From a virus, in the IMG/VR virus record IMGVR_UViG_3300010148_000019, positions 1 through 48,241 of that record: 48,241 bases of DNA. One strand, given 5' to 3'. Positions 1 to 48,241 of this stretch are shown here, one piece after another. The first letter of the stretch is position 1. Every line of letters starts with the position of its first letter. Both the position numbers and the translations under genes were made by a program. Below the pieces are notes generated by a model that searched no databases, was not told the DNA's origin, and was given only the letters and a program-made list of their open reading frames with translations.

Positions 1-87
1 ATGACCCAAGAAGCGACATTTACGATTACACAGGGCAAGCAGGGATGCAAAGAGTTGTTGAAATTAAACCACCAAAGGAGGTTTTAG
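1..87 (+). CDS. C-terminal remnant of a gene entering from the left edge (or a 28-codon ORF)
   Basis: Reading frame 1 is open from the first base to a TAG at 85-87. The first codon happens to be ATG, but no upstream sequence is available to tell an internal methionine from a start. The 28 residues (ending NHQRRF) match nothing I recognise. The frame ends 1 nt before the next gene, and the strong ribosome binding site of that gene (AAAGGAGG, 74-81) lies inside it, which is typical of the tight operon that follows. The most likely reading is the 3' end of an upstream gene of the same early operon. Confidence 0.4.
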   Translation: MTQEATFTITQGKQGCKELLKLNHQRRF

Positions 88-88
88 A

Positions 89-286
89 ATGAAGTTGATT
101 GAAAAATGGGTGATAGAAGGCATAAAGAGTCTTAAAGGCGATGTATTTACTCTCGATGAACTTAAGGGTGCGATAATTGATAAAAAAGGTTCAAGTATTT
201 ACATCGGAAATCATACTCAATTAGCCCACTATTGTAAAAGACACGCAAAAAAAGTTTCTGCGGGAACATATAGAAGGTCAAAGTAA
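89..286 (+). CDS. Small basic protein, possible winged-helix/HTH
   Basis: This 65-residue, lysine-rich protein is preceded by AAAGGAGG 7 nt before the ATG, among the best ribosome binding sites in the operon, so translation is well supported. The N-terminal half looks helical (EKWVIEGIKSLKG). It is followed by a helix-turn-helix-like stretch (FTLDELKGAI) and a basic C-terminal end (HAKKVSAGTYRRSK), compatible with a small DNA-binding winged-helix protein. The overall pattern resembles the 95-residue protein at 3012-3299 in the same operon. No family can be named. The position at the head of a replication operon suggests a regulator or replication accessory protein, which is inference only. 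Confidence 0.7.
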   Translation: MKLIEKWVIEGIKSLKGDVFTLDELKGAIIDKKGSSIYIGNHTQLAHYCKRHAKKVSAGTYRRSK

Positions 287-305
287 TGAGCAAGGAGGAA
301 TACAA

Positions 306-584
306 ATGAGCAGAATCGAAGATGAAGTATGCAAGAAGATTGCACAGCGAGCAGAAGTAGGCAAGAGCAAGTACGGGGTCACTATGGAAACCGCACCACT
401 CTCCCGCCTTGAATGGCTTATCCACGCCCAAGAAGAGGCTATGGACTTGGCTGTGTACTTGCAGAAGTTGATTGAGATGGAGCAAAAAACTATCCACGAA
501 AAAATGCAAGAACGAGCCGACCGTATTAACGATACGAGGCGAGCGCACCGTATTAACAAATTGAATGATGAGGCGAAAGAATGA
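306..584 (+). CDS. MazG-like NTP pyrophosphohydrolase family protein
   Basis: This is a 92-residue, all-helical protein. Residues 15-56 carry the pattern often seen in phage MazG-like/dUTPase-like proteins: a basic R-x-x-x-G-K-x-K-Y-G segment, an EWL helix, then E43-E44-x-x-D47 followed by a VYLQKL helix. In the all-alpha NTP pyrophosphatase superfamily such acidic residues bind Mg2+ and the protein hydrolyses (d)NTPs to monophosphates. The protein is short and I see only one of the two acidic motifs clearly, so activity is uncertain. The tail (60-92) is charged and probably coiled coil. AAGGAGG lies 7 nt before the ATG. The gene overlaps the next one by 4 nt (ATGA). A role in nucleotide-pool control during viral replication is inferred. 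Confidence 0.6.
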   Translation: MSRIEDEVCKKIAQRAEVGKSKYGVTMETAPLSRLEWLIHAQEEAMDLAVYLQKLIEMEQKTIHEKMQERADRINDTRRAHRINKLNDEAKE

Positions 585-1612
585 GATGGAATCCTACTGG
601 TGATGATAGTCGCCCACGCATTGACGATTACCTTGAGGCTACTGGTAATCAATTGGAGGCTGACTCGTACAAGAGTAGCACCTACGCTTGGAATCCGAAT
701 GAGGATGACACTACTATCCTCCGAGTCACCAAGTCAAGTTATGGTACATTCGGCTGGTGTCCACAGCAATACTACATTGAGAAGTTCTTAGGTATTCGTG
801 GAGAAACAGTTGACCACCACATACGAGGGCTGAATGTCCACGACATGATGGAGTGGTTTTGGCTCAACTACACCGATGAACAAGAAAAATCAGTGTTAAA
901 GTTGATTGATGAAGGTGATTTACTTGAGGCTGAAAAGTTATTCAACAGTGCTATACCATCCCCTCCCGAACCGTATGAGTTCGGTGAAGATGAGCAAATT
1001 GCACAATGGGTGAAATGGCAATTCAATCGCTTGGTTATCACCAAAGGCGAGCAATGGCGACCCGTCGCTATTGAAGCAAACATACAGGCCACACGCTTCG
1101 TTGAAGTCGATGGCGTTCACATTCCTATTCACATGAATGGTTTTATTGACGGGCTATTTGCTGACGATGATGGCTTCGCTCTTATGGAATTGAAGACCGG
1201 GAAGTACAACAAGAACAAACCCACGGCCATGCGTAAAGAGATGCAATTTTACAAGATGATGCTTGAGCATAGCCCACACTACGAGTTCCTTCCTATCACC
1301 CATTGGGGATGGGAGTTCCCCGGTGGTGGTATCAACGGCGGCGATGGGCCTACCATGTTCTATGAAGATTCAAAGAAAGGAGGCAGACACGCTTCCAAGA
1401 GTATCGAGAAAGGTTTGGTGCGCCTACTTGAAGCACACCTAAACATGGAGTTTCCACCCGACCCCGGTAATAACGAGTTCAAATGTGGGTGGTGCAGTTA
1501 TCAAGAACACTGCGAGTATTGGAATCCGGCTGATGATTTAGAATGGCTGGAAAGTTCCGGTGCGAATAAGTTCTTGGACAAATTAGAAAAAGATGGAGAA
1601 GATGAAAAATGA
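581..1612 (+). CDS. Cas4/RecB-like PD-(D/E)XK nuclease with Fe-S cluster cysteines
   Basis: This 343-residue protein has the hallmarks of the RecB/Cas4 nuclease family. A conserved His (H87) precedes the core. The catalytic acid D190 sits in GFIDG, E203-x-K205 in MELKTGK, and the Q222-x-Y224 motif in QFYK. One N-terminal Cys (C60, FGWCPQQYY) and a C-terminal C302-x2-C305-x5-C311 cluster match the split four-cysteine Fe-S arrangement of Cas4 and AddB. Members cut or resect DNA ends (5'-3' or bidirectional exonuclease). No cas1/cas2 or CRISPR array is nearby, so a replication/recombination or end-processing role next to the primase is more likely than adaptation. It overlaps the upstream gene by ATGA and its stop overlaps the next start. 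Confidence 0.88.
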   Translation: MRWNPTGDDSRPRIDDYLEATGNQLEADSYKSSTYAWNPNEDDTTILRVTKSSYGTFGWCPQQYYIEKFLGIRGETVDHHIRGLNVHDMMEWFWLNYTDEQEKSVLKLIDEGDLLEAEKLFNSAIPSPPEPYEFGEDEQIAQWVKWQFNRLVITKGEQWRPVAIEANIQATRFVEVDGVHIPIHMNGFIDGLFADDDGFALMELKTGKYNKNKPTAMRKEMQFYKMMLEHSPHYEFLPITHWGWEFPGGGINGGDGPTMFYEDSKKGGRHASKSIEKGLVRLLEAHLNMEFPPDPGNNEFKCGWCSYQEHCEYWNPADDLEWLESSGANKFLDKLEKDGEDEK

Positions 1613-1911
1613 TGGAAGCAATTATGATTTTGGAGCGCATGTTGAATGATAATACTGGTACATTTAACATTGAAGTGAAAGTAAACAAAACGAGTGGTGG
1701 GCGTTTACCCAACCGTAAGATGTTCACTCGCCAAGTAATACGACAAACGAAACTAAGCGAGTTTATGGACATAGGTGGGGAAGCAACAAAGGAACACCCT
1801 TTGTTGGTTATTTACACGGTTCACCCCTCACACCTACGGGTGACAAAGGTGAACAAATTGATTGATGCACTTTTGAAAGACCTCGAAATTTTACTACACG
1901 AAAAGCGGTGA
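1609..1911 (+). CDS. Hypothetical protein of the replication operon
   Basis: This 100-residue protein has no family that I recognise. The sequence alternates short beta-like stretches (GTFNIEVKVNK, HPLLVIYTVHP) with a C-terminal amphipathic helix (NKLIDALLKDLEILLHEK), suggesting a compact alpha/beta fold. Two adjacent ATG codons (1609, 1612) are possible starts. The first overlaps the nuclease stop as ATGA. The gene lies between the Cas4-like nuclease and the primase with 4 nt to the latter, so it is very probably cotranscribed. A replication accessory role is suggested by position only. Confidence 0.65.
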   Translation: MMEAIMILERMLNDNTGTFNIEVKVNKTSGGRLPNRKMFTRQVIRQTKLSEFMDIGGEATKEHPLLVIYTVHPSHLRVTKVNKLIDALLKDLEILLHEKR

Positions 1912-1915
1912 TAGC

Positions 1916-3007
1916 GTGCCCTTCGTACCTATTGACTACCCTCGTGAGGTACTCGAATTGCCGAGTAATGGTGAGCGGGGCTGGCGGCGTATTGTTCGTA
2001 GTTCAGCCGAACTTGAACAGTATTGGGCTGGTAAGAACGGAAGTGGTAATGTGTACTTTACCGCTTACGGTTTCAATGAAACACAAGCACCTAAACACCA
2101 CAGGGTTGACTACAACACACCGAAGATTCACCATTTTGTATTGGACTTCGATTGTAAGGATTTCAAGAGCAGGGGCAAAGATGTTCCATTTGAGGTTCCG
2201 CAAGCGGAAGTTAGGAAACTTCACAGTTATTTAATTGAAAAAGATACACTACACTACATTTGGTTTAGTGGGGGCGGCTACCATGTATGGGTTCCTTTGG
2301 CTAAGACCCTTGAACCTAAAAACGGTAATGAACTTTCACGCATAAAACACTCCGGTAGGTTGCTCATTAACAAATGGGAGAGCAAACTCGGTGGCCTACG
2401 ATGCAATGACCCTACGGTAGCGTTCGATACAAGCGGTATGATACGAATACCCAACTCATACAACGCCAAGCGGGAGGTGTGGGGTGTACCGTTGAGTAGT
2501 GACCTCGTTATGAACGCATCATACGATGACTTGATGGATATAGGTCAAGAATCTCACACAGGCTATGTACAGTTAGGTAGCATCCCTATCGAATTAAACA
2601 TTGTCAAGAGTGCCTTTGCTAACATGACACAAATAAAAACAGTGGAAATACCTACAGTATCACTCGATGACATTCACATGCTTCCGTGTCTTTCACAGGC
2701 CGCTATGGGTGGCGGCAATCCTACTCACAGGGCGAGGTTTCACCTTGCCTCCTACTTAGCCGACCGGCTTCGTATGTTCTTTCCCGCTTGGCGTATAGCC
2801 GAGAAGGAAAAGGAAGAGCATGTAGGTATGATTTCAAGAATCATTTCCGGTCAAGGTTGGGTGGACTATCGAAAAGAAAAAACAGAAGAACAGGTACGCA
2901 GTATCGTCATGTCGGGTTATCCACATGCCACCTGCGCCACACTTTACCAAGAAGGATTTTGCATAGGTAAATGCAAATACTACGACGGAACCGGCGATAT
3001 GGAGTGA
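1916..3007 (+). CDS. Archaeal-type primase: PriS (AEP) core fused to PriL-like Fe-S domain
   Basis: This 363-residue protein makes the RNA/DNA primers for viral replication. The N-terminal half is an archaeo-eukaryotic primase (AEP) domain. Motif I is D77-x-D79 in FVLDFDCKD, motif II is S118-GGG-Y-H123 in WFSGGGYHVWVP, and motif III is D171 followed by R177 (DTSGMIRIPNSYNAK). The C-terminal half resembles the PriL Fe-S domain. It has C258 in LPCLSQA, an N-x-x-H-R-x-R helix at 268-273, then C340, C349 and C353 in ATC/GFC/GKC, giving four potential cluster ligands in the canonical order. In cells PriS and PriL are separate genes, so this is a single-chain primase. Translation starts at GTG, supported by GGTGAT 3 nt upstream; no ATG lies near. 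Confidence 0.88.
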   Translation: MPFVPIDYPREVLELPSNGERGWRRIVRSSAELEQYWAGKNGSGNVYFTAYGFNETQAPKHHRVDYNTPKIHHFVLDFDCKDFKSRGKDVPFEVPQAEVRKLHSYLIEKDTLHYIWFSGGGYHVWVPLAKTLEPKNGNELSRIKHSGRLLINKWESKLGGLRCNDPTVAFDTSGMIRIPNSYNAKREVWGVPLSSDLVMNASYDDLMDIGQESHTGYVQLGSIPIELNIVKSAFANMTQIKTVEIPTVSLDDIHMLPCLSQAAMGGGNPTHRARFHLASYLADRLRMFFPAWRIAEKEKEEHVGMISRIISGQGWVDYRKEKTEEQVRSIVMSGYPHATCATLYQEGFCIGKCKYYDGTGDME

Positions 3008-3011
3008 TACT

Positions 3012-3299
3012 ATGAGCAATATATTTGACGCATACGATGATAAAATTAAACCTAAAAGAAGAAGAAACATTAACACGATTAAAAGAGTGATAAAATTACT
3101 CAAACATGGCAATAAAAATACACGAGAGATACACACTCATCTCCATGAAACTTGGCCTCGATGGTGTCCAAGTATGCCTCGACTTGGAAATATTTTAAGT
3201 AAAAATCGTGAGTTTATTGAAGTCGGTAAAGAAAGAGCAGAAGCGAATTTATCCGGTGCCTACAATTTAGTGATTTGGGGGTTGGTTGATGAAACCTGA
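3012..3299 (+). CDS. Small winged-helix-like DNA-binding protein
   Basis: This 95-residue protein has a basic N-terminal arm (KPKRRRNINTIKR). A helix-turn-helix-like segment follows (VIKLLKHGNKNTREIHTHL, then PSMPRLGNILSKN), with a short beta-like wing (FIEVGK). The layout fits a winged helix similar to those in archaeal transcription factors and replication initiators, but no specific family is evident. It begins 5 nt after the primase stop, and its end overlaps the nuclease gene by 11 nt. It shares a loose pattern with the 65-residue protein at 89-286. It may regulate the early operon or assist the primase. Confidence 0.65.
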   Translation: MSNIFDAYDDKIKPKRRRNINTIKRVIKLLKHGNKNTREIHTHLHETWPRWCPSMPRLGNILSKNREFIEVGKERAEANLSGAYNLVIWGLVDET

Positions 3300-3984
3300 C
3301 TTGATAATTGACAGTAATGAGCGTGGCTCGTTGTGTGAAGCCATTGAACGAAAGGCGAAGAAGGCTGGCCTAAATGTCGTAAGACAAACCCTTGTCGTAG
3401 GTGATTACCTACTCGGTGGTGCGTTAGTTGAGGCTAAAAGTATTCCCGACCTATTCCAATCATCTCACTCCGGTCACCTATGGCGACAACTGGATAACAT
3501 GGATGCTAACTTTGAGCGTTTCTTCCTTGTCATACACGGCTCAATTGAGAAGTACATCACGATGGCGAAGCGCAACGGTAAGCAAGTAAGTTATTCAAGA
3601 GTACAGGCCGAAATGACAGGTACTATCGCCCGTATTATGAGCGACTTTGAATGCCAAGTATTCTTCACCCCCGATGTGAGTAGTGCATCTCAATTCATTG
3701 TGAAATTACATGACAAGTTGCACAAGCCAGCAAGCAAGCATGGCGCACAAAGCATACGAAGGGTAGCAAGCAATGACCTACGACTGGACATGATAATGAC
3801 CGTACCCGGTGTTGGTCGTGAAGTGGCCGAACGCTTACTCGAATCATGCGGTAGTATCGAAGAGATGTGCTTCCCCGAATCACTCAAGCAAATCAAAGGC
3901 TTGGGTGAGGTAAGAAGAAAACTACTCATCAAGATACTTACAAGTGAAGAACCAGTGAAGCAAGAACGAAAAGTCCGACGATGA
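3289..3984 (+). CDS. XPF/ERCC4-type nuclease with C-terminal (HhH)2 domain
   Basis: This 231-residue protein has the minimal architecture of archaeal XPF-type nucleases, without the helicase part. The ERCC4 nuclease domain (about 4-125) shows D8-x-x-E11-R12 and the G38-D39-Y motif, followed by E48-A49-K50-x3-D54. The family consensus is ERKx3D, so the Arg is replaced by Ala while the metal-binding D39, E48, K50 and D54 remain. The C-terminal tandem helix-hairpin-helix (about 168-217) has VPGVG and IKGLGEVRR hairpins that bind DNA junctions. Such enzymes cleave 3'-flap and fork structures. The ATG at 3289 is preferred over a TTG one codon upstream. The role is probably fork or recombination-intermediate processing during viral replication. 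Confidence 0.87.
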   Translation: MKPDLIIDSNERGSLCEAIERKAKKAGLNVVRQTLVVGDYLLGGALVEAKSIPDLFQSSHSGHLWRQLDNMDANFERFFLVIHGSIEKYITMAKRNGKQVSYSRVQAEMTGTIARIMSDFECQVFFTPDVSSASQFIVKLHDKLHKPASKHGAQSIRRVASNDLRLDMIMTVPGVGREVAERLLESCGSIEEMCFPESLKQIKGLGEVRRKLLIKILTSEEPVKQERKVRR

Positions 3985-3994
3985 TATATAAAGA
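3983..3994 (+). promoter_or_regulatory. Archaeal TATA-box promoter for the ATPase-exonuclease-thermosome suboperon
   Basis: The only real gap in the + strand operon (34 nt) begins with TATATAAAG. This matches the archaeal TATA consensus and lies about 30 nt before the ATG at 4019. A transcript would start near 4012-4016, so it would be nearly leaderless. An AGGA ribosome-binding-like stretch at 4006-4009 would serve read-through messages. This could let the ATPase, exonuclease, thermosome and zinc-ribbon genes be expressed independently of the primase segment. Confidence 0.55.
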
Positions 3995-4018
3995 ACAAAA
4001 GAAACAGGAAATGATACA

Positions 4019-5419
4019 ATGACTCAAATTTCAAATTACAAAGCCGTACAGAAGTTCCCCGTTCTTGAGGGGTACTTACACCACTTTTCACAAACTTCCA
4101 TGATGAATGAAGTACCAGCACTACTTTCATTCTTTTTCATTCAAGGCCAAGTTGCCCTACCCTATGTCCGTATTCCTACTGGCGACTCCCACCTCGACCC
4201 TCGTGTACATGTATTTTGGATTCAACCTTCTCGTACTGGTAAGTCAATCGCTTGGAACTTTATCAGTGATGTTATGGAAAATATCGAAGTCCCTTATGAT
4301 GCATTCGCATCGGGAACAGATGCAGGTCTAATCGGCTCAACTAATCCAGTGCTTGATGAGAACCATAAACCCACAGGAGAATTTGAAACTGTTCCGGGCT
4401 TACTCGCAGGGCGCAAGGCTATCAACTTCGATGAAGGGTCTATCCTACTTACTCCAAATAAGCACAGTCAAGAAACTGTACTGTACCTACAAACAGCGTG
4501 TAATGCCGTTGGTAGCAACAGCAATGTACTGGTAAAACACATGAAGGGAAATAAAATTGAGTGTGATTCTTTGGTATCTTTATGGATTACCACATACCCA
4601 CCAAAGGGTGTTAAGGACTATGTGTTGACAAAAGGTATCTTTCAGCGTGTACTGCTGTACTGGGCGCACTGGGACATGGGGATGCGTCAAGAGGTAAGCA
4701 CTAATCGTCTTGCAACCTTTTGGCGAAGACCCGAAGAAAACGATTTGACTAAGGATGATATTTACGATTACTTCAAAACTACTGATAAACGCATTCGTGA
4801 CCGCCTATTGAACTTGGCTGAAATAGAATTTTTACAGTGGAGTGAAATGAGTGATGATGAGCGAGAAGAAATAGTACAACAATACATGTGGGACATGTTC
4901 AAACCCGGTTTAAATTACACCACTGCGTTGTATCAAGCATCCGATGACATTTACAAAGAACTCGTTAAGATGAACCCTGCTATGTCGGAAATCGTAGCAT
5001 CCTTCACACCGGGTATTGAGAACTACCTCGGTATCATTTCCCTTCACATGGCCCTGCTTGACAAATCATGGGAAATCAAAGAAGAACATGTTGACATGGC
5101 TCATGAGATTTTACACGACCTGTTCCTAAACCTTATCTCATGGCTTGAAGACTCCGTTGAAGTGAACGGAAACAAGGCCAAAGAGGGCAAATTGCTTGAG
5201 CAGATGCTCAAGGCGTACAACGATAGCGTGGGCTATGAGATTGAAGGACACAACGGTGAATGGCGTAGGAAGCAAGCGGTACTCACAAAGTACACCGAAA
5301 ACACCGGAGTATCGAAGAGTACAGCAGAAAGACATTTCAAAGATTATGCTTCCAAGATGTTTAACAGCCGTAAGCAAGGCAAGCGGATTTACTACCAACA
5401 CAAGGCGGCGAAGAAATGA
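4019..5419 (+). CDS. P-loop ATPase, putative replicative helicase, with C-terminal winged helix
   Basis: This 466-residue protein has a phosphate-binding loop P70-S-R-T-G74-K75-S76 after a hydrophobic strand (VFWIQ), so the first Walker A glycine is missing (usual GxxxxGKS). The Walker B strand AINFDEG has D138-E139. A sensor-1-like LWITTYPP (about 188-195) and a candidate arginine finger R210 (FQRVLLYW) follow. The order resembles DUF3987-like or MCM-like primase-associated helicases. Residues about 400-460 look like a winged helix (GVSKSTAERHFKDYASKMF), often used for DNA binding. Downstream of the primase and just before an exonuclease, it is the best candidate for the viral helicase. The family cannot be fixed by eye. 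It overlaps the next gene by ATGA. Confidence 0.7.
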   Translation: MTQISNYKAVQKFPVLEGYLHHFSQTSMMNEVPALLSFFFIQGQVALPYVRIPTGDSHLDPRVHVFWIQPSRTGKSIAWNFISDVMENIEVPYDAFASGTDAGLIGSTNPVLDENHKPTGEFETVPGLLAGRKAINFDEGSILLTPNKHSQETVLYLQTACNAVGSNSNVLVKHMKGNKIECDSLVSLWITTYPPKGVKDYVLTKGIFQRVLLYWAHWDMGMRQEVSTNRLATFWRRPEENDLTKDDIYDYFKTTDKRIRDRLLNLAEIEFLQWSEMSDDEREEIVQQYMWDMFKPGLNYTTALYQASDDIYKELVKMNPAMSEIVASFTPGIENYLGIISLHMALLDKSWEIKEEHVDMAHEILHDLFLNLISWLEDSVEVNGNKAKEGKLLEQMLKAYNDSVGYEIEGHNGEWRRKQAVLTKYTENTGVSKSTAERHFKDYASKMFNSRKQGKRIYYQHKAAKK

Positions 5420-6021
5420 GTGACATAATGGCATTGGATATTGAAACAGGCAACTACTCGTGGGAAATCGGAGGATGGGATAAGACCGCCTCCTTTGAGC
5501 CTACAGTTGTCGCTACATGGAATGGCAACGATGGTACGGTGTATTGCAACAAGTCACTGGACATTGATGCTACAGTGAAAGAACTCCATCCTCGTACACT
5601 CGGTGAGGACTTAGCAAAGCATGTGGCTGGCGGTGGCGTTGTCATCGGTCATAACATCAAGGGATTTGACTTACCTGTACTTCGTGATGCACTCGATTGC
5701 TGGACGGCGGGTGACATACTCGGTAAGGCCGATGCGGTCATTGACACAAAGCACTTGGTACAGAAGGCGGCGACAGCCGTTGGTAAGGTATCAACAACTC
5801 TCGGTATGCTAACAAAGACCACTTTAGAGGACAATAAGTTAATGAATAGTGAAGATGCGCCTTTAGCATGGAGAGCGGGTAAATTCGATGAGGTAGCCAA
5901 ATACTGCCTTAGTGATGCCCAACTTACATTCGACCTATATCAATTCGGAAAGAGCGAGGGGTATATCAAATCACGACATTTGGAAACTGGTGAAGTGGTC
6001 GAAATAGAAGTGGAATGGTGA
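5416..6021 (+). CDS. DEDDy-type 3'-5' exonuclease (DNA polymerase exonuclease-like)
   Basis: This 201-residue stand-alone protein has all three Exo motifs of the DnaQ-like/RNase H fold. Exo I is D8-I-E10-T in LDIETG, Exo II is H79-N80-x3-F84-D85 in GHNIKGFDLPVL, and Exo III is Y163-x3-D167 in YCLSDAQLTFDLY. The Tyr in Exo III marks the DEDDy subgroup used by proofreading domains of family A/B polymerases. No polymerase domain follows, so it may act as a detached proofreading subunit or a 3'-end trimming nuclease. It starts in a 4-nt overlap with the ATPase and is followed 5 nt later by the thermosome gene, pointing to coordinate expression. Confidence 0.83.
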   Translation: MSDIMALDIETGNYSWEIGGWDKTASFEPTVVATWNGNDGTVYCNKSLDIDATVKELHPRTLGEDLAKHVAGGGVVIGHNIKGFDLPVLRDALDCWTAGDILGKADAVIDTKHLVQKAATAVGKVSTTLGMLTKTTLEDNKLMNSEDAPLAWRAGKFDEVAKYCLSDAQLTFDLYQFGKSEGYIKSRHLETGEVVEIEVEW

Positions 6022-6025
6022 AGAC

Positions 6026-7528
6026 ATGACTGAAATAGAAAGCACAAAGAGCAAAGCACAGATACACAACATTCGAGCGGCAAAGACGGTAGCAGATACC
6101 GTCAAATCGACCCTCGGACCTATGGGTATGGACAAACTGATGGTTGACGGCGGGGGTGGTGTTATCGTGACAAACGATGGTGCTACCATCTTGCGTGAAC
6201 TTGATGTATCTCACCCCGGTGGTAAGATGATTGTTGAAGTAGCGAAGACACAAGAGAACCTGTGCTATGACGGTACTACAAGTACGGTCATTCTTGCAGG
6301 TCAACTACTCGGAAACAGCGAAATGTTGTTTGAGAAGGGATTGCACCCAAATGTGATTTGTCGTGGTTATCACGAAGCATCACAAATGGCCGTTGAGTAC
6401 CTTCACACTAATATTTCACTCACAAGCAATGAGCGAGCAGTGTTGGTATCAGTTGCTAAAACTGCTATCACAGGTAAAGCACTTGAGAACTCACTCGATG
6501 CCGTTGCTGAACTATGCGTGGCGGCTGTCGAGAAGGCGGGTGACGCTGAAAGCGTGAAGGTCGTGTCCTTCCCCGGTGGCTCACTCGATGACTCGTACTT
6601 GTACGAAGGGTCGATTGTGAACAAGGACTATGTGCTTGAGGGCGAGGATGCCTACAGCAACATCGTTTTGTTGAACACCGGCCTTGAGAACGAGAAGAGT
6701 GAAGACAATGTACAGGTCCAACTCGATGCACAGTCATTCCAATCATACAAATCATCGGGTAAGGCAAACCTCATCTCAACGGCTAAATTACTTGTGAAAG
6801 CAATGCCGAAGGGTGGCGTAGTCTTTGTCCGTGATGCGGTCAATGACCATGTTTGCGCCCACCTCAAGAAGCATAACATCATGGTTGCTCGCAGAACACC
6901 GGAGTCAACACTACGCTCTTTGAGCAAGGTCACAGGGGCTACAGTGTACCAAACAGCCGAGGAAGTCGATACTGCTACCAAATGTACGGTTGAACGACAA
7001 CGGCACAACGATGTGTGGTATCTCTTCGTACAGGGCAATGTCAAGAGTGATGAAGCAACACTCGTGCTAAGGGGTGCTACTACGCACACCCTTGAAGAAG
7101 TTGAGCGTGGTTTCGATGACGCTCTTGGTGTTGTATCATTAGTCTTAAAGAACGGCAACTTCGTTGTCGGTGGTGGAAACGCATACGCCCGTATGTCATC
7201 CCATCTACGCCAACACGCCGCTCAAATCGGTGGTAGGGCGCAGATGGCGATTGAAGCCTTTGCTGATGCCTTAGAGTGCATCCCTGCTACCATTGCCGAG
7301 AATGCTGGGCATGACCCACTTGATACAGTTCTCGCCATCCGTCACGAAATCCTACAGGGGAACCGTGAGATTGGCCCCGATGTACACAACGGTGGTGTGT
7401 GTAGTATGATGGAACTCGGTGTGTATGAACCCGCCGAACTTGTTCGTCAAGCAGTGTTGAGTGCCAGTGAAGTCACCAATTCTATCCTACGCATTGACGA
7501 TATTATTGCACGAAGGCCAGCACAATGA
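6026..7528 (+). CDS. Group II chaperonin (thermosome) subunit, viral
   Basis: This 500-residue chaperonin (cellular archaeal subunits are about 545) would form a double-ring ATP-driven folding chamber. The N-terminal equatorial part has LGPMGMDKLMV (30-40), TNDGATIL (49-56) and VAKTQ followed by YDGTTST (81-87; consensus GDGTTT). Apical/intermediate regions are recognisable (PKGGVVFVRD, MVARRTPESTLRSLSKVTGA). The C-terminal equatorial half has the FDDAL Asp-containing helix, VVGGGNAYA (cellular proteins usually GGGAxE) and the terminal ILRIDDII. The Gly-to-Tyr change next to the catalytic Asp and the loss of the GGGAxE Glu are unusual. GGTGAA lies before the ATG. It probably folds virion proteins, possibly the very large ones. 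Chaperonin genes are known from magrovirus-like archaeal viruses. Confidence 0.95.
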   Translation: MTEIESTKSKAQIHNIRAAKTVADTVKSTLGPMGMDKLMVDGGGGVIVTNDGATILRELDVSHPGGKMIVEVAKTQENLCYDGTTSTVILAGQLLGNSEMLFEKGLHPNVICRGYHEASQMAVEYLHTNISLTSNERAVLVSVAKTAITGKALENSLDAVAELCVAAVEKAGDAESVKVVSFPGGSLDDSYLYEGSIVNKDYVLEGEDAYSNIVLLNTGLENEKSEDNVQVQLDAQSFQSYKSSGKANLISTAKLLVKAMPKGGVVFVRDAVNDHVCAHLKKHNIMVARRTPESTLRSLSKVTGATVYQTAEEVDTATKCTVERQRHNDVWYLFVQGNVKSDEATLVLRGATTHTLEEVERGFDDALGVVSLVLKNGNFVVGGGNAYARMSSHLRQHAAQIGGRAQMAIEAFADALECIPATIAENAGHDPLDTVLAIRHEILQGNREIGPDVHNGGVCSMMELGVYEPAELVRQAVLSASEVTNSILRIDDIIARRPAQ

Positions 7529-7641
7529 ACAGACACATTTGCCCATTTTGCGATGAACCATGCGAAGTATTGGTTGATGGAGATTTTTGCGAGGCTTGTT
7601 TCGATGGGGCGACTGTTGGAGAAGTTGAAAGTAAAGTGTAG
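7525..7641 (+). CDS. 38-residue zinc-ribbon microprotein
   Basis: This ORF begins in a 4-nt ATGA overlap with the thermosome stop, the same coupling used elsewhere in this operon. It encodes 38 residues with CPFC near the N-terminus and CEAC after a 12-residue loop, a CxxC-x12-CxxC zinc-knuckle layout. The acidic tail ends at a TAG. The short length makes it easy to overlook, but coupling and clustered cysteines argue for a real gene. Function is unknown; small viral zinc proteins often act as transcription or protein-interaction factors. It overlaps the next gene by 38 nt in another frame. Confidence 0.6.
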   Translation: MNRHICPFCDEPCEVLVDGDFCEACFDGATVGEVESKV

Positions 7642-7789
7642 GGCTTGTGCCCATTGGCACATAGCACGACGCATATCGGCTCGCTACCTTGATGATGAGC
7701 GTGAGCGATTCCTGTTGCTACAGTGTAGGCAATGTGGGCACTATTGGCAAGATACCGCAATTAAGAAAAACAACAGTGAAAGTAGTTGA
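7604..7789 (+). CDS. Zinc-ribbon protein, loosely Ogr/Delta-like; last gene of the early operon
   Basis: From the ATG at 7604 this gives 61 residues with C12-x2-C15 and C41-x2-C44, separated by a basic segment with Arg residues (HIARRISARYLDDERERF). The layout resembles Ogr/Delta-type phage zinc fingers, which activate late genes in P2-like phages. Similarity is only in the pattern, and the P2-type spacing is not matched exactly. An upstream in-frame ATG at 7553 would add 17 residues inside the previous gene and is less likely. As the last gene before the convergent virion operon, a late-transcription regulator is an attractive but unproven idea. It ends at TGA just before a T-rich tract. Confidence 0.6.
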   Translation: MGRLLEKLKVKCRACAHWHIARRISARYLDDERERFLLLQCRQCGHYWQDTAIKKNNSESS

Positions 7790-7792
7790 GAA

Positions 7793-7813
7793 TAATTTTT
7801 CTTCTTCTATTTT
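7793..7813 (+). terminator. T-rich terminator at the convergent junction
   Basis: The 36 nt between the two convergent gene clusters contain a tract read on the + strand as ATTTTTCTTCTTCTATTTT. Archaeal RNA polymerase terminates at such U-rich stretches without a hairpin. It lies immediately after the last + strand stop. The reverse strand lacks an equivalent T-run right after the - strand stop, so late transcripts may extend into the early operon. Confidence 0.5.
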
Positions 7814-7825
7814 GAATCGCCCTAT

Positions 7826-9004
7826 TCACACTAACCGAACAAAGGTTGGATTGGTCGCATGGCTTACTGTACAGACGAACTTAGCGTACCCACCATCGCT
7901 GTCGGCGGTGTCACCGATGGCAGAAGTGGTTGAGTTGGTGAGAGCGAATGTACCAGTGTTAGAGCCGTGGGTGTTCTTTATCTCGATGATATAACCCGCT
8001 GGGAAGGGTCCACTGGTAGTCACAGCGAATGTACCACCCGGTGTAAGCACGAGGATGTTAGCATCGGTTGATGTGAGGTCAATGCTGGTAGCAGTGCTTG
8101 TCAACACACGGTCAAACACTGAACGAGTGAAACGGGCGGCGTGAGTACCACTGTAGTACAACACATCCTTATCGTTGTCACCTGCTGTAGTGCTGGCGAT
8201 TTGTGCCCCAAAGGATTGCCACATTGCACCAAAGCGTGAGCCAGTAAGACCACCCACTTCACCACTGTGGAAGTTATCGAGTTCTGTATGTGAGTCAACT
8301 TCGGCTGTAGCGGCAATGTCACCTGTGGTGACGGGTGAGAAGTACATTGGTGATGGTCGGATGAACACACGCTTGTCATTCACTTCTGTGATAGCCAACT
8401 TGAGGTCATCGCCCCCAGCGTCATACACGACACGGAGGACAGCGAGGACGAGTGTTTGGGTGTTTGCCAACGCACTACTACCTGTTGCAGTGGGTGTATT
8501 GAGGAAAGAGGTGGAACAAGCGGGATAGGCGTTAGCACCTACGGTGGTGGCTGTTCCTAATTCCCAATAAATATGTTTCACAGTGGAAGTATCGTCAGCG
8601 CAAGCATAGACGACAACAAGTGCTTCTTTACCACTGGTAAGGGCGGTGTGTGAACCTGCGGCACTGGCACTGCTTGTATTCAATGTGTAAGTTGTTGTTG
8701 TACCTACACCACCTGCGAACTGATACATGACACCATCAAGAACGACATACCCACCTTTTACAGTGAAAGTAGTACCACTGGCATAATTGACAGCACCGGG
8801 TAAGTTGGCGGGTGTATTCCTGTCACCTTCGCCTACCGATGTATCATCGTACATAATGATGCCATTACCGTGTACACCCTCAATCATGTTGGTAAGTGTG
8901 GGTGATATGATGTGGTCACCGTCAGCCAAGCCGTCAGCGTTAGTTGCTGTTGTCACTGTCAAATTGTGATTCGTATGTCCCGATACTGGATTGCCGTTTC
9001 CCAT
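7826..9004 (-). CDS. Putative tail fibre/baseplate protein, last gene of the virion operon
   Basis: This 392-residue protein is rich in Gly, Thr, Ser and Ala, with alternating beta-type segments. The N-terminal part (NADGLADGDHIISPTLTNMIEG, then VVLDGVMYQFAGG) resembles attachment regions of phage fibres. The C-terminal part (about 310-392, DANILVLTPGGTFAVTTSG through IIEIKNTHGSNTGTFAL) has the repetitive beta pattern common in receptor-binding tips. The start at 9004 is chosen because GAGGTG lies 7 nt upstream and the upstream gene stops 1 nt before it; a TTG at 9019 is less likely. It lies at the end of the late operon, where host-recognition genes often sit. No named family is visible. Confidence 0.6.
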   Translation of the reverse strand: MGNGNPVSGHTNHNLTVTTATNADGLADGDHIISPTLTNMIEGVHGNGIIMYDDTSVGEGDRNTPANLPGAVNYASGTTFTVKGGYVVLDGVMYQFAGGVGTTTTYTLNTSSASAAGSHTALTSGKEALVVVYACADDTSTVKHIYWELGTATTVGANAYPACSTSFLNTPTATGSSALANTQTLVLAVLRVVYDAGGDDLKLAITEVNDKRVFIRPSPMYFSPVTTGDIAATAEVDSHTELDNFHSGEVGGLTGSRFGAMWQSFGAQIASTTAGDNDKDVLYYSGTHAARFTRSVFDRVLTSTATSIDLTSTDANILVLTPGGTFAVTTSGPFPAGYIIEIKNTHGSNTGTFALTNSTTSAIGDTADSDGGYAKFVCTVSHATNPTFVRLV

Positions 9005-9005
9005 G

Positions 9006-9350
9006 TCATGCCACCTCAATTAAAATTTCAATGTTAATTTCATTTGCCGATGTTTTGATAATCGGCTTTGTCGTATAACGAGCGACTGGTGTGAAGTCGG
9101 AAGTGGTACGATTCTGTATATACACCTCACGAATCTTATCATCGAATGCATCATCTACACTCATGGATGCTTCGACAAGGAGAGCAGTGTCGTCAATAAT
9201 CGTCACTGTCGGCGTGAGGACAACGGCAGGGCGACCAGCCGCTCCATCCTCCGAAGTAGCCGGTGTACCGTCGAAGCCTACCACTACTTCGTTGATGGTA
9301 TCAGCGATGGTTTGTAGGAGTAAACGGCGTATGTGATTCGATACGGGCAT
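9006..9350 (-). CDS. Small tail/baseplate-associated protein
   Basis: This 114-residue protein starts with a helical segment (SNHIRRLLLQTIADTINEVVVG). Beta-rich sequence follows (VVLTPTVTIIDDTALLVEASMSV) and then a C-terminal strand pair (KIREVYIQNR, NEINIEILIEVA). GGAG lies about 9 nt before the ATG at 9350, and the stop of the upstream gene is only 1 nt away, so this start is preferred over one further upstream. No family is recognised. Being placed between a hub-like candidate and a fibre-like protein points to a baseplate or fibre-connecting role. Confidence 0.55.
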   Translation of the reverse strand: MPVSNHIRRLLLQTIADTINEVVVGFDGTPATSEDGAAGRPAVVLTPTVTIIDDTALLVEASMSVDDAFDDKIREVYIQNRTTSDFTPVARYTTKPIIKTSANEINIEILIEVA

Positions 9351-9351
9351 G

Positions 9352-10770
9352 TCAATAACTCCTGTATTCGGATTTGTTCGCACCTATTGGTAGGCCAGTG
9401 CCACCAATTTTGCCTCTTGTCTTCGTGCCTTTAACCCCTCCGATAAGGAAGGCGGTGTTGTGTACACCTCGTTCTGTCACTGTGGAAGTAATACGCAACT
9501 CAATCTTACCAAACATGGATAGGTTCTCTTCGACAATCTGTACATAGGTGAGCGGTGCTTCTGCGCCGGAAACAGCATTTGCTCCCTCGCTTATACCTTG
9601 CAGTACCCCTTCTATACCCGACTCGATGTTGAGCATGGTTAGGTCAGTGTAGCCTGTGAGTGGTGTGTGTTTTGCTTCTGTGATGACACGGTTTACTCCA
9701 CCGTACTCGATGGTCATACCGGGGCGTAGGTGGGTCAAACCCGGATGCCCCTCACTACTGATTGCACCAGCGGAAAGCGTATTACCTCGTAGGATTTGAC
9801 GACCTACACTCTTTGCCTTTCTGCTTGAGCGTACAGTCATATCAACGACAGGTGCGGGTTCTTCTCGTATCTCACCGTTGATACCACTTTGCCTTTCAGT
9901 ATCATTAACAGTGACAATAACCAAGTCATTCAATGCCATTGGTTGACCCTGTACAGTGATACGATTAGGCGTGTTATCCACTGGGTCTTTGCGAGTCGAG
10001 CCGAAGTGAAAGTCAGCATCCACTGTAGCAGTGGCTTCACTGAATGTGATAGGTACATAGAGCATATTACCAAAACGGTCCATCAACACCATACGGCTGT
10101 CGTGTCGCCCAATGAAACGCAGTGCTGTCATCAAGTTGACATTAGCGAAGTCTTGACCGAGGAAACGATTGGAGTGCATTCTTCGACCATTGTTGTTGTT
10201 TGTAGCGGCCATGTTGCGGCCAATGTTGAAACTGTTCATGCTCGTAGTGGCCTGTTGACCTAAGCGAATCGCCATGTCGGTAGTACGAAGACCAACATCA
10301 ATCGGCTGTCCCAACTTAACTTCACGCTCAAAGAAGCCGAGGTCGTTAAGTGTTTTACCTTTCATATTTCTTAAGTTCATCAAGATACCAACAGTGCTTG
10401 ACTCAAGCGTTGAAGTCACCAAGCGTTGGGCCGGGTTGTCAGCGTTGTAAACAAGCATTGGTTTGTTGGTTGAACTCAATACATTGTCGCCTAAAAAGGG
10501 TACTGCGGTACTACTGTGGCCCGGAGTTTCTTTATGTGTGATTTGAATTGACGACTCACCCTCAACGATTTGATAACGGGTTTCGGGCATGACTTGGAAG
10601 GTGGATGCGTTGCTGTTTTCAATGGTGACCTTCGCCTGTACGCCTGTACTCGTGTCCACCTTTGCATGATGAACAGCGTTGTCAACGAACACTGGCTTAC
10701 GCACATGGTCCATCACTGCGGGCATGTCGGTATTGAACCGGCCAACAATTGTGTTCTTGATTACCACCAT
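9352..10770 (-). CDS. Putative baseplate/tail hub protein
   Basis: This 472-residue, mainly beta-rich protein has no clear signal or membrane segment. The middle part has a DRFGNMLYVPITF segment (strand, turn, strand). The region about 350-400 (RPGMTIEYGGVNRVITEAKHT) resembles the domain in phage hub proteins where two strands flank a turn, but this is weak. The C-terminus has a long beta region (FGKIELRITSTVTERG) and a Gly/Lys-rich tail. A good start is ATG at 10770 with GGGGCAGTG upstream. It follows the giant tail protein and two small genes, so a distal tail or baseplate function fits by order. Family assignment would need profile searching. Confidence 0.5.
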   Translation of the reverse strand: MVVIKNTIVGRFNTDMPAVMDHVRKPVFVDNAVHHAKVDTSTGVQAKVTIENSNASTFQVMPETRYQIVEGESSIQITHKETPGHSSTAVPFLGDNVLSSTNKPMLVYNADNPAQRLVTSTLESSTVGILMNLRNMKGKTLNDLGFFEREVKLGQPIDVGLRTTDMAIRLGQQATTSMNSFNIGRNMAATNNNNGRRMHSNRFLGQDFANVNLMTALRFIGRHDSRMVLMDRFGNMLYVPITFSEATATVDADFHFGSTRKDPVDNTPNRITVQGQPMALNDLVIVTVNDTERQSGINGEIREEPAPVVDMTVRSSRKAKSVGRQILRGNTLSAGAISSEGHPGLTHLRPGMTIEYGGVNRVITEAKHTPLTGYTDLTMLNIESGIEGVLQGISEGANAVSGAEAPLTYVQIVEENLSMFGKIELRITSTVTERGVHNTAFLIGGVKGTKTRGKIGGTGLPIGANKSEYRSY

Positions 10771-10785
10771 GTCACTGCCCCATCA

Positions 10786-11427
10786 TTACGAATTGGGAGT
10801 GTATGGTACTCGTTGTCCCATTGATTGGTCACGAGGGAGAAGTTGGTCGGGTGGTGCCCTAAAGAAATTTTTTCTTTCTTGACCCATTGCTACTTCGGGT
10901 GATTGATGACCTGTATTTTCTTTGCCATCATAAGTCCTATATGGGTCATATTGAACATGCCGTGAAGTAGGCGTGTCAACTTGTTGCATAAATCTAAACG
11001 CTTCATTGCCATACATCGGTGAACGGTAGTCGTCTTGACTTGTATATGGTGCAGGGAACCCTTCTTCATCCGTTGGATAACCCTGTTTAGTCGCAGTGGG
11101 CACATCCCTAATCCGATTCCGATTTATTTGTGAATCTTGATACATTTCATAGGGGAATTTTTCCGGGTCTAACCCGTACCCACGGTCGTCTGTTGGTTCG
11201 GGAATTATCTTTCCTATACCTTCGCCAAAAGGTTTTCTTCTGTTTAGCATACCTACGATTGCAGGATGCATCGTTTTCAATCTTTCTTGAATCCTCAATA
11301 GGGATGGTGCTACTTGGTAGCCACCTTGATTTGTAAAAGCCGGGTCCGAATCTATTGTTTCGGTATAAAGTGAATCTTCGGGCAAAGCCTTCAATAATTT
11401 CCATGCTTGTTCAAACGGTTTATTCAT
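10786..11427 (-). CDS. Hypothetical virion-operon protein, Pro/Tyr/Asp-rich
   Basis: This 213-residue protein has a helical N-terminus (KPFEQAWKLLKALPED) and a short helix around 45-65 (LLRIQERLKTMHPAIVGML). A long low-complexity C-terminal half follows, rich in Pro, Tyr, Asp, Gln and Arg, and likely disordered. The ATG at 11427 overlaps the upstream TAA (TAATG), and GGTGG lies 9 nt before it. A GTG four codons upstream is an alternative. No family is recognised. Disordered tails of this kind occur in virion-associated proteins and adaptors. Confidence 0.5.
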   Translation of the reverse strand: MNKPFEQAWKLLKALPEDSLYTETIDSDPAFTNQGGYQVAPSLLRIQERLKTMHPAIVGMLNRRKPFGEGIGKIIPEPTDDRGYGLDPEKFPYEMYQDSQINRNRIRDVPTATKQGYPTDEEGFPAPYTSQDDYRSPMYGNEAFRFMQQVDTPTSRHVQYDPYRTYDGKENTGHQSPEVAMGQERKNFFRAPPDQLLPRDQSMGQRVPYTPNS

Positions 11428-11762
11428 TAACAATTCCACCTTTTTAGTGATGCGCCTTTAGGAGTAAGTTTACCCTTCTTGCTGGTTGCTCCTTTCATGC
11501 CACTCATGCGAGCGCAAAAAGACTTCCGCCTCTTGGCCTTTTTTGAGCCGGGCTTGAGTTTACTTGGTTTAGTCGTCACAGGGGGTTTGAGATTTGCGCC
11601 ACTCTTGCGCTTGGCGGCGGCACGACCCTTAGCGTTCAGTCCACCTTTTTTGCTGTGTTTGTTTGGATTGTAGCCGTGGAATGGTTTTTCCTTTTTAGCC
11701 TTCATCAAAGCGAAAGCAAGGTCAGCAGGTGAGCAACAATCACAAAAATCAAAACCCGTCAT
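11427..11762 (-). CDS. Basic Cys-containing protein with a conserved phage-type SFCARMxGMKG motif
   Basis: This 111-residue, strongly basic protein begins with a CDCC cluster (residues 7-10). A Lys/Gly/Ala-rich linker follows (KKGGLNAKGRAAAKRKSG), then KSFCARMSGMKG (80-91) and a terminal SLKRWNC. The combination of xSFCARMxGMK and a C-terminal L-R/K-x-W-x-C is a recurring motif I recall from phage proteins of unknown function (DUF6321-like). The invariant Cys pair may bind metal or form a disulfide. It overlaps the giant gene stop by ATGA. The charge suggests nucleic-acid or capsid-interior binding, but this is inference. Confidence 0.6.
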   Translation of the reverse strand: MTGFDFCDCCSPADLAFALMKAKKEKPFHGYNPNKHSKKGGLNAKGRAAAKRKSGANLKPPVTTKPSKLKPGSKKAKRRKSFCARMSGMKGATSKKGKLTPKGASLKRWNC

Positions 11763-14700
11763 GCGCCATCACCTGTGTGGTCCGTTGAGTTGTAGTCAAC
11801 ATCTCCTTTATGTCCTTTTGGATGAAGGGATTGGGAGTAGCGTGGTTGTACGGTGAAGTCCTTACGGACAACGCTCTCATCGCTCTCCACGGATGTGCGA
11901 CGGCGTGATGCGTCAGCACGATAATGTTCCAAAGTATTTTCACTGATAATTACACGAGTCACTTCATTGTCAATTTTACTGCTGTCAAAGCCGCTATCAC
12001 CCGTTCCGATAATTTTTGGTCCCTTACTCATAGGTACAGTATCGCTTGCACTAATGTCCATGAGGAAAGCGGGCGCATAAGGTGGGTTGGTATCGGGGCT
12101 TGTTGACCTCATGTATGTACCACCGCCTGTTGCCCTACCGTTGTCAACGCTGTAAACGAATAAACCGTATTTACCACCAGCGGTAGCACCGAAGTAGTTG
12201 CTACCGTATTGTGGGGCTGATGAGTGTAAGTTGAGATTAGAACGGAACATCTCAATGTGCTGTTTATCCATCAATCGAACAGGACGCATCATGTATGTAA
12301 TGGTCTTATCAACAGCGTTAGCACGCTTACCAGCACTGGTAAACACGCTTGTCACATAGGGGTTGCTACCCATTGCTGTAGGTGGACCGAAACTCAATGT
12401 CGTGTTCGTGTTGGTAGCGGTGGTATCATGGCTTAAAGTGAAACAAGTAGCATTGTTAATAGCGGCTATGGTAGCACTTGCGTGCATACCCAATCCCGAT
12501 ACGGTCATACCCACAACTAATTTTGCAGTGGAAGTCATAGTGACATGTCGGACACTTGTTGAAGAACCATCGGACAAACCGGATGTGTGGTTTGTATCAC
12601 ATGTAGCATCAGTGAAAGCACCCCAATTACTGTCGTCAATTGGTGAAAGGAAGTTGCGGGTTTCAGCAAGGTAAGTACCACCAAGCGGATTGAAGTTTGA
12701 GGTGTGACTCATACGCACTGCGCCACCTTGAGGTTGTCCTCCGAAGTTGAGTGCGGTGAGGTCGTAGTTGCCTATCGTTTGAGAGCCAGTTTGCATACCA
12801 CCCTGTAGCACAACACGCTGTCCTACATTGCGGTCTGTGTGTAGGCTGTGCGCTTCGGTGTTGATGATGATTTGATTGGTGTCCACACCTTGTAGGTTCT
12901 CGGTGTCAAGACCGATACGGGGGCTACTGCGGCTTACAGCATCCTTGTGAGGTGAGTCACCTACGATGTTCTCCATACGGTCGCTTACTACTGCTTCGGG
13001 CTTGAGTAATCCATCTTCTGCAATTTCTAAGCGTGAACTGATACCACGAGGTACTTCATCGGCTTGCAGTGTATCGTTTCTTGCACGAATAAATCCATCA
13101 TTGAGGATAGGCTCGGCGGTGTGATGAGAGAGTACAAGACCCGTGGTGTGTATTGGTTCACTCAATGCGGTGAGTACATCTTCGTTGAATTGAGTTGGGT
13201 ATCGAATACCTCGACCATTACCCATGTCACCCACACGCTGTGCGTTTGATGGCATGAATACATCAACCAGTGTTGTTGAGTCATTACTATTGGTGTTGTT
13301 TAACCGACCACCAAATCTTGGTACGGTTGCTGAAATACTCAATGCCGAGTCTGCCGCATTGGTGAGTCCCTTCAAGTTGACAAGGTGCTTTCCGTTGTTG
13401 TGTATTCGCTGATACGGTGTACGGTTGTTGCGTCGGTCATACTCGTATGCGTCACCCGCATCCCATGATGGGCGAATACCGAATGACCGGACAGGGAAGC
13501 GGCGAATATCTTCACCACGGGTGTTGCCCCACCAATCAACGAGGTAGTATTTTGCCGCACTCTCAATTGAGTCTAAGCCCTTACCGTTGCCATCGCCCCA
13601 CCAATCACGCAGTACAGTAGCACTGTTGCGTAGGGTGCGTACAGGGCAACCGAATGGGCGGGTGTAGCGCACACCGTCGCTATACCGAACCTGCCACTCC
13701 GGTTTGTCAACGCCGAGCATAGCGGAGAAGTTGGTTTGGCGTTCCATAATACCGGTGTATGTGTTAGGGAATGTTGGGTTTGAACTACCGTTGCCACCAG
13801 CGTAAGTCCATGTTTGAGTTTCCTCTTGTACAAACGGACCATGCTTGTATGCAACGCTGGCGTTGGTTGCTGTAATCGCTGTTTCACGCAATGCTCGCAA
13901 GCCGTACATAGACCACTGCGGTTTGTTGTATGGTTGGCGTAGGCCAAAGCGATAACCGAATGGGCGTGGGCGTGTAGGGTTGCTGATGCCATCATACGAC
14001 GACTTACTGATACCACTACTCACGGTGTAAGAACCGTCATCGTCAGCATCGGACCAAATAGGCCCGTCAAAGCCGTAATCCCGTGGGTATTCCCAAGACG
14101 ATGAAACATAGGCGTAGCCATCAAGACGACTCACCAGTGGCCCACCACGGCTACCACTCGGCCAAAAGTGATTGAGCATACTCTTGGTGGCCGTGTCACT
14201 GCTGTCCGACTGTCCACCTTGCATGAGTCCTGTTCCAATAGTAGTGTCAATGGTTTGAGCAGTTTGAGGTGTACCGTCTGCACCTGTGTATATGACCGAG
14301 CCTACTGCTATTTCTTGAGGTAATGCTTGGAAAACCACAATGGTTGTATCTCCTTCTGTGACTGAACCATCGACTTGATACATTCGTCCGTCAACAAAAA
14401 TGTAAGCCTCGTCTGCAATAGGTTCACCACCATTTGTTGTAATGGTGCTACCCGTGTGTGAAACTACTTGACGAGTATGCGAACCATCAGCGGCGAGGTC
14501 AGCGGTCTTGTAGTAGCGCAGTGAATGATTTCCACTTGCCATAGTTGTCAACGGTGTACCCTTGACATTTACACACCCTGTCAATGTTGTACCACCAGCA
14601 CCACCACCTGTGTATGTGAAGATTTCTTCTTCACTACCACTGTTGACATACACTGTGTTAGTACCACTTGTAGGCCATCCGGCCATAATAGTTCCAGTAG

Positions 14701-17700
14701 CAGTGACCGTGGTACTACTCACACTTGCTGATGTAGCGGTATAGAATGTTGATTGTGCTTCGGTAGGCGGCATGGCTGTCTTCATTCGCAAAGCAAACGG
14801 ACCCATGCTGGCGTAGTAAGTAGCGTCATGGTAGTGAACAGTTTCAAAGTGTTCCGGCATACTGTTAAGTGGTTTTTGGTTGATGGCTCGGTCGGTTAAT
14901 GGGTTCAACCATGTTCGACTTGCATCACTGTAAAAGGTGTGAGGGCGACCAAGATTTGGATGCCATAGGCAAAGGAAGGCATCAGCCATGTGTAGGCTGT
15001 TCGTGTCACGAGTACCAGTAATCAAATTATCAATAGAGTGAGCCAAAACACTTGTTTCAATTTCATTTAGAATTGTGTTTGCTGGTCGGAAATCGTATGC
15101 ACGAGTCAAGCGAATCTTTGTACCCGCAGTTAAATTACTGGTAAAATCACTATTGGCTGCAATGGTAAATTGTAGTGGTTTGTTCATGTTGCTTGAATCA
15201 TAACCGCTTCTTTCAGTGTAAGAATGAGTTCGCCGTGTACCTGTAGCGTCAGTGTACTCAAGCAACATACCGTAGTAGGGTTGCTTAGGGAAACCACGAG
15301 CATCATCAACTTTTATCACTGTACTTGATGTAAGGCTTACAAAAGTACACACAGGTGTGAGGCTGATGTTCTCAAGAATCTCGGAGTATAGGTCGGGGTA
15401 ATTACTTGGATAACCAGCCAGCGTAATTTGTGCGGCAACAGAACCGGCGTTGGCTCTTAGGAACTCGTAGTAATTGTCAAGTCGATGCAAAGACAAGTGG
15501 TTGAAGCGACTACCATCGGCATCGTCGGGACCGACCTTGTGGACAATGGACCACCACGGGATATTGATAGTGTACCCCGGAGATGCATCTGCGAACATTC
15601 CAGTAGTGTAGGGTAATGAGCGACGAACAAATGCTGGTGATTCTGTGCTTTGTACACCAAGAGGGTTGTACAGCATGAGAGGGGGGATGTTGGTGAAATG
15701 GCTACCGTGGTCGGGGTCATGGTCAATCATCAACTCATTGATGAACACTTCACAACCTCGCACATCTGCCATTGTAGCGTTAGCCAAGACAAGAGCGTAA
15801 GCACCTGTGGCACTGTCGGGTTCACGAATACCTACGACAAGTGCAACTTGTTGGCTTGTTAATTCATTTACACTACCATCGGGTGTTGCTGTAGCACCAC
15901 CGTTAGCATGGTAGCCAATGAACTGTGAACTGTGCATATTTGGTTGAATAATGATTTGATAGGCTCCAACTTCCGCAGGGTCGGGGAAGTGTTCTTTCAG
16001 TGTGTAAGTACCTGCGGCTTCAAGCACAACGGTGTGCCCACCAGCGGCGTTTACTACACCTGCTTGCCCTTCGGAAGCAAGCACACCGTAGCCGTCATTA
16101 CGCAACTTGGTTTCAAACATCAGTGAGAAACCACCACCGTGAATATCGCTCGGCCCACTCGGTGTAGCGGTCAGCGAACCAAAGACCAACAATGGGTCAT
16201 AAGTGGGTAATTGATTTGTGATTGTTGTGCCGGGCGAATCTTGACCCATGTCCAGTAGACCAATCAAATCATACTCATCCGACTGTAAGGTGGCCGAGCG
16301 ACAGGCTCGGTGTTTGTCGTATAATCCTTGATAGGCGGGGTGCGCCCAATGTCCGGGTAGCATAGCCATTGTAGCGTTGACAAAGTGATGGCCCATGCGA
16401 GGAATAGGCGCAGGGGTGAGTTGTGGCTTATTGTAAATTGAATAACCAGTCATGGCTTCTTCTGCTGTCACCGAGTAGTTGACATAATGCGTATGTGCCA
16501 TGTCGGGGCTGTTTCCGCTTACTTCGGCGTGGTCACGAATGCGGCGTGAACCATAGAATCGGGTGCTACCAGCAGGGATGTAATACGATGGAACTACTTT
16601 TAGTGCTGTAATACTGCTAAGAACAAGTTTGTTAAATGTTTCATCACCTACGCAACCGGTAAATGTGGACCCGCTGATACCGGTAAAGGATGCTACGCCG
16701 CCTTCATCGGTGGTAGGATTGTACAAGCGAAGGAATCTGCGCTCCCCAACACGCTCTTTGTTTCCAAAGGTCGAATCGTACACAGCGGAGTTTACAGTTG
16801 TATTCACTGTTAAAGTAGTGCCACTAAAAGACACACCTGTGAGTTCGTGATTAACAACACCATCTGCATGAGAATAGATGACCGGGTGCTTGTGGGTGTT
16901 GGTATTACCCATCTTTGTCACATGGAAATACAGTGTTCGGTCGTGTAGTTCGTAGGCTGTTTCAAGAGGTGCGTTTCCGGTGGAACTTTGCCAGCCCGAC
17001 ATTGTGCTTTCGGGGCTATCTGTACCTTGCTTGAGGTGTTCCCAATTGTGGTCACTGTATGTAGGACCGAGGTTAGGGCTAACTGAATCAGTGTTAAACA
17101 AATGCTCAACGGTTGATTTTGTCATCATACCGCCTGTACCCATTGATTCCGTTTGGTAGGCTTGGAGTCGGTCAAAGCCGGAACGAATGACTAAGTTGCC
17201 GGGTATTGAATCGGGGTCCGGTAGGCGAATCTTGAGGTTGGGGCTTATTCCGCTACCACTAACGGCTGGTGCTAATCCCTGTGCCCCACGGTCGGAAAGT
17301 TGAGTGAAGGTGCGAATGATTGTACCGAATGGTGAACCACCCTCGATTTTGTGTTCTTGCCCTGTATCGTCAATAACAGTGATGCTTTCAAACTGAATTT
17401 CTTCATTTGGAATTTCAAGGATATTCCGCAACAAGTCGGGGTGACGAGCGGCTAATTGAGGGTGTGACAATTCTTGCGCTTGGATGATTGGGAACATTGC
17501 GCTGTTCGTTGACTCAAAGGTGAAGCGGTTGTTGCCGTACAGTTTTTCACCAGTGGTGTATGCGTTTCCACCGGCTACACGAGTGACAAATGGTACAGCA
17601 CCCAACCCTCGTGCATTTGAAGCAGGGAGGCTAAGGTTGCCACCATCCATACGCTTCCACACTACATGTTCAACACTGAAATTCTTAGCAGGTGTACGCT

Positions 17701-20700
17701 GTGATAACTTGTAGCCGTTAGTGTCACCAAGCCAAAAGTCATCATTAGTGTAATCGTAATTATCAATTTCAGCATCGGTACTACCTGTTTCCAATTCTTT
17801 TGTGATGTTTCGCAATACATCTGTAGCAACTTCAAGTTGAACGGAACCGGGGCTAATATCGGTGTCAAAGAACAAATCACCTGTTTCAGCAAAACAAGGT
17901 TCAGCGTTAAACAAGTTGGTATCTTGGTCACCGGTCAGTGCGGTGTGTAAAACATAAGCACCGTTTGGTACATCAGCAGTAGGGGTAGCGGTTCCTGTAG
18001 CAATCAACGCTTCAACATTCGGACCAGCGTTAGCAGGTGCGATGTATCGTTCAGCATCGTGGAACCGCTCATCCCATCGTGTAGTACCAGCGAATGTGAT
18101 AGCAGTAGCGGCGGCAACACCAGCACGAGTCTTTGATACGACCGACAACCAATCACCGGTTGACTTGATACCGTCACGGTCAGTCTTGGCTACAAGAGCC
18201 AATTCACTTTCGTTGCTAATGACAAGCATTGCTCGACTGAATACACCCTGTTGGTGGTGTAGTTTTGGATTGAGTACAAAGTTTGTATCTGCGTCTATTT
18301 CACGCATGTGTGCAGGTTTAGCACTGAAAATATCTTTTGTACTTTCAACATCAGTAAAATCGTAATTAGTGTACCACGAAGCATTTCCAGCCAAACCTAT
18401 ATTCCAAGTGTACGGGGTGGTGAGAGCAACATCGTATGATGTATTCGATGCTTCTTGCCCGTTGACTCTTGGGCTTGATTCGGGACTGTTGTACATTGGG
18501 TATGAACTTGGCAAGTGACCTAATGTACTCATACATGAGGCTGATGAGCCGTATGGGGTGAAGCCCATTTTAGGATGCCAAGCACCTTTTCCGGCGGCGT
18601 AAAGATTGGTAGTGAAGGTGAGTGTACCGTTTGTCACAGAACCTCCTGTTGTTGATACCGACAACTCAAATCCAGTGCTACTGGTGATGCTACGAACATA
18701 AGCACCTGTAGGAATACCAGTTCCACTCACCAACATACCAACCTTCAATTTTGCAGTTGAATCCATTGCAATAGTAGGGTCGTTGTTGTAGTCACAGGTA
18801 GCATCCGTAAATGCGCTTGTATCAACCTTGAGGGAGTTGAGGTAGGAATAACGCTCTCCCGCCCATCCTACGGCTCCTACAGGGCGTGTACGGTCAATAG
18901 CATCCACCAGCCCACCAAAGTGTGCCTGTGTCATGTGGCTACGAGGGGTTTCGTTTTCGTTGTTAAAGCGGTGAACACCAGCCTTTGACCATACATACAA
19001 TTGAGATGGAAGTGGATATTCAATTGGTTCGGGTACGCTTGGTGGGTTAGGGTCGATAACATGACCCGGACTTGGGTAAGTCAAAGTAGCACTTTCACAT
19101 TTATTGTGCCATGTCATACGGTCTTCAAGTAAGGGTAAACCACCGATACGATTTGGTGCAAGATAAAACCTCACTTTGAAAGTACCACTGTCACTGAATA
19201 CTTCTCGGCTATGATAACATCCCCATGTTGGTCCAGCGTGATAAGAGGGGTCACTATGCCCTCCACCTACTGTATGGTCACGACCACCAGTAGGTGTACG
19301 CACCCACCCACTCATAGGTAATTGTTCTAATTCTTCTTGAGTAGCACCACTGATACTTGCTTGAATGTAATTTCTTGAGTTAATGGCAGTTCCTAAAGTC
19401 CCAGCATAAAGATTACCAATCAGCGTATCTGCATTAACAGTTGGTCCTGTACTTGCGGCATTGGTGTACGCTTCAAATGTCATTTCAACCCAACCATAGC
19501 GGTCTTGTCGGGATGCATTACCCATAGATGGTAGGAATGTACCACCCATTGCTTTGAGTGCGCCTTTACCGGGGTTTTCGTTGATTGCTTGACCGATGAT
19601 AGTCGCCAGTTCTTCGCCATTTTGACAGCGTGTACCGTCAACTACAATATAATCAGTGTCAAAGTTAAGCGCAGTTTCGCTGTTTGCACCCTCAAGGATG
19701 GTTTTACCCATTACTCCCGATACACGATAAGCAGTAGCGTTGACTTGGTTCCACGCTTCCAAAGCATAGCGGTAGTTGCTGTTTGGATTCGGTGGGTTGA
19801 AAGAAACTTGGTTGTCCAACCACGAACCGCCGGGGTGGAAGCCGCCGTCCATGTGGAAGGTCATATCCGCACTCATGGCAATACCATAGTAGGCAGTTGC
19901 ACTGTGTTTGTACGGGTGAGCCTTCCAATAATCTCCTTTATTATCACTGGTAATTTTACCACTTGTTGGGTTGGTGAAGACCTCACCATAGTGGGAACCG
20001 TGTTCGGGTCGCTGTTGTAGGTAGCCCACATTTGGAATACCCTGCGGCGGTGACCAGTTGAGTGTGGTGCGCCAGTGGTAGCGGTTTCTTGCGGTTTGGT
20101 AAGCCGAATCGGGTGGGCCGTACAAGTTGTCACTGTTGGTAATTTCATTTGGTAGGTACTTACTGTGAGGTACTTTGCTCCAAGTGTTGCCGGTAGTGAC
20201 GACATATCCGGGGTGTGGCTCGACAGCCGCATTGGAGTTGTCGTCTTCGGTGAATGGGAATGCTTGACCGGGACCATAGATGAGGTAGGTGGTCTTGTTT
20301 TCAATGTAATTGAATGTTAAAGTACCGTTTGAAACCGAGCCGCCAGTAGTAGCCGCCGATAACTCAAATGTGGTAGCGTTGGTAATGGATGCCACTGTAG
20401 CCCCATCGGGAATACCTGTACCAGTGACCGCCATTCCTACAACAAGTTGTGCTGTCGAATCCATTGTGATTGTGGCATCATTGTTGTAATCGCAGGTTGC
20501 ATCAACAATAGGCTGGCTGTCGTGGTAGCGGGCAGTAGGATGAGCAAAGCGAAGCACCAACGGTACAGGCTGTTGGCGAACAATACCTGCATTGTATCTC
20601 GCTCGTACATCACCAGCCGCCGCCGCATTGAGTAAAGCGAAGTCGGCATCCAAATTGCCACCCCGTAGGTCGGGCGATAGGATGCTGTTCTTGTTAGACA

Positions 20701-23700
20701 CCGGACTGTTGATTGAACCTCGGTGTTGATTGAGTAGGGCTGTACCGGGGAAGAAAGCGAGCAGTGCATTACAGTCCACCATAGCGAATGACCCGCTGAT
20801 TTCATTGGCGTTTTGAATACCGGCAGTACCGGTAGGTCCATTGGAGTAAGGGTGAGTATAGAATGGTGAGTAATCGTTTTGTGTACCATCGTTAATGTCA
20901 AGCGTGACACCACTAAATCCACCACCGAAGTACAACGGTATGCTGTGGTCTATGCTATCCCTCGCACCACGGAAGTAAATGATAGGCTCGCTGTCAACGC
21001 TACCGTGTGAACGGAATCCGCCTATTGACTCAACCTCAAATCCGGGCGCATCGCTTTGAGCGAAGCGAGTAAGAACAAAGTTATCTGCTACATTACCGTT
21101 AAATGCAGTAGTCCACAAACCATTCCCATAACCATCTTGATAAGTCAATTTAGTTGTTGAGTCCGAACCATTGATTGATTCAACTATACCCTTCGCTAAA
21201 CCATCAGTAGTTGAATAGTGAAGTATCATTTCTTCACCGAATGATGGTTCTTTAGCAAGGCTGGAAAGCGAACTACTTTCCTGTCCAGCAGGTATCATCG
21301 CATGAGAAATAGCGTTGAGGTGTGTGGTAAACACATTGTCAGTATCGGTATAGGAATCAAACTTCAAAATTGGATTGTTGAGTGAAGGTAAGATATGGTC
21401 GCCGGTAATTGAGGTATAGGACTCACCCTTGAGGTTCTTTCGCCAATCAGTAGTCGATACTGGCCTGTTAGAAGAATCGACTAATACAGGCGTTGCTGTA
21501 TTAGCGTGATAACCTCGACCCTTACTTCGTATCTGTATCACCGTATAAGGTAAGTAGCCTACATCCATGCGACGGTGATTATCAAGTTCAGCGTCACTGT
21601 ATGGTTTGTTTATTGTATCAGTGGTAGTGACGGTCCAATCACCATCGTTGTAATCCAACTTGGTGTATTCACCGTACTCAAGGTGGGCGGCTTGAATGCC
21701 CCAATCTTTGTGAAGGGTAGCCTCGAACATCTTAGCGAGTGGTTTAGCCCTTCGTATTGGGTTGTGCGCTCGTATTTTGATAGCATCAGCGGCTACACCC
21801 CATTCACGGAATGTTCTACCATCAGCGGCGTACATATCTCGACAGTCGAATGATACACCGTTTGGTGTGTTAGGATTTTCAAGGTTGATTGCCGCCGCTG
21901 TCACAGCCGCCATCAATTCATCAGTCACGAGTGTTGTCCAGTTAATTCGTGGTGAAAGTAAAACACGCATTGAATTTGTTCCGGGTTGGCTTACTGCTGT
22001 CCCACCACTACCGGAGTCGGTTATCGCTGTACCTACTGCTGTGTTAGCAACCGAGTGAGAGGAAGTAAATGAGTCACCTGTGACTCCATAGAAGACATGT
22101 GTACCATCGTTGTTTTCTTCTGTACGATGTGTGTATGAAAATGTGTGCCCTACAATACCTTTTGCAGAAGTGCCAGTAAATGTATCATTGATTTGAAAAA
22201 GTCCGTTTGTTTTTGGGAATCCAAGATAACCAAGAACATCGGGGTGATTACCCACTACATCGTCACCGGTTATACTATCACCTTGAGAATTAGTGACTGT
22301 ACCAGCATTAAACGGTGGGTGTAAAACAACAGTCATTTTACTTGTAGTAAGCGTCACACTCGCATCAATACCAACAGAAGGTGCAGGTACACCACGCCAG
22401 CGATTACCACGATACGACGCTTCTGTAAGGTCACCAGTTGTATCAATACGACCAGTCACATCACCAAACCCAATCATGTGATTACCAATGGTAAGTCCAC
22501 CCTGTCCTACATCTCGGTCATCAAAGTACACGCATATTTCGTTGTCGAGTGTGGGTGGGAGAGCAGTGTTATCATTGGTGAATGTTTCACCCATCTTCCG
22601 GTAAATGAAACGCACACCGTATGAGTTTCCAAGATGGTCTTCAAATTGGAAACCATACAGTTGTGAATCACCTACATTTTCAATTTGAGAAGCGGTCACA
22701 TGGTCGGAATAATCAGCAATGGCTGTAGGTGCTGTACCCCCTGTTGTTGTTGCCTCGGAGTACCGAATATCGAATTTTGTATTACCTCGTTCACCAAGAC
22801 CCCATACACCAGCATCGGGGGCAAAACCCGGAATCCCACTGGCAACCATACCACCGAAGTTAATTCGACCAATTGCTTGAGTACCCGTTCTAAGCCCCTC
22901 AACAAGAGTTTTGGATGGACTTTGTGACTCGAATGATTCATCGTTAATTGTGTTTGCAATCATACCGCTACCATTGAAAGCCGATATGCTTCGCTTTTGA
23001 GGATTTGATTTGTAATTTTGTCTAACACTGAAATCACCATTGCTACTGAATACATCATCTGCTTCTTCTTGCACAGTGTATTCACGCAGTGTGGTAATAG
23101 GAGCAAACGGCCTACCGTGTTTGTTGATAGGCATGGGCGCAGGGTGCATGTTCTCACCGGTAGTTTCGTCGGGTTGACACCAAAAGTTTCGGAATCGTCC
23201 ACCGTGTCCAACGAGGAATTGAGGTTTGTATTGCGATTGACCCTTACTGTTGTCCAACCATGTACAGAAGTTGCGACCACTGGCTCCGGGTACTGTTGAG
23301 TGAATGACAATTGAGAAGCCTTCATTACCATCAAGGTCTTCAACCACACGACCGATGTGCGCTCTCAAATATCCCATGTGACTACCACGGTTTCGTCTGT
23401 CAAATGCCTCATCAGCAAACCACCACGGAGCAGGGTCGAAGGCCGACCCAATATCCAAAGTATGCTCTAATGTACGATTAAACAATTTTTCTCTTGGACT
23501 ACTTATGGCATCTGCTGTAGCGAGCGGGCTTAGGGAAGAGGCTGTACCAGTGAATGCATTTTTAGCACCACCTTGATTGATAAGACGAACAATTTCTCGT
23601 GTAGCCGCTTCAATATCAGTGACACCTTCCTTGATACCTACTTCACCACAGTCGATAGTAAGACGGCGCACGAAATCCATGTTGGTCCAATGTTCAAGGT

Positions 23701-26700
23701 GTTGCAAACGACTTTCTTCATGGTTGGTAAGTGTGAGTGCTTGTGAGCGAATACCCTTCAAGCAAAGGAATGCGGAGATGGCTCGTGTACCATCCGGTGT
23801 GTCCATCATTGTACTGGCATCACGAAGTGAATACTGTGCAGGGTCATTAGCACTACGGCTTAATTTTAACGCACGAACCAGCGGTGTACCTAATTCATCA
23901 AGTATTTTCTTCGATAGCACATGTGCTTTATTTGCCCAATATGTTGATGCTACTGCTGGTTGAAGACGGGGTAGTGTACTGTCGGCAATTGTGAAAGAAT
24001 CACCAGTGCTTTCATGCATCAGCCCACTGTGTACATAATGACCGTGGGCTTTACCCATAAGATGTGAGTTGTTGTTTGATGCACCAGTACCAGTGGTGGT
24101 GGGTGATTGAGTGATGTAAGTCACCGTTGCAGTTTGGGGGTTTTCTCCACCTGATGTTGTACTCATTACATCCTCGGATGTATTACCACCTATGTTATGC
24201 ACATACGCACTTTCGATAAATTTGGATTGTTGAGTACGACGGATAAATGGATTTTCACTTGGGAAACCATTTGCTACATCTATTTGAGTAGTAAAGTAGT
24301 GTGGCGCACCACCGTTTTGATTCATCAAGAATTTGTCAAGGTCTGTCACTCCGCTGGCAGTGACGATATGCCGACTGAATCCGATATGTGGTGTAGCGGC
24401 ACTGGATTGAACCTGCATGTGCAAATCGTGGAATGCAATGAACTCACGGTCGTGCGCTACATCGAACATCAAAACTCGTGCATGTCCTTTCTTAGCAAGG
24501 TACGGGTCGAGATAAGCAACAGTCGGTGCTTGAGATGATGATAGTCCCATTGATTCGTAGTTCAACTCAATGGTTTTGTTTACATGTTGAACAAAGTTGT
24601 TCGCAGTTTCAAGACACGAATTACCAATCAAAAAATTTTCAAGCGGAATAGAATCACGAGGGCGGTTAGTCAAAGCACCTCGCCCGCCGTTGAATCCAGT
24701 CCAAACTTGACCTTCGTTAAGCACACCACGGGACTTAGCAAACAACCCTTCGACAGCATGAGGGTTGTTCATTGTCATGTTCATCCATACAGTGTCACCG
24801 TTGCGTAAGCCACCTTGAGCATACGGGTACAACCAACTACGGTTAAGAACAGTATCGGGGTCCGTTTCCATGATTGAGCCAGCATTGATACGAAGTTTGT
24901 CACCACTGGCAATAGCGTGTGCATTACCACCAAAGGTGAGTGTAGGGGTAGTTGTACCACTACCACCCGCATTAGCACTCATTTCAAATGTAGTTGCATT
25001 GGTGATACTGGCGATAAACGCACCAGTGGCTATACCTGTACCAGTAATTGCCATCCCCTTACGCAATCTTGTAGTGTCGGGAACGGTGACCGTTCTATCG
25101 GAAGCAGTAATTGAACTGGTGAGTGTAAAAGTTTCAAGCGTGATTACTGTGTTTGTGGCGTGTCCACTACCAGCGAGAGGTGATTCACAGAATGCCACTC
25201 TTCCAATGTAATCTATTACAGTAGCATCACCAGCATCTTCACGGTATATGTCATCACCGGGCCTTAAGTTCATACCAATAGTATTTGCTTGAGGCATGAG
25301 AGTAGCAGTAGTAGGTGCTACTGAAAGTGTAGTTGCACCACCAATGTCACCTACAGCCACCGTGTAAGTCCAAATTTCACCCGCAACAGTGGGTCGGAAT
25401 GTACTTACTAAATCTTCGGAAGAAGAAGCATTGTATGGGTCTGTTGCTCCTACAATTGCATGACCGCCTTTTTTCATTCGTATTGTTTTACCAACTACAT
25501 TACTTACATCTGCATTTGAGAGATTAGCACAAAGAAATCTGTTAGGTTTTGTAAAATCAAAATTACCTGCATACAAAAGTTCAATTGGTTCATCTTGTAA
25601 AATTTCAAGACTCAATAAGGGGTCACCTACGGCAAATGTAATAACATTTGATGTAGTGCGAGTCCATTGAACATCGGGAAACAAAGAGGCATCATCAACA
25701 GTAATGAAAATCAATCCAAGTAAGGTGGAAACATCGGTAATAGTAGCAGTGGCCGTTTTTGATTGAATGCGAGGGGCGTGAGGGTTGGTGAGTGGTCCCT
25801 CTTTGAACTCAACCGCACTCACATATTGCCGCAATCCGTAATCGAGATTGCCACCTTGAGTCTGCATATTTGCATTGTCGAAGTAATAGGGCGAGCGACC
25901 TTCATAATCGGATGATGGTGTGGTCACATCCGAAGCAATAGGAACAAGTGTTTCGTTTCGGTAGCCACCAGCCACATGTATATTTCCACCTTCAACTAAG
26001 TCATTCAAGAAATTAGGTGACATAGAGCCTGTAAACCCTGTACCTACTGTAGTGCGTGGAATTTTGATATATCCGTTAGCACTTGGGTCGTTGACATAAA
26101 TTGCCCATTGATTATTTGAAAGAAAGACTCGGCGATAACGAATGACATTTTTCATGTTTCTATGCTCATTTACGGCTGTTTCAGCCGATGGGAAAATCTT
26201 CGGATGAGTGGGATAAATGTTCAAGTAATCGGTTTCAATTTTGATTTCACGAATAGTGGTCGATGAAATATGTGCATCACTGTTTGCATTATAACCGTAT
26301 GCAGAATGAGCATTGCGGTCGCTTACAGCAATATCATTTGCCCGACGACCTACAGGGGTGGGGTTCCATGAATGGGCTGTGTAGGTAGCATCAAGGTGAA
26401 TTTTCATGCTGTTATCGGGACCGGGGAAGATACCATCTTCTTCTTGAATAAAAAATTGCTTAGGAAAAAGTGGGATTTCAACCATTGCACGAGTGCTGGC
26501 ATACTGTGTACCAAGTTGATAATCGTGATTTACTGTGTCCATACTTTGGAACAATCGGTCATTGACTGTACTACCGTCTTCACAAAGATTGTCATTATTG
26601 AAATGGGGGTCGTTGTAAACATTAAATCCAACTGAATACAATCCAGCACTACCACTGATGGCACCAACAGCATTTAACCATTCATTGAAAGTATTGTATG

Positions 26701-29700
26701 CTGTACCATTAGCATCTAAAAACGACCTTTGCTCTTGGGCACCCGGTCCACCACTTGTATCAACGATGAATACAAAACCAGCACCAGTTTTTTCGCTGTA
26801 AGCGGCACTTGCGCCGTCTGCAAGATAAATACGACCCACCTTTGGGAAACAATATGTACCCCATGAAGCCATATCTGTTGACAGGTTATTGAGTGGTTGG
26901 ACCGACATATACACCCTATCAGCGGTGCTGTTTATTGAAACGGCTCGTACAGCGCAGTTGCGGCGGGTTGAACCCGGTAAGCGCATCAGTAGGCTGGGGT
27001 CATTGGTAGGTTTGGTGTTGACAGCACCCTGCCCCGGTCCACCAAGCGTGACAGTGACGACAGGAGCGTTAGGCTCAATTTCTTTGACGATGTGCGAATC
27101 GGGTGAGCCGCTACCGGTGATGTTGACATTTTGATTGGCGAGTCCTTCCGCAATACCGGTTGCTGTGATTGTGATGATTTTATCGTTGTCTTCCGGGTTC
27201 TCATCTTCCTTAATCGAACGAATGCGTGTACGGCTCATTAAGAACAACAGCGATGCAATGCTGGGTGAGTCGCCTTCGGTAAGGTTTGTACGCATCTTTG
27301 ACAGTTGATTTACTCTTGTTCTGTCCGATGGTTGTACATAAATTACCATTGAAGTTTCGTGTGTATCTTCAAGAACATTGTCAATAATGTCAAACATTTC
27401 AAAGGTATTGCTTGCATCGCTTGTGGAGCCTTCGTCAAAAACACCAGTGCCGGTGTTAGTGACAGCGGCCCCTTTGACAAATTGTATGCCTGTATCGGTG
27501 GTGTTCCTTACAGTATCACTGGATGCTGGCTCAATGCATAATTTGTGGTATGCTGAATCATGTATGCCATTGTTGTGTGATGCAGTGAGATATTGAGGGG
27601 CTGTATTACCTTGTGCCGTAGCATCGTTAGGTGGTGTGTAGTTGACAGGACATAGACTAAAATCAACTTCACTGTCAAGTTCATATCCACCAGTGTTGTC
27701 ACCAACTAAGGAGTGAGATTCTTCTAAATGAACCGACCCTGCAATTTGACCTAAGCCCAAGAACAATACTCCGCCCGGTGAGAAAAGAGTGGTATCTTTT
27801 GATGCATCAGCCAAATCTGCTTCGATAACATCCAGTACCGTAGTTGAGCCTGTAAGAACAAAATTACCACTCGGTACGGTCTTTTCAATCATCAAACAAG
27901 GTGTTGTTTTACTCATACTCGCACCAGTCAAATCAATGGCGTTGTAATGAATTTCGACATACGGTGCAAGGTTGTGGGTGCTTTGAAGAGTAGGAACTTT
28001 GAGCAGTGCGATACGACTTACGCTTTCGGGTCGCAAGTGATACAAGCGAGCATCATCATCTATGTCACCATACTCCGGTACTGGTCCTTTCATCATAAAA
28101 GGGCGATAATCAAAGTTAGTTCCACCAATAGCGATTGCTTGTTCCTTGCTCGCTGGTAGCCCATTGGTGACTACAAAATCAACGGCAGATGAATTATTAA
28201 ACTTAGCAACATCGACTTGTGTACTTTCTTCATAAAAATCGGATAGTGCGTTCATGGCAAAAAGTCCCGCTATCCCTTTTCCTGTATTTTCATACACCAT
28301 TTCAACAATATCTGCCGAACCATCCATCATTTGGTCAATAGCGAGATACGATGGTCTTGGATAACGACGCATGTATTCGTGGCCGTTGATGTGTGAGAAC
28401 TTGTGCCGCCCACTGTGACCCACTTGGTAAAGAGTGTCGAGTGTAGCGGGCCAAGTGACAGCAAACGGATTGTTTGGTGAGTTGTCTGTTGTAGCCATTT
28501 GTGTTGAATACACCAAACCATGTTGAGCAAAATCACTCTCATCAAGCACCATTTGACCTGTTTTATCAAAGATTTGGCTACCGTAGTGTGGGGGTTGATA
28601 CGGCCTACCTGTGCCATTGTCAATCAACAAATCAGCATTTACAATGACAAAGTAGTTGTCAACATTTGCAGTACGAGAATGAAGAAGACCACGCTTACCA
28701 CCAGTGCCGAGGATAAAATCAATGTGAATACTGCTTACAGTGATTACCCCTGTCGAGCCATTTATTGATTCTATTCTTGCCCTTTCCGGCGGAGATGCAT
28801 TTGGTTTTTCCGTATTCCGGTTAATTGCACCGGGGTTGATGAGAAGATTATAAGGAGTATGTGGTATAGCAAGGGTGGCTTCTGTGCCGGGGGTGGTGAC
28901 AAAATCAGTCACCTTGTAGTTCCCCATGCTGTATGGTGTGGCTGTGAATGTAGTAGTGACACTGGTGCTGTCATACGGCTTACCGGTTAAGCGAGCGATA
29001 AGGGCTTGGGCATCAGCGGCGGCTACTGTGATTGTAGTTGTCGTACCATCAGCGGCTACAGTAAACGCATTGAACTCGTATGACTCACTCACAATATCAA
29101 GTGGTTCTTCAAAGCGATACATACCAGTTGTTGTATCACCGTTGACAGGCACAGTGCTATCAATCATTCCCGAATCAAAATCACTGTTAAAGTGAAGTGC
29201 TTCAATAGCACCACGGAACTCTCCACCTTTTCCACCAACATACACATGCGCTGTTGAATTAACAATACTGGAATCTTTTTCAATAATCTCGCTTGCTACC
29301 CTATTACCATTGACATACAATGATACAGAACGCTGTGAAACAGCGGCAACAACATGATACAAACCTCGATGCTTGAAGTTAAGATTGGTAGCATCGTTAT
29401 GCAATGCGCTACTACCCTCTAAAAAGCGGTTGTAAGTGTCGTGTATGCCTCCAACTTCTTGTGGGGGGTACACTACCCCCTCCCACCGGGTTGAGGTCAA
29501 TTTAGCGGTGCTTAGGACTACTTTTTGCGTACCGCTTGGAGTTTGAATGAAAACAGTAAATTTGGCTGGACCGGGCGTATCGACTGTACCAAACTCAAGT
29601 GTAAACTGCTCATCACGATGAGCAATCACGCCACCGCAATCGGGAACAACCCAAGCCTCAATAGCAAATTGGTCATCGACTAAAGAATTGATAACAGTAA

Positions 29701-29839
29701 TTTCATCACTACCACTGCCGGTTTTACCGAGAATATCTCGTGCTGGACCGACGCTTGTGAAATTACCTTGAGGTAGCAGAATAGAATCACTAACGCCATC
29801 GAAAAAGAAAGCGTTGCTTGTTCTGCCAATTCCAACCAT
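11759..29839 (-). CDS. Giant 6026-residue tail/adhesion protein with N-terminal LamG-like domain
   Basis: One unbroken frame of 6026 codons starts at an ATG preceded by GAGGTGA. Residues about 10-230 form a LamG/concanavalin-like lectin domain: FFFDGVSDSILLP, AIEAWVVPD, GLYHVVAAVSQRSVSLYVNG and AHVYVGGKGGEFRGAIEALHF are successive strands of the jelly-roll. Four copies of a 65-80 residue beta module (GMxVTGTGIP...ITNATTFELS) are scattered through it, three of them starting DATC. Further beta-rich Ser/Thr/Gly/Asn/His-rich stretches fill the rest. No membrane anchor, protease or hydrolase was recognised. Located after tape measure and distal tail genes, it most likely forms a central or side fibre binding the host cell surface. 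Residue count, 18 kb length and absence of stops rule out a pseudogene. Confidence 0.8.
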   Translation of the reverse strand: MVGIGRTSNAFFFDGVSDSILLPQGNFTSVGPARDILGKTGSGSDEITVINSLVDDQFAIEAWVVPDCGGVIAHRDEQFTLEFGTVDTPGPAKFTVFIQTPSGTQKVVLSTAKLTSTRWEGVVYPPQEVGGIHDTYNRFLEGSSALHNDATNLNFKHRGLYHVVAAVSQRSVSLYVNGNRVASEIIEKDSSIVNSTAHVYVGGKGGEFRGAIEALHFNSDFDSGMIDSTVPVNGDTTTGMYRFEEPLDIVSESYEFNAFTVAADGTTTTITVAAADAQALIARLTGKPYDSTSVTTTFTATPYSMGNYKVTDFVTTPGTEATLAIPHTPYNLLINPGAINRNTEKPNASPPERARIESINGSTGVITVSSIHIDFILGTGGKRGLLHSRTANVDNYFVIVNADLLIDNGTGRPYQPPHYGSQIFDKTGQMVLDESDFAQHGLVYSTQMATTDNSPNNPFAVTWPATLDTLYQVGHSGRHKFSHINGHEYMRRYPRPSYLAIDQMMDGSADIVEMVYENTGKGIAGLFAMNALSDFYEESTQVDVAKFNNSSAVDFVVTNGLPASKEQAIAIGGTNFDYRPFMMKGPVPEYGDIDDDARLYHLRPESVSRIALLKVPTLQSTHNLAPYVEIHYNAIDLTGASMSKTTPCLMIEKTVPSGNFVLTGSTTVLDVIEADLADASKDTTLFSPGGVLFLGLGQIAGSVHLEESHSLVGDNTGGYELDSEVDFSLCPVNYTPPNDATAQGNTAPQYLTASHNNGIHDSAYHKLCIEPASSDTVRNTTDTGIQFVKGAAVTNTGTGVFDEGSTSDASNTFEMFDIIDNVLEDTHETSMVIYVQPSDRTRVNQLSKMRTNLTEGDSPSIASLLFLMSRTRIRSIKEDENPEDNDKIITITATGIAEGLANQNVNITGSGSPDSHIVKEIEPNAPVVTVTLGGPGQGAVNTKPTNDPSLLMRLPGSTRRNCAVRAVSINSTADRVYMSVQPLNNLSTDMASWGTYCFPKVGRIYLADGASAAYSEKTGAGFVFIVDTSGGPGAQEQRSFLDANGTAYNTFNEWLNAVGAISGSAGLYSVGFNVYNDPHFNNDNLCEDGSTVNDRLFQSMDTVNHDYQLGTQYASTRAMVEIPLFPKQFFIQEEDGIFPGPDNSMKIHLDATYTAHSWNPTPVGRRANDIAVSDRNAHSAYGYNANSDAHISSTTIREIKIETDYLNIYPTHPKIFPSAETAVNEHRNMKNVIRYRRVFLSNNQWAIYVNDPSANGYIKIPRTTVGTGFTGSMSPNFLNDLVEGGNIHVAGGYRNETLVPIASDVTTPSSDYEGRSPYYFDNANMQTQGGNLDYGLRQYVSAVEFKEGPLTNPHAPRIQSKTATATITDVSTLLGLIFITVDDASLFPDVQWTRTTSNVITFAVGDPLLSLEILQDEPIELLYAGNFDFTKPNRFLCANLSNADVSNVVGKTIRMKKGGHAIVGATDPYNASSSEDLVSTFRPTVAGEIWTYTVAVGDIGGATTLSVAPTTATLMPQANTIGMNLRPGDDIYREDAGDATVIDYIGRVAFCESPLAGSGHATNTVITLETFTLTSSITASDRTVTVPDTTRLRKGMAITGTGIATGAFIASITNATTFEMSANAGGSGTTTPTLTFGGNAHAIASGDKLRINAGSIMETDPDTVLNRSWLYPYAQGGLRNGDTVWMNMTMNNPHAVEGLFAKSRGVLNEGQVWTGFNGGRGALTNRPRDSIPLENFLIGNSCLETANNFVQHVNKTIELNYESMGLSSSQAPTVAYLDPYLAKKGHARVLMFDVAHDREFIAFHDLHMQVQSSAATPHIGFSRHIVTASGVTDLDKFLMNQNGGAPHYFTTQIDVANGFPSENPFIRRTQQSKFIESAYVHNIGGNTSEDVMSTTSGGENPQTATVTYITQSPTTTGTGASNNNSHLMGKAHGHYVHSGLMHESTGDSFTIADSTLPRLQPAVASTYWANKAHVLSKKILDELGTPLVRALKLSRSANDPAQYSLRDASTMMDTPDGTRAISAFLCLKGIRSQALTLTNHEESRLQHLEHWTNMDFVRRLTIDCGEVGIKEGVTDIEAATREIVRLINQGGAKNAFTGTASSLSPLATADAISSPREKLFNRTLEHTLDIGSAFDPAPWWFADEAFDRRNRGSHMGYLRAHIGRVVEDLDGNEGFSIVIHSTVPGASGRNFCTWLDNSKGQSQYKPQFLVGHGGRFRNFWCQPDETTGENMHPAPMPINKHGRPFAPITTLREYTVQEEADDVFSSNGDFSVRQNYKSNPQKRSISAFNGSGMIANTINDESFESQSPSKTLVEGLRTGTQAIGRINFGGMVASGIPGFAPDAGVWGLGERGNTKFDIRYSEATTTGGTAPTAIADYSDHVTASQIENVGDSQLYGFQFEDHLGNSYGVRFIYRKMGETFTNDNTALPPTLDNEICVYFDDRDVGQGGLTIGNHMIGFGDVTGRIDTTGDLTEASYRGNRWRGVPAPSVGIDASVTLTTSKMTVVLHPPFNAGTVTNSQGDSITGDDVVGNHPDVLGYLGFPKTNGLFQINDTFTGTSAKGIVGHTFSYTHRTEENNDGTHVFYGVTGDSFTSSHSVANTAVGTAITDSGSGGTAVSQPGTNSMRVLLSPRINWTTLVTDELMAAVTAAAINLENPNTPNGVSFDCRDMYAADGRTFREWGVAADAIKIRAHNPIRRAKPLAKMFEATLHKDWGIQAAHLEYGEYTKLDYNDGDWTVTTTDTINKPYSDAELDNHRRMDVGYLPYTVIQIRSKGRGYHANTATPVLVDSSNRPVSTTDWRKNLKGESYTSITGDHILPSLNNPILKFDSYTDTDNVFTTHLNAISHAMIPAGQESSSLSSLAKEPSFGEEMILHYSTTDGLAKGIVESINGSDSTTKLTYQDGYGNGLWTTAFNGNVADNFVLTRFAQSDAPGFEVESIGGFRSHGSVDSEPIIYFRGARDSIDHSIPLYFGGGFSGVTLDINDGTQNDYSPFYTHPYSNGPTGTAGIQNANEISGSFAMVDCNALLAFFPGTALLNQHRGSINSPVSNKNSILSPDLRGGNLDADFALLNAAAAGDVRARYNAGIVRQQPVPLVLRFAHPTARYHDSQPIVDATCDYNNDATITMDSTAQLVVGMAVTGTGIPDGATVASITNATTFELSAATTGGSVSNGTLTFNYIENKTTYLIYGPGQAFPFTEDDNSNAAVEPHPGYVVTTGNTWSKVPHSKYLPNEITNSDNLYGPPDSAYQTARNRYHWRTTLNWSPPQGIPNVGYLQQRPEHGSHYGEVFTNPTSGKITSDNKGDYWKAHPYKHSATAYYGIAMSADMTFHMDGGFHPGGSWLDNQVSFNPPNPNSNYRYALEAWNQVNATAYRVSGVMGKTILEGANSETALNFDTDYIVVDGTRCQNGEELATIIGQAINENPGKGALKAMGGTFLPSMGNASRQDRYGWVEMTFEAYTNAASTGPTVNADTLIGNLYAGTLGTAINSRNYIQASISGATQEELEQLPMSGWVRTPTGGRDHTVGGGHSDPSYHAGPTWGCYHSREVFSDSGTFKVRFYLAPNRIGGLPLLEDRMTWHNKCESATLTYPSPGHVIDPNPPSVPEPIEYPLPSQLYVWSKAGVHRFNNENETPRSHMTQAHFGGLVDAIDRTRPVGAVGWAGERYSYLNSLKVDTSAFTDATCDYNNDPTIAMDSTAKLKVGMLVSGTGIPTGAYVRSITSSTGFELSVSTTGGSVTNGTLTFTTNLYAAGKGAWHPKMGFTPYGSSASCMSTLGHLPSSYPMYNSPESSPRVNGQEASNTSYDVALTTPYTWNIGLAGNASWYTNYDFTDVESTKDIFSAKPAHMREIDADTNFVLNPKLHHQQGVFSRAMLVISNESELALVAKTDRDGIKSTGDWLSVVSKTRAGVAAATAITFAGTTRWDERFHDAERYIAPANAGPNVEALIATGTATPTADVPNGAYVLHTALTGDQDTNLFNAEPCFAETGDLFFDTDISPGSVQLEVATDVLRNITKELETGSTDAEIDNYDYTNDDFWLGDTNGYKLSQRTPAKNFSVEHVVWKRMDGGNLSLPASNARGLGAVPFVTRVAGGNAYTTGEKLYGNNRFTFESTNSAMFPIIQAQELSHPQLAARHPDLLRNILEIPNEEIQFESITVIDDTGQEHKIEGGSPFGTIIRTFTQLSDRGAQGLAPAVSGSGISPNLKIRLPDPDSIPGNLVIRSGFDRLQAYQTESMGTGGMMTKSTVEHLFNTDSVSPNLGPTYSDHNWEHLKQGTDSPESTMSGWQSSTGNAPLETAYELHDRTLYFHVTKMGNTNTHKHPVIYSHADGVVNHELTGVSFSGTTLTVNTTVNSAVYDSTFGNKERVGERRFLRLYNPTTDEGGVASFTGISGSTFTGCVGDETFNKLVLSSITALKVVPSYYIPAGSTRFYGSRRIRDHAEVSGNSPDMAHTHYVNYSVTAEEAMTGYSIYNKPQLTPAPIPRMGHHFVNATMAMLPGHWAHPAYQGLYDKHRACRSATLQSDEYDLIGLLDMGQDSPGTTITNQLPTYDPLLVFGSLTATPSGPSDIHGGGFSLMFETKLRNDGYGVLASEGQAGVVNAAGGHTVVLEAAGTYTLKEHFPDPAEVGAYQIIIQPNMHSSQFIGYHANGGATATPDGSVNELTSQQVALVVGIREPDSATGAYALVLANATMADVRGCEVFINELMIDHDPDHGSHFTNIPPLMLYNPLGVQSTESPAFVRRSLPYTTGMFADASPGYTINIPWWSIVHKVGPDDADGSRFNHLSLHRLDNYYEFLRANAGSVAAQITLAGYPSNYPDLYSEILENISLTPVCTFVSLTSSTVIKVDDARGFPKQPYYGMLLEYTDATGTRRTHSYTERSGYDSSNMNKPLQFTIAANSDFTSNLTAGTKIRLTRAYDFRPANTILNEIETSVLAHSIDNLITGTRDTNSLHMADAFLCLWHPNLGRPHTFYSDASRTWLNPLTDRAINQKPLNSMPEHFETVHYHDATYYASMGPFALRMKTAMPPTEAQSTFYTATSASVSSTTVTATGTIMAGWPTSGTNTVYVNSGSEEEIFTYTGGGAGGTTLTGCVNVKGTPLTTMASGNHSLRYYKTADLAADGSHTRQVVSHTGSTITTNGGEPIADEAYIFVDGRMYQVDGSVTEGDTTIVVFQALPQEIAVGSVIYTGADGTPQTAQTIDTTIGTGLMQGGQSDSSDTATKSMLNHFWPSGSRGGPLVSRLDGYAYVSSSWEYPRDYGFDGPIWSDADDDGSYTVSSGISKSSYDGISNPTRPRPFGYRFGLRQPYNKPQWSMYGLRALRETAITATNASVAYKHGPFVQEETQTWTYAGGNGSSNPTFPNTYTGIMERQTNFSAMLGVDKPEWQVRYSDGVRYTRPFGCPVRTLRNSATVLRDWWGDGNGKGLDSIESAAKYYLVDWWGNTRGEDIRRFPVRSFGIRPSWDAGDAYEYDRRNNRTPYQRIHNNGKHLVNLKGLTNAADSALSISATVPRFGGRLNNTNSNDSTTLVDVFMPSNAQRVGDMGNGRGIRYPTQFNEDVLTALSEPIHTTGLVLSHHTAEPILNDGFIRARNDTLQADEVPRGISSRLEIAEDGLLKPEAVVSDRMENIVGDSPHKDAVSRSSPRIGLDTENLQGVDTNQIIINTEAHSLHTDRNVGQRVVLQGGMQTGSQTIGNYDLTALNFGGQPQGGAVRMSHTSNFNPLGGTYLAETRNFLSPIDDSNWGAFTDATCDTNHTSGLSDGSSTSVRHVTMTSTAKLVVGMTVSGLGMHASATIAAINNATCFTLSHDTTATNTNTTLSFGPPTAMGSNPYVTSVFTSAGKRANAVDKTITYMMRPVRLMDKQHIEMFRSNLNLHSSAPQYGSNYFGATAGGKYGLFVYSVDNGRATGGGTYMRSTSPDTNPPYAPAFLMDISASDTVPMSKGPKIIGTGDSGFDSSKIDNEVTRVIISENTLEHYRADASRRRTSVESDESVVRKDFTVQPRYSQSLHPKGHKGDVDYNSTDHTGDGA
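12381..12622 (-). repeat. Beta module copy 4 in the giant protein
   Basis: This is the C-terminal-most copy. It begins FTDATCDTNHTSG, has an inserted Ser-rich loop, then VTMTSTAKLVVGMTVSGLG, AINNATCFTLS and TTLSFGPP. It is more divergent than copies 2 and 3 and has an extra Cys in the NATCF segment. Confidence 0.6.
18612..18812 (-). repeat. Beta module copy 3 in the giant protein
   Basis: The copy reads FTDATCDYNNDPTIAMDS, TAKLKVGMLVSGTGIPTG, SITSSTGFELSVSTTGG and GTLTF. It is the closest relative of copy 2, with shared DATCDYNND and TTGGSVxNGTLTF signatures, and DNA similarity is still visible. Confidence 0.65.
20308..20503 (-). repeat. Beta module copy 2 in the giant protein
   Basis: The copy reads VDATCDYNNDATITMDS, TAQLVVGMAVTGTGIPDG, SITNATTFELSAATTGG and GTLTFNY. 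The GM-x-VTGTGIP and ITNATTFELS elements are typical of repeats in large phage structural proteins. Confidence 0.65.
24930..25125 (-). repeat. Beta module copy 1 in the giant protein
   Basis: The N-terminal-most copy reads LTSSITASDRTVTVPDTT, RLRKGMAITGTGIATG, SITNATTFEMSANAGG and TLTFGG. It lacks the DATCDYNND lead seen in the other copies. Confidence 0.6.
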
Positions 29840-29848
29840 AGACTCACC

Positions 29849-31042
29849 TCAAAGAATCCTGTCAATTGGTAGGAATTGAATATCGAATGAATAGATTGGC
29901 TCGCCGCCCATTTGTACAAATGTGGCTTTTGTGACGGCTCCTTTGATGAATGAAAATTCGTATGAATCATTTGTGTCTTCAATGACAGTTGAAGCGGCTT
30001 TAGCGGCAGTTGCTTCTTTTTCCGATGGTTTTACCAACCTACCAGTGGGCATGAAGAAATTCATTGCTTTGTATTTTTCTCCATCTGCATTTACAGTTGA
30101 ATTAAATGGAATTTGTATGCCTCCTATGTACATACCGTGTTTTGCCTTTGCATCAAATCCAAAATTACCCACATGTGTTCTTTTGTTTTTACCATAAGTA
30201 AAACCTATTCCGTTGGTAAATCGAAATCCACCATCATTAGAGTTGTTAAGTACAGCATACAATTCAGCCACTTTATCACCAGCACTCTTGCCCGTAAATC
30301 CAGCAGAATCATCAACACCGTTTTTGAAATTCTTAATTGAAGGGGTGTACAACGATGAACTGTTCCAAGAAACAGGAGTGTTTCCATTTACACCTGTCAC
30401 TTTTTGTTCAATTTTGACAAGTGTGTTTGCTTCGTCACTTAATGTTGATTGTTCAAGAGTAGCAGTAAATCTGTTGCTTAACAATACATTATCTGCTGTA
30501 GCGGTACTGTTGATAAGGTTGACTAAGTTTGTAGCAATTTCAACAGCAGTATTCATATCCGAATTATCATGAATTGACACATGGTATTTACCACTACTGG
30601 CTGTATTGTGGGCTTGAGCAGTTGAAGATTTGATAAAAAGAATTTCGTACTCTTCTCCATCTGTTGCTTTTAAAGTAAGTTTTGGAATAAGAAAACTACC
30701 AAAATCATTGTGTGTTAAAGTAGCCGCTAATGAGGTAAGGTCACCACCTGCTCCGGTGCCAACCAATGAGAAATCCGTATTATTTCTTCTTGAAAAATCA
30801 ATGCTGGCCGAAGCCTTTTGTCCAAGCGACACACCAGTTGAAAGGTCATCATCGACAATATATCCCTTCAACAAAATAACCGCCTTTGGTCTGTTCAAAT
30901 CAATCGCAAAACGCTCCGCTCCGCCTCTTAATCCAGTACGAGCGTTTACACCACGGTCCACATCGAGTACCAGTTCGGTCACATCGAGTGGGATTAACTC
31001 ACCGTCTTTACGAACTAAACGGACAGGAACATTTGTCACCAT
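29849..31042 (-). CDS. Putative distal tail protein
   Basis: This 397-residue protein is encoded directly downstream of the tape measure gene (TGATG overlap), where siphoviruses place the distal tail protein (Dit). The N-terminal 80 residues (PVRLVRKDGELIPLDVTEL, then PKAVILLKGYIVDDD) form a beta-type start. The middle is mixed alpha/beta (KYHVSIHDNSDMNTAVEIAT). The C-terminus ends with short strands (PIYSFDIQFLPIDRIL), which recall tail-tube-like folds. It would cap the tube and dock the giant adhesin encoded next. Assignment rests on position and composition. Confidence 0.5.
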   Translation of the reverse strand: MVTNVPVRLVRKDGELIPLDVTELVLDVDRGVNARTGLRGGAERFAIDLNRPKAVILLKGYIVDDDLSTGVSLGQKASASIDFSRRNNTDFSLVGTGAGGDLTSLAATLTHNDFGSFLIPKLTLKATDGEEYEILFIKSSTAQAHNTASSGKYHVSIHDNSDMNTAVEIATNLVNLINSTATADNVLLSNRFTATLEQSTLSDEANTLVKIEQKVTGVNGNTPVSWNSSSLYTPSIKNFKNGVDDSAGFTGKSAGDKVAELYAVLNNSNDGGFRFTNGIGFTYGKNKRTHVGNFGFDAKAKHGMYIGGIQIPFNSTVNADGEKYKAMNFFMPTGRLVKPSEKEATAAKAASTVIEDTNDSYEFSFIKGAVTKATFVQMGGEPIYSFDIQFLPIDRIL

Positions 31043-32136
31043 CAGTATCGCCCTCGCATGGTTGAGCCACCGATACTGCGAGCAAGTTCTTGTTGAATCA
31101 TATTACCAATCTCCCTTGCTAATGCTCGCTTGTCTGTGCGGTCTGTAATACCTCCGGCATTGACGGTGATGTTGTATGTACCGCCGCCCATACCAGCCCC
31201 ACCGGGGTTGTTGCGTTGGCTTAGGGGAACAACCGCCTCCGGCCCATCTTCACCAATCATGGCGAGCGTAGGCTTGTTGACGATACCACCCTTAGCGAGT
31301 GCAGGTATGCTAAAATCACTCAAGTCAATACCTACACTTTTACCTCCTATACCCGGAACCCAGTCGGGTATATCAATTGAAAAGTCAATACTTTGTAGCA
31401 TAGTGTTGATTACACCAATTAGTACATTGAGTGCGCTTTTTATACCACCTATCAAGGATTCACCTACACCAGCCAATGCTGTGCCGATATTAACAGCAAG
31501 GTTTTTCCAAAAATCAAGTGTGAAAAGTTCGGGAATAGAGGGTAAAGAGTCCCAAATGTTGCTTATTTTAGTGCTAAAGAAATCATAAATACCCTGTACT
31601 TTGAGTATAGCCTCGTCTTTTAAACCACCAAAGAAGTCTTTGATAATCTGCAATTTTGTTTTTATGGGTGTAATAAAATTGTTGTTAATGTAAGTCTTGA
31701 TTCTTGTCCACTTCTCAATAACAGTTTCTTTAAACCCAGTCCACCATTCTTTGATTTCACCAAGTTTTGTTTTAATGGGTGTGATAATTTTATCATTAAC
31801 AAATGTTTTGATTTTCAACCACTTTTCTTGTACATTTTCTTTGAATCCAGTCCACCACTCTTTGAGTTCTGTAAGTTTTGTCTTAACAGGCGTGATAAAA
31901 TTGTCATTAACAAATGCTTTGATGAGCAACCATTTTTCTTGTACAGTTTCTTTAAACCCAGTCCACCATTCTTTGATTTCACCAAGTTTTGTTTTAATGG
32001 GTGTGATAAAATTGTCATTAACAAATGTTTTGAGGGCGGTCCACATTTTCATTGCTGTTTGTCCTATGGCTGTAAAGGCTGGCCCGATACCATTGACCAT
32101 CGTGGACATGGAGGCGAGGGTGGCGATGAGTGTCAT
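31042..32136 (-). CDS. Short tape measure protein with tandem 37-residue repeats
   Basis: This 364-residue protein is the tape measure candidate. The N-terminal helical segment is followed by about four 37-residue repeats (38-180) with the pattern FVNDNFITPIKTKL, EIKEWWTGFK, EKWLxIK. Hydrophobic helices lie near 195-260 (IGTALAGVGESLIGGIKSALNVLIGVINTMLQS region). The C-terminal ALAKGGIVNKPTLAMIGEDG with EAVVPL is a signature seen at the C-termini of phage tape measures. By the rule of about 1.5 angstrom per residue, the tail would be only about 55 nm. It begins in an ATGA overlap with the small upstream gene. The tape controls tail length and is ejected with the DNA. Confidence 0.85.
   Translation of the reverse strand: MTLIATLASMSTMVNGIGPAFTAIGQTAMKMWTALKTFVNDNFITPIKTKLGEIKEWWTGFKETVQEKWLLIKAFVNDNFITPVKTKLTELKEWWTGFKENVQEKWLKIKTFVNDKIITPIKTKLGEIKEWWTGFKETVIEKWTRIKTYINNNFITPIKTKLQIIKDFFGGLKDEAILKVQGIYDFFSTKISNIWDSLPSIPELFTLDFWKNLAVNIGTALAGVGESLIGGIKSALNVLIGVINTMLQSIDFSIDIPDWVPGIGGKSVGIDLSDFSIPALAKGGIVNKPTLAMIGEDGPEAVVPLSQRNNPGGAGMGGGTYNITVNAGGITDRTDKRALAREIGNMIQQELARSIGGSTMRGRY
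31590..32025 (-). repeat. Tandem 111-bp repeats encoding 37-residue units of the tape measure
   Basis: Three full units and one diverging fourth unit lie in frame, each 111 bp. Each encodes a segment with NFITPxKTKL and, in the first three, KEWWTGFKE (KDFFGGLKD in the fourth). Copies 1 and 3 are the most similar. In-frame 111-bp units mean gain or loss of a unit keeps the reading frame, and would alter tail length by about 5.5 nm each. Confidence 0.85.
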
Positions 32137-32417
32137 TCAGTACCCTCCCAATCTAAAAACGAGTAATCCAAACTTACCATTTCCCTGTCACCCGCCTTCG
32201 CCTGTTGCTTGCTATGTTCGGTTTTCTTTTTCTCTTCTTCGGTTGCAACCATCGCCCATACGAGTGATTGCTTGAATAAATGAGGTGGCATTGAGTACAC
32301 TTCAAGCAAAGAAATTGAGTAGTGTTTAGCGATGGTATAAGCCCAAAGTTCAACTTGAGATGTTAAATCACTTTCACTGTCAATTTTATCTTTGCTTAGA
32401 AACTTTTGCACCCTCAC
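32133..32417 (-). CDS. Small protein upstream of the tape measure
   Basis: This 94-residue helical protein has a charged KK/E-rich C-terminal half (ATEEEKKKTEHSKQQAKAG) and ends DWEGTE. The start is GTG at 32417, inside a GTGA overlap with the preceding stop, so it is probably translated by coupling. The stop overlaps the tape measure start. Tail-assembly chaperones (the G/GT pair in lambda) occupy this slot, and this could be the second chaperone, but no sequence family is visible. Confidence 0.6.
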   Translation of the reverse strand: MRVQKFLSKDKIDSESDLTSQVELWAYTIAKHYSISLLEVYSMPPHLFKQSLVWAMVATEEEKKKTEHSKQQAKAGDREMVSLDYSFLDWEGTE

Positions 32418-32788
32418 TTTGTCGGCTTCGTAAACCCCCCTTGCAAAGCCTCCGCCATGTCGTTAGGTTGCGGTAGCACTTTCGAGAGTTGCTCACCGAC
32501 ATAGCCCTTGAGTGACAGCATTTCTTCTGTAGTCAAGGATGGATTGGTTTTAGTGACCCAATGGGTAAATGCAAATTGCCAGTAGCCTTTCAAGTTCAAT
32601 GCTACATCCCCGTTTGCTACGAGGAACATTTCTTGAGCGGCGGCTTGAATGTCAAGGAAGGAGATTTCACGAACCCAAACTTCGATGATTGCACTTTCGT
32701 CATCGGGGTCAACCCGAATCTTGTGCTTGGTCACATCGTCATTCTTCAATAATAGGCTCTTGTTCATCACTACTTGTTGTTTGGTCAT
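32414..32788 (-). CDS. Putative tail assembly chaperone
   Basis: This 124-residue protein has a beta-rich front (KHKIRVDPDDESAIIEVWVREI). Helical segments follow (DIQAAAQEMFLVANG, LKGYWQFAFTHWV and EEMLSLKGYVGEQLSKVL). The layout resembles small tail chaperones encoded before the tape measure. It overlaps the upstream SAP-domain gene by 50 nt in the +1 frame and the downstream gene by 4 nt. The ATG at 32788 has GGAAGTG upstream. The alternative ATG at 32767 lacks one. Role is inferred from order and size. Confidence 0.55.
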   Translation of the reverse strand: MTKQQVVMNKSLLLKNDDVTKHKIRVDPDDESAIIEVWVREISFLDIQAAAQEMFLVANGDVALNLKGYWQFAFTHWVTKTNPSLTTEEMLSLKGYVGEQLSKVLPQPNDMAEALQGGFTKPTK

Positions 32789-33224
32789 CTATTGCACTTC
32801 CATTGGCTACAGCCACCTCTTCGGTGGGGGCATCCGGCGTTTCTTCGGGGGCTACCTCTTCGGTAGGGCCGTCAGTCACACCCTCGTCGTTTTGCTTAAG
32901 TCGGAGAACTATCTCGGCTTTTGTACCGTAAACGGGCAAGCCTCGTTCTTTGCATAGTTCTCGCAGTTCAGCGACGGTTAGGGAATCGTATTGTACTTCA
33001 TCAACGATGAAAGGGGATGGTGTGTCTTCTTGCACCAGTGGATTGATTTCTTCTTCGACCACTTCAACAGGGTTGTTGAGTATGTCGATGATAGCGGCGT
33101 GAATGGTGTGGTTTGAAGCACAGTCAATGTCTGTTTCCACTATGTCAAGACCGTTTGCCTTAATCACCCACTTGGCATATCCAACTGGTCCGAGGCGGCG
33201 GTATTGTTGTAGTGATTGCTTCAT
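32739..33224 (-). CDS. SAP-domain protein with acidic tail, before the tape measure
   Basis: This 161-residue protein has an N-terminal alpha/beta part (1-60). A canonical SAP domain follows (80-112): SLTVAELRELCKERGLPVYG and TKAEIVLRLK, a helix-turn-helix hairpin with Gly and basic residues, usually a DNA-binding module. The rest is a low-complexity Glu/Pro/Thr tail with a repeated PTEEVA unit, ending EQEPIIEE at TGA. GAGGTGA stands before the ATG. The end overlaps the downstream gene by 50 nt in another frame. The slot suggests tail chaperone or adaptor; a DNA-binding SAP domain is unexpected for that role. Confidence 0.65.
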   Translation of the reverse strand: MKQSLQQYRRLGPVGYAKWVIKANGLDIVETDIDCASNHTIHAAIIDILNNPVEVVEEEINPLVQEDTPSPFIVDEVQYDSLTVAELRELCKERGLPVYGTKAEIVLRLKQNDEGVTDGPTEEVAPEETPDAPTEEVAVANGSAIDDQTTSSDEQEPIIEE

Positions 33225-33233
33225 ATTTTCACC

Positions 33234-35201
33234 TCAATACTTTGCGATAGTATCACGAGCCAAGACTTTGATAGACTTTGGCATAATTTTCAGTGTGGAT
33301 TTTACCACACCTTTGTCTTCGGGAATTTGAAGTGGTGCTTCAATAATGTAGTAATCATCAATCAAAAGCACCATTTTTTCGGTGTGTAGGTCTGCTGTAC
33401 TACCTATTTTATTCTTTTCAAAAATGATACGAATTTGATTGGTTGTTGAGTTGTTTTCACCGTGTACACTGAACTCCGTTCCTGTACGCATTTTGTGGTA
33501 AAACAACGGGTCATCCACTGCAATTTCCATTGTCATTTCATACGAAGTTTGACCTTCAACCATGAGGTTTGCGTTTCTCGCACCAGCAAATGGTACTTGG
33601 TCCGTTGATGCTGATGCTGATTGATACTGTCCATTGATGGTATGGAATGCTTGCATACCTGTTTGTCCGGTTAATGAGAAGTTCATCACTTGAGCAACTT
33701 GTTGTCCAGCCAAAGTAATGCTACCGTTGTAAAACATAAACGGTTTCTGCGTTCCCTTACCAATACCCGATTCAAGACGCTTTGCTTCGGTGCTGGCAGT
33801 ATCATCAAACATGCGATGTGCGCCATATCTTGTCAACGGTGTGGCTTCTAAACGACCAGTATCGGTGTAGCAAAGAGCCGCATTGAAGTTGACTGAAAGG
33901 CGTAGTGCCGCATCGTTGTCAGTTGTCATGGTAAAGTCAGTGACCTTACAGCCACGGAACACACGAGTCAATTCCTTTGAGTCATTAACTCCACCATCGG
34001 TACTACCAGCATTTGAGTCAATATCTCGGCGGCGTTGTGATACTTCAAGAGCAAATGATGGTTGAGTGGTGCGAGAGAAAAGAAGATGTGAAACAGAATC
34101 AGTAATGGTATTATCAGTGCCAATTGCTACAGGGTTTGTATCAGCATCACCGATAATTCGTACTTCAACTGCTCTTCCCGAATCGTGAGCATATTTCAAG
34201 GGTTCATCCAAGTACACAACATGGTCGCCTGTGTTCTCCGAAACTCCGATTACTCTTCGGATTTCATTTGTTTGCGCCAAATCAAAATCAAAGTCAGTAA
34301 GTGTTCCATCCCATTCAGCCGAGCCTGTTTCCGGCTCATGGTCGCTTACAATAGGAACTTCTGTAGGGTCTTGAATTTCAATGTAAGTGCCTACAGCAAC
34401 TTGAGCATCGTGAGCGTTGAGAACAATGTGTGATTGACCAGCAAAAGAAGCCGAGCCAAGAGAAAGTGTCACATCACTGGCAAGTGAAGTTTGAAGTTTG
34501 CTTAACAATTCATGTCCAAGACAGTATTTGAGCCAGCGAGCAGAATGCATAGCGACTTCAAATGAGCCACCTTCGTTGGTAAGTTTGCCGGGAACTTGCA
34601 CGCTTACATCACGACCAAGCCCTACAACATGGAACCGCTTCAAGTCCACCTTAGTTTCGGGTAGGGTGAGGGCCGTAGCAATACCCAAGAACTGGTCAAT
34701 TTTGAAAGATTCTGTTGCCGGAGCGCCTGTAGTTGCTTTTGACATAGCAACATCCATCGGTGGAGTTTTGTAAGGTAAAATTTCTAACACATTGCCCGGC
34801 CCCATAGTTGCCATAGCAGGTGTAAGCATAGCAGGTGTAATTTTTAGAGTGACACCATCATTTTCAACAATAGTAAAAATGCGCCCATTACTTGCTAAGT
34901 CACCCGATACAATATCATCAGCCCCGCTTCCACCCGAAGTGGTCCAAATAAGTTGAGAACCTACAAGACCATTTACGGGGTATCTCAAAGCGTGACGGTC
35001 TGCTGTATTGGCGTGGTTATCTTCTTGAAATAAGGTATCATTTACTTCTGCTTTAAAAGTTAATTCTGTGATATTCCCAGCCGCCGTACCAACAGTTAGC
35101 CCCACATCGGAGTTTGCACCCGTACCAATTCTTATTCGCAAACCCGTTTCCGGTGCAAATGATACTTCTGCTAAATCGCCCTTGTACACTGTGCTTGGCA
35201 T
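33234..35201 (-). CDS. Putative major tail tube protein, enlarged
   Basis: This 655-residue beta-rich protein is encoded between tail-terminator-like genes and the tape measure genes, the tube slot in siphoviruses. It has many Thr/Ser/Asp strands: ISTEIQD-like segments and GTYIEIQDPTEVPIVSD, and a C-terminal part (EGQTSYEMTMEIAVDDPLF then NQIRIIFEKNKIG) like tube proteins. Typical tubes are 150-250 residues, so extra surface domains are likely. The ATG at 35201 (MPSTVYKG) is preferred over a TTG start three codons upstream. The gene lies 9 nt before the SAP gene. Tube identity is inferred from order and fold-like pattern. Confidence 0.6.
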   Translation of the reverse strand: MPSTVYKGDLAEVSFAPETGLRIRIGTGANSDVGLTVGTAAGNITELTFKAEVNDTLFQEDNHANTADRHALRYPVNGLVGSQLIWTTSGGSGADDIVSGDLASNGRIFTIVENDGVTLKITPAMLTPAMATMGPGNVLEILPYKTPPMDVAMSKATTGAPATESFKIDQFLGIATALTLPETKVDLKRFHVVGLGRDVSVQVPGKLTNEGGSFEVAMHSARWLKYCLGHELLSKLQTSLASDVTLSLGSASFAGQSHIVLNAHDAQVAVGTYIEIQDPTEVPIVSDHEPETGSAEWDGTLTDFDFDLAQTNEIRRVIGVSENTGDHVVYLDEPLKYAHDSGRAVEVRIIGDADTNPVAIGTDNTITDSVSHLLFSRTTQPSFALEVSQRRRDIDSNAGSTDGGVNDSKELTRVFRGCKVTDFTMTTDNDAALRLSVNFNAALCYTDTGRLEATPLTRYGAHRMFDDTASTEAKRLESGIGKGTQKPFMFYNGSITLAGQQVAQVMNFSLTGQTGMQAFHTINGQYQSASASTDQVPFAGARNANLMVEGQTSYEMTMEIAVDDPLFYHKMRTGTEFSVHGENNSTTNQIRIIFEKNKIGSTADLHTEKMVLLIDDYYIIEAPLQIPEDKGVVKSTLKIMPKSIKVLARDTIAKY

Positions 35202-35211
35202 GTTAATCAAC

Positions 35212-35661
35212 TCATGGTATTGCTTCTGCGAGTATTACTACTTCAACTTGGAATGTCATACGGAATAATTGCTTGCTACGGTCGGAAAGGTCGGTGCGGG
35301 TCTTGAAAACTAAACGGTCAAAACTTACTCCATCCCCCTTTCTTTTCGAGTGAATCAGCCTTCGCACTTCGTTCTCAAGTGCTTGCAGATGCTTCCTCCC
35401 CTTAACAGTTCGCATATCAACCGTGATATTTATGCGAGAAGTGACGAAATCATAGAACAATTCCGGTGCTTCTTCGTTATGTGCTGTTTCATAGCACATA
35501 ATGTAATCATGGCGTTGCAAATCAATACGCTTTCCTCTTTCCGGCGATGTGGAAGCAATATCAATTACTATGGGGCGTATATTGCTGGTATTTCCCCGAT
35601 TCCAGTCAGTTTGAAACAGGTTGATGATAACATCAAGTGATTCAGTCCAAGTTGCAACCAT
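35212..35661 (-). CDS. Putative tail terminator/completion protein
   Basis: This 149-residue alpha/beta protein has an N-terminal helix (ESLDVIINLFQTDWNRGN). A strand (IRPIVIDIAS), a basic segment (HDYIMCYET, RINITVDMRTV), a helix (GRKHLQALENEVRRLIHSKRKG) and final strands (KQLFRMTFQVEVVILAEAIP) follow. This order resembles the tail terminator fold (lambda gpU/HK97 gp10-like). It overlaps the upstream stop by 1 nt (TGATG), and ATG at 35661 is favoured over TTG at 35664. It lies directly before the tube gene, consistent with the terminator role. Confidence 0.55.
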   Translation of the reverse strand: MVATWTESLDVIINLFQTDWNRGNTSNIRPIVIDIASTSPERGKRIDLQRHDYIMCYETAHNEEAPELFYDFVTSRINITVDMRTVKGRKHLQALENEVRRLIHSKRKGDGVSFDRLVFKTRTDLSDRSKQLFRMTFQVEVVILAEAIP

Positions 35662-36032
35662 CAAATACCACCACTTATTTTGTCGCTAAGTTCTTTGAAG
35701 TTTAAAGGAATAATAAAACCATCTTTGTATTGTAAGTTGTTTTCCACCATCTTCGGATTTTGCCGTAGCATCGCATCATCGGTGGCTTTCAAGAGTTTTT
35801 CCATCTCTTCATCGGTGGCTTGTTTTTTACTTGAAGTGTTAAAGTATGCACCATCTTTTTGTTGTAAACCTTGAGCAGAAGCCTCAATGTCCATCATTCG
35901 CTCACGAAAATCTTTGGGTTCTTGAGTGAACTCTTCACGCATTTGCTTTTGCAATTGCTTGTCTTTAATGTACATTTCAGTAATTCCAATATGAAAGTAA
36001 TCACCTTGTTCTGTGAACTCTCGGACACTCAC
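35661..36032 (-). CDS. Head-tail connector region protein of unknown family
   Basis: This 123-residue protein is predominantly charged and helical (KDKQLQKQMREEFTQEP, EEMEKLLKATDDAMLRQ). It starts at GTG 36032 in a GTGA overlap with the connector stop, supported by GGTGGTG upstream. No cysteines or known motif are visible. The gene lies between the connector-like protein and the tail terminator candidate, where head-tail joining proteins reside. Function is assigned by position only. Confidence 0.55.
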   Translation of the reverse strand: MSVREFTEQGDYFHIGITEMYIKDKQLQKQMREEFTQEPKDFRERMMDIEASAQGLQQKDGAYFNTSSKKQATDEEMEKLLKATDDAMLRQNPKMVENNLQYKDGFIIPLNFKELSDKISGGI

Positions 36033-37591
36033 TCAAACACCACCATTTCGACATACTTTGGTAGGGTTCGGTCGATTTCGGCTTGATATAACTGCACCTT
36101 GCTCGCAAGGTCGATGTTCTGTGTACCTTCGGGAATAAGCACCGAGCGGTCGTCAGCCATCAATAATTCAATGGCAACCATCTTGGTACATACATCTTCA
36201 ATGGCTTTCTCAAGGTATCTTTCACCGTAAATATAACTGGTTTTGATAGCGTTCCATTCAAAGAACGGGTAGGAGTTGTTGAAGTAAACAATCCCCATTT
36301 CGTGGTCAAGCCACCAATCACGGAGTCGGCCACTGTCACCACTACCGCTACCACCCTGTAGGTCAACTAAGAGTGATTGTTGGGTGATAGCCCCTGTAAT
36401 TGCTCCTAAACTACCGGTGACAGCCACGCATCCTGTGAAGGAGGTAGCCGTCTTACCTGTGTATCGGAATACATCGCCACTGGCATCAATAGCAACACCA
36501 GCGTTTACAAATCCTTCTGTAGATGCTACATTGATAGTTGTACTGTCAAGGCTTGTGAATGTAGTGCTGTTGGTCTGTGTTTGGTCAATAGCAATGCTTG
36601 ATGAATTGGTGACCATACTACACACCTCACCAGCCTTTACACCCCTCATGCTGGTGACTTTGACCACACCTGTACCGTAATCAGCGTTGGCAGTAGCCAA
36701 GAACTCATTATGAATAGCGATATTTGATGTAGAGCCTTCAAGTGTAAATGTTGGTGAAAACTCAACAGCCGCTTTGCTTACACGGTCTTCCTTGTTGATG
36801 AGGTCAGCAAAGTTTTGCGCTACCGTAGCGGCATCAAAGTCGTCACGCCACTGGCCTGTACCAGTGCCTTGAGCAAGAGTAGCAACACTTCCATTACCGG
36901 GTGAAAAGTACACTGCGGCTGAACTAAGGGAAGACACATCCTCAAACTTTACACGGGCTTCTGCCGCACCAATTTCACGATAGTCAGCACCTTGCCATAG
37001 TTCAAGGCGAAGAATTTGCTGTACATTCCTAAAAAGGAGGGGTGCAGTACCGACATAATCAGTGTAGTACCGTCGTCGGTATGGCTTGTAGGTATCGAAA
37101 TTGATGTACTCGGCTGATACCAAATAAGGTCGCCAAGCGTTGCGAGTAAGATTGTCGATGCGGTCTTGCATCTTGAGAATAACATGGTCCACTTTTGCCT
37201 TCGTCATTCCACGAGTACGGCCATCTGTGAACGATGCTTGATTTTGCACATAGGTGTTGTCAGCCACTTGATAATCAGCCGCCGTAATACTACCACTGAA
37301 AGTCAGTTTTACACCGCTGGCTGAACTGGTGATAGCAGTAATGACTTTTTCAAAACCCATAGGGTCTGCATCGGAGTAAATCAAAAGTGTGTCACCAACA
37401 CTGTAGCCGTTGTTTCGATAGTCGCCACCAGTGATAAAAACACCATCAGTAGCACTGTCGGCACTTACGAGGACAGCCTCGCTTGGTCCAATATCGAGTA
37501 GGTCAGCGACTTTTTGGGCGGTGGTGTACACTACAGCAGACGGGTCAAGTGGGCGGGTTTCCGCTTCACCGGGACTGAACACTACTGGCAT
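36029..37591 (-). CDS. Head-tail adaptor/connector-like protein with a fibre-type beta insert
   Basis: This 520-residue protein has an N-terminal and a C-terminal part typical of connector proteins: helical repeats around 132-155 (KVDHVILKMQDRIDNLTRNAW) and 440-510 (YGERYLEKAIEDVCTKMVAIELLMADD). Between them lies a beta insert at 351-394 (TTINVASTEGFVNAG, VFRYTGK, SFTGCVAVTG) that resembles beta modules of the giant tail protein. The helical C-terminus (QLYQAEIDRTLPKYVEMVVFE) fits a ring-forming adaptor. GAGGGAGGG lies just before the ATG. The gene order (after head genes, before terminator) supports an adaptor role. The insert is unusual. Confidence 0.6.
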   Translation of the reverse strand: MPVVFSPGEAETRPLDPSAVVYTTAQKVADLLDIGPSEAVLVSADSATDGVFITGGDYRNNGYSVGDTLLIYSDADPMGFEKVITAITSSASGVKLTFSGSITAADYQVADNTYVQNQASFTDGRTRGMTKAKVDHVILKMQDRIDNLTRNAWRPYLVSAEYINFDTYKPYRRRYYTDYVGTAPLLFRNVQQILRLELWQGADYREIGAAEARVKFEDVSSLSSAAVYFSPGNGSVATLAQGTGTGQWRDDFDAATVAQNFADLINKEDRVSKAAVEFSPTFTLEGSTSNIAIHNEFLATANADYGTGVVKVTSMRGVKAGEVCSMVTNSSSIAIDQTQTNSTTFTSLDSTTINVASTEGFVNAGVAIDASGDVFRYTGKTATSFTGCVAVTGSLGAITGAITQQSLLVDLQGGSGSGDSGRLRDWWLDHEMGIVYFNNSYPFFEWNAIKTSYIYGERYLEKAIEDVCTKMVAIELLMADDRSVLIPEGTQNIDLASKVQLYQAEIDRTLPKYVEMVVFE

Positions 37592-37604
37592 ACATTACCC
37601 TCCC

Positions 37605-38243
37605 TCACCCTTGCTGTTCTTTCGTATCAAAAGGAATGCCCATTTGCTTTTGACAATCAGCACAAATATCATTTGCAACTTGACCACGGAATAGTGAGAA
37701 ATCTTTGCTACACTCGGCACATTTACTACTTGGAGTAGGATTATGCCTCGCTCGCACTTCTTCGGGAATCTCAACCCCTGCTACCGAAGGATAGCCAAAT
37801 TTCAAGATACTCCAAGCATCACGCATAGGAACTTGGCGAGAGGTCATGATACGGCGCATGTGTTCAGCCTCGGCATCGGGGTTGAACTCTTCTTCTTCGG
37901 GCGGCATACCATCACGGAGTTTACCTTCACTGTCAAACAAATCGGGTGTTTGAGGCATCTCACTCTCAACATTGGGTTCACTCAACGAACTTTCCAAGTT
38001 TTGCCCCTCAAAGGGTACTCTTTCGTTCATGAACTTGAGTCCGTGTTCCTCCGGGTTCGCTACAGCGTCGTACATGAGTTTGTCACGGGCTTGAGTAAAC
38101 TGTTCACCTGCGGCATCACCACCAGCACCACGAAGTTCGTTAGCGACTTTTTTGTTTGCCCACCGTTGAAGGCGAATTTCTTCACCATCTGCGGTAAGCA
38201 CCTTTTGTCGGTGGGGTTGAATCGCTTTAATCAAAATCTTCAT
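37605..38243 (-). CDS. Zinc-binding protein of the head module
   Basis: This 212-residue protein has an N-terminal basic region (KAIQPHRQKVLTADGEE), an acidic Pro/Glu-rich middle (MPQTPDLFDSEGK, GMPPEEEEF), and a C-terminal zinc ribbon with C175-x2-C178 (KCAECSKDF) and C194-x2-C197 (ICADCQKQ). The ATG at 38243 is 4 nt past the upstream stop, and an in-frame ATG nine codons upstream overlapping that gene is less likely. It is one of two adjacent zinc-ribbon proteins in the head-tail region. The function may be in virion assembly or DNA contact. Confidence 0.6.
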   Translation of the reverse strand: MKILIKAIQPHRQKVLTADGEEIRLQRWANKKVANELRGAGGDAAGEQFTQARDKLMYDAVANPEEHGLKFMNERVPFEGQNLESSLSEPNVESEMPQTPDLFDSEGKLRDGMPPEEEEFNPDAEAEHMRRIMTSRQVPMRDAWSILKFGYPSVAGVEIPEEVRARHNPTPSSKCAECSKDFSLFRGQVANDICADCQKQMGIPFDTKEQQG

Positions 38244-38247
38244 AGTA

Positions 38248-38547
38248 TCACATTCTGTTCTTTTCGTCACGACTTGCTAAGTTGTATTCCATTGGTTTGT
38301 CACAACTACCACAAGTGGCTCTCCACATAAAATGAAGGAAGCCACAGTGTGTACAGCGTGTACCCGAACCTATGTTCAGCACATCACCGATATTACGATT
38401 ACGGTTGCGTTGTGAAGATGTAATACCCTTGAGGGGGTTTTGCTCGTCAGTCACAGCGGCAATGCTGTACTCACTATCGTTTTTGACACCTTGCTTACTC
38501 GACCGCACCATGTCGCTAAGGTCGAGGGTTCTTGCATCAAATCCCAT
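38248..38547 (-). CDS. Small zinc-ribbon protein of the head module
   Basis: This 99-residue protein begins with a polar N-terminus (GFDARTLDLSDMVRSS) and has C65-x2-C68 (RCTHCGF) and C79-x2-C82 (TCGSCDK), a compact zinc ribbon ending with a basic tail (RDEKNRM). GAGGTGA lies 6 nt before the ATG. It lies just upstream of a second zinc-ribbon gene. Zinc-ribbon pairs in a head operon are uncommon in bacterial phages. Function is unknown. Confidence 0.6.
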   Translation of the reverse strand: MGFDARTLDLSDMVRSSKQGVKNDSEYSIAAVTDEQNPLKGITSSQRNRNRNIGDVLNIGSGTRCTHCGFLHFMWRATCGSCDKPMEYNLASRDEKNRM

Positions 38548-38558
38548 ACCTACTCACC

Positions 38559-38762
38559 TCAAGCGAGTTGGTATGTCACCATGACAAAGACATTTCCCAA
38601 TACAGGGAATACTTCGGTATCAATTACAGAACTCGTACTGCTTGAATCAGCAACCGCTTGAATGAGGTCTTCAACTGCCGCCGCCCATGTAGCCGCCGCA
38701 TTTACCTCTTTAGGCGAGAAAGGGCCGAAGCACTTTACGCCAATCTTGGTTAGTGATGCCAT
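38559..38762 (-). CDS. Small head-tail module protein
   Basis: This 67-residue protein has an initial strand (TKIGVKCFGPF), an alanine-rich helix (EVNAAATWAAAVEDLIQAVAD), and closing strands (VIDTEVFPVLGNVFVMVTYQLA). GGTGA lies 5 nt before the ATG. It is very short for a connector, and may be a stopper or ring subunit. No family is recognised. Confidence 0.55.
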   Translation of the reverse strand: MASLTKIGVKCFGPFSPKEVNAAATWAAAVEDLIQAVADSSSTSSVIDTEVFPVLGNVFVMVTYQLA

Positions 38763-38775
38763 TTAAGTCACCGTT

Positions 38776-39312
38776 TCAGCGTTGACCAAGAATCCACCAT
38801 CGACCGGCCGAATCCGAAGTACCGTCCGGTGGTGTAGTGTTTTGCGGTGCGTCGATAACGAGTACCTTTCGAGTTTCATCCACTGAAATGTCAAGACTCT
38901 TGCTGATAAGTGTGACTCCGGGCTTGTAGGCTCCGAACACGCAAATAGGTGCATCGTCATCCATTTGTGCAATAAGACCCGGTGCTTCAAGAGTCAATTC
39001 AGTAGCGGCCACTCCCGCCAAAACGCCTTGAAAAGTACCATCAACGGCGTAGATAGATTGGCCGGGGTAAAGAGCAAGGGTAGCGTTTGTACCATCGACT
39101 GTCAAAGTTGTTTGTCCAGCGGCTTCGTGTGCCCCTTGGTTAATGAGTACGCCAGTTGTGACAATTCCCGATGTAATGTGTCCACCGGAGGCTATCACGC
39201 TGGTAAGATGGCTTGAGTAATCAACTTCTCTTCCACCTGCTACAAATGTACCGGACAACATCAAAAGGTCGCCTACTACATGCGTTCGTATATCTTGTGC
39301 TACAGTTCCCAT
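38776..39312 (-). CDS. Beta-rich head-associated protein
   Basis: This 178-residue protein has many short Gly/Thr/Val strands (GDLLMLSGTFVAGG, GQTTLTVDGTNATLAL, GVTLISKSLDISVDETRKV) and no helices of note. It may form a small beta-sandwich, as in capsid decoration or stabilisation proteins. The ATG overlaps the upstream stop as TAATG, with GGAGATGA just upstream. No named family matches by eye. Confidence 0.5.
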   Translation of the reverse strand: MGTVAQDIRTHVVGDLLMLSGTFVAGGREVDYSSHLTSVIASGGHITSGIVTTGVLINQGAHEAAGQTTLTVDGTNATLALYPGQSIYAVDGTFQGVLAGVAATELTLEAPGLIAQMDDDAPICVFGAYKPGVTLISKSLDISVDETRKVLVIDAPQNTTPPDGTSDSAGRWWILGQR

Positions 39313-39692
39313 TATTGTTCATCTCCTGTTGTTTCTTCGCTGGGTTCAACTTCACTTAAAGATTCCTCAACTGGTGTAGGGTTCAAATGTTCCTCAACCA
39401 GTTTGAGTGCGGCAGTCTTTGTAAGATAGCCAGCACCCGTAGGTACTTTTTGTGCTTTTAACCAAGCAAGAATGTCTTTGCGGCTCCAACCCGTGTCGGG
39501 CAAGCCGTCATTACCTGCGTCTGTGGTACTTTCCTCTTCACCTTCAATCAAGAAGCGTGATGCGGGTAGTGTGTGTCGCCACTCGTTGAGCCATTCTTGC
39601 TCAACTTCAACGACTTCTCCACGAGTCCACATACCCATTGCGTGTCGCATGGGGCGTTCAAAGAACGGTCCCAAAAAGGTCACAGTAGGCAA
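39312..39692 (-). CDS. HeH/LEM-like domain protein of the head module
   Basis: This 126-residue protein starts at TTG (39692), supported by GAGGTG 6 nt upstream; the next ATG is 14 codons later and would remove the conserved-looking N-terminus (PTVTFLGPF). A helix-extended-loop-helix domain (about 67-104: DILAWLKAQKVPTGAG, TKTAALKLVEEHL) follows, a module often seen in phage head-completion genes as a small DNA- or protein-binding unit. The C-terminus is acidic and low complexity (EPSEETTGDEQ). A connector role is consistent with its place after the capsid genes. Confidence 0.6.
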   Translation of the reverse strand: MPTVTFLGPFFERPMRHAMGMWTRGEVVEVEQEWLNEWRHTLPASRFLIEGEEESTTDAGNDGLPDTGWSRKDILAWLKAQKVPTGAGYLTKTAALKLVEEHLNPTPVEESLSEVEPSEETTGDEQ

Positions 39693-39702
39693 TTAGCCCA
39701 CC

Positions 39703-40164
39703 TCATCCAACGATTGCAGTTAGCAAGACAACATCTGTTGCCCCACCAGTTGTATATGCGATTGTACCCGATTCGTGTGCAACAACGGTAGCCGCCGCCA
39801 ACAAAGATTCGTCGGTGTCGGTGTCGTTGACAAGGGAGAGCAAAGCGAAAACCTTGCTTAGTCCACTGTCGTATGCGTTTACATCGAAGGTGTGTGCTGT
39901 TCCTGTGTCACCGGTTAGGAGAACCGAAACAAGTCGGAGTCCCGAAATTGGTTTGTTTGCGCTTGAGTTCACGGCTTGGAAAGCATCCAAATTACCGGGG
40001 TATTTCTTGGTCGCATCGCTGGAATCAGCAACGCCGGAAAGCCATGCTGTGTTGTCGCCAACAGTTCCATTTGCGTTAGGAACAAGTTGAGGTGCGCCCG
40101 GTGTGTTTCCACCAATTGCAATATCCAAGTAGGTCGTCGTCACTGTCAAATTACTGTGTGCCAT
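39703..40164 (-). CDS. Probable capsid decoration protein
   Basis: This 153-residue protein has an N-terminal SNLTVTTTYLDIAIGG and long beta strands (PISGLRLVSVLLTGD, AHTFDVNAYDSGLSKVF, GTIAYTTGGATDVVLLTAI). It is located just after the major capsid gene. It has no transmembrane or catalytic motif. The leader in front of its ATG is almost identical to that of the capsid gene, suggesting matched expression and hence a decoration or cement protein made in comparable amounts. Family identity is not established. Confidence 0.6.
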   Translation of the reverse strand: MAHSNLTVTTTYLDIAIGGNTPGAPQLVPNANGTVGDNTAWLSGVADSSDATKKYPGNLDAFQAVNSSANKPISGLRLVSVLLTGDTGTAHTFDVNAYDSGLSKVFALLSLVNDTDTDESLLAAATVVAHESGTIAYTTGGATDVVLLTAIVG

Positions 40165-40190
40165 ATTATGTCATCTCCATTATTTTTTTT
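40162..40190 (-). promoter_or_regulatory. Leader of the decoration gene (copy 2 of a shared leader)
   Basis: On the minus strand the ATG is preceded by AAAAAAAATAATGGAGATGA and 6 more bases. The same pattern precedes the capsid gene (41300-41327). GGAG serves as the ribosome binding site, and the A-tract may help initiation or act as a TATA-like element. Confidence 0.6.
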
Positions 40191-40201
40191 CTCATCCACC
40201 A

Positions 40202-41302
40202 TCACTTAAGGTCACGAATTGAAGCGTGTCCTCCGAAGAAAGTCGTCCATAGTTCTCCCATAGTTCGGTACATTCCTTCTTGTCCAAGACGGTTGATTGC
40301 GAATGGGTCACCAGTTTCAATACCACTCTCGAAGTATTGGGTCGGGATAGCGGTTGAGAAGTACAAGTAGTCCGTATCGAGGAAGTACATGCGGCTCAAG
40401 GTGTCTGCTTGAACATCCTTAGATGGGATGATTGGGACACCGTTGTAGGTAGCGACGATGAATCCGGCTTCGATACCGGGAACACCCTTCACACCGTTGT
40501 AGGTAGGAGTGATTCGCTTCTCTTCCATGAATCGCTGTTGCGACTGTAGGAGTTGTTGAAGGCGCATCAAAGTGTCATATCCTGTAAGGATGACCTTTGG
40601 ATTGCCACCACGGGTCCATGTCTTTTGGAAGATGGTGTCCAAGTGGTCGAGGGAGAGAGTTCGGTCAGTACCGGAGTTCTCATCGTGTTCTGCAAGGGAC
40701 CAAGAGTTTGCACTTCGGTCGATTGAGTAAATGTCTTCGTTAGCGGAAGAAGATGCACCAGTGGTGATTCGGTCAAGTGACTCGAAATCGTTGCCAGCGG
40801 CGGTAGCCTTGTCAACAAGAAGCATCTTGTTGATATGCTCGGCGTGGTGCTTACCCATTTCTTCCTTGAGGATTGAGCGAATGTCGCCCAGTCCGTCATC
40901 CTTGTCAGCAAGGAACATTGCAGTTTCGCTCATGTCGAAGGTGTGAACCACAGTCTTCGGCTTTGCGGCAATGTGTTGGAAGATAGGCTTGGTTGTGTCC
41001 GGTAGGGTTGCGTTTTCTGCAACACCGCCGCCAACAGTGAACGAAGGTCGTGCAGTGATGACTCGCCATCCACTGCGTTCCCACGGTCGCTTTGGTAGGA
41101 TTGAAAATGCGTTGAACTCTTGGTTCAATTGGGACCAAACTTTGCGACCATAAATCGCTTGGTAAGTACCAGCAGTTGAGGACAGCATAGGGCTGTCAGC
41201 CTTGAGCAACTCACTACCGGAGTAGGAATAGCCCATTGCGTTCCCTGCGCCGTAGTAGTATCGTTCCATGTCAGTCACGCTTCGGATATAATCTCTTGCC
41301 AT
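40202..41302 (-). CDS. Major capsid protein, HK97 fold
   Basis: This 366-residue protein sits directly after a prohead protease-scaffold gene and has the length and pattern of HK97-type capsid proteins. It has an N-terminal helical arm (RDYIRSVTDMERYYYG), a P-domain long helix (RSILKEEMGKHHAEHINKML), then NPKVILTGYDTLMRLQQLL and FIVATYNGVPIIPSKDV of the A-domain. The C-terminus is YRTMGELWTTFFGGHASIRD. I prefer ATG at 41302, since GGAGATGA lies 5 nt upstream, over a TTG or ATG within that leader. The protein forms the icosahedral shell. Recognition is by gene order and fold-like pattern, not by direct comparison. Confidence 0.85.
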   Translation of the reverse strand: MARDYIRSVTDMERYYYGAGNAMGYSYSGSELLKADSPMLSSTAGTYQAIYGRKVWSQLNQEFNAFSILPKRPWERSGWRVITARPSFTVGGGVAENATLPDTTKPIFQHIAAKPKTVVHTFDMSETAMFLADKDDGLGDIRSILKEEMGKHHAEHINKMLLVDKATAAGNDFESLDRITTGASSSANEDIYSIDRSANSWSLAEHDENSGTDRTLSLDHLDTIFQKTWTRGGNPKVILTGYDTLMRLQQLLQSQQRFMEEKRITPTYNGVKGVPGIEAGFIVATYNGVPIIPSKDVQADTLSRMYFLDTDYLYFSTAIPTQYFESGIETGDPFAINRLGQEGMYRTMGELWTTFFGGHASIRDLK

Positions 41303-41327
41303 ATTTTTCATCTCCATTATTTTTTTG
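41300..41327 (-). promoter_or_regulatory. Leader of the capsid gene (copy 1 of a shared leader)
   Basis: The minus strand reads AAAAAAATAATGGAGATGA and then AAAAT before the ATG. It matches the leader of the decoration gene over about 19 nt with no mismatch, ending GGAGATGA. The ATG inside the leader (41317) is in frame and could be misread as the start. Confidence 0.6.
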
Positions 41328-41331
41328 TTTT

Positions 41332-42219
41332 TCAAGCCCCTCGTGTGACCGAAGCGGCGAGATTGTGTACTTCATCCCAAGACATGTTGCCCAAGTCTTG
41401 TGTGGATGGGACTTCGACATTCGTTGTAGAAGCCGACTTTTGAATTGATGTGCCGGAAATGGCGATGTTATCAATTCGCTCACTTAGAGCGTTGATGGAC
41501 TTCATCACTTCATTGATTGGGGCACGAGCATCGAACTCGGCTTTTTCAGCCTCATGCTTTGCGATTGCCATTTCTTTGCTCAATCGGTCAGCAAATTGAG
41601 ATTCAAGGTCGCCACGGAATCCTTGTTCCAATGCGGCGGCTTTGTACACTTCGTATGCGGCTTCAATATCACTTGAAGAAACATTGTTGTGGTTAAGGTA
41701 GCCCTTGCTCATCGAAACAGGTCCGAGTGCGCCGGATGGGGTCTTACCACCGGTTGAGGTGATAGCGTTGATTGCACCAGTTGATGGGCTTCCGTTCTCT
41801 TGTCCTCGGCCACGGACTTGACCACCGAAGTAGTCAGCACCGTCAACAGCGTCGGGGTTGTCGAAGCCACCAAGTTGTGCCTTCTCCAAGTTGTCGAAAT
41901 GTGTTCGTGCTTGCATAGTGTCAACACCAGCAGATTTGAGGGTGTCTTCCATCCAGTTTAGGTATTCAGCGGTGATTACATCGCTGTATTCACTCTTTGC
42001 GTACATCTTATCATCTTTCATATCTTCATCATCCTTTTTGTCTTCGTCTTTGTCAGCGAATGGGTTTTTGGATTCTTTCTTTTCCTCTTTGGGTTCGGAA
42101 TCATCCTTTTTGTCGTTCATGTGTTCTTTGAGGCCGGGAGGCATTTCGCCTTTTTCCATTGCGTCAAGTCGTGCTTCAAGTCTGTTCATAACATTGTTTA
42201 AGTCATTTTCTGTGGTCAT
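41332..42219 (-). CDS. Nested scaffold protein produced from an internal start
   Basis: An in-frame ATG at 42219 opens a 295-residue product (TTENDLNNVMNRLEARLDAM) containing only the scaffold part. It begins just after the last protease segment. AAAGGAGG lies 8 nt upstream, the most canonical ribosome binding site in the virion operon. This resembles lambda Nu3, which is nested in gene C. The scaffold would be made in excess of the protease fusion. The N-terminal coiled-coil-like helix and the acidic-basic middle (DKKDDSEPKEEKKESK) fit a scaffold. Not proven, but the signal is strong. Confidence 0.7.
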   Translation of the reverse strand: MTTENDLNNVMNRLEARLDAMEKGEMPPGLKEHMNDKKDDSEPKEEKKESKNPFADKDEDKKDDEDMKDDKMYAKSEYSDVITAEYLNWMEDTLKSAGVDTMQARTHFDNLEKAQLGGFDNPDAVDGADYFGGQVRGRGQENGSPSTGAINAITSTGGKTPSGALGPVSMSKGYLNHNNVSSSDIEAAYEVYKAAALEQGFRGDLESQFADRLSKEMAIAKHEAEKAEFDARAPINEVMKSINALSERIDNIAISGTSIQKSASTTNVEVPSTQDLGNMSWDEVHNLAASVTRGA

Positions 42220-42735
42220 GTTGGTGTCCTCCTTTAGAATGCGAAATTGTGCTTCGGGGTTAATTCCCTTTTCACAAATCGTAATCTCATGTAGTTCCAT
42301 CTTACTAATTTCTTGGTAATCTCCGTGTTCTCCATCGGACTTTCGCACTCGCTTGAATGCCTGTCCTCCAATGGAAAATCCTTGCAGATTACCCTTACGG
42401 ATTTCTGCGGCCACTTCACGAGCCTTTTCAATGTCGTTGCGAAGTGAAACAACCACAAACATACCAGTATCATCAACTTCGGATTTCCACATCCTTCCGT
42501 TTGAGTCAACATAGGAGTCAATAACTTCTCCCACTTGAATGTTAGAGTGAGCAAGTTGTACATTGCGGAACTTGTCACTCTTCATGAATCCGCCAAAAGC
42601 ATCCTTTAGTGCTGAACGGGTAATGAGGTCGCCTTGCTTGTCCACCAGTTCAACTGATGCGTAGCCAGCGATAACCATATCGGAACTGCCCTTGATGAGA
42701 GCAATGCCGGAGGTAGGTCGCTTAAGGGACAACAT
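41332..42735 (-). CDS. Prohead protease-scaffold fusion protein
   Basis: From ATG 42735 this is 467 residues. The N-terminal 165 residues have the herpes/HK97-type S78 serine protease pattern: AGYASVELVDKQGDLI, the catalytic His H63 in LAHSNIQVGE, the Ser S121 in LQGFSIGGQ, and MELHEITICEKGINPEAQF near 146-163. The remaining 300 residues are a charged, Lys/Asp-rich scaffold region with helices near the end (ISDAYEVYKAAAL-like segment, EVMKSINALSERIDN). GGAGGG precedes 42735 by 2 nt. ATG 42756 and 42750 are alternatives. The protease trims the scaffold and capsid inner parts during head maturation. Confidence 0.85.
   Translation of the reverse strand: MLSLKRPTSGIALIKGSSDMVIAGYASVELVDKQGDLITRSALKDAFGGFMKSDKFRNVQLAHSNIQVGEVIDSYVDSNGRMWKSEVDDTGMFVVVSLRNDIEKAREVAAEIRKGNLQGFSIGGQAFKRVRKSDGEHGDYQEISKMELHEITICEKGINPEAQFRILKEDTNMTTENDLNNVMNRLEARLDAMEKGEMPPGLKEHMNDKKDDSEPKEEKKESKNPFADKDEDKKDDEDMKDDKMYAKSEYSDVITAEYLNWMEDTLKSAGVDTMQARTHFDNLEKAQLGGFDNPDAVDGADYFGGQVRGRGQENGSPSTGAINAITSTGGKTPSGALGPVSMSKGYLNHNNVSSSDIEAAYEVYKAAALEQGFRGDLESQFADRLSKEMAIAKHEAEKAEFDARAPINEVMKSINALSERIDNIAISGTSIQKSASTTNVEVPSTQDLGNMSWDEVHNLAASVTRGA
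42228..42235 (-). promoter_or_regulatory. Internal Shine-Dalgarno for the nested scaffold
   Basis: AAAGGAGG on the minus strand lies inside the protease-scaffold frame (codons for LKED), 8 nt before the in-frame ATG at 42219. Spacing and match are ideal. Confidence 0.7.
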
Positions 42736-42756
42736 TACCCTCCGATTCATTGTCAT

Positions 42757-42766
42757 GGTATATAGA
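42757..42766 (-). promoter_or_regulatory. TATA-like element before the protease-capsid genes
   Basis: The 40-nt gap after the large upstream gene contains TTCTATATAC on the minus strand. Its centre is about 27 nt before the ATG at 42735, matching archaeal TATA-to-start distance for a leaderless transcript. It may give the protease, scaffold and capsid genes their own promoter in the late operon. No clear BRE purine stretch is visible. Confidence 0.4.
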
Positions 42767-42775
42767 ATGATACTA

Positions 42776-45700
42776 TTACATTGAAAGAGTTGGAGTATCA
42801 TTTTCATCGTCATAAACGATGGACTCGTCTTCATCGGTCTTCATTTCAATGTGTTTTATTGGCTTTTTCTTTTTTTCTGCGGAATCGGGTTTTATTTCCT
42901 CTTCATCCGGCCTTTTCTTGCCATCATAATCCGGTAAGTTGCTTTCTTCGGTTAATTTTGTAGGACCGCTTGGTGATTCTATAGGTGTAGCCATATCAAT
43001 TCCTAAGCCTTTTGGTCCAGTCCAAGTCAATTTTTCTTTAGCAAGTTGGTCTAAAGCCCTACTGATTACTTCAAGTGCTTTCTTTGTTGAAGGTTTAAGC
43101 AAACGATTGTCGTCTTTTTCATCCAACACCCCTGCCGATTGCTCATCTTGTCTTTTACGACTCGGTACATCTTTTTCATCCATTTCCAACTTCATAAGAT
43201 GACCTTCAATCATCAATGGAGCAATGGTATGCCAATATGGATGAAGACTTTCTGCTAATGTGATTGAATAGTTTGACTTTCTCAAATCACCCAAAGCGGA
43301 AGAAGGTGTGTGTAGATACCAACTTTCTCCAATCCTTTCAACTTGATATACCACAGTGTCGATATTTTTCAAAATTACTTGAATGGTATTGTTGTGGTAT
43401 TCTAAATCGTGTGGTATGAGTATAGGTGAAAATGACTTTGTGAGTAAGTCGAGTGATTCTGTGCTGGCCGCACCTTCGCCTTCACCTTCACTTTCTATTT
43501 GTCCCACTTGTACATTGTACACATCTCGACTTTTTCTTCGCTTCTTAGAAACACCAGTAATAGTCGCTCGAACAATATCGCCAACTTTGAATGCCTTTTG
43601 TTGATTGTGTGCTGTTCCTACATCCATGTAAAATTTGTTTTTATGTGTCACAGCCCGGTTGCCCAATGATTCACCATCAAGAATTGGACCAGCACCAAGT
43701 TGGTATGAGAATGGACCATTACCCTTACGGTTAAGGATAATGAAATTGAAGTCACGAGTTTTACGCAGTAATAACCACTTTGGATGACGACGCTCTCCTT
43801 TCATATATGTGGATTTGTTGTCACGCAGAAGTACAACTTTATGTTCATTCTGTAAAATTTTAACAGCATCTTCAAGTCCTTCTTCATCAGTCATTTTAGT
43901 GTCATGCGGGCCGGGAATAATGACATTTTCATGGCTGTCAAACTGCCCTCTTAGCACTTTCATGCGTTCATGCATCAACATTTCACTCACATTGGTATCA
44001 TCATAATTGATAATGTCAATGATGTTCAAATCTTCTTCACCTACAATACCATCAATAACAAAGTTATTGTCATTTAGTTCTGCAAGGCTTTCTTTGAAGG
44101 CTTTTTTCAATCCTACTTTACGGCCATTCTCGTCGTAAGTGGTAATTTCATTGTCCTTTTGTACGATAATAACACGCTTACCATCGTACCATTTACTCAC
44201 AACCCAAGAACCACTGAACCCTCTCAAGTGTTCAAGGTCGCTTAAATCAAAGATACGATGCATGGGTCGTACAGGTGGAACCCATTCAGCATCACTACTC
44301 TTTGTTAAAAGAACATCCGGGTTCAAAAGAGAAGTAATATATTCTCCCATCTCACCCAAAGCAATACGGTCTTCTGCTGTTTCGTAAGTTAATGGATTCA
44401 TTGCTAAAGCCGGTGATGTGGCATTTTGTACTGGTATGCTTTCTAAACCTTGAAGCACTTGACTACCTACTTCATTTCCATGTAAACCAGTAATTGCATC
44501 TTGCCATGTATTTTGAAACAACTTTGGTTCAGTAAAAGTTCCAACTATAGGTTCACCATCACTTGAAAAATCAATTCCAAATGTTGATTGTTGAGGATTA
44601 GCCACCGAATGTACTACACCGGCTCCGGTGTGTGTTGGTATGATACCATAGGTATCGGGGTTTATTCCACCTACAGGTACAGGTTCTTCATTAAAACCAA
44701 CAGACAGTGTGGTTTTTTCTTGAGGTGTTATGTTATCAATGTTAATTTGATTTTGATTCAAGGCGACAATACTATCAAGTCGGTTTTTTGAAGCACGAGT
44801 CTTGTATTTTTTCTCCCCCGAACCAACACCAAAGCGATTGTGAATGTCAATTTTCTTACCGCCAGCATCAAAGAACGATAAACCAGCAGGTGTCATAAGC
44901 GAATCATCGGCTACGGTGCGTACAACATTGCTTGTAATGCTATGAATTGGGTGTTGCTTCCATTTTTCGTGTTTTGGTTGAGAGTTTTCCATTGCAATGT
45001 GGAAGCCTTCATTTACACTATCTTGCAAAAATTCATCATCACCAGCAAGATGATGCAAAAAGAAATCATCATCAAATTTACCGCTTTCCATAAGTTGGCC
45101 CACGGTACTCACATGCAAGGGTTGGTTTGTATTGTTAGATTCGTCAATTATTCGTTGAACATGTGAAGCCATGCGGTTTCTTTGTTCTGTAGTTTTTGGA
45201 GTAAGACCAAGACCTTCTAAAACTTCATCGGTGTTCATAGTACCATCAACGGTAAAAATTTCGTCACCTTGTAGATGTTCGGTTATTTTTGGATGTACAC
45301 CCTTTTGTCGTTGGGGTACTTTTTCAGTTGTATTACCAAAACGGTATGCTTGAGTTTTGATACCGTGTACATCATGCGGTACTATACCCAACATTCTTTC
45401 AGCCTCAAACATCAGTCGATTGTGATTTGCAAGGAACTGTTGAGGGTCTGTTCTTGCTAATTCTTCACTAAAGTGATTTGGGTCATGTTCCAATACACGG
45501 GGTAGTAAAAATTGTGCGGCTTGAAATACAGACTCACGGCTTGCTTTGAGTAAGTTATTGAAAACTTTAGCATCTGCTTCAACAGGATTGGTTTTACCAA
45601 GTGCCTTCTTTGCGGCTTTACCTTGTAGTTGATTAAGTTCAACTGTGAGTTCTTGTATTTCATTCATAATGCGCTTTGCCCCTTCGGGACTAAACTCTCC

Positions 45701-48241
45701 TTGTGCCGCAGGGTCATAGAGTGTTGATTGAAGTTGTTCAATTTCTGTACGAATATCTTCTTCTCTTTGAACAGAAGGGTACATACCACCGATTGATAAC
45801 GCTCTATGAATAGTGTGAGCATCAAATGGAAGTAGATTACCTTCTTTATCTTGAGTTTTAATTTTACTTTTACCCCTCAAACTTCCTTTTTTGTTTGCCT
45901 CTAACTTTTCTTGTGCCAGTTCATAACGGTGGTTTGTCAGCCATTTATGCAAACCTTCAATGTCGCCAGTGTTGAGTGCTACATCTTGTTGAGCAAGAGC
46001 ATCCTTAAGTTGTTGAAATTCTATGTTATTTTCATCGTCATCAATATCCCCATGAAGGTGATTAAAAACTTCGGTTGCTGAATTGTTGTTCAATTTTGCT
46101 AATGCAGTTAAAATCCTCATATTTTTGGCATCATCGGCGTTTCTAATGTACCGCTTGGTATGTGCAAACGATGGTTGTGTTTGCCCCATTCCTTGAAAAT
46201 CTATGAAATCGTCATGGTCAGCACCATAAGTGACAGGTATTTTTCCATCTTTTAATGCCTTGAGTTGTTCCATTGAAGTTTTGTTGGGTGCATGGGGTGA
46301 ATTACTTCGACCGAGCATAGTTTTGAGATAATGTAGTTTTCTTTTCTTTGCTAATATAGGCGTATCACCGCTATGTGATGAATATGCTTGTTCGGGATGA
46401 GTAGTTTTCATAGCGTTAGATGTAATGGATGGATGGAAATACCGTGTTTTAAATTTCTTTCTTTCTGCACTGTTCATGTTCCTTATTGCATATTCTGTTT
46501 GAGGTGAAAGCGTTGTTTTGTGAAGAGTCCAGTTGTGTTTTTCACCCGCTAATGTTCTTGTAAATACATTGGCTGGTGAAAATATGTTTTCCAACAAAGT
46601 GCGTTTATCGCCTTTATCAAACTTTTTTGTGACTGGGTTCCAAGTACCAACAGGATTTGCTTTTCCAGTACCAAAATGCAACCCTAATGACATATTTTCC
46701 GGGTTTACATTTAATGGTTCATACTGTTTTGAACCTGTTATCGCATTGGTATGCGGTATAGTTTCAAACATTGAAGAAAACTCCGGCATAGTATCGTCTT
46801 CCTTTATGCTTGAAGTTTGTACTGGCTTTTGACCTTCACCAGTAAAGGGGTTAAAAGGCTCATCAGCATCTATGGAAGCAGGTAATAGTTCATCGAGCGT
46901 CAATTGCATTCCGGGCGATAAACTGTGAATTATTTCGTTGTAAGCAGAATGAGTCATACCTGCTCCACCACCTACATCAAAACCTTGACTCCAAAATTTA
47001 GCCGGTCCTACGGTGAAATTACCATTACCACCAAGTTGCCAGTGTTTGGGTACATCTTCATCGGGATGAGGGCCATGTGGGGATTGAAGGAAAGAAAGGT
47101 GTTCCCTCATTTCCTTTCCTCTTGATGCGATATTACCGCTTAATTTTGCTTCTTCTTCCATATTTTCTATGTCTTCTAATGGTATAATAGGACCATCCAT
47201 GTTTCCGTAAATAGGGTGCTTTAACAGTGGTTTACGGGTTTTAGGGTCATAACCGGCAAGGAAAAGAATATCTTCCATTGACATAAATGCTTCATGTGGA
47301 CCTTGCATGATAGTTTTCTTTTTTGGTCGATGGTTTCTTGATGATGCCCATAGACCTTTTACTCCATCTTTTGTTTCAAGGGGGTAAGATTCCGCCATGT
47401 CATTTTTGTCAAGATTCAACTTTGGTAAGAAACTGAATGGTTTACCTACCCACTCACCGTTTTGGTCTTCTTCGATACCATGAGCATCATGCAACGCTTC
47501 AATGATATAATCAGCAATAGAACCAGTTGCTTCTTTTTTATCATCCAACAGTTGGTATGTATGAGCGGCTTCACCAAAGGCATTTTGCAAAAACCTGTTT
47601 TCACCTTGACTATAATCTTCCATACTTTCCATACGATGATATGCATTAGCACCTCTTTGCTCATCACCTCGTGTAGCCCAATTTAACTCCGGTGTACGAC
47701 GAATTAAGTTATTCCAAGCAATGCGAGCAGAAGGTATTGTTTCACCGTTGGGTAATTTTAGAAGAGGGCTTTTATCAAGACCACCTTCTTCATGTATTCG
47801 ACGCATAACTGCTGTACGCTCAACAGGGTTTAGCCATTCAAGACCATACATGTACCCCTCATGACCAAGTGCCGATGGGTGTTCATCACCATTTTCATCA
47901 ACAACATAATCGTCACTTACCCATTGCTTGGCTCTTGCTTCAAAATGAGCAACTCGCAAGCGATTCTCATTTTCTTCTGCCGAACGACCTTCCGAAAGAT
48001 TTGCCTCATTCATTTTGATAGCATCTATGTTATTTCGTTTCCATCGTTGATAATCTCGTTGATACAAGTCATCTTGATGAGAAATATTGCTACCATTTAC
48101 TCGGATTGGTCCTAATAGTGTTTTTTTATTGTGACCAAAAATAAGTGGACTTTTGACCTTTTCAAGTTCATCGTGTAGTAAACCTTCCATTCGTGCTTCT
48201 TCTTTTGAGTGTCCGTTGAAAATGTGACTTCTAAACTTTTC
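42776..48241 (-). CDS. Very large virion-operon protein with a degenerate DNA ligase-like domain (5' partial)
   Basis: The frame is open to the window edge: 1821 codons are visible, 17 of them upstream of the first ATG (48190), with no stop, so the N-terminus is likely missing. Residue numbers here count from 48190. About 1310-1570 resembles an ATP-dependent ligase nucleotidyltransferase plus OB fold: K1333-W-Y-D-G-K-R (motif I), FVIDGIV (motif III, 1377-1383), KVVLLRD (motif IV), WLLLRK (motif V), then a strand-rich KVGDIVRATITGV. The Lys expected two residues before D1336 is W1334 (a Lys lies at -3), and the Glu of DGE and of EGxVxK are replaced. Other parts are charged, with a coiled coil around 815-870. 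The gene lies directly before the protease and probably after the portal outside the window. Confidence 0.6.
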   Translation of the reverse strand, partial: EKFRSHIFNGHSKEEARMEGLLHDELEKVKSPLIFGHNKKTLLGPIRVNGSNISHQDDLYQRDYQRWKRNNIDAIKMNEANLSEGRSAEENENRLRVAHFEARAKQWVSDDYVVDENGDEHPSALGHEGYMYGLEWLNPVERTAVMRRIHEEGGLDKSPLLKLPNGETIPSARIAWNNLIRRTPELNWATRGDEQRGANAYHRMESMEDYSQGENRFLQNAFGEAAHTYQLLDDKKEATGSIADYIIEALHDAHGIEEDQNGEWVGKPFSFLPKLNLDKNDMAESYPLETKDGVKGLWASSRNHRPKKKTIMQGPHEAFMSMEDILFLAGYDPKTRKPLLKHPIYGNMDGPIIPLEDIENMEEEAKLSGNIASRGKEMREHLSFLQSPHGPHPDEDVPKHWQLGGNGNFTVGPAKFWSQGFDVGGGAGMTHSAYNEIIHSLSPGMQLTLDELLPASIDADEPFNPFTGEGQKPVQTSSIKEDDTMPEFSSMFETIPHTNAITGSKQYEPLNVNPENMSLGLHFGTGKANPVGTWNPVTKKFDKGDKRTLLENIFSPANVFTRTLAGEKHNWTLHKTTLSPQTEYAIRNMNSAERKKFKTRYFHPSITSNAMKTTHPEQAYSSHSGDTPILAKKRKLHYLKTMLGRSNSPHAPNKTSMEQLKALKDGKIPVTYGADHDDFIDFQGMGQTQPSFAHTKRYIRNADDAKNMRILTALAKLNNNSATEVFNHLHGDIDDDENNIEFQQLKDALAQQDVALNTGDIEGLHKWLTNHRYELAQEKLEANKKGSLRGKSKIKTQDKEGNLLPFDAHTIHRALSIGGMYPSVQREEDIRTEIEQLQSTLYDPAAQGEFSPEGAKRIMNEIQELTVELNQLQGKAAKKALGKTNPVEADAKVFNNLLKASRESVFQAAQFLLPRVLEHDPNHFSEELARTDPQQFLANHNRLMFEAERMLGIVPHDVHGIKTQAYRFGNTTEKVPQRQKGVHPKITEHLQGDEIFTVDGTMNTDEVLEGLGLTPKTTEQRNRMASHVQRIIDESNNTNQPLHVSTVGQLMESGKFDDDFFLHHLAGDDEFLQDSVNEGFHIAMENSQPKHEKWKQHPIHSITSNVVRTVADDSLMTPAGLSFFDAGGKKIDIHNRFGVGSGEKKYKTRASKNRLDSIVALNQNQINIDNITPQEKTTLSVGFNEEPVPVGGINPDTYGIIPTHTGAGVVHSVANPQQSTFGIDFSSDGEPIVGTFTEPKLFQNTWQDAITGLHGNEVGSQVLQGLESIPVQNATSPALAMNPLTYETAEDRIALGEMGEYITSLLNPDVLLTKSSDAEWVPPVRPMHRIFDLSDLEHLRGFSGSWVVSKWYDGKRVIIVQKDNEITTYDENGRKVGLKKAFKESLAELNDNNFVIDGIVGEEDLNIIDIINYDDTNVSEMLMHERMKVLRGQFDSHENVIIPGPHDTKMTDEEGLEDAVKILQNEHKVVLLRDNKSTYMKGERRHPKWLLLRKTRDFNFIILNRKGNGPFSYQLGAGPILDGESLGNRAVTHKNKFYMDVGTAHNQQKAFKVGDIVRATITGVSKKRRKSRDVYNVQVGQIESEGEGEGAASTESLDLLTKSFSPILIPHDLEYHNNTIQVILKNIDTVVYQVERIGESWYLHTPSSALGDLRKSNYSITLAESLHPYWHTIAPLMIEGHLMKLEMDEKDVPSRKRQDEQSAGVLDEKDDNRLLKPSTKKALEVISRALDQLAKEKLTWTGPKGLGIDMATPIESPSGPTKLTEESNLPDYDGKKRPDEEEIKPDSAEKKKKPIKHIEMKTDEDESIVYDDENDTPTLSM

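Follow-up and report, generated by a model that had tools for sequence, protein, structure and literature searches.

The window analysed here, which is the whole 48,241-bp virus record IMGVR_UViG_3300010148_000019, encodes a giant protein of the head-gene module in which the domain at 43451-44395 is, judged by its sequence and predicted fold, a DNA-ligase core whose catalytic residues are gone. In our alignments this catalytic loss is a trait of the whole dead family, 146 distinct sequences, and profile and tree comparisons identify the dead domain as orthologous, at the same locus, to a second ligase of the virion module, which a sister lineage has kept intact. With about even confidence we propose that the protein is a pseudoenzyme, a once-active second ligase of the head module that would have been inactivated once, in place, and would now act as a non-covalent DNA-holding module of the head, with no sealing of DNA. 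The virion genes concerned are as follows.

42776-48241, minus strand: open reading frame of the giant head-module protein, at least 1821 residues, its 5' end cut by the record end; relatives sit between portal and protease.
42776-43051, minus strand: conserved C-terminal tail of the giant, whose start (42995-43051) reads K...G..GLGI and then SP.GPT..PD.D in the alignment of giants.
41332-42834, minus strand: prohead protease (Peptidase_S78, domain match) with a long charged C-terminal extension.
40202-41335, minus strand: major capsid protein (SU10_MCP; 38% to HVTV-1, Druskaviridae), by domain and sequence match.

The earlier note had described the order of ligase motifs in a protein of at least 1821 residues beside the prohead protease, and this description holds: the reading frame is real, motifs I to V can be located in it and DNA-ligase profiles match. 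Complete reading frames of relatives have a median length of 1,933 residues (5-95% range 1,857-2,292; 278 loci, measured stop to stop and including some loci from the same contig). The nearest complete relative of the window protein, the giant of locus L003, has 1,978 residues counted from its first Met, and the window giant is therefore short of roughly the first 160 residues. Giants of the dead lineage span about 1,700-2,600 residues, compared with about 840 for the intact virion-module ligase proteins. The true start of the prohead protease probably lies inside the listed frame. The conserved C-terminal tail of the giant (GLGI....SP.GPT..PD.D) is possibly a head-targeting or cleavage signal. 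Over one third of the window is occupied by another frame, of 6026 residues, at 11759-29839 on the minus strand, the strand it shares with the virion genes.

Wherever the flanks are visible, the order TerL, HNH gene, portal, ligase, protease and capsid is the same in both lineages. Both portal and protease flank 94 of the 146 dead sequences, while 44 have the protease only, 2 the portal only and 6 neither in view; the corresponding counts for the 63 intact sequences are 51, 10, 0 and 2, and no sequence in either set contradicts the order. The dead family accordingly occupies the position between portal and prohead protease by which a virion-module ligase is recognised, the portal side of the window itself being cut off. 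Between terminase and portal both lineages carry a 438-residue gene whose C-terminal part is HNH-like (PHROG match 2.9e-9; L003:1190-2503; L066:1335-2654).

The pseudo-ligase region was delimited as follows.

43451-44395, minus strand: whole pseudo-ligase region, 315 residues modelled, residues 1-34 at low confidence; from profiles, AlphaFold2 model and fold search.
43760-44290, minus strand: nucleotidyltransferase (NTase) domain, domain residues about 36-212; from AlphaFold2 secondary structure, most VIA matches ending at residues 213-215.
43487-43759, minus strand: OB-fold domain, domain residues about 213-303; from the AlphaFold2 model and the whole-length match to 2cfm.

The domain is thus wider than the interval first proposed, 44000-44210, which holds motifs I to IIIa. 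In profile searches the window domain matched the NCBIfam DNA ligase PRK09632 (E=4.8e-7), archaeal DNA ligase 4eq5 among PDB profiles (3.9e-7) and Pfam DNA_ligase_A_M (PF01068) at 2e-4, below Pfam's cut-off; at E<=0.1, PRK09632 matched 45 of 50 family members and PF01068 42 of 50 (best 8.2e-9). The AlphaFold2 model, built on an alignment of 50 diverse family members, has a pLDDT of 84.6 with 188 of 315 residues at 90 or above, compared with a pLDDT of 50 when a 20-sequence alignment was used. The best 50 matches of this model in the PDB were all DNA ligases, both with Foldseek (best 6wbo, E 1e-13) and with VIA-align. Superposition on the Pyrococcus furiosus ligase 2cfm gave a Z of 21.3 and an rmsd of 3.5 over 266 residues, and therefore the NTase and OB fold, the two domains expected of an ATP-dependent DNA ligase, are both present in the predicted model, as the suggestion of a dead NTase with its OB fold had anticipated. 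The likeness to archaeal DNA ligases (2cfm, and T. sibiricus 4eq5 with a Z of 19.8) extends over the whole confident model; identity to them, however, is 17-18%, and the catalytic lysines and Glu are changed in the dead domain. A further difference from archaeal ligases is that neither of two giants scanned over their full length matched DNA_ligase_A_N. No Pfam match to this domain was found in any of three virion-module proteins scanned whole (the window giant, the L003 giant and the intact virion ligase L454), and one was present in one replicative viral ligase. The OB fold was not recognised in one clade of the dead family (L269, L277, L288, L303, L313 and L354). Searches with tblastn for named phage relatives returned none with the window domain, L330 or L269 as query, and with L271 gave weak matches (E 0.3-0.4) to Xanthomonas phage lysis genes.

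Within the domain the motifs read as follows.

44249-44269, minus strand: RPMHRIF signature (family alignment); R-I-F is common to the intact virion ligase and the His is new (Tyr in the intact form).
44174-44209, minus strand: motif I, SWVVSKWYDGKR, with Trp (44189-44191) at the catalytic Lys position; translation, HMMER and family alignment.
44039-44062, minus strand: motif III, FVIDGIVG, with Ile at the Glu position and about 25 residues absent between III and IIIa; translation and family alignment.
44000-44026, minus strand: motif IIIa, NIIDIINYD, retained; translation and family alignment.
43820-43843, minus strand: motif IV, HKVVLLRD, with Arg at the Lys position; translation and family alignment.
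43775-43807, minus strand: YMKGERRHPKW, where conservation within the family is highest; family alignment and portal-picked loci.
43760-43780, minus strand: motif V, KWLLLRK, with both catalytic Lys positions changed; translation and family alignment.

In the reading of motif I, Trp stands two residues before the Asp and the nearest Lys is shifted by one. HMMER aligns this Trp with the catalytic Lys and needs no gap to do so (EIKYDGAR / SKWYDGKR), although these local alignments are weak (-0.4 and 6.7 bits), and alignment with the intact virion ligases gives the same register. The comparison of motif I in homologues that had been suggested extends the finding to the whole dead family, in which the Lys position is occupied by W (91), Y (34), F (10), I (6), L (3) or M (2) and by Lys in 0 of 146. 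The Glu of motif III is likewise absent (0/146; I, V, T, M or L instead), and the spelling DGIV in place of DGEI was correct. At the Lys position of motif IV there is Arg in 142 sequences, Lys in 3 and Cys in 1, in agreement with the proposed exchange of Lys for Arg; the accompanying claim that motif IV has lost its Glu needs amending, however, as this position is variable in the dead family (Glu in 18/146) and not simply replaced by Lys. Both lysines of motif V are missing from all 146 sequences. The spacing between motifs III and IIIa is 12 (145 sequences) or 13 (1) residues in the dead family, compared with 36-37 in the intact one. Of the residues by which an ATP-dependent DNA ligase is defined, the dead family therefore lacks those of motifs I, III and V, and the Lys of motif IV in all but 3 sequences.

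It could be argued that the protein is still a working ligase, as its published annotation would have it, with the Lys one position earlier (KWYDG, Lys 68) as the nucleophile. The window protein has this Lys, as do 79 of the 146 dead sequences. It is, however, missing in the other 67, positions 64-73 of motif I are without any Lys in 52, and motifs III, IV and V are changed as well. The shifted Lys was rejected as a nucleophile because it is not conserved, and we give the idea of a working ligase almost no credence.

It should be emphasized how these sequences were gathered. Relatives were collected with domain peptides, with a motif IV-V DNA pattern (loci being taken among the matches listed) and with the portal protein, in a search that made no use of the domain; of 317 contigs matching the dead motif IV-V profile, a part was read. 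The 146 dead sequences, which include that of the window, and the 63 intact ones are distinct over the core, and sequences under 250 residues (7 of 139 in an earlier set) were left out of the count. The stretch Y-M-x-G-E-x-R-H-P-K-W was first seen in loci chosen by the DNA pattern and was retested on portal-picked loci. The dead domain was present in 40 of 80 such loci; all 40 kept RHPKW, with Tyr 197 replaced by Cys in one, and none had the motif I Lys. In the remaining 40 the large frame leaves the contig end (20) or the contig ends within 2.1 kb of the portal (20). Six portal-picked loci had weak protease matches (E 6e-5 to 9e-4) in short frames beside the portal, which were not counted as proteases.

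The intact sister lineage was reached through L454, which was found in a family-profile scan (query A4) of bacterial and archaeal genomes; the same scan with query A1 gave no match, and the second match of the A4 scan, L455 (Nocardioides), was discarded as it did not match the family profile. L454 (NZMJ01000101.1), a 36% G+C contig in a Maricaulis MAG, has portal, protease and capsid genes of the kind described here and probably represents a virus that was misbinned. Its portal-protease gap holds an 848-residue protein with motif I QEKYDGIR, motif III LDAE, motif IV EGVVIK and motif V PKWIKFKK. When viral contigs were scanned with this protein, 152 relatives emerged, of which 80 were kept; this led to the intact set (L454, L458-L537). 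In 63 of 63 intact sequences motif I has its Lys, motif III its Glu, motif IV both its Glu and its Lys, and motif V both lysines, a count that is biased for motif I and not for motifs III-V because the sequences were partly chosen by their motif I peptide among six patterns. Intact and dead forms share locus, gene order, homology over the NTase, the OB fold and the region that follows, and the M-x-R-I-F, G-F-x-G and P-K-W signatures. The intact form differs in its catalytic residues, in a III-IIIa interval that is about 25 residues longer and in being a short protein.

The earlier note had considered a domesticated duplicate plausible. In the sense of a copy of the virus's own replicative ligase, this origin is not borne out: hhalign of the intact virion ligase against the giants gave P=100 and E=6e-39 over 361 columns, whereas the giants aligned with the replicative ligase of the intact lineage at P=95 and E=1.7e-8, and the dead domain is thus orthologous to the intact virion ligase. 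In an unrooted tree of 60 sequences dead and intact virion ligases fell together (100/100), with 11 replicative and 4 other phage ligases on the opposite side. Because the dead virion ligases form one group in this tree (99/97), a single inactivation would be the simplest account. A tree of 39 capsid proteins places the intact lineage in one clade (100/100); against a single event, the dead lineage there falls weakly on one side of a branch (51/88).

The two lineages also differ in their complement of ligases. A second, separate ligase of 509-526 residues is present in 11 of 14 long intact-lineage records (L460, L472, L477, L494, L509 and others), which had been picked for the virion ligase. 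In 32 long dead-lineage records, picked for the dead domain and possibly fragments, PF01068 matched the giant frame alone in 30 and nothing in 2; the search for an intact ligase elsewhere in the genome, which the earlier note had advised, thus gave no other ATP-dependent ligase match. NAD ligase was found in 0 of 14 and RNA ligase in 0 of 16 dead-lineage records. On these three scans the possibility of a hidden intact ligase in the dead lineage was rejected, with the proviso that the records may be incomplete.

The inactive domain has not been left to drift; we conclude from substitution patterns that it is under strong constraint and is the most conserved part of the giant. A comparison of 16 giants, drawn from several clades, showed 67 sites with at least 90% conservation; just 6 of these precede residue 1481 of 1978, and the other 61 fall within the domain, the stretch that follows it or the C-terminal tail. 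Estimates of dN/dS were 0.02-0.08 in the dead domain (7 pairs) compared with 0.12-0.25 in the part before it (6 pairs); ten pairs were tried, of which one failed and the others without a value were not computable, and the values are rough because synonymous sites are near saturation. The first suspicion, of a dead ligase co-opted in a head-module protein, is supported to the extent that such co-option is apparent in this magrovirus-like virus.

Under the proposal that we favour, the ancestral virus would have had an active second ATP-dependent DNA ligase in its head-gene module, and the intact virion-module form would still seal DNA. In the dead lineage this ligase would have been inactivated once, in place, inside what is now a protein of about 1,700-2,600 residues; gene order suggests that the giant belongs to the head or the head interior, where the domain may act as a chemically inert ligase clamp on viral DNA, either packaged or incoming. 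The motif IIIa Asp, Arg 144, Tyr-x-x-Gly and the Pro-Lys-Trp near motif V are kept in dead and intact forms, and three positions are newly basic in the dead form (Lys/Arg 146, Arg 149 and Lys/Arg 199, in domain numbering), whereas site 203, Arg in the dead and Lys in the intact form, is basic in both. A DNA-holding clamp is considered most likely because non-catalytic core residues are retained and basic residues have been fixed at 146, 149 and 199; the putative clamp surface would combine these three with the retained ligase surface. Several observations weigh against it, however. The dead NTase has a negative net charge (median -5, compared with +1 in the intact form), which does not favour DNA binding; one clade has no recognisable OB fold, and therefore not every member has the full ligase clamp; a protein-protein contact would explain the conservation, taken alone, equally well; and the presence of the giant in the virion is deduced from gene order only.

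The same observations bear on the main rival, which we regard as possible and clearly less probable, that the dead core is purely structural and docks on portal, protease or capsid protein during head assembly with no contact to DNA. The constant position between portal and protease, the negative charge of the dead NTase and the dispensability of the OB fold in one clade are all consistent with docking. A bare scaffold, however, would need neither the non-catalytic core residues kept in both lineages nor the newly fixed basic residues.

An unlikely alternative is that the old nucleotide pocket has been rebuilt, so that the residue at the Lys position and the invariant His46, Arg149, Arg203 and His204 would form a putative new binding or catalytic site, as in snurportin, where a dead capping/ligase fold has been turned into an RNA-cap-binding module. 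Ten sites, including 46, 67, 191, 203 and 204, are at least 90% fixed within either lineage and differ between the two, and the m3G-cap-binding domain of snurportin-1 (PF21974) gave a weak profile match at E<=0.1 in 18 of 50 family members (best 5.7e-6). The matches to snurportin-1 PDB sequences, however, were not significant (E 0.15 and 1.1). Snurportin-1 serves eukaryotic nuclear import, and an m3G cap is not known from archaea. Taking the clamp and the rebuilt pocket together, we hold with somewhat less than even confidence that tailed archaeal viruses evolved a head-associated ligase distinct from the replicative one, and that in one branch it was killed once and rebuilt as a new part of the head with its own invariant site (HRIF ... 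RD..STYM+GExRHPKW), serving either as a clamp on the DNA end or DNA path or as a new catalytic or ligand site.

Finally, the giant might enter the host together with the DNA, and the dead domain might act inside the cell, for instance by sitting on nicks or on partners of the host ligase. Among named viruses the Druskaviridae have the closest capsid protein, and in the corresponding stretch ahead of their protease they carry large proteins annotated with a zeta toxin domain. A profile built from 7 giants, however, had no match at E<=10 among Druskaviridae and vir519 frames around the same place, and we consider action in the host very improbable.

Which viruses are concerned can be judged from gene content. 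Magrovirales would be recognised by archaeal-type replication and host genes, a major capsid protein related to that of Druskaviridae and a genome of about 90-118 kb. The best named match of the window capsid protein is HVTV-1 (Druskaviridae), and a family B polymerase (PolB) is present in 11 of 14 related records. The window itself also encodes, on the plus strand, an archaeal thermosome-like chaperonin subunit at 6026-7528 (NCBIfam thermosome_alpha E 5e-127, below cut-off, and thermosome_beta above cut-off), an ERCC4/Hef/Xpf-type nuclease at 3286-3984 and a PD-(D/E)XK nuclease with a weak Cas4 match at 581-1612. This chaperonin, nuclease, PolB and capsid protein fit magroviruses of Poseidoniales as they have been described (PMC10160649, PMC5332604, PMC8651126). 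On this gene content we infer that the dead lineage is magrovirus-like. No MCM scored over cut-off in 16 dead-lineage and 14 intact-lineage records, which counts against the magrovirus name or does not help it. Aoguangviridae have been described with a 92-kb genome of 31.5% G+C, PolB in N- and C-terminal parts, and an MCM (ICTV profile, PMC10768690). The intact-lineage records reach 96.5 kb, with a median G+C of 0.346 and two PolB matches in 12 of 14, and this lineage is probably Aoguangviridae.

The Apasviridae profile names an ATP-dependent DNA ligase among the replication and repair proteins (PMC12999244). Because a separate ligase was found in 11 of 14 intact-lineage records and 0 of 32 dead-lineage ones, it is very probable that the 'ATP-dependent DNA ligase' published next to the protease in group A magroviruses is the dead protein described here; the ligase of group A magroviruses and Apasviridae is described as an enzyme of replication and repair, which the dead sequence, as we read it, cannot be. 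No earlier description of such a pseudo-ligase was found in the literature searched, which was covered in part. New here is the intact ligase at the same portal - X - protease locus in related viruses. In two related virus lineages nature has placed the same enzyme at one gene position, once intact and once dead, and the step from enzyme to what is probably a structural part is thus open to direct study. This also raises the question of why tailed viruses, whose hosts are probably marine archaea, retain a second ligase within the head-gene module. Finally, this study suggests that the DNA ligase attributed to group A magroviruses as their own is an annotation error; if this is true, the host would seal their DNA.
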